A stretch of DNA of 35,995 nt from Alphaproteobacteria bacterium. GTDB lineage: Bacteria > Pseudomonadota > Alphaproteobacteria > Rs-D84. Each line of letters opens with the position of its first letter. Within the stretch, counting starts at the first letter, position 1. The notes under the pieces are model-generated. The model was not told where the DNA came from and made no database searches. It worked only from the letters and a program-made list of their open reading frames with translations. This document shows, piece after piece, positions 1 through 35,995 of this stretch. The translations under genes and the position numbers were made by a program. Location: NCBI GenBank assembly GCA_017528045.1, contig JAFXPG010000003.1, positions 1 through 35,995 of the forward strand. The letters are read 5' to 3'.

Positions 1-376
<376 letters not shown>

Positions 377-467
377 TTATCGTTTGATTATTTCAAACGA
401 TATGCTTGAAGAGAGTGTTAAAGATTCTTGACATTGAAGATTTTTAGATTATTATATGTTCGCTGGA

Positions 468-593
468 TTTAATTCTGGTGATTATAGAGCGGACGAAACC
501 CTCTGTTCCATTCCGAACCAGACAGGGAAAAGCCGTATCGCCGATGGTACTTTGACTTAAGTCACGGAAGAGTAGGTCGTCGCCAGAATTAAA
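468..593 (+). rRNA. rrf: 5S ribosomal RNA
   Basis: The sequence folds as 5S rRNA: it has the conserved CCATTCCGAACCAGACAGG region of loops B/C and the GAGAGTAGG-like GAAGAGTAGGTCGTCGCC 3' segment. Helix I is embedded in a longer perfect duplex, 463-478 with 583-598 (16 bp), so the ends of the mature RNA cannot be fixed exactly from sequence. It is about 90 nt downstream of 23S and followed by an intrinsic terminator, as the last gene of an rRNA operon. Confidence 0.95.
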
Positions 594-620
594 TCCAGAT
601 AGATATAAAAACCGAATTTG

Positions 621-642
621 ACCGCCATTATGGCGGTTTTTT
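621..642 (+). terminator. Intrinsic terminator of the rRNA operon
   Basis: ACCGCC-atta-GGCGGT hairpin followed by a T run, directly after 5S rRNA. Confidence 0.85.
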
Positions 643-665
643 ATTGGCAAAAAAGGTTTTATAAT

Positions 666-869
666 ATGAAAGAAGATACAAAAACACAATTGAAATTTAT
701 ACCTGTTGCGATAATTTGTACAGTCTTTGGTGTTTCTTTACATACTAAAAGTTGTTCAAATTCTGCTGTTAAACCAACAGTGAAAAAAGAAGCAAAAGAA
801 TTAAAACAAGTTCAAGATACTATCAGAAACTATGTTCAATTTAGTCAGGAGATCAAAAATGGTAGATGA
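666..869 (+). CDS. Small single-pass membrane protein, unknown
   Basis: 67 aa. The ATG at 666 is chosen because AAAAAAGG lies about 10 nt upstream and the earlier in-frame ATGs fall inside the rRNA terminator. A hydrophobic segment at about residues 11-26 is followed by a Lys/Gln-rich tail, predicted soluble and outside the membrane or helical. I recognise no family. It overlaps the next gene by 11 nt, so the two are probably co-translated. The tail contains VQDTIR, similar to FNDTVR and YNDSIK at the C-termini of the next two genes. No good promoter is visible; readthrough from the rRNA operon is possible. Confidence 0.55.
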   Translation: MKEDTKTQLKFIPVAIICTVFGVSLHTKSCSNSAVKPTVKKEAKELKQVQDTIRNYVQFSQEIKNGR

Positions 870-1107
870 TAAGGAAGATGTTTTGTTAAAACCAGCAACA
901 TTTAAAGGTAAAATTGAGGAACGTACGCCTGATATTTTAGTTGTTTTGTTGATTTTGTTGGTTAGTTTTGAAGTTTGGGACGGTAGAAGAAAAGGGGTTA
1001 TACCACAAAATAATAATGTTAATGTGAATCAAGCTGTGAAGTCTGTTAAAAATATAGACCAGGTTAGAACAATACATTTTAATGATACAGTAAGAGCTGT
1101 TAGATAA
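859..1107 (+). CDS. Small single-pass membrane protein, unknown
   Basis: 82 aa. The ATG at 859 has AGGAG at 848-852; the in-frame ATG at 832 lacks a ribosome site. There is a charged N-terminus, one strongly hydrophobic segment at about residues 25-41, then an Asn/Val-rich stretch ending in FNDTVRAVR. No family is recognised. It overlaps the preceding 67-aa gene and precedes a third bitopic protein with a similar C-terminal motif, so the three may be functionally linked (inference). Confidence 0.6.
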   Translation: MVDDKEDVLLKPATFKGKIEERTPDILVVLLILLVSFEVWDGRRKGVIPQNNNVNVNQAVKSVKNIDQVRTIHFNDTVRAVR

Positions 1108-1161
1108 AATTAGTATATTTAATTTGTATTGTTTTTAATAATGTATAGATTTAGATAAATA

Positions 1162-1189
1162 TTGACTTTATTTATTTTTGTGCTAGTTT
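1162..1189 (+). promoter_or_regulatory. Candidate promoter for the 257-aa gene
   Basis: TTGACT, 16-bp spacer, TAGTTT with an upstream TGC (extended -10). It lies 30 nt before the start codon at 1219. The -10 box is weak. Confidence 0.4.
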
Positions 1190-1218
1190 TTATCCGTATC
1201 AAATAAAAAGGTTTTGAT

Positions 1219-1992
1219 ATGGAAATAGAAGATATTGATGTTATTCAATGTGAAACAGCAGCAATGAGATGGATGAATCGTTTCATAGAAGAATATAAAT
1301 ATGGGACAGATGACAGTATAATTGTTGATGGTAAAAAAATTACATGGACAGGTGATTTCAGAGCACATAGCATAGATTTAAAACAAGACAGATTTATAAT
1401 TGATGGTGACGAAGTTTTTATAAATGCTGAATTATGGAAAAGATATTTAAAAATGCGTGAAATAACTGGTTCTTGGTATGTTCGTGCACCAAAGAAAATC
1501 GCATTTCCGTATGATTGGTCGGATTTATCAGATGAACAAGTTTTAGAGAATATACATTATTTGCAAAAAAATTATAAAAAATATGATATATCTAAACCTG
1601 ATGATAAACATATAAAAATAGATAATATTATAATATGTCGAGATAATGAAGGGGATATTGGTAACGGTCGAACTTATTTTATAATAAATGGTAAAAAATA
1701 TTATCGTCATGAAATTATAGGTAAAGAACTTATAGATTTGATACATTTATGTAAAATGCATATAGTACCTTTTAAGGAAAAAGCAACAAAATGGTTTAAA
1801 CAAAATAGAAATATGATAATTGGCAGTGGTATATTTATTATATGTTCACATATTGCTTATTTTACAGGTAAAGAAACAATAAAAGGTGCAAATACACAAA
1901 AAACAATCAAAGAAATATCAGATTCTTCTTTGCAAGAAGAACAACAAAAAATTATAAATTATAATGATTCGATAAAACAAAATGTAAAGTAA
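1219..1992 (+). CDS. Hypothetical membrane-anchored protein (257 aa)
   Basis: The start is supported by AAAAAGG at 1205-1211. The N-terminal ~195 residues look soluble, mixed alpha/beta, with several IxxDGxxI and DxxIINGKK-like strand-turn repeats (about residues 32-44, 57-68 and 135-162). One transmembrane helix follows at about 198-216, then a ~40-residue charged Gln/Glu/Lys-rich tail ending in YNDSIKQNVK. No signal peptide. I recognise no family. The C-terminal motif resembles those of the two small bitopic proteins upstream. A bidirectional terminator follows. Confidence 0.7.
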   Translation: MEIEDIDVIQCETAAMRWMNRFIEEYKYGTDDSIIVDGKKITWTGDFRAHSIDLKQDRFIIDGDEVFINAELWKRYLKMREITGSWYVRAPKKIAFPYDWSDLSDEQVLENIHYLQKNYKKYDISKPDDKHIKIDNIIICRDNEGDIGNGRTYFIINGKKYYRHEIIGKELIDLIHLCKMHIVPFKEKATKWFKQNRNMIIGSGIFIICSHIAYFTGKETIKGANTQKTIKEISDSSLQEEQQKIINYNDSIKQNVK

Positions 1993-1993
1993 T

Positions 1994-2023
1994 AAAATAA
2001 CCGCTAAAAAGAGCGGTTATTTT
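1994..2023. terminator. Bidirectional terminator between convergent genes
   Basis: AAATAACCGCT-aaaaag-AGCGGTTATTT: a long perfect stem with an A tract on one side and a T tract on the other. It serves the 257-aa plus-strand gene and the minus-strand VIT-family gene, whose stop codon at 2022 lies inside the 3' arm. Confidence 0.85.
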
Positions 2024-2495
2024 ATATTCCGAAAATTTGATTGGCAATTTCACCGATAAAGAAAGCAACTATAGAAACAGTTGTGCAAATACAAAACATT
2101 TCTATAAAATGTTTATAAAAATTTTTACCACAATAACAAAATTTGTTGAATACAAATATTATAAATATAGCTGTTAAAACTATTGTTGTTAATATTACAG
2201 ATCTGTTTGTAAATATAAAGAATGGCAATATTAGTAATATGCAAGTTGTCATATATGATATAAATGTAAAAAAAGCAGATTGTAAAGCTTGGTTTTTGTT
2301 AATAATTTTTACTGCTAGATAATTTGCGGCCCCCATTGAAAGTGATGCGGTTATTGAAGATATTATACATGATATGATAATTATTTTTGAATCTGTAAAA
2401 GCAAAAAAAAGACCAGCAATTAATCCTGTTAAAGATACGATTGCGTCATGCATACCTAAAATAATTGCAGCCCTACAATTATAATTGTTTTTCAT
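2022..2495 (-). CDS. CCC1/VIT1-family membrane protein (putative Fe/Mn transporter)
   Basis: 157 aa with about five hydrophobic helices. Two signatures of the CCC1/VIT1 vacuolar iron transporter family are visible: GMHDAIVSLTGLIAG at residues 14-28 (family GxxDGLVSxxGLIAG) and SLSMGAANYLAVK at 51-63 (family ALSMAxGEYLSVK). The family moves Fe2+ or Mn2+ across membranes, so metal efflux or storage is the likely role. The loop between helices 2 and 3 is only about 8 residues; the Glu-rich cytoplasmic metal-binding domain of plant VIT1 is absent, and the family Glu after GA is Ala57-Asn58 here. It is downstream of, and co-oriented with, the 299-aa gene, 58 nt away. Confidence 0.7.
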   Translation of the reverse strand: MKNNYNCRAAIILGMHDAIVSLTGLIAGLFFAFTDSKIIIISCIISSITASLSMGAANYLAVKIINKNQALQSAFFTFISYMTTCILLILPFFIFTNRSVILTTIVLTAIFIIFVFNKFCYCGKNFYKHFIEMFCICTTVSIVAFFIGEIANQIFGI

Positions 2496-2505
2496 AGCTG
2501 CATCT

Positions 2506-2540
2506 TTACCAGGTTTAGTGTGTTTTTACACTAGGTATAA
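2506..2540. repeat. Inverted repeat between the 299-aa and VIT-family genes
   Basis: TAGTGT-gttttt-ACACTA lies in the 58-nt gap of the minus-strand gene pair. There is no T tract on the minus strand, so it is not a convincing terminator; an RNA stem-loop or operator is equally possible. Confidence 0.4.
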
Positions 2541-2553
2541 AATCCATTATATT

Positions 2554-3453
2554 CTAAGAATGTTGATAATAATTTTGTGTAGCTATTAAAATTTTCAATT
2601 TTTTCCCAGCTTCATTCAATTTGAGTGTTAAAGCATCAAGTTCTAAATTTTGTTGTTTCAATATTTGTTCTTCGTGTGAAGAATCTACGGGTTCTTCATA
2701 ATCTTGAAGAGTATTTATTTTCATTTGAGTATCGTATATTTCTTCTATTTTGTTGTTTACAGAAATTTTTAAAGATTCTTGGTCTTTTTGTACTTTATCT
2801 ATATACTGTCCGCTTAATATTATTCTTTGATCTAAACTATAATTATGAATTTTTAATGGACGAACAAGATCTGGATGTCTTTCTCTTATCTGGTTAACTA
2901 GTTTTACAGCAGCAAAAGGGTCTGTTTTTTTCAAATTATAATAAAAATTGACATTATGTGAGCATATTTCTTTAATACACTCACGTAAACATTTAAGGAT
3001 TTCATATTCTAAATTCGGTTCTTTTGAATATTCATTAGTTGTGCCTATACTCATATAGCAAGAATCTGTTTTTCTTGTTTCTTTGAAAGAAGGTTCAAAT
3101 TCGTTCATTTTTTGCATGAAATAAAGTAAACGCATTCTGATTTTAGCAAAAACAAAAGCTTTATCAGTTGCTTTTTCTATATATTCATGTTTACAAAAAT
3201 AATGTATAGAATTTATACCGTCTATAACGAAAGGTGAATATTTCCCAAATGTGATAGGATTATAAGACATTTCGTTCCATAATGTATCACAAATATCATC
3301 AACCGAGATTTCACCAGTGTTTATTTGAGTTTTTGTTGGTTCAAAAGATCTTGTAGATCTGTGATAAGCATCACTTGCTTGTGCTGGGGACCAGGTTCCA
3401 AAATATTTGCGTTGGGAATTATATTGTAAAATTTCTATGATTGGATCTTTCAT
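2554..3453 (-). CDS. Hypothetical protein with C-terminal coiled coil (299 aa)
   Basis: The start is supported by AAGGGGA eight bases before the ATG. No signal peptide or membrane helix, so probably cytoplasmic. Residues 1-60 are polar and Ser/Thr-rich, the middle contains a helical region, and residues ~215-290 form a charged heptad-like coiled coil interrupted by a Glu/Asp/Ser stretch (EEPVDSSHEE). I recognise no family and propose no function; a cytoplasmic scaffold or secreted effector is conceivable, the latter only because VirB6-like genes occur elsewhere in the window. It has a good sigma70-like promoter of its own. Confidence 0.7.
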   Translation of the reverse strand: MKDPIIEILQYNSQRKYFGTWSPAQASDAYHRSTRSFEPTKTQINTGEISVDDICDTLWNEMSYNPITFGKYSPFVIDGINSIHYFCKHEYIEKATDKAFVFAKIRMRLLYFMQKMNEFEPSFKETRKTDSCYMSIGTTNEYSKEPNLEYEILKCLRECIKEICSHNVNFYYNLKKTDPFAAVKLVNQIRERHPDLVRPLKIHNYSLDQRIILSGQYIDKVQKDQESLKISVNNKIEEIYDTQMKINTLQDYEEPVDSSHEEQILKQQNLELDALTLKLNEAGKKLKILIATQNYYQHS

Positions 3454-3473
3454 AGTTGTCCCCTTGTTTTTTT

Positions 3474-3503
3474 ATAAAATAGCACATTTTATATTTTTGT
3501 CAA
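3474..3503 (-). promoter_or_regulatory. Promoter of the 299-aa gene
   Basis: On the minus strand, consensus TTGACA (3503-3498), then 16-18 bp to TATTTT/ATTTTA/TTTTAT. It lies 20-50 bases upstream of the start codon and just downstream of the small-RNA terminator at 3516-3550. Confidence 0.6.
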
Positions 3504-3515
3504 TATTTTTTTTGT

Positions 3516-3550
3516 ATAAATAAAACCCCGTTCATAAAGAGCGGGGTTTT
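3516..3550 (-). terminator. Intrinsic terminator of small RNA A
   Basis: CCCCGCTC-tttat-GAACGGGG then TTTTATTTAT on the minus strand. On the plus strand only four T residues follow, so minus is the intended direction. Confidence 0.75.
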
Positions 3551-3650
3551 GGTGCAACACCCCAACCACGGTAGTGGGATATTGCTGGCTTACTACTCAG
3601 GTCACCGTTGATTAAAATCTTTGGGCCTGCCGTGTAAGTTGTTTATATTT
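3518..3650 (-). ncRNA. Candidate structured small RNA A (paralog of the RNA at 4143-4270)
   Basis: A minus-strand promoter is present (TTCATA 3685-3680, 17 bp, TATAAT 3662-3657) and predicts a start near 3650. The RNA then folds as helix CTTAC/GTAAG (3638-3634 with 3595-3591) around an inner CAGG/CCTG hairpin, followed by a 10-bp hairpin GCAATATCCC/GGGGTGTTGC (3585-3576 with 3563-3554) whose loop contains ACCGTGGTT, and a final C4/G4 terminator. G-U pairs occur only if the minus strand is read, which fixes the strand. Architecture, length and the 11-base CCGTGGTTGGG loop-stem are shared with the second copy. No known family (tmRNA, 6S, 4.5S, RNase P) fits. Confidence 0.65.
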
Positions 3651-3656
3651 TTACAT

Positions 3657-3685
3657 ATTATAGTGTTGTTTTCTATAAGTATGAA
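3657..3685 (-). promoter_or_regulatory. Promoter of small RNA A
   Basis: TTCATA, 17 bp, perfect TATAAT. The -35 lies inside a 17-base element (3673-3689) repeated exactly at 4303-4319 upstream of the second small RNA. Confidence 0.6.
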
Positions 3686-3703
3686 TTCTCAGATAATTTT
3701 TTA

Positions 3704-3731
3704 TTGCAAGTAATAAAATATGATTTATTAT
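3704..3731 (+). promoter_or_regulatory. Candidate promoter for the 123-aa Cys-rich protein
   Basis: TTGCAA, 16 bp, TATTAT. Predicted start near 3738, leaving a ~30-nt leader with AAAAAGG before the ATG at 3767. Confidence 0.4.
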
Positions 3732-3766
3732 TCCTGTACGAGAGAGAGCAGACAAAAAGGTTTAAT

Positions 3767-4138
3767 ATGAAAAAGTTTGTTTTGTTATCACTTGTTTGTG
3801 GTTTGTTTATAAATATTGCAAATGCAGATGTTTATAAAGAAAAAATCAGCTCATGTAATGAATATGAAATGAATGCCGCTTTGGACAAGGCTGTATATGA
3901 TAAGCATGCTGTTATTACAATAGTAGAATGTGATAATGGGGTTATACGTACATATAAACAACCAAAGAAAGCTGTTGTTGAACAAAAATCTTGTGGTTGT
4001 GGATGTGATAAGAAACAACAAGTTGTAAAACGTGAATATTTTGTTCGTGAAACAATTCAAGAATATAAACCAGTTGTTACATATGTTCCTGCTGGTACAT
4101 ATACAAGGGTAAAACCTGTATGTGATAAGGGATGTTAA
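3767..4138 (+). CDS. Small exported Cys-rich protein, unknown
   Basis: 123 aa. The start at 3767 has AAAAAGG at 3754-3760 and gives a clean signal peptide (MKKFVLL... cleaved after ANA, about residue 20). The mature part has a Cys near the N-terminus (SSC), EC-DNG in the middle, a dense SCGCGCDKK cluster at about residues 82-90, and CDKGC at the extreme C-terminus. A metal site or several disulfides are plausible. The C-terminal third is Tyr/Val/Arg-rich. No family is recognised. It sits between the two paralogous small RNAs, which are transcribed on the opposite strand on either side; its terminator doubles as that of RNA B. Confidence 0.7.
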   Translation: MKKFVLLSLVCGLFINIANADVYKEKISSCNEYEMNAALDKAVYDKHAVITIVECDNGVIRTYKQPKKAVVEQKSCGCGCDKKQQVVKREYFVRETIQEYKPVVTYVPAGTYTRVKPVCDKGC

Positions 4139-4142
4139 GATT

Positions 4143-4270
4143 GTAAAACCCCGCCTGATTTCTTGGCGGGGATTTTTTTATGTTCCCAACCACGGCAGGG
4201 AACAATCGGTCCGTAACTTAACCCTGTTGTCGACTTTTTCTTATATAAAGGGTTGTCGTGTGTTACAGAC
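4143..4270 (-). ncRNA. Candidate structured small RNA B (paralog of the RNA at 3518-3650)
   Basis: Minus-strand TATAAT (4282-4277) predicts a start near 4270, exactly where a 9-bp helix begins: GTCTGTAAC/GTTACGGAC (one U-G pair) enclosing an AACCC/GGGTT hairpin. A second hairpin, TGTTCCC/GGGAACA (4204-4198 with 4187-4181), carries the loop TGCCGTGGTT, then comes the terminator. Copy A has the same helices with different bases, so the pairing is supported by covariation, while the loop CCGTGGTT is identical. No good -35 is at 17 bp, so the RNA might alternatively be processed from the 3' UTR of the PagL-like gene just upstream. Confidence 0.65.
4145..4179. terminator. Bidirectional terminator (123-aa gene and small RNA B)
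   Basis: CCCCGCC-loop-GGCGGGG. Seven T residues follow on the plus strand and TTTT on the minus strand, so it can end both converging transcripts. Confidence 0.85.
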
Positions 4271-4302
4271 AATTTGATTATATGTTTTTTGATGTCTGAT
4301 TG

Positions 4303-4319
4303 CTATAAGTATGAATTCT
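4303..4319 (-). repeat. 17-base element repeated upstream of both small RNAs
   Basis: AGAATTCATACTTATAG on the minus strand, identical to 3673-3689. It lies 20 bases before the TATAAT of RNA B (10 bases in RNA A). It could be a duplicated promoter segment or a regulator site. Confidence 0.55.
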
Positions 4320-4873
4320 TAAAATTTATATCCAACAGAAGCGCCAACAAAATTAAATCCTTTATTGATCTTTGTAAAGTTTCCGTTTGAAAAATGAATT
4401 GTAAATATTTCAAAATTCCAATTTTCGTTAATGCTTTTGCCGATAAAGAATTTTTCACCAAAAACTAAACGGCTATCGACCCATCGATCCAAATTATCGC
4501 GCATGTAAGGTCCAATACCTATACCGGTATACCAATTATTGTATTGTAAGATTGCAGTATCAATTGATATACCCATACTGAAAAAAGATAGGTTACTGTT
4601 ATTATTATAACCAAAATTTTGTGTTATATTAAGATTTAGCCTTGAATCTAAACGAAAGAATTCCATAGGTTGACTGTATTGTGCCATAAAGAAAGTTTGT
4701 GGGTAAATATCCCATAACACAGGATTTATCAGTTTAAATAAAGTTCCAGAACCTGTACTTTGTGCGACATATAAAGTCAAAGAATTTGTTTTTTTGCCAA
4801 ACATAACGTTGTTTTCTGCAAAAGCAGGATAAAATAAAGTTAGCAAACAAAATAAAAAAGTTATTTTTTTCAT
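4319..4873 (-). CDS. PagL-like lipid A 3-O-deacylase / acyloxyacyl hydrolase family protein
   Basis: 184 aa with a signal peptide cleaved after AFA (residue 19) and alternating beta-strand residues typical of an 8-stranded outer-membrane barrel, ending in GYKF with C-terminal Phe. The family trims an acyl chain from lipid A in the outer membrane. The PagL active-site motif H-x-S-N is present as H160-F-S162-N163, followed by N-x-G. By my alignment to Pseudomonas PagL (H126, S128, E140) the third triad residue is Asn174 instead of Glu. The start is supported by AGAGGT nine bases upstream. Small RNA B begins right after its stop codon on the same strand. Family assignment is moderately sure; activity is not. 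Confidence 0.65.
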   Translation of the reverse strand: MKKITFLFCLLTLFYPAFAENNVMFGKKTNSLTLYVAQSTGSGTLFKLINPVLWDIYPQTFFMAQYSQPMEFFRLDSRLNLNITQNFGYNNNSNLSFFSMGISIDTAILQYNNWYTGIGIGPYMRDNLDRWVDSRLVFGEKFFIGKSINENWNFEIFTIHFSNGNFTKINKGFNFVGASVGYKF

Positions 4874-4963
4874 AATTTTTACCTCTGAAAGAATTTTATC
4901 ATTTTTTTATAAATAGTCTAATTAAATGTGCCGGATTTTATGATAAATGTTTGATTTTTATTG

Positions 4964-4992
4964 TTTACAGAATTGTTTAAAAATGGTATAAT
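4964..4992 (+). promoter_or_regulatory. Promoter of the 763-aa exported protein
   Basis: TTTACA, 17 bp, TATAAT. Predicted start near 4999 leaves a ~73-nt leader containing the stem CAATA-aat-CCCG-gatttt-CGGG-TATTG (5019-5045 region) and AGGAG at 5062-5066. Confidence 0.75.
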
Positions 4993-5072
4993 TTTTTTAA
5001 GTGAAGGAATATTGTGTCAATAAATCCCGGATTTTCGGGTATTGTTGCATACGATAATGACAGGAGATTTTT

Positions 5073-7364
5073 ATGATAATTCATACAAAGACAAATTTCT
5101 TTAAGAATGCCATGGGAACAATGTTCTTGTTGGCTGCTGCGTTTTTTGTTTGTTCTACTTTGGTTTCAATGCGTTCTGTGTTTGCGGATCCTGTTGCACC
5201 AATTGTTAACAATATTCAAAAAACTGGCAGAACCAGTCCACGTTCTACATCCAGAACATCTAACAGAACTGTGGCACGTGCAACAGTTGCTTCTCGTGTT
5301 GCAAATACTGCGCAAAATACTGGAAAAACAGCGGTTTCTCGTGGGGTTGGAACACGTAAAGTGTCTTCACGTACAATTACTCCAACACGTGCTGTAAATA
5401 ATCAAAGTTCTTCACGTCGTGTTGTATCTCGTGATCAAAAAGTTGCAAATCGTTCACAAAAGACATCTTCACGTGCTGTACGTGCAAGAAGTGCTGCATC
5501 TAATACTTCTAATACATCAAGGGTAAGTGCAGTTGGCTCTGTTATGGCGGGTGTTCGTGCGGGGGGTACATCTTATTCTTATTTGTCCAGTAAATTATAC
5601 ACAGGTTCTTATTCAGATATTGTAGATTCTTCTACTGGTTTGATTTCTGCAGATGCATATTCAAATTGTATGGAATCTTATTACACATGTATGGATGAAA
5701 TTTGTACAGCCAGAAGTGATACCAAAGGACGTTGTTCTTGCGCTGGTCGTGCTGTAAGTTTCTTAGAAAGCGAAGAATTATTGGAACAAGCAAATGAAGA
5801 ATTGATTAAATTATCTGGTCAGTTGTCTTTGTTAATTGCAACAAAAGGTAAAGGTGATAATTTATCTGCTGCGTTTTCTTTAACAGAAGCAGAACAAGTT
5901 ATGAATTGTGTTTCTTGGAAAGAAGTAACAGATAAATATGGTATAAATTCCACTGAAGCTCAAGATTGGTGTTCTGCACATAATATTTTTGCTTCTGATG
6001 GTGGTACTGTTTCTTCATGTGCTAAACCAAAATATTGTGAAACAAATACATTTGGATTTAAAGTGTCTGATTTGAATGATGTAAAAGGTTCTTCTTCAGA
6101 TATTTTGGCACAATTGAAAGCGTGGGCTGATGCGAAAGATTTGGCAAAACAATATAAAGTAGATGATAAAAATAATTTATTATCAAGATACACATATATT
6201 AATGATGCTGTTAACAGTTTATCTAATGTAACAACAACGAATAATAATAACACAACAGATATTGATACATTGGCAAATAAATGGGGATATAAATTATTTG
6301 AATATGCCCATAACAATGTTTGTGGTCGTGTATTAGATTCTTGCTTTAACGGTATTTATGAAGCATGTGGAACACCTGTGGCTGTTACAGATTCTGATGG
6401 TAAAACACATACTAAATGTGGAAATGGAGCTTCTTCAAATTGTCCATTTAATTACAACAGTTATATCCATGTTGTTGACAGTGGTAAAAATTATGGTGAT
6501 GTGGTATTAAATGAACGTAATACGGGTAATACAAATGTAAATTCATCCGCATCATGTTTTGGTTATTCGTCTTCTGTGACGACATTATCTGGAACACGTA
6601 CAACAAATTCTACAACAACAGATCCTTATGCAACATTGCGTGGACCGGTTGCTGATGCACGTCGTTCTATTATGCAAAAGTATTTGTTGGATGCAAATGC
6701 TGCATGTGATGCTTATGGTGCTGCATTGAAACAAACTGCACAAAATATCAATTATCAAAAAATTGCAGCAGAACAAGCTTTGCAATCAAAACGTTTGGAA
6801 TTCAAACAAGAAGAAGAAAATCAAAGATTTGCTGATGCAAAAGATGCAATTGATAACTTCAATGAATGTATATCTGAAATTTGGGATTGCTATACCGATA
6901 TGGCAGACGAAGAAAAGACTTGGACAACAGCACGTATAAAAGCTTACTGTGCCCAGGTTTCCAACGTCCCACATTGTTATGAAACAATGATTTGTTCACC
7001 ATTACAAACACAATTGGTTTCTGTTATTGATAAAGCAGATAATACAGAATGTACATTTTCAACAGAACATAAAGAAAACAATTGCCGTAACGTTGTAACA
7101 ATCAGTGAAATCTTGTACGGTACTGGTGTTAAAGCAGCTTCAACTGATAAAGAAGCAGATATATTAAAGGCTTTGAACGGTGGTACAACTGTTTCTGGAT
7201 TAAGTTCTGCAAAATTACGTGAAGTATGTTTGCAATCCGCTTTGCAGACAGAAAACGGTGAAGAATGTAATTCTGCTAATAAAGACTGTTTACGTGGTTG
7301 GAAAAAGCCATCAAATACAGATAATGATAACAATTCATCGACAACAGATAATGAAAATAATTAA
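5073..7364 (+). CDS. Large exported C-x6-C repeat protein 1 (763 aa)
   Basis: A signal peptide with an extended n-region is cleaved after VFA (residue 38). Residues ~50-165 are a low-complexity Ser/Arg/Thr/Val-rich basic segment (RTVARA, RVVSR, RAVRAR). The rest is Cys-rich with pairs spaced C-x6-C: C199-C206, C417-C424, C599-C606, C732-C739. Residues 199-223 read C-x6-CMD-x2-C-x9-CSC, and 599-620 read C-x6-CY-x9-WTTA; both blocks recur with identical spacing in the 891-aa protein at 10826. A helical region at ~545-600 may be coiled coil. The C-terminus is Asn/Asp/Ser-rich. Likely periplasmic or surface-exposed and disulfide-rich. No known family is recognised. It has its own promoter and terminator. 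Confidence 0.85.
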   Translation: MIIHTKTNFFKNAMGTMFLLAAAFFVCSTLVSMRSVFADPVAPIVNNIQKTGRTSPRSTSRTSNRTVARATVASRVANTAQNTGKTAVSRGVGTRKVSSRTITPTRAVNNQSSSRRVVSRDQKVANRSQKTSSRAVRARSAASNTSNTSRVSAVGSVMAGVRAGGTSYSYLSSKLYTGSYSDIVDSSTGLISADAYSNCMESYYTCMDEICTARSDTKGRCSCAGRAVSFLESEELLEQANEELIKLSGQLSLLIATKGKGDNLSAAFSLTEAEQVMNCVSWKEVTDKYGINSTEAQDWCSAHNIFASDGGTVSSCAKPKYCETNTFGFKVSDLNDVKGSSSDILAQLKAWADAKDLAKQYKVDDKNNLLSRYTYINDAVNSLSNVTTTNNNNTTDIDTLANKWGYKLFEYAHNNVCGRVLDSCFNGIYEACGTPVAVTDSDGKTHTKCGNGASSNCPFNYNSYIHVVDSGKNYGDVVLNERNTGNTNVNSSASCFGYSSSVTTLSGTRTTNSTTTDPYATLRGPVADARRSIMQKYLLDANAACDAYGAALKQTAQNINYQKIAAEQALQSKRLEFKQEEENQRFADAKDAIDNFNECISEIWDCYTDMADEEKTWTTARIKAYCAQVSNVPHCYETMICSPLQTQLVSVIDKADNTECTFSTEHKENNCRNVVTISEILYGTGVKAASTDKEADILKALNGGTTVSGLSSAKLREVCLQSALQTENGEECNSANKDCLRGWKKPSNTDNDNNSSTTDNENN

Positions 7365-7369
7365 AAAAG

Positions 7370-7396
7370 ACCGCCCATTTGGGCGGTGTTTTTTTT
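7370..7396 (+). terminator. Terminator after the 763-aa gene
   Basis: ACCGCCC-attt-GGGCGGT followed by G and eight T residues. Confidence 0.9.
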
Positions 7397-7416
7397 GAAA
7401 TAAATATTCTTGGTGC

Positions 7417-7445
7417 TTTACACGATTTATTTTTTATGATAAAAT
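7417..7445 (+). promoter_or_regulatory. Promoter of the 824-aa gene
   Basis: TTTACA, 17 bp, TAAAAT. Predicted start ~7452 leaves a leader of only about 8 nt (AAGAGAG) before the ATG at 7460. Confidence 0.65.
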
Positions 7446-7459
7446 TGTATCCAAGAGAG

Positions 7460-9934
7460 ATGAAATTATTATCGCGTATTTTTACAATATGTTTGTGTTC
7501 TGCATCGCTTTATAATGCGTTTGCGGATGGTCCTGTTGCGACAACATCGGGTTCGAATTTGACTGCTTTTCATTCCAGTAATTCTTATAATAACCAATGG
7601 GCAACTTTGTCTAATGGTCGTGATAATTCTGCAAATTCTGGCAGTGCGAAAGCAGATTTTGGAAATTGTAATGCTTTGATTTCTCGTTGTGCACAACCGA
7701 AATGTGGGAATGGTGGTTGTACAGATTTAAGTATTGCTGAAAATATAGTCAAAGGCTGTGTTTTATCAAATACAACATGTAAAAAATATGGTGATGATTT
7801 AATCAGTGTGATGGCTGCCCAATTGGTGGCAACTTCTAATGCGAAAGTAAACACACAACAGGCACAAATTGCACAAATGCAATCTGCACAAAATCAACAA
7901 CAAATGCAAGATATGCAAAACCAGATGATGCAGATGCAACAAAATATGCAAAACCAATTGGCTCAACAAAACGCACAAACTGCGGCTGCTGTCCAAGATG
8001 CTTTGGCTGCCCAACAGGCACAGCATGAAAAAGAAATGGCGGAAATGAAAAGTGCCGCAACAGAAGCAGCCATGAAAAAAGAATCTGGGTTGACTGCATA
8101 TGAAGAACAAGCAATTGCAAATGGTGCAACCGCTGAGTTATTGGATCGTAAAAGAATTACCGGTGAAATTATTACAAAAATTGAAAATGCAGAAGATTCT
8201 ATGAAAGCCGTAGAAACTGCAATGCGTGAAGCATTTAAATATGCACAATGTGATAATCGTGGAAACAGCTGTGTTGGTCCAAAACGTGTAAGAAAATTCC
8301 GTGAAATTGCAACGAAATTCAGTGAACCTTATGATAACGTTGTTGAACAAATATATGATGCTTTGGATGATGCGCAAATGGTTGGCGGTATAGAACTTGG
8401 TGATATTATGATGATGTTGGATAATTCCTGCCAACATTGGGCACAATATCTTTGTCAACCTGGAAGCATAGAATATACAACCGATGAAAATGGTAACAAA
8501 GTCGCACCGTTGTCATGTAATTTTCCTACAAATCCAGATGATGATTTATGTAAAGATGGTGTTGCTGAGGTTGTAGAAATAAAAAAAGAACTAATTGGAA
8601 TAACTACAAACAATGAACCATTAGGAAGTACAACTGTTTCAGTACCTAAATTACAATTTGGAACGGTAGCAGTTACTAGTGCGAAGAAAAAATTGGAATG
8701 TAGACATAAATATTATTGTAAGCCTTGTTCAAAAATTAAAAATTTAACCAGCAAAGATGAGGTTTTTACCGGTTGGGTTGAAACGGAATATGATTCTTCT
8801 GAACCGCAAAAAGTTGTTGCGTGTGCAGATTCTGCGATTACAAATAATAAAATGCTGGGGCGTCGTGCAAAAAGCAGAAATGGTGCGGGGTTGGTGGATC
8901 CAGATATTATGGCAGATTGGTTAAGTCAAACAGAACCATCCAGATTAAGTACAGATGTAGACGGTAAATATAATGATGAAAAAGGAAAGGCTGTCATAAA
9001 AAAATATTGCGCTGTTGAAGAAAAAAATAAGACACTTTTAAGAAGGGCTGTTGCAAGTAAGTCTGTACCACAATGTACTTCAAACAGTGCCACAGATTGT
9101 ATTTGTAAGAAACCTGAAACACCAAGTCTTGCTATACAAACCGAAGATGGTGTATGTACAGAAGGAATAAACCCGCTTTACGCTTTGTGTGATACACATA
9201 TTTATAATGTTGGGGAACTTACTAACACCGTAGATGATACAACACGTGCAGATATGAAAGAAGTTATCGCTTTAAAAACAACGGTTATAACGCAACAATT
9301 GTATAAACAATATGAATATTTGAAAGCCACTTTACGCAGATTGCAAGTAATGTTGGAAAAAGCGGTTTATACATCAACTTTGGAAGCGGCCGGTGCCAAG
9401 ACAGAATCTGGTTCATCCAGCTCTGGTTCCAGTTCAGGATCTGAAAAGAGCAAAGATAAAACTTTGCATGTAAGTGGTGCTATGAATTGTTCTTCCCAGC
9501 AAGATTTGGAATTATTTGGTAATTGTATAGCCAGTAATGCCAGTTTGATTGTTACACATGCCGAAGATAATGACAAAAGCAAAGCATGTAAACAGTTGTT
9601 ATCTGATTTAAGAACTGTTAATTCGCGTTTAAGTATAGAAGGTGTTTTGTATAATGCAGCTAATCCAAATGGTTTACAATGGTCGGCATGTAAAGTTTAT
9701 TTGGATGAAGAAACTGTTGATTGTTCTCCTAAAGGAGAAAATGGGTGCGGTGCTGACGGAAAGAAAAAGCAGATTCAAGTACCTTATGTTGTTAAGAGTG
9801 GTTGTGATGGGGATATGAAAAAAAGAGATACTATAAGAGCTTGTGCAAATGAAATGTCAAGTGCAGTAGGTGTTGCAAAACGTAAAGTAAAAAACCAAGG
9901 TGTTAGCCTAAGAGATGTTTTGCTTGGAAATTAA
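7460..9934 (+). CDS. Large exported C-x6-C repeat protein 2 with Gln/Met-rich coiled coil (824 aa)
   Basis: The ATG at 7460 gives a signal peptide (MKLLSRIF..., cut after AFA, residue 22); the frame is open further upstream but crosses the promoter and terminator. C-x6-C pairs are at C70-C77, C100-C107 and C264-C271, with further Cys to the end. Residues ~130-200 are a Gln/Met/Ala-rich coiled coil, and ~640-670 another helical stretch. A Ser/Gly linker occurs near residue 655. It shares the start of the mature protein (DG/DP after the cleavage site) and the Cys spacing with proteins 1 and 3, but lacks the long Ser/Arg-rich segment, so it is a more distant relative. No known family. Probably a periplasmic or surface structural component (inference). 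Confidence 0.85.
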   Translation: MKLLSRIFTICLCSASLYNAFADGPVATTSGSNLTAFHSSNSYNNQWATLSNGRDNSANSGSAKADFGNCNALISRCAQPKCGNGGCTDLSIAENIVKGCVLSNTTCKKYGDDLISVMAAQLVATSNAKVNTQQAQIAQMQSAQNQQQMQDMQNQMMQMQQNMQNQLAQQNAQTAAAVQDALAAQQAQHEKEMAEMKSAATEAAMKKESGLTAYEEQAIANGATAELLDRKRITGEIITKIENAEDSMKAVETAMREAFKYAQCDNRGNSCVGPKRVRKFREIATKFSEPYDNVVEQIYDALDDAQMVGGIELGDIMMMLDNSCQHWAQYLCQPGSIEYTTDENGNKVAPLSCNFPTNPDDDLCKDGVAEVVEIKKELIGITTNNEPLGSTTVSVPKLQFGTVAVTSAKKKLECRHKYYCKPCSKIKNLTSKDEVFTGWVETEYDSSEPQKVVACADSAITNNKMLGRRAKSRNGAGLVDPDIMADWLSQTEPSRLSTDVDGKYNDEKGKAVIKKYCAVEEKNKTLLRRAVASKSVPQCTSNSATDCICKKPETPSLAIQTEDGVCTEGINPLYALCDTHIYNVGELTNTVDDTTRADMKEVIALKTTVITQQLYKQYEYLKATLRRLQVMLEKAVYTSTLEAAGAKTESGSSSSGSSSGSEKSKDKTLHVSGAMNCSSQQDLELFGNCIASNASLIVTHAEDNDKSKACKQLLSDLRTVNSRLSIEGVLYNAANPNGLQWSACKVYLDEETVDCSPKGENGCGADGKKKQIQVPYVVKSGCDGDMKKRDTIRACANEMSSAVGVAKRKVKNQGVSLRDVLLGN

Positions 9935-9955
9935 TACGGTATATAGTTTTTTATC

Positions 9956-9980
9956 AAAACCGCCAAATGGCGGTTTTTAT
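9956..9980 (+). terminator. Terminator after the 824-aa gene
   Basis: AAAACCGCC-aaat-GGCGGTTTTT. Confidence 0.9.
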
Positions 9981-10023
9981 TTTGTGTTATTTTATTATTT
10001 GCATAAATTTTTGTGCAAAAATG

Positions 10024-10051
10024 TTGACTTTTGATATTTTGTGTGTATAAT
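10024..10051 (+). promoter_or_regulatory. Promoter of rplU-rpmA
   Basis: TTGACT, 16 bp, TATAAT, with a ~58-nt leader holding a weak AT-rich stem-loop (10056-10082). Confidence 0.75.
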
Positions 10052-10116
10052 TTGCATAAAATTTTCTGCATAAGAAATTTTAATATTAACAATTTAATTA
10101 ACAAAAGAGAAAGAAT

Positions 10117-10416
10117 ATGTCAGTATTTGCTATCTTTCAAACCGGTGGAAAACAATACCGCGTTCAAGAAGGCGATATCGTTAAAGTTGAAAAATTAGAA
10201 GCAACCGGTTCGGTCACTTTCGACCAAGTATTAATGGTTGGTGACAAAGTTGGAACACCTTTTATCGAAGGTGCAACTGTTGTTGCTGATGTTATCGAAC
10301 AAAAACGTGATGACAAAGTTTTGGTGTTCAAGAAAAAACGTCGTCAAAACTATCGCAGAACTGCCGGTCATCGTCAGTTTATCACTGTTTTGAAAATTAA
10401 ATCAATCAAGGCCTAA
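10117..10416 (+). CDS. rplU: 50S ribosomal protein L21
   Basis: 99 aa, the usual length. The hallmark N-terminus FAIFQTGGKQYRV, the central DQVLMVGD and the basic FKKKRRQNYRRTAGHRQ segment identify L21, which binds 23S rRNA domain I in the large subunit. AGAGAAAG precedes the ATG. It is followed 27 nt later by rpmA, the usual L21-L27 pair; the pair is inserted between two C-x6-C protein genes. Confidence 0.98.
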   Translation: MSVFAIFQTGGKQYRVQEGDIVKVEKLEATGSVTFDQVLMVGDKVGTPFIEGATVVADVIEQKRDDKVLVFKKKRRQNYRRTAGHRQFITVLKIKSIKA

Positions 10417-10443
10417 CAGACCCACAATCGAAGGAGTTTAATT

Positions 10444-10710
10444 ATGGCACATAAGAAAGCGGGTTCAGCATCTACAAACGGACGCGATTCAGCCGGACGC
10501 AGATTGGGTGTGAAAAAAAGTGGCGGCAGCCGCGTTATCCCAGGTAATATCATCATTCGTCAACGTGGAACATCTGTTCATCCAGGATTGAATGTTGGTA
10601 TGGGTAAAGACCACACATTGTTCGCAAAGATTGCTGGTATCGTTACATTTAAACGTGGTAACGGCGACAGAAAAACAGTTTCTGTTGTTCCAGATTCTGA
10701 ATCTAAATAA
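10444..10710 (+). CDS. rpmA: 50S ribosomal protein L27
   Basis: 88 aa. [20 protein letters not shown] at the N-terminus, then [17 protein letters not shown] and [14 protein letters not shown] are diagnostic of L27, whose N-terminal tail reaches the peptidyl-transferase centre. AAGGAG lies eight bases before the ATG. The N-terminus begins directly with MAHKK, so there is no cleavable leader of the Firmicutes type. Two terminators in tandem end the operon. Confidence 0.98.
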
Positions 10711-10711
10711 T

Positions 10712-10741
10712 AAAAAATCACCCAATTGGGTGATTTTTTTT
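10712..10741 (+). terminator. First terminator after rpmA
   Basis: AATCACCC-aatt-GGGTGATT followed by T residues. Confidence 0.9.
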
Positions 10742-10745
10742 GTAT

Positions 10746-10776
10746 AAATCCTTGCTTTTTTGGCAAGGATTTTTTG
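10746..10776 (+). terminator. Second, tandem terminator after rpmA
   Basis: AAATCCTTGC-loop-GCAAGGATTT plus T residues, 5 nt after the first terminator. Confidence 0.8.
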
Positions 10777-10805
10777 TTTATATGCTTTTATTTATTTTTT
10801 GTTTG

Positions 10806-10814
10806 TGATATAAT
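10806..10814 (+). promoter_or_regulatory. Extended -10 promoter of the 891-aa gene
   Basis: TGATATAAT ends 11 bases before the ATG at 10826, so the leader would be about 5 nt. No clear -35. Confidence 0.55.
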
Positions 10815-10825
10815 AATTCTTAAGG

Positions 10826-13501
10826 ATGAAGAAATTATTTTTATGTTTTTTCGGGGTTGTTTTCTGTACCGCGAATTTGTTCGCTGCGGATGGTGTTGCT
10901 ATATCACGCAGTTTTAACGCAAAAAATGTTTCAAACCTTATGGAAAATAACAATATCCCAGAAGAAAAATCTCAAGATAATTCACGTACTGTTTCACGCA
11001 GATCAAATATTGAAAAAGAATCAAATAATTCACGTGTCGCAACACGTAATGTGAAACGTACAAATGTAGTAGCCAGAAAAACAAATACGGAAAACACAAC
11101 AAAATCTACTTCGCGTTCTGTGAATAATCAAAGGGCGGTTAATGCTCGTGCAACTTTGTCAGATGGTGTTAATACTGTTGGACGTAATGCACGTGTTGAT
11201 GCGGCCAGTATTAATAATACTGCGGCTGTCAGACGTGCGGGGGTTGTTTTGCGTGCATCTACTGCAGAAGTTGGTGGCCGTGCAACAATTGGTAATACTG
11301 GTGTTCAAACAGGTTCTAATATAGATGAACAAGTTCATTCTAACAGATCACGTGCTTCTTTGTTTGGATCCAAGAAAGAAGTGACTCCAACTGCAGAATC
11401 TATTGCAAATGCAAAAGATATTTTGGAAAAAACTGCTGATTTAAATAATACATGCCAACAACAATATAACGAATGTATGGATCAATTCTGTATGGTTGTT
11501 GATGCAAATCAAAAAAGATGTTCTTGTTCTGCTAATCTGGACAGATATGCAAAGGTTCAAAAAGCTGTTGAAGAAGCAAATGCTGAATTAAATGAAGTTG
11601 CACAAAATATTCGTTATGTTGGTTTATCTGCAAATGAAATTCGTGCAATATTTTCTGCTACTGAAGCAGAAGAAGCAATGGCAAAAACAAAAGATAATAC
11701 TCAAACCCGTTCTTTGTTAGATGATATTGCAGAAATGATAGAAGACCCAAGTGCAACTTCTTCTGTATCAACAAACAATTCTGGATTTTCAACAATGGAT
11801 ATGGATTTGGATTTTTCTTCTGACAGTGCTGATATGTTTTCTTTGGATATGTTTTCTGGTTCAAAAGATATTTCAAATAAACGTGGTCGTGATTTATATA
11901 CAGAAGCAACAAAACGTTGCAAGGCAGTTTTAAATTCTTGCAAAGAAGCAGGGGGTACAGAAAAATTAATTACTGGAAATTATGATTTGGCTATTGATAA
12001 AGATTGTATCGCTTATGAACAAGGTTTAAAAAAATTAAATGATTCTTTGTTGGCTAATGTTCGCAGTGCTAATTTAATGTTACAAAAGGCTCGTTTGGCG
12101 GTATTACAAAATAAAAATCAATATGATATCAAAGGATGTGTTGCTGCGCTGGAAGAATGTATGTTAGACGATATGGTTTGTGGCGAAGGTTATAAGAAAT
12201 GTCTGGATCCAACAAAACAATTTATCGATGAAAATGGAAATGTTGTTTTGGGACGTAATATTTCAAATATAACAGCTTTTATGCAAAATTATGATAATTC
12301 AAAAATTACACCTGAATTTATTAAAAATGTTTCTAAGACTACCAGCTGTGTTAAAGGTGATGGTGATTGTGTTGTGAATTATTTGTTAAAGAAAATTGGT
12401 ACTGGTGCAACTGTTCAAGAAGGTGGTCTGTGCCGTGCAGTATTAGATAAATGTCAAGATTACACTTATACTAAAATGAATAAAAAATCTGTGTATAATC
12501 CATATAATGATGTTGTTGTGAATTATATTCAACGTGCAATGGTTAATATAAAAGCAGCTGATAATAAAATTATTGCAGATTATGCTGCGTCTTGTATGAA
12601 TGATGTTGCAGAATGTTATAATGAACAATATTCTCAAATCAGTTCTTGGACAACAACTGCAAATGCAGACAGTGTTTATAATATTATGAAAGGTTCGTGT
12701 TATAACGTTGCTTTGACTTGTGGACATGCAGTATTTGCATATGATAAAGCAATGGGTGAAAAAATGGATGAAATTGCAGAAAATAATAAAGAAAACGAAA
12801 AAGCAAAAATACAAGCTCAAAACGATACTTTGATTGCTGGTATTGCAGAATTATTCGCACAAAATATGATATGCCCAGATAATTCAACATTTACAAATGA
12901 AGTTGGCGAAGTTTCACCAAATGGAACAATTGGTATAGAAAATATCGAATATTATATAGCGAATATCACAAAAGCTAGTACAGGTTGTCTTGTTAGTGGG
13001 GTATGTACAGCATCACCATTAAGACCAAGATTATGTACAGCTTGTGTAATCAGCCCAGCTACAGCAAGTTATACAGAAGATAAAAAAGATACATATTCCA
13101 AGAAAGCGTATGTTAATACACATTGTATTTGTAATACTGATTATGTTGTGTGGAATGGTTCATGTATATCGCAATGTAATGAAGGTTATTACAGAAATTC
13201 TTCTGGTGGATGCACTAAGTGCGATGGAACTTTGGCTGGTGGAAAAAAATTGGTTACAGCTATAGATGGAATTGATGCGTCTGAAACAAAAAGAGTTACA
13301 GAATATACAAAGTGTGAGCAAGATACTACATCTTCTTCAACTTCTTCAGCAAACACAGCATCAACAAATACAACTTCAACAAACAGTTCTTCAACAAATA
13401 CAACTACAGCGTCAGCTATTGGTACTGCTGCTTTTCAAGATATTTTTGACAGAACATCGCCAATTGTATTGCCAAAATCCGATTATTTACTAAGAAACTA
13501 A
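10826..13501 (+). CDS. Large exported C-x6-C repeat protein 3 (891 aa)
   Basis: Signal peptide cleaved after LFA (residue 20). Residues ~50-165 are Ser/Arg/Thr/Asn/Val-rich and basic (RTVSRR, RVATRNVKR, NVVARK), like protein 1. Seven C-x6-C pairs follow: C210-217, C365-372, C438-445, C452-459, C536-543, C590-597, C625-632. Residues 210-234 read C-x6-CMD-x2-C-x9-CSC and 590-612 read C-x6-CY-x9-WTTTA, matching protein 1 residue for residue in spacing; FSxTEAE (276-282) is also shared. Residues ~720-790 form an EGF/TNFR-like Cys-rich segment (CICNTDYVVWNGSC...CNEGYYRNSSGGC). The tail is Ser/Thr/Ala/Asn-rich. No known family. Its stop overlaps the dnaQ stop by 3 nt, with no terminator between. 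Confidence 0.85.
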   Translation: MKKLFLCFFGVVFCTANLFAADGVAISRSFNAKNVSNLMENNNIPEEKSQDNSRTVSRRSNIEKESNNSRVATRNVKRTNVVARKTNTENTTKSTSRSVNNQRAVNARATLSDGVNTVGRNARVDAASINNTAAVRRAGVVLRASTAEVGGRATIGNTGVQTGSNIDEQVHSNRSRASLFGSKKEVTPTAESIANAKDILEKTADLNNTCQQQYNECMDQFCMVVDANQKRCSCSANLDRYAKVQKAVEEANAELNEVAQNIRYVGLSANEIRAIFSATEAEEAMAKTKDNTQTRSLLDDIAEMIEDPSATSSVSTNNSGFSTMDMDLDFSSDSADMFSLDMFSGSKDISNKRGRDLYTEATKRCKAVLNSCKEAGGTEKLITGNYDLAIDKDCIAYEQGLKKLNDSLLANVRSANLMLQKARLAVLQNKNQYDIKGCVAALEECMLDDMVCGEGYKKCLDPTKQFIDENGNVVLGRNISNITAFMQNYDNSKITPEFIKNVSKTTSCVKGDGDCVVNYLLKKIGTGATVQEGGLCRAVLDKCQDYTYTKMNKKSVYNPYNDVVVNYIQRAMVNIKAADNKIIADYAASCMNDVAECYNEQYSQISSWTTTANADSVYNIMKGSCYNVALTCGHAVFAYDKAMGEKMDEIAENNKENEKAKIQAQNDTLIAGIAELFAQNMICPDNSTFTNEVGEVSPNGTIGIENIEYYIANITKASTGCLVSGVCTASPLRPRLCTACVISPATASYTEDKKDTYSKKAYVNTHCICNTDYVVWNGSCISQCNEGYYRNSSGGCTKCDGTLAGGKKLVTAIDGIDASETKRVTEYTKCEQDTTSSSTSSANTASTNTTSTNSSSTNTTTASAIGTAAFQDIFDRTSPIVLPKSDYLLRN

Positions 13502-14178
13502 TCTGCTAATAATTTTTCCATAAATTCATTATGAATTTGTAATTCGTCTGCGGGTATTTCAAATGTTCTTTTTGGAAAATCACCACCAATTTTAGGTGTT
13601 TTTAAAAACTTTTCGTGTTGTTCATGAATTAAATCATTTATATCTTGCGCCGGAGCTGTGTTTTCCAGTTCAAGATATACATGTGCTAAAATTTCAGCGT
13701 CAATTAAAGCGCCATGCGCATCAGCACGTGCAGTCAAAGACACACCAAACCATTTTGCCAAAGCATCCAATGTATAACTTTTTGGACCAAAAACACGATT
13801 GCGTGCAATTACAATTGAATCTAACATTTGGTTGCGCGGAATAGGTTTAAGATGTAATTTTTCCAATTCATAATTTATAAAAGGGAAGTCAAAATCTAAT
13901 CCATTGTGTGCAACAATTTGTGAATCACCAATAAAATCCAAAAACTTTGGTGCAATTTCAGACATTTTTGGTTTATCTTCCAAAAACGCATTTGAAATTT
14001 TATGAACCATGTATGTTTCTGGTGGAATTATTTTTCCTTCTGGGTTTATATATTCATGGAAAGTGTTTTCTGTTAATTTACCATCAACTAATTCTACGGC
14101 ACCTATTTCAATACAACGATCCCCACGCATGTATTCAAAACCTGTTGTTTCTATATCAAAACAAATTATTCGTGCCAT
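13498..14178 (-). CDS. dnaQ: DNA polymerase III epsilon subunit (3'-5' proofreading exonuclease)
   Basis: 226 aa, usual length for alphaproteobacterial DnaQ. DEDDh exonuclease motifs: ExoI FDIETTG with D8 and E10; ExoII with D97 in HNGLDFDFPF; ExoIII H155-GALI-D160. MVHKIS at ~57-62 and the KSYTLDALAKWFGV block are also typical. It proofreads as part of the polymerase III core. The C-terminal ~50 residues would contact the alpha subunit; no canonical clamp-binding motif was identified with confidence. Divergent from uvrD, convergent with the 891-aa gene. Confidence 0.93.
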   Translation of the reverse strand: MARIICFDIETTGFEYMRGDRCIEIGAVELVDGKLTENTFHEYINPEGKIIPPETYMVHKISNAFLEDKPKMSEIAPKFLDFIGDSQIVAHNGLDFDFPFINYELEKLHLKPIPRNQMLDSIVIARNRVFGPKSYTLDALAKWFGVSLTARADAHGALIDAEILAHVYLELENTAPAQDINDLIHEQHEKFLKTPKIGGDFPKRTFEIPADELQIHNEFMEKLLAD

Positions 14179-14210
14179 TTTTATCTTTCCCGTTTTTATT
14201 AAACAATTTG

Positions 14211-14239
14211 ATTGTATAGAATTATTTTATAAATTACAA
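14211..14239 (-). promoter_or_regulatory. Promoter of dnaQ
   Basis: Minus strand TTGTAA (14239-14234), 17 bp, TACAAT (14216-14211). Confidence 0.5.
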
Positions 14240-14249
14240 TATGGAAAAT

Positions 14250-14258
14250 TGATAAAAT
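14250..14258 (+). promoter_or_regulatory. Extended -10 promoter of uvrD
   Basis: TGATAAAAT. The first in-frame ATG (14257) lies inside the box, so the box argues for a start further down, at 14272. Confidence 0.5.
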
Positions 14259-14271
14259 GCCTATGAATTAT

Positions 14272-16332
14272 ATGGATAATCTTAACCCAGAACAACAAAT
14301 GGCTGTTAAAACAACTGATGGTCCTTTATTGGTTCTATCTGGGGCAGGAACAGGTAAAACACGTGTGTTGACCGCACGTGTTGCACATATTTTGTTTAAT
14401 AATTTGGCATATCCTTGGCAAATATTGTCTTTAACTTTTACTAATAAAGCAGCAAATGAAATGCGTTTCAGGGTCGCACAATATAGTGAGATATCACATC
14501 TTTGTCGTGATTTGTGGATGGGAACTTTTCATTCTGTGTGTTTAAGAATATTACGTTCTAATTATACTGCCGCTGGGTTAAGAAGTGATTTTTTAATATA
14601 TGGTGAAGATGATCAAAAAGCTATTTTAAAACGTGTTATTGTAAATTTAGGTTTTGATACCAAAGAATTTAACCCATCAGATTGGGTTGATACTATTTCT
14701 AATATCAAAGATAAAGGAATAACAGATTTTACAAAAATGAATCTGTCAGCAAATACACAAAAAATATTAAATGCTTATAACACAGAATTAACCCGTATGG
14801 GGGCAATTGATTTTGGAGACATAATCTTATATGTTTTAAAATTATTTGAATCTCACGTTGAAATATTGAACAAATATCAACATCAATTCAAATATATTAT
14901 GGTTGATGAATTTCAAGATACTAATGCTGCACAAATGATGTTGTTAAAAATGTTAACCAAAGATAATGAATGTCCAAATATTTGTTGTGTTGGTGATGAT
15001 GATCAATCTATATATTCTTGGCGTGGTGCAGAAATAAGAAATATTTTAGAATTTGAAAAAACTTATCCTGGGGCAAAAATAATCAGATTGGAAACTAATT
15101 ATCGCAGCAGTGGAAATATTTTGTATGCTGCGAATTCTTTGATAAAACATAATACAGGAAGATTGGGTAAAGATTTAAAGCCTGCACCAAATGTTGATAT
15201 GGGGGAAAAGGTTTATATTGCAACTGTTCCAAGTGATTGGGATGAAGCACGTTTGATTTCTGATGCTATTATCAGAAATTCAAATAATAATTTTTCAGAT
15301 TTTGCCGTATTAATTCGAGCAGGTTCTTTATCTAGAACATTTGAAGAAGAATTTACTGGTCGTAATATTCCTTATCGTTTAGTTGGTGCAACTAAGTTTT
15401 ATGATAGAGCAGAAATACGTGATGCAATAGCATATATAAGATTGTTAGTTTACCCTTTTGATGATATTTCTTTTGAACGTATTATTTCTAAACCACGTCG
15501 TGGTTTTGGAGATAGTGCAATAGCAAATTTGCGTTCATATGGAAAAAGTTTAATGGAAGGTTTAAAAATCGCTAAATTGACATCTAAACAACAAGAAAGC
15601 GCATCAGATTTTTTGGCTGCGTTTAATTTTGATTGGCAAAATACTACACCAAAAGATGCGGTACAACAGTTATTAGAAAATTCTGGATATCTTAAGATGT
15701 GGCGTGAATCTAAAGATACAGATGCTGCGGAACGTTTAGAACATATTCGTGAATTAATATCTGGTGTTGTTTCTAAATATGATACTTTGCCGGAATTTTT
15801 GGAGCATGCTGCATTGATGATGACAGATGATAATGATGCCGAAGGTGATGAAAAGAATGTTGTAAGTATCATGACAATACATGCAGCAAAAGGTTTGGAA
15901 TTTAATACGGTATTTTTGCCAGCTTGGGAAGAAGGTATTTTCCCAAATGATAAAAAGTCAGATTCTGATATAGAAGAAGAAAGAAGATTAGCTTATGTTG
16001 CAATAACACGTGCACGTGTTCGTGTTATAATTACTAATGCTATGGTTCGTTCAATGTTTGGACAAAGATTGTATCAAAGTTCTTCACGTTTTATTGGTGA
16101 AATGAACAGAGAATTTGTTTTTGTTCAAGGTGATTATAACTATTCTTATAATTCACAAAAAACGGAATATAAACCAAAAGCAAAAAAAATTGAATCTGTT
16201 GTTGGTAAAATGGTTGTTCATGCAGAAATGGGAACAGGTGTTGTGATATCTGAAAATGGCGATATATTAACTGTTGCTTTTAAAACAAAAGGTATCAAAA
16301 ACGTAGCCCGTAATTTTTTGAGATTTGTTTAA
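14272..16332 (+). CDS. uvrD: UvrD/PcrA-type superfamily 1A DNA helicase
   Basis: 686 aa from the ATG at 14272. In-frame ATGs at 14257 and 14263 overlap or precede the predicted transcription start and have no ribosome site. Superfamily 1 motifs in order: Q motif LNPEQQMAV near the start, Walker A SGAGTGKTR (~23-31), motif Ia TFTNKAANEM, motif II VDEFQDTN (~215), motif III GDDDQSIYSWRGA, motif IV ETNYRSS, motif V TIHAAKGLEF, motif VI VAITRAR. It unwinds DNA in nucleotide excision and mismatch repair. The C-terminal ~60 residues form the variable UvrD/PcrA tail. Its stop codon overlaps that of the convergent VirB6-like gene. Confidence 0.95.
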   Translation: MDNLNPEQQMAVKTTDGPLLVLSGAGTGKTRVLTARVAHILFNNLAYPWQILSLTFTNKAANEMRFRVAQYSEISHLCRDLWMGTFHSVCLRILRSNYTAAGLRSDFLIYGEDDQKAILKRVIVNLGFDTKEFNPSDWVDTISNIKDKGITDFTKMNLSANTQKILNAYNTELTRMGAIDFGDIILYVLKLFESHVEILNKYQHQFKYIMVDEFQDTNAAQMMLLKMLTKDNECPNICCVGDDDQSIYSWRGAEIRNILEFEKTYPGAKIIRLETNYRSSGNILYAANSLIKHNTGRLGKDLKPAPNVDMGEKVYIATVPSDWDEARLISDAIIRNSNNNFSDFAVLIRAGSLSRTFEEEFTGRNIPYRLVGATKFYDRAEIRDAIAYIRLLVYPFDDISFERIISKPRRGFGDSAIANLRSYGKSLMEGLKIAKLTSKQQESASDFLAAFNFDWQNTTPKDAVQQLLENSGYLKMWRESKDTDAAERLEHIRELISGVVSKYDTLPEFLEHAALMMTDDNDAEGDEKNVVSIMTIHAAKGLEFNTVFLPAWEEGIFPNDKKSDSDIEEERRLAYVAITRARVRVIITNAMVRSMFGQRLYQSSSRFIGEMNREFVFVQGDYNYSYNSQKTEYKPKAKKIESVVGKMVVHAEMGTGVVISENGDILTVAFKTKGIKNVARNFLRFV

Positions 16333-17630
16333 AGTTTGTCTTTAGACCATGCTTTTACTACTTTACCACCAAAACCTTTTATATCTCCCCATAATGTCTT
16401 TGTGTCTGATTGTAATTGCTTACCAAATGCGTTGTCTATTTTTCCACCAAGTTGTGTTGCATATTCGTCTGTTTTATCAGCCAAATGTAATATTAAACAA
16501 CCTGTTATTAAAATTACCATTGCAGAACCAACTTCAAAACCATTATTTTGATTGTCAGAAATTATAAAAGTTAATAATACAGAACATATGGCGATAACTA
16601 TTGATAAAGATACAAAATATATTGTTGCATTGATAAATGTATTTATAATATCTGATAATTTTTTTGTGTTAAATACTTTCAATAATCCACTGAATATTTG
16701 ACCTGCATAATTTTTTTCACTTATTGATGGCATGGATTCTGCTAATGCGGTAAAAGGTAACATTAATATTGTGAAAAATAAATCTGCAACAACACCTAAT
16801 GTCATAAAAGCATATTTGAAAATACATTTGATAAAGATGTACAAAGCAACAATACCAACAATTGTTGCGGTGATACTGTTACCAAGTTTTAACCCATATT
16901 TTATCCAATCAAATGCACTTCCTATTGCATAATAGAAAAATGTTGATAAACGACCAGGTAAACACATTATATCTGCAGCTGCTTTTGCATCCCCTATTAA
17001 TAAGTGACCAGACATATTGTTTGTAACATAATCTTTTATTGCTGCACATGTGTCAACATTTGCAATATTTGAATTATATACATTTGAAACAGAATCTATA
17101 ATAAATGTTGAAATATAAGTTCCCAAAGATAATATAGGAGTAACTATCAATTCAAATATTTCTTCCGGTTTAGAATTTAAAATTAAAACCCAAACAACAA
17201 TAATTAAACCTTTTTTAAAAACTTCATAAAAAACTGTTTTATAATCAGTTGATTCTCGAATCATTTTATAAGCATTTAAACCAATCCAAAATGCGTACAT
17301 AATAAATAAAAATACGATTGTAAAAGGAACAAGTGTTTTTTGTAATACTTCACCGATAGGTGACATTGCTTGCATAAACATTAGCCCAAGTTTTGTTTCT
17401 ATTGGAACAAATCCTGGTTTTTTTATGTTTTCTTGAAATTTGATATTATATTTTTCAATGTCTGATTGCATGGAATTACTGTATGTTTCCATGTTTTCTT
17501 CTATTATCCAATCACCATATTCTGCAATTTCGCCATAAGGTGTGTTTGTTTCAGCAAAAGATGTATTGAACAAGCTTGCTGTTATCAAGCAAATTAATAA
17601 AACAGATAAAATTTTACGAATGTATTTCAC
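16329..17630 (-). CDS. VirB6/TrbL-like polytopic membrane protein (433 aa)
   Basis: GTG start with AAGGA upstream. Signal peptide cleaved after SFA (residue 26), a ~60-residue periplasmic stretch, then about seven hydrophobic helices. Shared features with its four neighbours: a TP-x3-LG motif after the second or third helix (VTPILSLGTYIS), a later LMLPFTALAES segment, and a basic Trp-containing cytoplasmic tail (DTKTLWGDIKG). This is the topology of the VirB6/TrbL channel component of type IV secretion systems, found in multiple copies in Rickettsiales. Assignment rests on topology and motif similarity, not a database match. Last gene of the operon, 2 nt after its upstream neighbour. Confidence 0.6.
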   Translation of the reverse strand: MKYIRKILSVLLICLITASLFNTSFAETNTPYGEIAEYGDWIIEENMETYSNSMQSDIEKYNIKFQENIKKPGFVPIETKLGLMFMQAMSPIGEVLQKTLVPFTIVFLFIMYAFWIGLNAYKMIRESTDYKTVFYEVFKKGLIIVVWVLILNSKPEEIFELIVTPILSLGTYISTFIIDSVSNVYNSNIANVDTCAAIKDYVTNNMSGHLLIGDAKAAADIMCLPGRLSTFFYYAIGSAFDWIKYGLKLGNSITATIVGIVALYIFIKCIFKYAFMTLGVVADLFFTILMLPFTALAESMPSISEKNYAGQIFSGLLKVFNTKKLSDIINTFINATIYFVSLSIVIAICSVLLTFIISDNQNNGFEVGSAMVILITGCLILHLADKTDEYATQLGGKIDNAFGKQLQSDTKTLWGDIKGFGGKVVKAWSKDKL

Positions 17631-17632
17631 TG

Positions 17633-19096
17633 TTATTTTCCTTGCATCTTGTCGTATATTTTATCATACAATTGCATTGGTTTATTATAAACTTGTTTTG
17701 CTGCATCTTTTAACCAATCACCATAATTAAATGTTTCTTTTTCGTCTTTGGATGTATTTAACAAAGTGTCTATCTTTGGGGATAATACCCAAAAGTATAA
17801 CAATCCAATACCAATCATAAATATAAAGAAATCAAATCCGTCATCCATAAAATCAAAAGCCCCAGGATATCTTGATTCAACATAAGTTTTTTGTGCATTA
17901 AAACATGATAAAAACTTAGATTTATCAATTTCACCATCTGTAATAGATGTTTGTTCACAAGTTGTAAATACTTTCATAACAGACATTGTTTGTGCATCAG
18001 GGTTTTTATCGTATATTTCACCCAATAATGGTGGCATTATTGATGTAAAACCATCATGTGGTCCTGGATAAAAAGAATCAGATGCAAAGAACACAATCGC
18101 ATAAATAATTGTTATTTTTAAACTTATTTTTAATATGCTGATTGCTGATTTTATTAATATATCAATTGCAGAATTCATAAGACCTTTAGATATACCCCAA
18201 ACTTCTTCAAATGCTGCTGCTGCAATTAATAATGGCATAAATATAATTATAAATATTAATTTAAATAAAACATTTAAGACTTGGAATAATAAATCAAAAC
18301 CAATTATCAAAAATATAATTACCAATGCTAACCCTGACAACCAAGTAAATAATCCGCCCCCCATTCCTAGCCACGAATAATTCATCAATGCAAAACCACC
18401 AGCAGCACCAGCAAGCATAACAGTATTAAGATTTCCTATTACACACATAAATGGTTTTAATACAGGATTTAATATATCAGACATGTCAGAGTTATCTTCT
18501 TTTATTTCTAACATATCACATTTGATATTACTAATTCTGTTAGTTGCTATTGTTGATAAAGTTGTACCAATGTACATCACAGGAGATACGACTAATTGTG
18601 TTGTTGTTTTTAATACACTTGCGCCTGTCCAATTTATTGCACCTAAAAATGCGGCTGCTATCAAGACACGAACAGCTGTTTTCCAAACTTTTTCAAACCA
18701 TTTTCCAAATTCTAATTTTGGTTCGCTTGAAGTTAAATCTTTTATATCTTTAGAATTTGCTGCTTCGTTTATTTGTTTTAATGTATGCATAACAACAAAT
18801 ATGCCAAAACCAATAACCATAACAACCCAAAGATATTTTACTAATTTTTCCCAAAACATTTGTGTCGTGTTACCAATAACTGCAAATAAATCATACATAT
18901 ATGTGCATAGAAAACATCCATTAGTGGTAGATATATCACCATCTTGGACACCGATTTGTTTTAAAAACTGATCAACGCTTGTATAAGATAAAGAAGCCCC
19001 CCCAATAGAAGAAGACAAATAGCTTATCCCTATGCCAATAACTATGGCAATAAATAAGAATTTTAAACCTTTTTCAATAAGCCACTTTTTTATCAT
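17633..19096 (-). CDS. VirB6/TrbL-like polytopic membrane protein with CxxC (487 aa)
   Basis: An N-terminal hydrophobic anchor, then a short periplasmic loop with C61-F-L-C64, followed by about seven helices. The VSPVMYIGTTLS motif corresponds to VTPILSLGTYIS of the downstream paralog; the MPLLIAAAAFEE segment marks the conserved late helix. The tail is basic and Tyr/Lys-rich (DWLKDAAKQVY). The start overlaps the stop of the upstream 405-aa gene (ATGA), so translation is coupled and no separate ribosome site is needed. A longer periplasmic loop (around residues 345-425) contains further Cys. Probable inner-membrane channel subunit of a secretion-type complex. Confidence 0.6.
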   Translation of the reverse strand: MIKKWLIEKGLKFLFIAIVIGIGISYLSSSIGGASLSYTSVDQFLKQIGVQDGDISTTNGCFLCTYMYDLFAVIGNTTQMFWEKLVKYLWVVMVIGFGIFVVMHTLKQINEAANSKDIKDLTSSEPKLEFGKWFEKVWKTAVRVLIAAAFLGAINWTGASVLKTTTQLVVSPVMYIGTTLSTIATNRISNIKCDMLEIKEDNSDMSDILNPVLKPFMCVIGNLNTVMLAGAAGGFALMNYSWLGMGGGLFTWLSGLALVIIFLIIGFDLLFQVLNVLFKLIFIIIFMPLLIAAAAFEEVWGISKGLMNSAIDILIKSAISILKISLKITIIYAIVFFASDSFYPGPHDGFTSIMPPLLGEIYDKNPDAQTMSVMKVFTTCEQTSITDGEIDKSKFLSCFNAQKTYVESRYPGAFDFMDDGFDFFIFMIGIGLLYFWVLSPKIDTLLNTSKDEKETFNYGDWLKDAAKQVYNKPMQLYDKIYDKMQGK

Positions 19097-20310
19097 TTTT
19101 TATCTTTTTTATCACTTGAATCTTTTGATTCTTGTTTTTCTTGTTCTTTTATTGCCGCTTCCGGATTAATTACTGTTTTGAATCCTTGTTTAACATTGTT
19201 TAACATTGTATCAGTTAATGCCAACATATTTGAACCCATTTCTTTGGACAAAGAATCTTCCTGTTTGACGCCAAATACAGACATTATTTTTTCTGTTATC
19301 TTTGGTATTTGATCTGCAATATATCTAATTACGTATACTAATACAATAGATCCTGCGAAAGTAATTTCGGCAATACTAGAATTTTCTAAATCAAAATTAT
19401 AAAGATTTGATATTGAATTTTTTATTTCATTTACATCTGTAGAATTATTTGTTAAGAAACCTTGGATAATTAACATTATTATTGTATATGTCAGTATAGC
19501 AGATGCAACAGATACTATTGCATTAATTAATTTTTTGATTTGGCCTGCACCTAAATTTCCACCCAAGTTTTTCATCCATCCTGGTGCATCTTGAGCATCT
19601 TTAAATATGAAAAATATTATCGATAATGGAAAAAAGAAACCAAACATTGCCATTGCAAAAATTACATCCATAAAACAAAAAGAATACCTGATAAATAAAC
19701 GAATAAAATTATATGTTAAAAATAGTCCAATGAAGAAAATAATAATATGTTTTATAAGATTACCAATGCCAAACAATGCGTGTAAACTAAAAGCTGCGTC
19801 CATAATACTGATACCAACATTAATATAAATTTGAAAATTAGATACACTGGTTTGTAACAATTTTATAATAGTATCTCGTAATTGCGGACTGAACATCCCA
19901 GAATCATCCATTTGAATTTTTTGATAATCGTCATTTATCGTTAAACCTTTTGTTAAAGATTCTGTGTAAAGTAAAGTCATATCCGCTGTTGGTTCAAATG
20001 TTATTTTTGTTACTAATTTAGGAAAACTTAATCCTGCACTTAACAAAGCCAATACCAACAATGATTTTATTAAAACCGGTTTTAACGATTTTTGAAACAT
20101 TGGATCAGGCATTTGTTTTTTCATGTTTTGCCAAACAACATTTATCATATAAAAAGCAAATAATATGCAGAAAATAATTACAGCAAAAGTAGACAGTTTT
20201 TGATATAAAACACCTGCAGCTTTTGATATTACGACAAACAGATTATCAAATATAGGACATGTCCAACATGTGACTGTTTCTCTTACTAAAGATTCTGCTA
20301 GTGCTGGCAT
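19093..20310 (-). CDS. VirB6/TrbL-like polytopic membrane protein with CxxC (405 aa)
   Basis: The N-terminus has no signal peptide but a short segment with C15-W-T-C18-PIF, closely matching CWTCQIF of the divergent paralog at 21703. About seven helices follow, with FEPTADMTLLYT in place of the family P-x3-LG motif. The C-terminal tail is long, highly charged and Lys/Asp/Ser-rich, ending in SSDKKDKK. AGGAAAG lies before the ATG, 3 nt after the stop of the upstream gene. Predicted inner-membrane protein of the same complex as its neighbours (inference from operon and similarity). Confidence 0.6.
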   Translation of the reverse strand: MPALAESLVRETVTCWTCPIFDNLFVVISKAAGVLYQKLSTFAVIIFCILFAFYMINVVWQNMKKQMPDPMFQKSLKPVLIKSLLVLALLSAGLSFPKLVTKITFEPTADMTLLYTESLTKGLTINDDYQKIQMDDSGMFSPQLRDTIIKLLQTSVSNFQIYINVGISIMDAAFSLHALFGIGNLIKHIIIFFIGLFLTYNFIRLFIRYSFCFMDVIFAMAMFGFFFPLSIIFFIFKDAQDAPGWMKNLGGNLGAGQIKKLINAIVSVASAILTYTIIMLIIQGFLTNNSTDVNEIKNSISNLYNFDLENSSIAEITFAGSIVLVYVIRYIADQIPKITEKIMSVFGVKQEDSLSKEMGSNMLALTDTMLNNVKQGFKTVINPEAAIKEQEKQESKDSSDKKDKK

Positions 20311-20313
20311 GTT

Positions 20314-21618
20314 TTATTTCTTTCCTATTATTTTTTTACCCACACCAAACCAATCTTTTACAGTTTTAGGTGCGGCTTTTGTTTTTGTCCATATTGTTTT
20401 TGCATCACCAGTTACATTTGTATACAACGTTTTTGGTGTTCCACTGGTGTACATTTCTAATCTTTCACGTGTTAATTTGAATATGTTTTGCATCAAGAAT
20501 ATTGTTAATAAAGACGATAACCATAAAACAGAATGAGAACCAAAATTCATAGCTGTATTTGTAATAGAAGGAATGTTGCTGCTGGATACGCCCGATGCTG
20601 CTGCGACAAAAACAGAAGAAGACCAATTAAACAAAGCTCTAACAACAGATATGTTTATACATAACATGAAAGCACATGCAATCATAGTTATTACTAGTTT
20701 TTTTAAAGAATCTATGATTTGTTCAAATGCTGGTAGAAAATCAACCCATTTATCAGATTTTTTTGCAACCCATGCTAACACATTAAAAGGGTACATTATT
20801 AAAGATAAACAAAAATCAAAAATACCTTGGATTATTAGTAAAGCCATAAATACATTTGATGAAACAAAGGCCGTTATTAATAATATGCCGGTAATTATAT
20901 TCATTAAATCTTCGCCACCATGTGGTATTAAAACCATCATTCCTTTTATACCCTGGCGCAGAAAATCAAAACCATATTTTATAACACGATTATTTTCTTT
21001 AGATATAGCATAAACAGGACGAATTAAAAAATTACAACTGCGCTCAGATATCCATTTAGAATCTGTTATAGATGCAGGACAAGAAATTCCTTCATCAATG
21101 GATATAGAAGAATTAACAGTTTTTAAAATATTTTCTGTATAAAAATAACCAAACTCTAAAAAAGGGTCGACCAAAAACTTTGTTATATATGTTGGCTTTA
21201 TTTGTAACAACAATATAATAGCAATTAATGCACGTAAACATGGTTTAAAAACATTGTCTGCTATTTTCCAACCTGTGGCAGAACCATCCCATATTTCGCC
21301 ACCACCAGAAAAACCTAAAAATGACAGCCAATCTTTTGGTAAATACATTTTAAATAAATACAATCCGATATAGAAAGCTAAAAATGCATAGATTAATGTG
21401 TAAATAATTCCATGACCATTATCTACAAAAAAATCGTATAAATTAACAGCCATATTCATCATTGTTTCTAAAACAATTGGAATAAAAGGGGCAAGATTAT
21501 AAGAATCTAATATGTCTGCTTTTGCTGGAAAAGATACAAGAGAAAATGCCAAGAAAGCCAATAATATGCTTTTGACACCAAATGAAGACATAAATTTTTT
21601 AAAATTTATTTGGAACAT
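20314..21618 (-). CDS. VirB6/TrbL-like polytopic membrane protein, first gene of operon (434 aa)
   Basis: A signal-like N-terminus (cut after AKA, residue ~34) is followed by about seven helices. VDPFLEFGYFYT matches the family P-x3-[LF]G motif; LIMYPFNVLAWVAKKSDKW is the late conserved segment shared with the plus-strand paralog (LMLPLMLMAWMFDKDNF). The tail TGDAKTIWTKTKA parallels DTKTLWGDIKG and KDANLMWENLKK in the paralogs. The start has GAGAGAGA just upstream. It heads a four-gene operon in which the genes are 2-3 nt apart or overlap by 4 nt, so stoichiometric production is likely. Confidence 0.6.
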   Translation of the reverse strand: MFQINFKKFMSSFGVKSILLAFLAFSLVSFPAKADILDSYNLAPFIPIVLETMMNMAVNLYDFFVDNGHGIIYTLIYAFLAFYIGLYLFKMYLPKDWLSFLGFSGGGEIWDGSATGWKIADNVFKPCLRALIAIILLLQIKPTYITKFLVDPFLEFGYFYTENILKTVNSSISIDEGISCPASITDSKWISERSCNFLIRPVYAISKENNRVIKYGFDFLRQGIKGMMVLIPHGGEDLMNIITGILLITAFVSSNVFMALLIIQGIFDFCLSLIMYPFNVLAWVAKKSDKWVDFLPAFEQIIDSLKKLVITMIACAFMLCINISVVRALFNWSSSVFVAAASGVSSSNIPSITNTAMNFGSHSVLWLSSLLTIFLMQNIFKLTRERLEMYTSGTPKTLYTNVTGDAKTIWTKTKAAPKTVKDWFGVGKKIIGKK

Positions 21619-21646
21619 TCTCTCTCTGTTGATTTTTATTAATTGA

Positions 21647-21655
21647 ATTATATCA
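21647..21655 (-). promoter_or_regulatory. Extended -10 promoter of the VirB6-like operon
   Basis: TGATATAAT on the minus strand, 28 bases before the ATG at 21618. It faces, and lies within 35 bases of, the divergent promoter at 21687-21695. Confidence 0.55.
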
Positions 21656-21686
21656 CATTTTTAATAATTTATGGTATAATAATTTA

Positions 21687-21695
21687 TGATATAAT
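21687..21695 (+). promoter_or_regulatory. Extended -10 promoter of the divergent VirB6-like gene
   Basis: TGATATAAT; a second TGGTATAAT lies at 21672-21680. The first box ends 7 bases before the ATG at 21703, predicting a leaderless mRNA. Confidence 0.6.
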
Positions 21696-21702
21696 TAATG
21701 TT

Positions 21703-22995
21703 ATGAAAGTATTAAAAAAAATTTGGTTGTTTATTGTTGGTTTGTTCCCATTATCAGCTGGGGCTATAGGTCCTGTTGCTATTGGGGCTTTGGGTGGTGG
21801 CGCCGCACTTTTAGGTGTTTCTATATGGCGCAGTGTTGCACCTGTAGATACCAGTGAAGCGTTTTCTTTCTTTTCGTCTTGTTGGACCTGTCAAATATTT
21901 TCAGATATTATGATTGCTATGTCTGATTTATTACCTGGGGCTTATCATAGTTTAGGGTTAATAACTATACCTATGTCAATAGTGTTATTGGCAATTTTAA
22001 TGGCATGGAGAATAGCTTCTGGTTTTATTAACAATAAAGTAGAAGAATCATCAAAAATTACAGGCAATTTTGGAAATTATATTGTAAAATTAACTTTGTT
22101 AATGGGTCTATTATTAATGCCTTTGCCACGAGTAATAACGAATCTTTTGATTGAACCAATAGTTACTTTGGGAACATCTTTTGATTATATGATTTCTTCA
22201 GACAGTACTTTTTCTGAATGTATGCTGGCTACTGCTATGGCAGATCCTGTTTCTATAGATGAAAGGGCTGCTGGATATGGTGCTTTTTCTCCAAAGTTGC
22301 GACATCAATTAGCATGTGAAGTTGCCAATGTGCATCAAATAACAGGTTTAGGAATGACTGTTGGTTGGACGATGCTAAATATGGCTTTTAATAGAGAATA
22401 TATGCATAAAATTTTATCTAAAGTACATGGTTTTCCGAATGTCCCATTGGCTTTTGCTGGTTTCGCAATATTGGTTTTGTATTTTTTTGCTTTATTGCCA
22501 ATACCTTTGTTTTTCTTGGAAATATTTATAAATTTATCTATGGATTTGATAATGTTGCCATTAATGTTAATGGCTTGGATGTTTGATAAAGATAATTTTG
22601 CTATCTTTCCACAAGGTGGTAAAACGATTCGTCAAATGATAGATGATGTGATTAAAGGTACTGTAGGAATCGGTTTAACTGTTGTATTTTTAACTTTTTC
22701 TGTATTATTTTTAAATGCGGCTTTTGGTGGTTGGCAAGGTGCAACAGATTTACAGAAAGTTATAGAAAATGGCGATTCGAAAATTTTATTGGATGGTTTG
22801 ATGATGCACAATGACAGCATAATTACTGTTGTTTTAATGGGAATATTCATAGCCATGTTTTTAACCATGATTCCACAGTTAACAAATATGTTGTTTAAGA
22901 TAAAAATATCAGATAAATATTACGAAACAGCAAAAAAAGATGCAAATCTTATGTGGGAAAACCTGAAAAAACTGGGAACCGCAATAAAAAAATAA
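21703..22995 (+). CDS. VirB6/TrbL-like polytopic membrane protein, divergent copy with CxxC (430 aa)
   Basis: The ATG at 21703 fits the promoter and gives a basic-hydrophobic N-terminus; the open frame extends to 21643 but that start precedes the promoter. A Gly/Ala-rich segment (~20-45) precedes C60-W-T-C63-QIF, then about seven helices. IEPIVTLGTSFD is the family P-x3-LG motif, LMLPLMLMAWMFDK the late conserved segment, and KDANLMWENLKK the basic Trp tail. It is clearly paralogous to the four minus-strand genes but is expressed separately from a face-to-face promoter. No Shine-Dalgarno sequence precedes the start. Confidence 0.6.
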   Translation: MKVLKKIWLFIVGLFPLSAGAIGPVAIGALGGGAALLGVSIWRSVAPVDTSEAFSFFSSCWTCQIFSDIMIAMSDLLPGAYHSLGLITIPMSIVLLAILMAWRIASGFINNKVEESSKITGNFGNYIVKLTLLMGLLLMPLPRVITNLLIEPIVTLGTSFDYMISSDSTFSECMLATAMADPVSIDERAAGYGAFSPKLRHQLACEVANVHQITGLGMTVGWTMLNMAFNREYMHKILSKVHGFPNVPLAFAGFAILVLYFFALLPIPLFFLEIFINLSMDLIMLPLMLMAWMFDKDNFAIFPQGGKTIRQMIDDVIKGTVGIGLTVVFLTFSVLFLNAAFGGWQGATDLQKVIENGDSKILLDGLMMHNDSIITVVLMGIFIAMFLTMIPQLTNMLFKIKISDKYYETAKKDANLMWENLKKLGTAIKK

Positions 22996-23046
22996 AAAAT
23001 CAAGTGCTTTATTTAACAAAGTGGTCTTTTTTATTACAACCGAATC

Positions 23047-23055
23047 TGATATAAT
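23047..23055 (+). promoter_or_regulatory. Extended -10 promoter of the 169-aa gene
   Basis: TGATATAAT ends 7 bases before the ATG at 23063; predicted leaderless transcript. Confidence 0.6.
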
Positions 23056-23062
23056 TCCGAAT

Positions 23063-23572
23063 ATGAAAGGTTTTCCAATTCTTTATTGGCCACATAATAC
23101 AAATGGTAATACTGATTACCAGTTGTCTCGCAAGGTTATAAATAATTTAACAGGGATGATGCCAGAAATTATAACAGAAGATTTGGATGTTGCTGGAATT
23201 TTAGAACAAAAACAAGATGCCGTTATTTATTATCCTGTGTTTTGTGAATCTACTGGATGGTGGGGTGAATTGTTGGGTGGTTCAGGTGTTGTTATTGAAA
23301 AAATTATAGTATCTCCAGAATGTCAATTGATGGTAATTGTTGATGAATCACGTGCGGAATTGAATGGACAAAACAGACTGCTGGCTGCAGAAATTAAACC
23401 TGCCAGCGGTTTTTTTAAGAAAATGAATTCTTCTGTTGCAACTGTCGCAGATATGTTGGCTACTGATGCAGGTACTATTTTGGCTTTGTTTTCTGGGAAA
23501 AATAAAAACCAATTTATAAATATCATAGAATCAACGGGAAATTCATATCTTGGTTGTATTGGACAATATTAA
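23063..23572 (+). CDS. Hypothetical protein (169 aa)
   Basis: The start at 23063 is chosen from the promoter position. No signal peptide or clear membrane helix. Residues ~58-75 hold CESTGWWGELLGGSG, which looks like a loop; mid-protein strands (VVIEKIIVSPECQLMVIVDE) suggest an alpha/beta fold, and a hydrophobic Ala/Thr-rich helix occurs near residues 125-140. I recognise no family. It lies directly downstream of the fifth VirB6-like gene but has its own promoter, so a link to that cluster is only positional. Confidence 0.6.
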   Translation: MKGFPILYWPHNTNGNTDYQLSRKVINNLTGMMPEIITEDLDVAGILEQKQDAVIYYPVFCESTGWWGELLGGSGVVIEKIIVSPECQLMVIVDESRAELNGQNRLLAAEIKPASGFFKKMNSSVATVADMLATDAGTILALFSGKNKNQFINIIESTGNSYLGCIGQY

Positions 23573-23589
23573 TCTATATTAACTTTATC

Positions 23590-23617
23590 TTGATTTTAAG
23601 AAAAAAGCAGGTATAAT
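23590..23617 (+). promoter_or_regulatory. Promoter of rpmE
   Basis: TTGATT, 16 bp, TATAAT, with a ~33-nt leader carrying AAAGGA. Confidence 0.65.
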
Positions 23618-23656
23618 CTTCGGGCTATAGTAATAAAATAAACAAAGGAAAATACG

Positions 23657-23869
23657 ATGAAAAAAGGAATTCATCCAGAATATCATGAAATTAACGTCAC
23701 TACAACTGACGGTAAAACTATTAAAATGTATTCTTCTGTAAAGAAAGATTTGGTTTTATCTACAGATAATTTGAATCACCCTGCATGGACTGGTCAACGT
23801 AATAACGAAGGTGCAAAAGGTAAACGTGCAGAAGAATTTAAAAGCAAATTTGCTGGATTTAAATTTTAA
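23657..23869 (+). CDS. rpmE: 50S ribosomal protein L31
   Basis: 70 aa. MKKGIHPEYHEI at the N-terminus, HPAWTG (37-42 region) and the KRAEEFKSKF end are diagnostic of L31. The zinc-binding Cys residues of the type A (C+) form are absent, so it is the zinc-independent (C-) form. AAAGGA precedes the ATG. It is followed 15 nt later by the inositol-monophosphatase-like gene with no terminator between, so they are probably co-transcribed. Confidence 0.95.
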   Translation: MKKGIHPEYHEINVTTTDGKTIKMYSSVKKDLVLSTDNLNHPAWTGQRNNEGAKGKRAEEFKSKFAGFKF

Positions 23870-23884
23870 TATATTGGATAAAAC

Positions 23885-24595
23885 ATGGATTTGTTAATCA
23901 AAGGTTCAACCGAATTAAATAAAATGTTCGCAGCATTGCAAAATACTGCATCTGGTTTGCGTCATGATTTTGGTGAAGTTGAAGATTTGCAACAATCTTT
24001 GCGTGGTGCTAAAGATTTTGTTTCTAAAGCTGCAGCAAGAATAGAAGAAAGTATATTGAATGATTTACAATTGGTCCGTCCAAGTGCAGGATTATTAACA
24101 CCTGATGTTTCTAAAGTTGGTGATGGACGTGATGAATTTGTTTTGGCCTTGTCTGGTGCGGCAAATTTTGTGCGTGGAAACCCACATTTTGCAATATCTT
24201 TGGCGTTACGTTCAAATGGTGAAACAAAAATCGCTTTGGTTTATTCTCCAATAGATGAAAGATTGTATTATGCAGAAAAAGGAAGTGGTGCATATGTGTT
24301 TTCTGCATACCATTCTGAAAAAATTCATGTTTCCAATTTGTCAGAACCTTCTGATTTAACAATTGGTTATAATACAAACGGTATGCGTCCAGTTATTGCT
24401 GGTAATGCACGTGAAACGGGTTGCCCAGCGTTAGATTTAGCTTGGGTGGCTGCTGGTAAATTAGATGCTTTTGTTTCTGATCCGTTGGATTTTGCAGAAA
24501 TTGCCGCTGGTGAATTATTGGTGGAAGAATCTGGTGGTAAGATTATATCTGATGGTATAGATATAATGGCAAGTAACGGAAAAGTAGAATTATAA
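23885..24595 (+). CDS. Inositol monophosphatase-family protein lacking the catalytic Asp motif
   Basis: 236 aa, slightly short for the family. The IMPase fold is recognisable from SGAANFVRGNPHFAISLAL (~90-108, family GTTNFxxGxPxFAVSIAL), PALDLAWVAAGKLDAF (181-196) and AAGELLVEESGGKI (207-220). The metal-binding signature W-x2-D-P-x-D-G-T, whose two Asp bind Mg2+, reads EFVLALSGA at 84-92: both Asp are replaced (Leu87, Ser90). The upstream GEE motif is also not visible; only the third Asp (D202) is kept. It is therefore probably not a phosphatase and may be structural or regulatory, as SuhB can be. The start lacks a strong ribosome site; rpmE is co-oriented upstream. Confidence 0.75.
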   Translation: MDLLIKGSTELNKMFAALQNTASGLRHDFGEVEDLQQSLRGAKDFVSKAAARIEESILNDLQLVRPSAGLLTPDVSKVGDGRDEFVLALSGAANFVRGNPHFAISLALRSNGETKIALVYSPIDERLYYAEKGSGAYVFSAYHSEKIHVSNLSEPSDLTIGYNTNGMRPVIAGNARETGCPALDLAWVAAGKLDAFVSDPLDFAEIAAGELLVEESGGKIISDGIDIMASNGKVEL

Positions 24596-24600
24596 AAAAG

Positions 24601-24624
24601 AACCGACTTTGTGTCGGTTTTTTG
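24601..24624 (+). terminator. Terminator after the IMPase-like gene
   Basis: AACCGAC-tttgt-GTCGGTT followed by T residues. Confidence 0.9.
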
Positions 24625-24638
24625 TTTATAATCATTAC

Positions 24639-24666
24639 TTGCAAACTGTATTTTTTTGAATAAAAT
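24639..24666 (+). promoter_or_regulatory. Promoter of the PBP1A gene
   Basis: TTGCAA, 16 bp, TAAAAT. The -10 ends 7 bases before the ATG at 24674; predicted leaderless. Confidence 0.6.
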
Positions 24667-24673
24667 TAACTAC

Positions 24674-26728
24674 ATGAAATTTAAGAAATATTTACATTAT
24701 TTTACTAATTTTATTTTCTGGGGTTTTACCGGTGCAGTTGCTGTGTTGGCTGTATTGGTTTTACTATATGGACATGATTTACCAGATTATAAAAATTTGG
24801 CTGTTTATACACCACCTGTGGCAACACGTTTGTATGCAGCAGATGGTTCTTTATTAATAGAATATGCAGAAGAAAGACGTGTTTTTATTGATTTTGAAGA
24901 TATCCCACCACAATTAGTAAATGCTTTTATTGCTGCAGAAGATCAAAATTTTTGGACGCATCCAGGTATAGATATTCAAGGTATAATACGTGCAACATTA
25001 AATAATACAATGCGTTTGATGGGGTTTAACACTAAATTCACAGGTGCTTCAACAATCACACAACAGGTTGCAAAAAATTTCTTTTTAAATTCTGATAGAA
25101 CTATTTCCAGAAAAATTAAAGAAGCTATTTTAGCACTGCGATTGGAAAGAAGTTTTTCAAAACAGCATATAATGACTTTATATTTAAATGAAATATTTTT
25201 AGGGGCACGTGCTTATGGTATTGGTTCTGCGGCTTTAATGTATTTTAATAAACCTGTTAAAGATTTAACTTTGTCGGAATGCGCGTTTTTGGCATCTTTG
25301 CCGAAAGCCCCAAATGATAGAAATCGTGCAATAGAACGCAGAAATTATGTATTGCGCAGAATGGTTGATGATGGTTTTATAACCAAAGAAATGGCAGAGG
25401 AGGCTGCTGCTGAACCTTTGAATATAAATTCTAATTTTACTGCACAAATGGAATTAGATTTTCAATATTTTGCAGAAGATGTTCGTCGTAAATTATTAGA
25501 AAACATTGGTCGTGATACATTATATAATCAAGGTTTGTATATCAAAACTACGGTTATTCCTGAATTGCAAAGGGCTGCTGCAAATGCTTTATCAAAAGAA
25601 TTAGATGCTTTTAATAAAAATAAATCAGAAAATGAACCGAAATTACAAGGTGCGATAATCGCGATGAATCCTTATACTGGTCGTGTTGTTGCTATGACTG
25701 GTGGGCGTTCATTTAAAGAAAGTTCTTTTAATCGTGCAACACAGGCATATCGTCAAATTGGTTCTACAATAAAACCATTTGTTTATTTGGCTGCGCTGGA
25801 AAAGGGACGCAGTCCAGAAAGTTTGATTTTGGATGCACCTATCGTTGGGTGGCGTGAGAATAATAAAGAATGGAAACCAGAAAATTACGACAGAAAATTC
25901 TTGGGTAAAATACCACTTCGTTTTTCTTTAGAAACATCAAGAAATGTACCTACTGTACGTTTGGTTGAAGAAATTGGCGTGAAAGAATCTATTGATGCAG
26001 CCCAAAGATTTGGTGTGTATCCGAAAGATTTAGATTCAAAAAAATTAAATGAATCATTAGCATTGGGAAGCGGAGAAACAACATTAATAAAATTAGTTTC
26101 TGGGTATTCCGCTTTTGTTAATGGAGGATATTTAATTGAACCAAAAATGATAGATTATATAGAAGATAGATATGGAAATGTTATAAATGGTTTAAAAACA
26201 AATCAAATTGAATGGAATCCTGGTTTGATGCCACCAGTATCAGAAAAGACAGAAGAACCTTTGTCTGATGCACAAAGTTTATATCAAATAGTTTCTATAT
26301 TACAGGGTGCTGTTGAACGTGGTACAGGAAAACAAGCTCGTGTAGAGGGTCATACAATTGCTGGAAAAACTGGTACAACTAATATGGTAAAAGATGTTTG
26401 GTTCATAGGTTTTTCTAAAAATTTAATAGCAGGAGTATATTTGGGGTATGATACACCAAAACCTTTGGGTAAGGGTGCTGGTTCTAATATGGCAGCTCGT
26501 GTGTTTGCTGATTTTATGAAAGTTGCTTTAAAAGATGAAATTAATCAGCCTTTTTCTGTTCCTGATGGTTTGAATTTTATTCGTGTAAATCGTAGTAATG
26601 GTGTTGCTGCATCTAAAGATCCAAATGGAATTATTATTAATGAAGCTTTTAAACCAGGACAAACGCCAAATGCGGCAGTTATAAAAGATAATGCTGTTGA
26701 AAAGCCTGTCATAGGTGGTGTGTTCTGA
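24674..26728 (+). CDS. mrcA: Class A penicillin-binding protein 1A (glycosyltransferase/transpeptidase)
   Basis: 684 aa. Residues ~10-35 form the membrane anchor. Glycosyltransferase (GT51) motifs: EDQNFWTHPGID (89-100, catalytic Glu89), GASTITQQVAKN (~124-135), LYLNEIFLG. Transpeptidase motifs: S364-T-I-K367 (acyl-enzyme Ser), S422-R-N424, K565-T-G-T. It polymerises and cross-links peptidoglycan on the outer face of the inner membrane. It is shorter than E. coli PBP1A, consistent with a reduced OB-like insert. The TTG at 24656 opens the frame but lies before the promoter -10 box; the ATG at 24674 is preferred. Upstream of mraY. Confidence 0.95.
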   Translation: MKFKKYLHYFTNFIFWGFTGAVAVLAVLVLLYGHDLPDYKNLAVYTPPVATRLYAADGSLLIEYAEERRVFIDFEDIPPQLVNAFIAAEDQNFWTHPGIDIQGIIRATLNNTMRLMGFNTKFTGASTITQQVAKNFFLNSDRTISRKIKEAILALRLERSFSKQHIMTLYLNEIFLGARAYGIGSAALMYFNKPVKDLTLSECAFLASLPKAPNDRNRAIERRNYVLRRMVDDGFITKEMAEEAAAEPLNINSNFTAQMELDFQYFAEDVRRKLLENIGRDTLYNQGLYIKTTVIPELQRAAANALSKELDAFNKNKSENEPKLQGAIIAMNPYTGRVVAMTGGRSFKESSFNRATQAYRQIGSTIKPFVYLAALEKGRSPESLILDAPIVGWRENNKEWKPENYDRKFLGKIPLRFSLETSRNVPTVRLVEEIGVKESIDAAQRFGVYPKDLDSKKLNESLALGSGETTLIKLVSGYSAFVNGGYLIEPKMIDYIEDRYGNVINGLKTNQIEWNPGLMPPVSEKTEEPLSDAQSLYQIVSILQGAVERGTGKQARVEGHTIAGKTGTTNMVKDVWFIGFSKNLIAGVYLGYDTPKPLGKGAGSNMAARVFADFMKVALKDEINQPFSVPDGLNFIRVNRSNGVAASKDPNGIIINEAFKPGQTPNAAVIKDNAVEKPVIGGVF

Positions 26729-26774
26729 TTTTTAATTTTTATTTATGATAATCGTTTTATTTACAATGTTTTTA

Positions 26775-26783
26775 TGATAAAAT
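26775..26783 (+). promoter_or_regulatory. Extended -10 promoter of mraY-ftsW-murG
   Basis: TGATAAAAT, 25 bases before the mraY ATG. Here a normal AAAGGAG ribosome site is present. Confidence 0.5.
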
Positions 26784-26808
26784 ACAAGGCATAAGAAAGG
26801 AGATTTTT

Positions 26809-27942
26809 ATGCTGACGGATTTTATGTTAAATAGTGGATATCATTTTTTTGCTAGTGGATGGACACAATTTGCATGCGCATTTGGATTGGCTTTTGTTAT
26901 AATGTTGGTTTTTGGTGGCAGTTTTATCCGTCTTATGCGTAAAATCCAAGGTAAAGGACAACCAATAAGCGAAAATGTTCCACTTGAACATAGAAAGAAA
27001 GCAGGAACACCTTCTATGGGAGGTATTTTAATTTTGATTTCTGTGTTTGTGTCTTCTTTGTTGTTTATGCCAATGCATAATGCAACAGGATGGATAGCTT
27101 TGTCTTCTTTAATTATGTTTGGAGTAATAGGTTTTGCAGATGACTATAAAAAAATATCCAGTCAATCTAAGAAGGCATCTAATGGATTGTCGCCTTCGTT
27201 GCGTTTGGGATTAGAAGCAATATGTGTTGCTGTATTGGCTTACCTTGTGAATAAAACTATGCCAGGCTATGTCCCTGATTTATCAATTGTTTTGGGATCA
27301 AGTGTTGTATTGCCATTAGATAATTGGGATTTTGGATATTTATTTGGTGTGCCTTTAACTTTTGGGTTCTTATATTATATCTTTGCATATTTTGTAATTT
27401 GTGGTTCTGCAAATGCAACAAATATTACAGATGGTTTAGACGGTATGTTATCTAAAGTTTATTTGCCTGTGTTGATAGTTTTAGTTATTGCTTTATATGG
27501 TGCAACCAGAATCGGTTTTATGGATGCAGTTATGTTTTTACCTGCAACCAGTGCTTTGTATGCTGTTTTAGGTGCTGTATTCGGAGCAGTATTAGGTTTC
27601 TTGTGGTTTAATACAAAACCTGCAAGCATATTTATGGGTGATGTTGGTTCTTTGGCTTTAGGTGGTTTTATGGGGACTGTATCCATGCTGTTAAAATCTG
27701 AGATTATTATGGGTGTTGCAGCGGGTATGATGGTTTTGATTTTATTATCTTCTTTTACACAAACAATGTTCTTTAAAATTACACGTAAAATTACAGGTAC
27801 AGGAAAAAGAATATTTTTACGTGCACCACTGCATCATCATTTTGAAGAATTAGGTTGGCCAGAAACAAAAATAGTAGATAGGTTCTTTATATTGTCTATT
27901 TTGTTTTCAGGAATAGCTTTGGTTTTATTAAAATTTGCATAA
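26809..27942 (+). CDS. mraY: Phospho-N-acetylmuramoyl-pentapeptide transferase
   Basis: 377 aa with about ten helices. It forms lipid I from UDP-MurNAc-pentapeptide and undecaprenyl phosphate in the inner membrane. Motifs: HxxKAGTPSMGG (61-72), the catalytic FADDYKK with D111-D112, NATNITDGLDG, FMGDVGSLALGG and the HHHFE signature near the C-terminus. AAAGGAG precedes the ATG. It is followed 12 nt later by ftsW; the gene normally between them in many bacteria, murD, is absent. Confidence 0.97.
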   Translation: MLTDFMLNSGYHFFASGWTQFACAFGLAFVIMLVFGGSFIRLMRKIQGKGQPISENVPLEHRKKAGTPSMGGILILISVFVSSLLFMPMHNATGWIALSSLIMFGVIGFADDYKKISSQSKKASNGLSPSLRLGLEAICVAVLAYLVNKTMPGYVPDLSIVLGSSVVLPLDNWDFGYLFGVPLTFGFLYYIFAYFVICGSANATNITDGLDGMLSKVYLPVLIVLVIALYGATRIGFMDAVMFLPATSALYAVLGAVFGAVLGFLWFNTKPASIFMGDVGSLALGGFMGTVSMLLKSEIIMGVAAGMMVLILLSSFTQTMFFKITRKITGTGKRIFLRAPLHHHFEELGWPETKIVDRFFILSILFSGIALVLLKFA

Positions 27943-27954
27943 TAGGTGATTTAG

Positions 27955-29100
27955 ATGTTAAGAATCACACGTGGTGAAGACAGTAAATTAACCAGTTGGT
28001 ATTTTGAAATAGATCGTGGTTTGTTGGGTTGGATATTATTGTTAATAATTGTTGGGTTTGCAACTACTATATCTGCTGGTGCCGCTGAAGCAACACGTAT
28101 AGGTGAACCATGGTTTCATTTTCTTAAAAAAGCTATTTTGCCATATTCATTAGGTTTTTTCGCATTGTTTGGGTGCAGTATGCTTAATAAACAGCAAGTT
28201 ATAAGGTTATCTGTTGCAGGTGTTATATTTAGTATATTGGCTTTGTTAGCAACTTTTATTGTTCCACATAGAATAAATGGTAGTTTGCGCTGGGTTAATA
28301 TAATGGGAATAAAATTTATGCCTGCGGATGTTTTAAAACCATTTTTTATTGTTTTAACTGCATGGTTTTTATCTAAAATGCATGAATATTATGGTAACGA
28401 TATATTTATGAATAAAAATACTTGGCGTTTGAACAAGATAAGTTGGATACCTTATTTGTTAATATTTTTAATTTGTGTTGGTTTGATATTTAAACACCCT
28501 GATGTTGGAACATCTGTGGTATATGTTTTTGTTTTGTTTGTTATGCTGTTTGTAGCGGGTTTTCCATTGAAATGGTTGCCATATTTTGGTGGTTTTGTTG
28601 TCAGTTTTGCAACAATTGCACTGTTAACGATGCCACATATCAGACATCGTGCAATGCATATATTTGATGTAGAACCAAGAACACAAGCTTGGTATTCTTT
28701 GAATGCTATTAGAAATGGTGGTTTGTTTGGCAGTGGTGATAAATCTTATGTTAAAGATGTTTTACCAGAATCAATAAACGATTTTGTGTTTGCTTCTTTT
28801 GCGGAAGATTGGGGTGGAATTGTAGCTTGTTTGTTGATAGTTGTTTTGTTTACTATTTTTTGTAATTTGGTAAAACACGCAATGTATGCAAAAGATAAAT
28901 TTGTTGTTTATGCGGTCAGTGGTGTTGCTGCTTTGTTTGCTGGTCAAATTTGTTTTAATTTAATGACAGCTTTGCATTTGTTCATAGATAAGGGTATGAC
29001 TTTGCCTTTTGTTTCGTATGGTGGAATTTCTTTTATAGTATTTTGTGTGTTGTTTGGTATAACGTTAGCTATAATACGAGAAGATACTTGGAATAATTAA
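27955..29100 (+). CDS. ftsW: Lipid II polymerase FtsW (SEDS family)
   Basis: 381 aa with about ten helices. SEDS signatures: NGSLRWVNIMGIKFMPAD (~104-121), the HPDVGTSVVY block, RTQAWYSLNAIRNGGLFGSG and ESINDFVFASFAEDWGG, plus the C-terminal PFVSYGGISF. FtsW polymerises glycan at the division septum together with a class B PBP. RodA is the alternative, but location between mraY and murG favours FtsW. AGGTGA precedes the ATG. Its stop codon overlaps an in-frame ATG of the murG frame. Confidence 0.93.
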   Translation: MLRITRGEDSKLTSWYFEIDRGLLGWILLLIIVGFATTISAGAAEATRIGEPWFHFLKKAILPYSLGFFALFGCSMLNKQQVIRLSVAGVIFSILALLATFIVPHRINGSLRWVNIMGIKFMPADVLKPFFIVLTAWFLSKMHEYYGNDIFMNKNTWRLNKISWIPYLLIFLICVGLIFKHPDVGTSVVYVFVLFVMLFVAGFPLKWLPYFGGFVVSFATIALLTMPHIRHRAMHIFDVEPRTQAWYSLNAIRNGGLFGSGDKSYVKDVLPESINDFVFASFAEDWGGIVACLLIVVLFTIFCNLVKHAMYAKDKFVVYAVSGVAALFAGQICFNLMTALHLFIDKGMTLPFVSYGGISFIVFCVLFGITLAIIREDTWNN

Positions 29101-29111
29101 TGGAGTATAAA

Positions 29112-30156
29112 ATGAAAATATGGATTGCAACAGGTGGAACAGGTGGACATGTTTTTCCTGCGTTAAGTGTGGCAACAGAAATTGAAAAACGTGGACATCA
29201 AGTAACTATTTCCACAGATGGTCGTGTATTAAAAATGGTTAAAAATGGCAAACCTACGAAAGCAAAAGTTGTTTTTGTGTGGGCTTCTGGGGTTGGTGCA
29301 AAATCAAAAATTAAACAAATTATTGCGTTAAGTAAAATAGGTGTGTCTGCGATTGCTTTGTCTTTACGGTTTATGTTTTTTAGACCAGACAAAGTTGTTG
29401 CTTTCGGTGGATATGCATCTGTGCCAGCGGTGTTTGCAGCGCATTTGTGGAAAATTCCAACTTATTTACATGAACAAAATGCGGCGATTGGTCGTGCAAA
29501 TAAATTTGCATTACGTTGGGTAAAAACGTTAATGACCAGTTTTAAAACAATTGATGGTTTGCCATCAAATACAAATAAAAGTTGTTTATACAGGATTGCC
29601 TGTGCGTGCAGATTTTTTGAATGCAGCAAATACACCTTTGCAACATAAAAATAAAATTTTAGTTACAGGTGGATCTTTGGGAGCACAAGTTTTAGATGAA
29701 GTTGTTCCAATTGCAATATCTGAAATGAAAAACAAAAAGATTTTTGTTACACATCAAACGCGTCCAGAAAATGTTGATAAATTGCAAAAATTTTATGCAG
29801 AACATAAAATTCGTGCAAATGTTTTATCTTTTATTCATGATATGGCAGGTTCTATTTCAGAAGCAGATTTGGTTATAGGTAGAAGTGGGGCCAATACAGT
29901 TATAGAATTAGAAACAATTGGTCGTCCTGCTATTTTAGTTCCTTTGGGAATAAATCCTGATCAAGCAGCAAACGCGGCTTCTTTTGTGAAATTAGTTGGT
30001 GGTTTTGCTGTACAACAAGATAAGTTTACAGCTAAATGGTTAACTAATACTTTAGATGATTTGTTTGATAATCCTGTCAGATTAGATAAGATGTCACAAA
30101 AAGCCTGTGTGAAAAATCTGGCTGTGTCAAAAATATCAGATACAATCACAGAATAA
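29112..30156 (+). CDS. murG: MurG glycosyltransferase gene, interrupted by a +1 frameshift
   Basis: MurG adds GlcNAc to lipid I at the inner membrane. The N-terminal half (MKIWIATGGTGGHVFPAL, GGYASVPAV, HEQNAAIGRANK) reads in one frame from 29112, with GGAG upstream, and diverges after ~29579; that frame stops at 29648. The C-terminal half (VVYTGLPVRADF, ILVTGGSLGAQ, LVIGRSGANTVIELETIGRPAIL, DQAANA) reads in the +1 frame to 30156. Skipping one A of the AAAA at 29577-29580 joins them as ...NTNK-VVYTGLPVR, giving a normal ~347-aa MurG. Because murG is essential, a sequencing or assembly error in the A run is the simplest explanation; a real mutation with a second copy elsewhere or recoding are alternatives. 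Confidence 0.85.
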
Positions 30157-30159
30157 AAA

Positions 30160-30183
30160 ATCACCCGCAAGGGTGTTTTTTTT
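30160..30183 (+). terminator. Terminator after murG
   Basis: CACCC-gcaa-GGGTG followed by eight T residues. Confidence 0.85.
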
Positions 30184-30201
30184 ATGTGAAATTTTTTTTG
30201 C

Positions 30202-30231
30202 TTGCACGACTTTCTGTATTTGTTCTATGAT
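30202..30231 (+). promoter_or_regulatory. Promoter of the OmpA-like gene and comF
   Basis: TTGCAC, 18 bp, TATGAT, 21 bases before the ATG at 30253, with AGGAAAGGA between. Confidence 0.5.
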
Positions 30232-30252
30232 TGAATCAGGAAGGAAAGGAAT

Positions 30253-31482
30253 ATGCAGCGTTTTTCTGTATTTTTATTAATGTTGTTTGTCTGTGTTAAC
30301 GCCAATGCTGGTGCTGGTTTGCCTGTTGTTGATGTTACAAGTGGACGTGTGTCTGCGCGTGCCGCTTTTGGTGAAGATATAGCACAACAAAAATCTGTCC
30401 GTGTTGAACCTGTAAAGAAAAAAAGTACAAGAAATGTTGTTGCAAGATCAGCAAAAAAATCTGTTGATGTTAAAGTTGCTCAAAGCGATGTTTTAAAACC
30501 TAAAAGACCAAGTTCTGATTTGTGGGCAAAAAATGAACCTGTGTTGCGTATGCCACGTATGGATGAAATTAATGTTGTAAGAAGTGATGATTTGTTGCCA
30601 GAAGAAAACTTAGATTCTAGACCAGTATTTGTTGCAAAAAAATCTGAAAAAGCAAATGTTACGGAAAATCAAGATATAAAAGCGGAATTAGATGTTTTAC
30701 GTGCTGAAGTGAACAGATTATCTCAATTGCAACAAAAAACAGAAAAAGTCGCATTGGCAAGACCTGTTTCTGTCAGAACACCTATTACTGGTGAAGCAAA
30801 AGTAAAATCTGCAAACAAAGTAAATGTTCGTCGTGAAATTGTTCCTATGGAAACAAAACAAGAAGTTGCAGTGCGCAGTGGTATTCCAAATACAGAAGAA
30901 CCAAAAATGGCATCTGTTAGTAAATCTAATAAATTATCACCAAATGAATTAAAGAAAGCTTTTAAAAAGACATATCTATCTGAAAACAAACATTTATCAA
31001 CATATGCTGCAGTTGCAGACAGATATGATGTAGCCAGTGAAACAGAATCTGATGTACAAGGTTTTTCAGCAGAAATGGATTTGTCTGAAAGTTATGATGG
31101 CGTTCGTCCTTTGGAAATAAAGATTTCTTTTTTGAATGGTGATTCTTCTTTGTCACGTGAAAATTATACTTTGTTAAGTGAAACAGCTTCTATTGTTGTT
31201 AATAATCCAAAGCGTGCTATTCAAGTTGCTATACCTGAATCTGTTATGACTAATAAAGATGCAAGAAAATTAGCTGCTCGTCGTTTGGCAATTGTTGAAC
31301 AAGTATTACGAGATACAGGTATTGCTGAACAAAGAATTGTTCCTGTATTATCACAACGTAATGATGATTCTTTTGTATTGCGTATAATTTCTGGTGATTT
31401 ATTTGAAACTTTAACAGAACAAAAACGTAATATGTTTGGTGACAGTATATCTAAGAAAACTTACAAAAGTATGTCGTGGTAA
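30253..31482 (+). CDS. Exported protein with basic linker and OmpA-like C-terminal domain (409 aa)
   Basis: Signal peptide cleaved after ANA (residue 19). Residues ~45-200 are a disordered Lys/Arg/Val/Ser-rich linker containing STRNVVARSAKKS, reminiscent of the basic segments of the large C-x6-C proteins. A short coiled coil occurs near residues 142-160. Residues ~275-400 resemble the OmpA peptidoglycan-binding fold: a first strand (LEIKISFLNGDSSLS), helix, strand (AIQVAIPES), then KDARKLAARRLAIVEQVLRDTGI matching the LSxxRAxxVxxxLxxxGI helix, and a last strand. The canonical D and R peptidoglycan contacts are only partly visible. It may tether an envelope structure to the wall. Its stop overlaps the comF start by 7 nt. 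Confidence 0.6.
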   Translation: MQRFSVFLLMLFVCVNANAGAGLPVVDVTSGRVSARAAFGEDIAQQKSVRVEPVKKKSTRNVVARSAKKSVDVKVAQSDVLKPKRPSSDLWAKNEPVLRMPRMDEINVVRSDDLLPEENLDSRPVFVAKKSEKANVTENQDIKAELDVLRAEVNRLSQLQQKTEKVALARPVSVRTPITGEAKVKSANKVNVRREIVPMETKQEVAVRSGIPNTEEPKMASVSKSNKLSPNELKKAFKKTYLSENKHLSTYAAVADRYDVASETESDVQGFSAEMDLSESYDGVRPLEIKISFLNGDSSLSRENYTLLSETASIVVNNPKRAIQVAIPESVMTNKDARKLAARRLAIVEQVLRDTGIAEQRIVPVLSQRNDDSFVLRIISGDLFETLTEQKRNMFGDSISKKTYKSMSW

Positions 31483-32198
31483 AATTATTTAATCAAATTT
31501 TAGATTTTTTATATCCTCCATCTTGTCCTGTGTGCGGTGATTTGGTTGAAATACACGGAAATTTATGTGCGAATTGTTGGAATAAATTTAATTGGATATC
31601 GAATCCTAAATGTTATAAGTGTGGATATCCGTTTCCTGCAGATTTAGATTTAGGACCAACACCTTTGTGTCCTCATTGTGCAAGTGGTGAATGTGATTTA
31701 GATTTTATAAGATCTGCATGTGTTTATGATGATGTTTCTAAAAATATAATGTTGCCTTTTAAGCATGCATCAAAATTGAAATATCAAAATTTGATGTCTC
31801 GTGCTATGATAGGTTGTTTACGTGATTTAAATTTGAATGTTGATATTGTAATGCCTGTCCCGTTGGCATACAAAAGATTATTTAAACGTGGATATAACCA
31901 AGCTACTTTGTTAGCACGTCCAATAGCAAAATATTTTGACGCATCATTAGATGTTGATTCTGTGTCCAGAAAATACAGACAAGATATGGGACATAAAACA
32001 GCAAAACAAAGACAAGAAAATATTCGTGGTGTATTCAAAGTTGTTGATAAGAATAAAATAAAAGGAAAAAAGATTTTATTGGTTGATGATGTTATGACCA
32101 GTGGCGCAACTTTTTATGAATTAAATCGTGTTTTGCGCCAAGCCGGAGTTTCTGCCGTATACGCTGTTTCTTTTTGTCGTGTTGTTCATGCAATTTAA
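31476..32198 (+). CDS. comF: ComF-family phosphoribosyltransferase-like protein
   Basis: 240 aa. GTG start at 31476 overlapping the upstream stop (translational coupling). An N-terminal zinc-ribbon pair: C17-x2-C20 with C31-x2-C34, then C46-x2-C49 with C65-x2-C68. The C-terminal type I phosphoribosyltransferase fold has the PRPP loop ILLVDDVMTSGAT with D204-D205, and VPLAYKRLFKRGYNQATLLA (129-148) is a ComF hallmark. Family members (ComF, GntX) take part in uptake of transforming DNA or in sugar acid use. The role here is not fixed by the neighbours. Confidence 0.9.
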   Translation: MVKLFNQILDFLYPPSCPVCGDLVEIHGNLCANCWNKFNWISNPKCYKCGYPFPADLDLGPTPLCPHCASGECDLDFIRSACVYDDVSKNIMLPFKHASKLKYQNLMSRAMIGCLRDLNLNVDIVMPVPLAYKRLFKRGYNQATLLARPIAKYFDASLDVDSVSRKYRQDMGHKTAKQRQENIRGVFKVVDKNKIKGKKILLVDDVMTSGATFYELNRVLRQAGVSAVYAVSFCRVVHAI

Positions 32199-32252
32199 TG
32201 TTTTATTTCACATAAAGATTTTTGTAAAAAATTAGCAATATTTAATTCTTCG

Positions 32253-32558
32253 TTAGTCATAGTTTGGGCGGTTTCTTGTAAAGTCAACTTTTTCTTTACA
32301 TGCATTAATAATATCTAATACATCTTTTTGATCGCTAGTCAAAGGTTTTGATTTAGATTCATCCCATCTTACAGATAGCATTGGTTTTTTATTAACGTAT
32401 ACACTGTAATGATTGGTAGCACAACCGTTATTTACTGATAATATTTCGTTTTTATTTTTATCTAAAACAGTATATATATCCCCAGTATGATTTTTTGTAT
32501 GGTACACAATGTTATTATGTAATATTTCTTTGATTAATATTTTTAAGATTCTGTTCAT
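32253..32558 (-). CDS. Small hypothetical protein (101 aa)
   Basis: AAGGAAA lies before the ATG, the best support for this gene. No signal peptide; residues ~27-65 look like beta strands (IYTVLDKNKNEILSV, HYSVYVNKKPMLSVRWDES), and the C-terminal third is a charged helix. No family recognised. It lies alone on the minus strand between comF and valS, with no visible terminator. Confidence 0.55.
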   Translation of the reverse strand: MNRILKILIKEILHNNIVYHTKNHTGDIYTVLDKNKNEILSVNNGCATNHYSVYVNKKPMLSVRWDESKSKPLTSDQKDVLDIINACKEKVDFTRNRPNYD

Positions 32559-32644
32559 ATTAGTGTTTCCTTGGTGTGTTTTTCATGAAAATAATATGCT
32601 TTTTTAACCTTGTTTGCACTAGGAACCTTTTTCCTTTTATTTAT

Positions 32645-32672
32645 TTGATTTTATGTTTTTATTGTGTAAAAT
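32645..32672 (+). promoter_or_regulatory. Promoter of valS
   Basis: TTGATT, 16 bp, TAAAAT. Predicted start ~32679 lies within AGGGG, so the start codon at 32698 (with GGGG before it) is more likely than 32686. Confidence 0.5.
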
Positions 32673-32697
32673 TCAGGGGATACAAATGGGGTTTGTT

Positions 32698-35097
32698 ATG
32701 AATATTGAATTGGGTAAAAATATTGATACGCGTGAAATGGAAACCAAAATACAAAAGTTTTGGGATGAAAATCATTTTTGGGATAATAATGTGGAAAGCA
32801 ATAAAAAATCTTTCTGTATTATGATGCCACCACCAAACGTGACTGGTAATTTACATATGGGACATGCGTTGGACAACGTATTAACTGATATTGTTTGCCG
32901 TTATAAAAGAATGGACGATTTTGATGTGTTGTGGCAACCGGGTACGGACCATGCATCTATTGCAACCCAGTTGTTGGTGGAACGTGATTTATCAAAACGC
33001 GGAATAAATCCTAATTCTTTGACTTTGGATGAAAAATTAAAAGCTGCCTGGACATGGAAGGCGGACAAGGGTGGTCAAATCATAAACCAATTACATATTT
33101 TGGGTGTGACCCCAGTTTGGAAACGTGAAAGATTTACCATGGATGAAGGTTTATCCCGTGCGGTTACCAAATTATTCGTTAAAATGTATAACGAAGGTTT
33201 AATATATCGTGAAAAACGCCTTGTTAATTGGTGCCCAAAACAACAAACATCGGTTTCTGATTTGGAAATCGATACTCGCGAAGAACACGGCAGTTTCTAT
33301 TATTTCAATTATCCTCTTAAAGATGGTGGTTTTATTGAAATTGCAACAACTCGTCCTGAAACTTTATTTGGGGATAAAGCAATCGCGATTCATCCAGAAA
33401 ATGAAAAATTAAAACATTTGATTGGGAAAACAGCAATCATTCCATTAACAGATATAGAAATACCGGTTATTGCGGATGAACATGCTGATCCTGAAAAGGG
33501 TACCGGTGCGGTTAAAATTACACCGGCACATGATTTTGACGACTATGAAGTTGGACTTCGTCATAATCTTGAACCTCTTTGTATTTTGACCAAGGATGCA
33601 AAATTAAATAATGAATCTGTTGTTCCGGAAAAATACCGTGGCATGGACAGATATGTTGCACGCAAAGCGATTATTGAAGATTTGGAAGCTGCGGGTTTAA
33701 TGGTTAAAATTGAAGATAAAATTATTCCAACACCATATTCAGAACGTGGTGGTGTTCCTGTTGAACCAATGTTGTCTGATCAATGGTTCGTTGATTCTGA
33801 AAAATTAGCAATACCTGCAATTAAAGCAGTTGAAGATGGAAAAATTAAATTCTTGCCAGAACACAGATATAATTTGTTTATGGCGTGGATGAAGAATATT
33901 CGACCATGGACAATTTCACGTCAATTATGGTGGGGACATCATATACCGGCTTGGTATGATAGCGAAGGTAATGTTTATGTCGCAGAAACAGAAGAAGAAG
34001 CGGTGAAACAATCTGGTAATAAAACATTAACACGTGATAAAGATGTTTTAGATACATGGTTTTCATCTGGACTTTGGCCATTTTCAACGCTTGGTTGGCC
34101 AGATGTAACTGCGGAATTAAAGAAATATTATCCAACTGATTTATTATACACTGGTGCAGACATTATCTTTTTCTGGGTTGCGCGTATGATAATGATGGGT
34201 ATGTATGTAATGGGTGATGTTCCGTTCCATACGGTTAATTTCCATGGCCTTGTTCGTGATTCCAAGGGACAAAAAATGTCCAAGACCAAGGGTAATGGTA
34301 CAGATCCATTGGATAGCGTCGCAAAATTTGGTGCAGACGCATTGCGTTATTGGATTGCAACCGCGCCAATCGGTACAGATTTAAGATACAGTGATGATGA
34401 AGTTAAACGTGGTTCAAAATTGTTAACTAAACTGTGGAACGCATCAAAATATGTGTTGATGAATTTGACTGATTTTGATCCGAAATCTGCACAGCATATA
34501 CCTGTGTCTGAAAGATTTATCGAAGACAGATGGGTAGTAAGTGAATTGAATAAAGCAATTGCTGAAACGCGTCGTAACCTTGATAAATACGATAACTTTA
34601 ATGCGCGCAGCGCAATTGATACTTTCTTCTGGGATATATTCTGTGATCAATATCTTGAATTTATCAAAGACAGATTCTGGGCGCCTGAAAAATACAGTGT
34701 GGAATCAAAATTATCTGCACAATGGACTTTGTTCGAAGTATTGCGTGCAATCATCGGACTTTATGCACCATTTATTCCATTTATTACCGAAGAATTATGG
34801 CAAAAAATTTATAAAGATGTCGAAGGGGGCAACACATTACATTTAACCCAATATCCAATTGTAAAAGAAGAATACAATACGGATGTTTCACAAATGGGTA
34901 TTGCGCTGGATATTTTGAAAAATGTTCGCGGTCTTCGTACGGAACGCAAAATCGGCAATGGCGCAAAATTGGAAACTTTGACTATCCCAAGTGACACACC
35001 AGAAATTTTGCATGGGCTTATTAAATCTGCGGCACGTGCAAATGAAATAATTCTAGGAAAAGAAACCGATTTTGTGGTTGTTCAAAATAACGGATAA
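32698..35097 (+). CDS. valS: Valyl-tRNA synthetase
   Basis: 799 aa from the ATG at 32698; 32686 is a possible alternative start. Class I motifs: HIGH box as H53-M-G-H56 after PPPNVTGNL, and KMSKT at 526-530. The CP1 editing domain is present (ATTRPETLFGDKAIAIHP, GTGAVKITPAHDFDDYEVG), which hydrolyses Thr-tRNAVal. The anticodon domain follows (WNASKYVLMNL, FIPFITEELWQ). The ~100-residue C-terminal coiled-coil tRNA arm of E. coli ValRS (951 aa) is missing, as in the short Rickettsia-type enzyme. Its codons are somewhat richer in G/C than the neighbours. Followed 28 nt later by the thioesterase gene. Confidence 0.96.
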   Translation: MNIELGKNIDTREMETKIQKFWDENHFWDNNVESNKKSFCIMMPPPNVTGNLHMGHALDNVLTDIVCRYKRMDDFDVLWQPGTDHASIATQLLVERDLSKRGINPNSLTLDEKLKAAWTWKADKGGQIINQLHILGVTPVWKRERFTMDEGLSRAVTKLFVKMYNEGLIYREKRLVNWCPKQQTSVSDLEIDTREEHGSFYYFNYPLKDGGFIEIATTRPETLFGDKAIAIHPENEKLKHLIGKTAIIPLTDIEIPVIADEHADPEKGTGAVKITPAHDFDDYEVGLRHNLEPLCILTKDAKLNNESVVPEKYRGMDRYVARKAIIEDLEAAGLMVKIEDKIIPTPYSERGGVPVEPMLSDQWFVDSEKLAIPAIKAVEDGKIKFLPEHRYNLFMAWMKNIRPWTISRQLWWGHHIPAWYDSEGNVYVAETEEEAVKQSGNKTLTRDKDVLDTWFSSGLWPFSTLGWPDVTAELKKYYPTDLLYTGADIIFFWVARMIMMGMYVMGDVPFHTVNFHGLVRDSKGQKMSKTKGNGTDPLDSVAKFGADALRYWIATAPIGTDLRYSDDEVKRGSKLLTKLWNASKYVLMNLTDFDPKSAQHIPVSERFIEDRWVVSELNKAIAETRRNLDKYDNFNARSAIDTFFWDIFCDQYLEFIKDRFWAPEKYSVESKLSAQWTLFEVLRAIIGLYAPFIPFITEELWQKIYKDVEGGNTLHLTQYPIVKEEYNTDVSQMGIALDILKNVRGLRTERKIGNGAKLETLTIPSDTPEILHGLIKSAARANEIILGKETDFVVVQNNG

Positions 35098-35125
35098 TAA
35101 ACCTGTTTTTGCATAGGAGGAAGAT

Positions 35126-35848
35126 ATGGTATCCAAAATGGTTGAAGAACATATTTTAAAATCATATCAATGTGACAGATATGGCTTTATGCGACCAATA
35201 TCGTTAATGAACGAATTACAAGGTTTGGCGGCTAAACATGCTGATATTTTAGGTGCTGGTCGTGAAGCATGTTTTGCACAAGGTGTTGCTTGGGTTGTTA
35301 CCCATATGTTTATAGACATTATTGATATGCCAAAAGCCAAAGAAAAATTGGTTTATTCTACATGGCCTTCTGTGTCTGGTGCGGTTCGCAGTGAACGTGA
35401 TTTTGAAATTCGTGATGAACATGGTAATTTGAAAATACGTGTCATATCTCAATGGGTTTTATTAGATTTGAAAACACGCAGACCGGCACGTATATCTGAT
35501 TATTTCCCAGAATGGACAGGATTACCAGAACGTATCTGGGACAGAAACTTTGATAAATGTACGGATTTTATACCAACAAAATCTCACGTTATGGCTTGTC
35601 GTTTTGACGATATTGATGTTAATCAGCATATAAATAATGCTGTGTATGCTGTATGGGCAACAGAATCCGTTGGTTTTGAATACAGAAACAAACATAAACT
35701 GCGTGGAATGGATATTTATTTTGAACATGAAATAAATCCTGATACACCAACTGTCAGAATAGAAGTTGCGATAGAAGATAATATTTCACGTCATAAAATT
35801 ATGACAGATGAAACAGAGCACGCGAAAGTGATTTGCCATTGGCAATAA
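35126..35848 (+). CDS. Acyl-ACP thioesterase (FatA/FatB type, double hotdog)
   Basis: 240 aa with a perfect AGGAGG nine bases upstream. Two hotdog halves: the N-terminal half has YQCDRYGFMRPISLMNELQGLAA, the C-terminal half the catalytic D164-V-N166-Q-H168 (family DxDVNxHVNN) with E180 in WATES, matching the Asp-Asn-His-Glu catalytic network of plant and bacterial FAT enzymes. It releases free fatty acid from acyl-carrier protein in the cytoplasm. WVVTHMFIDI at ~56-65 is also typical. Co-oriented with valS, possibly in the same transcript. Confidence 0.85.
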   Translation: MVSKMVEEHILKSYQCDRYGFMRPISLMNELQGLAAKHADILGAGREACFAQGVAWVVTHMFIDIIDMPKAKEKLVYSTWPSVSGAVRSERDFEIRDEHGNLKIRVISQWVLLDLKTRRPARISDYFPEWTGLPERIWDRNFDKCTDFIPTKSHVMACRFDDIDVNQHINNAVYAVWATESVGFEYRNKHKLRGMDIYFEHEINPDTPTVRIEVAIEDNISRHKIMTDETEHAKVICHWQ

Positions 35849-35876
35849 TAAATGTTTTGTTTTGGTATATGATTTA

Positions 35877-35885
35877 TGATATAAT
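35877..35885 (+). promoter_or_regulatory. Extended -10 promoter of the gene at 35918
   Basis: TGATATAAT, overlapping the first bases of the 12-bp hairpin at 35883-35912. Confidence 0.55.
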
Positions 35886-35912
35886 ACCCCATATAAGAGA
35901 ATATGGGGTATT
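35883..35912 (+). terminator. Perfect hairpin between the thioesterase gene and the next gene
   Basis: AATACCCCATAT-aagaga-ATATGGGGTATT, a 12-bp perfect stem followed by only TTTC. It could terminate the thioesterase transcript or act as an operator/leader hairpin for the next gene, because the promoter -10 box overlaps its left arm. Confidence 0.5.
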
Positions 35913-35917
35913 TCAAT

Positions 35918-35995
35918 ATGAAGAAAATAGCATTGATATTTGGTTTATTGCCATTAGTTGCGCATGCAGAAACAGATGCAACAAGTGCATTAAAT
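35918..35995 (+). CDS. Exported protein, N-terminus only (partial)
   Basis: The first 26 codons of a gene running off the window end. MKKIALIFGLLPLVAHA is a typical signal peptide, with cleavage after AHA (residue 17); the mature protein starts ETDATSALN. Family cannot be judged. It may be another member of the Sec-exported set in this region. Confidence 0.7.
   Translation, partial: MKKIALIFGLLPLVAHAETDATSALN

Follow-up and report, generated by a model that had tools for sequence, protein, structure and literature searches.

An order-wide family of exported cysteine-rich proteins with repeated C-x6-C segments in Rs-D84 Alphaproteobacteria

In a 35,995-nucleotide stretch of DNA from an alphaproteobacterial genome (the window), two genes encode members of a protein family that, judging by the sequences, is real, spans the order Rs-D84 and is undescribed in the sequence libraries and literature that we searched. 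We assign the family to a kind that is already known, the Cys-rich exported envelope proteins. Because its mechanism is drawn by analogy, we do not call it categorically new. The two members in the window are proteins A and C, and the neighboring Cys-rich protein B belongs to a separate family (Table 1).

The window is one contig (C8) of a genome of 891,511 bases in 16 contigs, which is 92.6% complete. The genomes with relatives of protein C are metagenome genomes, whose sources, where titled, are mostly the gut of ruminants or other animals. Four of them are named as Candidatus Enterousia species, and we infer that the window comes from this genus. NCBI taxonomy places Enterousia in Alphaproteobacteria incertae sedis, and GTDB release 220 places it in the order Rs-D84 (PMC12306168). 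The members of this order are uncultured bacteria of many animal guts with small genomes, without a respiratory chain and without the standard sugar, amino-acid and peptide transporters; they are probably partner-dependent, and their route of metabolite acquisition is unknown (PMC12306168). No mention of a cysteine-rich family was seen in this description. Flagellate-free termites also yield Rs-D84 genomes (PMC11257099). An Rfam scan for the region of the family genes gave nothing of use, its only matches being 23S and 5S rRNA, at 1-588. Elsewhere in the window, murG consists of two overlapping ORFs (N- and C-terminal glycosyltransferase 28 halves, 29100-30156, + strand), so it carries a frameshift or an assembly error. 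The 409-aa protein at 30253-31482 (+ strand) has a hydrophobic N-terminal stretch and a weak OmpA/glycine-zipper match (E 0.005), and a Pfam search at E 0.01 gave no match to it.

Table 1. Positions of proteins A, B and C and of their observed and predicted features in the window.
Feature	Position	Strand	Remark
Protein A, 763 aa, with a divergent Cys-rich body after the signal peptide, basic linker and N-terminal Cys domain	5073..7364	+	Family member
Predicted signal peptide of A, about residues 1-39	5073..5189	+	Hydrophobic core; end judged by eye
Basic Ser/Arg/Thr/Ala-rich linker of A	5190..5642	+	16% R+K, 3% D+E, 67% STNAVG; limits approximate
N-terminal Cys domain of A, C199-x6-CMD-x2-C-x9-C-x-C	5667..5741	+	Homologous to domain in C
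Second shared block of A, C599-x6-CY-x9-WTT	6867..6929	+	Suggestive homology
Protein B, Cys-rich, exported	7379..9934	+	Separate family; 851 aa from upstream TTG, 824 aa from ATG at 7460
Protein C, 891 aa, 34 Cys	10826..13501	+	Family member; best studied
Predicted signal peptide of C	10826..10888	+	Hydrophobic core; end judged by eye
Basic Ser/Arg/Thr/Asn/Val-rich linker of C	10889..11425	+	16% R+K, 9% D+E; limits approximate
Core domain of C, residues 202-466	11429..12223	+	Source of family profile (258 positions)
Predicted staple 1: C210-x6-C217 with C365-x6-C372	11453..11941	+	210/372 lost together; 217/365 from geometry only
Predicted pair C232/C394	11519..12007	+	Lost together, one event
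Predicted staple 2: C438-x6-C445 with C536-x6-C543	12137..12454	+	445/536 lost together; 438/543 from geometry only
Further C-x6-C segments C590/597, C625/632	12593..12721	+	C590/597 in 119/119 rows; C625 in 39/119
EGF-like Cys-rich tail of C, C767-C799	13124..13222	+	Likeness by eye; varies among orthologues

The ORFs of 763 and 891 aa, each with an N-terminal hydrophobic signal, were confirmed. The initial annotation had counted four, three and seven C-x6-C pairs in A, B and C. Protein A indeed has four pairs, both over its whole length and without the signal peptide, and this exceeds chance (mean of 0.88 in shuffles, with four reached in 46 of 5000). Protein C also lies above the shuffles, with more pairs than reported: nine without the signal peptide (shuffle mean 1.11; 0 of 5000 shuffles reach nine) and ten over the whole length. 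Three of the nine overlap in the run C438-445-452-459, which leaves eight separate pairs. The block C-x6-CMD-x2-C-x9-CSC has, as described, identical spacing in A and C, and the N-terminal Cys domain common to both proteins is homologous (hhalign 98%, E 3e-14). The second block, described as C-x6-CY-x9-WTTxA, is present in both proteins as C-x6-CY-x9-WTT, but the following Ala is placed differently (WTTA in one and WTTTA in the other). A profile comparison of this block (43%, E 2.5e-4; reversed control 0.4%) makes its homology suggestive. The firm likeness of A to the family is limited to the N-terminal Cys domain. The basic segment after the signal is real, with 16% Arg+Lys in each protein, but it is longer than the proposed 110 residues or so, at about 160 residues in A and 185 in C. 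The predicted signal peptide of A is well conserved among 24 orthologues.

Protein B had been placed in the same family, and we reject this assignment. Its three C-x6-C pairs are not above chance (shuffle mean 1.08, 421 of 5000 shuffles reach three; whole-length p 0.11), its profile matches that of C over the signal peptide only (12.6%), and there is no match to the profile of A (0.1%). A search of 59 genomes found B in 33 of 35 genomes of the same genus and gave one weak match elsewhere in the order. Thus, B is nearly confined to the genus among these genomes. It carries a Gln/Met-rich stretch at about residues 140-220.

The 0.89-Mb genome encodes at least 13 family members, more than had been reported: A, C, ten proteins of 741-998 aa and one short form of 315 aa. 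Together they sum to about 31.6 kb, or about 3.5% of the genome. Searched with C at E up to 10, the genome yielded 20 stretches that match, and the five Cys columns of the N-domain were aligned in all 13 ORFs. The layout by which we define the family, an exported protein with a C-x6-C-x4-C...C-x-C N-domain and C-x6-C segments, was found in the ORFs of this genome. The N-terminal hydrophobic core is present in 12 of 13 members; the remaining one, p886, lacks it as called and may be mis-started. The linker between the signal and the first Cys of the domain, usually basic and rich in Ser, Arg, Thr and Asn, varies from 24 to 189 residues. In 12 of 13 members Arg+Lys make up 11-25% of it and Asp+Glu 0-9%; in p741 Arg+Lys make up 6%. 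Beyond the five-cysteine N-domain, most members have further C-x6-C segments. The C-terminal parts differ among paralogues: C has a Cys tail that is EGF-like by eye, and p741 and p998 have glycine-zipper hydrophobic stretches. Six of the 13 members lie on one contig (C12). On C12, p886 belongs to a run of three and adjoins rplQ and rpoA. In a genome from another family of the order (G038), rplQ/rpoA have tandem members at a distance of a few kb, with a recombinase-like ORF in between; gene names in both genomes were assigned by eye. The presence of members near these genes in both genomes suggests that this neighborhood is an old location of the family. The same genome also encodes two exported-looking Cys-rich proteins with no C-x6-C pair: one of 405 aa with 35 Cys (L081, G000:C12:32993-34210) and one of 423 aa with 23 Cys (L085, G000:C14:10664-11935).

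To follow the family across genomes, we used a profile (A5) made from the core of 11 members of this genome, with A and the short form left out. It finds a match in 142 of the 143 order genomes. Among the genomes with a completeness of at least 90% and a contamination of at most 5%, 119 of 120 have a match, and the only miss is G040. Counted as stretches and not as genes, there are 8 to 20 matches per genome in the Enterousia family and 2 to 6 in the other families of the order with a match, in both cases among the matches listed. Sampling 385 genomes of the class gave six with a match: four of the genus, one of the order and one outside it. The last of these, a match of E 1e-4 within a frame of 124 aa, was taken as chance. 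Protein C itself has a strong match, in some cases partial, in 35 of 35 same-genus genomes (best E at or below 1.1e-149). Divergent members in the order mostly keep the signal, the Arg/Ser-rich linker and the N-domain, the last of which is no independent evidence, since they were picked by its motif. Two genomes of family f4 (G043 and G045) carry tandem trios of shorter members of 378-606 aa (L313 and L321), which may be nearer to the ancestral form. An origin of the family from plasmids or phages is not supported: at E 0.01, neither the 72,556 plasmid records nor the 50,697 phage records searched contained a match to the core of C. A viral scan with the A5 profile gave nothing of use.

The statement that no known family has this layout held in Pfam, NCBIfam, PHROGs, PADLOC and PDB sequences. 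No Pfam family exceeded its cut-off for A or C, and none was credited in 20 orthologues of C; NCBIfam, PHROGs and PADLOC also gave no credited match. DUF2959, the most frequent Pfam match (8 of 20 C orthologues, best E 0.014), was judged to be noise, as were the weak matches to TFIIA (in B) and PFF1_TM (in A). Among PDB sequences, the best E was 0.84 for A and 0.22 for C, and the latter match, FAM155A, is also noise. We found no description of the family by titles and abstract starts in the open-licence PMC literature.

The spacing of six residues is a property of the family as a whole. In 119 members, non-redundant at 80% identity, neighboring Cys stand six apart 947 times, compared to 138 in shuffles. 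Spacings of 1, 4, 9, 10, 11 and 20 are modestly raised and none approaches six; for nine, the counts are 173 observed and 121 shuffled. With Cys masked, seven of seven C-x6-C windows favor a periodicity of 100 over 170 degrees, as do 407 of 514 windows overall, so helix-like periodicity is not distinctive of C-x6-C windows. Proline does not exceed 2% in six of the eight spacers; it reaches 4% in 365-372 and, over only 12 rows, 3% in 508-515. The 452-459 spacer is glycine-rich. Given this proline and glycine content, not all segments need be simple helices.

We determined which Cys are lost together. In the genus-centered set of 119 rows, 90 have both C445 and C536 and 29 have neither; no row has one alone. 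This joint loss is one event on the tree, and we therefore added divergent relatives, giving a wider set of 105 rows. There, wherever both columns are aligned, C445 and C536 are concordant (83 of 83 rows: 60 have both Cys and 23 have neither), and the tree shows four and three changes; this count leaves out 16 rows in which C445 is scored and C536 is unaligned (99 versus 83). For C210 and C372, 88 of 89 aligned rows are concordant; direct reading of the residue seven positions ahead of C217 gives 95 of 98. Of the three exceptions, L112, L296 and L292, the last two are probably alignment faults, as judged by eye. C232 and C394 show the same state in all 100 rows, with one loss. When changes were placed on the tree at random, with their numbers set by hand near the parsimony counts (4/3, 4/5 and 1/1), the result was equaled in 5, 23 and 336 of 20,000 trials for 445/536, 210/372 and 232/394, respectively. 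In a sign test on independent pairs no pair was significant, the events being too few. Two other candidates were discarded: 365/438, which comes from one row (L112), and C515/C625 (phi 0.80), which failed on the tree (0 same way and 1.1 opposite, of 3 independent pairs).

The paired loss supports a stapled arrangement, since it is what one would expect if disulfides staple antiparallel helices. If 210/372 and 445/536 are bonded across antiparallel C-x6-C helices, C217 would face C365 and C438 would face C543. These four Cys hardly vary, so the pairs 217/365 and 438/543 follow from geometry. A disulfide-stapled helical hairpin had been proposed earlier. The paired loss is consistent with the stapling, but the implied bridges (210/372, 445/536) join distant C-x6-C segments and do not lie within one.

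In searches for thiol oxidation genes that covered DsbB, VKOR and the DsbA-like PF13462, with some incomplete genomes in the counts, a DsbA-like protein was found in 49 of 53 order members, and DsbB and VKOR in none of the 53. Among six genomes of the same sample from outside the order, five have DsbB and one has VKOR. The own DsbA-like copy (L083, G000:C11:57939-58805) has a CPYC site. With neither DsbB nor VKOR found in the 53, the order shows no complete known oxidation route, which counts against the disulfide reading proposed below. The absent partner of the DsbA-like protein raises the question of how hundreds of conserved Cys get oxidized, if they do, without DsbB, VKOR and, reportedly, respiration.

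We propose the following reading, whose mechanism is drawn by analogy and to which we give an even chance. The family would consist of order-wide, mostly multi-copy, Sec-exported envelope or surface proteins, which probably serve to coat or arm the surface of the cell. Their C-x6-C segments would be helices packed antiparallel, with two disulfides locking each contact, which would make rigid, protease-resistant rods oxidized by the DsbA-like CPYC protein. The basic tether may bind a polyanion, either the own lipopolysaccharide or the surface of a partner cell. The differing C-terminal parts (EGF-like tails, glycine-zipper segments, extra Cys modules) could give each paralogue its own job, and the resulting coat or adhesive layer would serve the partner-dependent life. 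Counting against this reading, the orthologues of A and C are 49-67% identical to the window copies, a level not typical of antigenic surface proteins. A nearly universal, expanded exported family offers a handle on metabolite acquisition and a target for localization and binding tests. A bolder version is possible, though we hold it only tentatively: the family would be an undescribed class of folds that defines the order and consists of disulfide-stapled helical rods. These rods would make up the order's main surface layer or its apparatus for partner attachment and would be oxidized via the DsbA-like protein with a re-oxidant that is neither DsbB nor VKOR, in cells reportedly without a respiratory chain.

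The proteins might instead form an S-layer-like or disulfide cross-linked armor that shields the envelope in the gut and has no adhesive role. A nearly universal, multi-copy, conserved and very Cys-rich family would suit such armor. The presence of the peptidoglycan genes mraY, ftsW and the murG halves in the window means that a replacement wall is unneeded, and the family is a set of diverse paralogues, not one abundant protein, so we consider this explanation unlikely.

The family could also supply a type IV secretion apparatus with its periplasmic scaffold or with parts in the outer membrane. In a survey of the order by VirB4 alone, this ATPase is present in 47 of 53 members. The own VirB4 (804 aa) has VirB4_CagE as its best NCBIfam model (E 9e-118, under the curated cut-off). 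Near the family genes, at 16329-22995, lie five ORFs of 405-487 aa that are multi-membrane-spanning by eye. Pfam gave no match to them and NCBIfam no credible one; by eye they may be VirB6/TrbL-like and possibly part of such a system. Other findings speak against this role. The genomes G032 (94% complete) and G035 (97%) have the family and no VirB4 match, and G040 has VirB4 and no family match. In the two virB4 regions read (G000 and G043), none of the genes next to virB4 belongs to the family, whose own genes are dispersed over contigs, and models of conjugation Cys-rich proteins in Pfam and NCBIfam do not match the family. Thirteen large paralogues are also many for parts of a type IV system. 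Altogether, this role is quite improbable.

Finally, it is very doubtful that the Cys bind zinc, iron-sulfur or copper in a periplasmic storage or redox system instead of forming disulfides: the regular spacing, the finding of neither DsbB nor VKOR in the 53 members and the largely anaerobic gut habitat would fit metal, but the proteins are exported, a DsbA-like CPYC protein is present, and 445/536 are lost in twos while the flanking 438/543 stay, which favors separate bonds over four-cysteine metal sites.

The preferred reading, that of stapled rods at the cell surface, can be compared with three known systems. TraN of F-type conjugation is a large, Cys-rich, exported protein linked to type IV secretion and cell contact. 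In contrast to TraN, the family is multi-copy and has no transfer operon in the regions read, and TraN/TraU-type models are not among the Pfam and NCBIfam matches of its proteins. The CHCH proteins form a helical hairpin, with two helices linked by two disulfides (PMC12114033), and the paired Cys loss in the family fits this two-disulfide geometry. Unlike the twin CX9C of CHCH proteins, the spacing in the family is six and not nine, and the partner segments are far apart in sequence; the members are exported bacterial proteins of about 300-1000 aa with no match to PDB sequences.

The body of the chlamydial protein OmcB is Cys-rich, and Pfam includes an OmcB model. The family differs from OmcB in its C-x6-C segments and 13 paralogues, and it has no Pfam family above cut-off. 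In OmcB, as in the family members, a signal peptide is followed by a basic N-terminal segment. Residues 41-79 of OmcB hold its adhesive region, which binds heparin and heparin-like glycans (PMC2229832). Chlamydial envelope proteins are disulfide cross-linked, and Chlamydia trachomatis has DsbB (PMC6752827), which was found in none of the 53 members of Rs-D84. Chlamydia is a partner-dependent bacterium, as the Rs-D84 bacteria probably are. Compared through Pfam models, OmcB is the nearest analogy to the family, by a likeness of layout rather than by membership.
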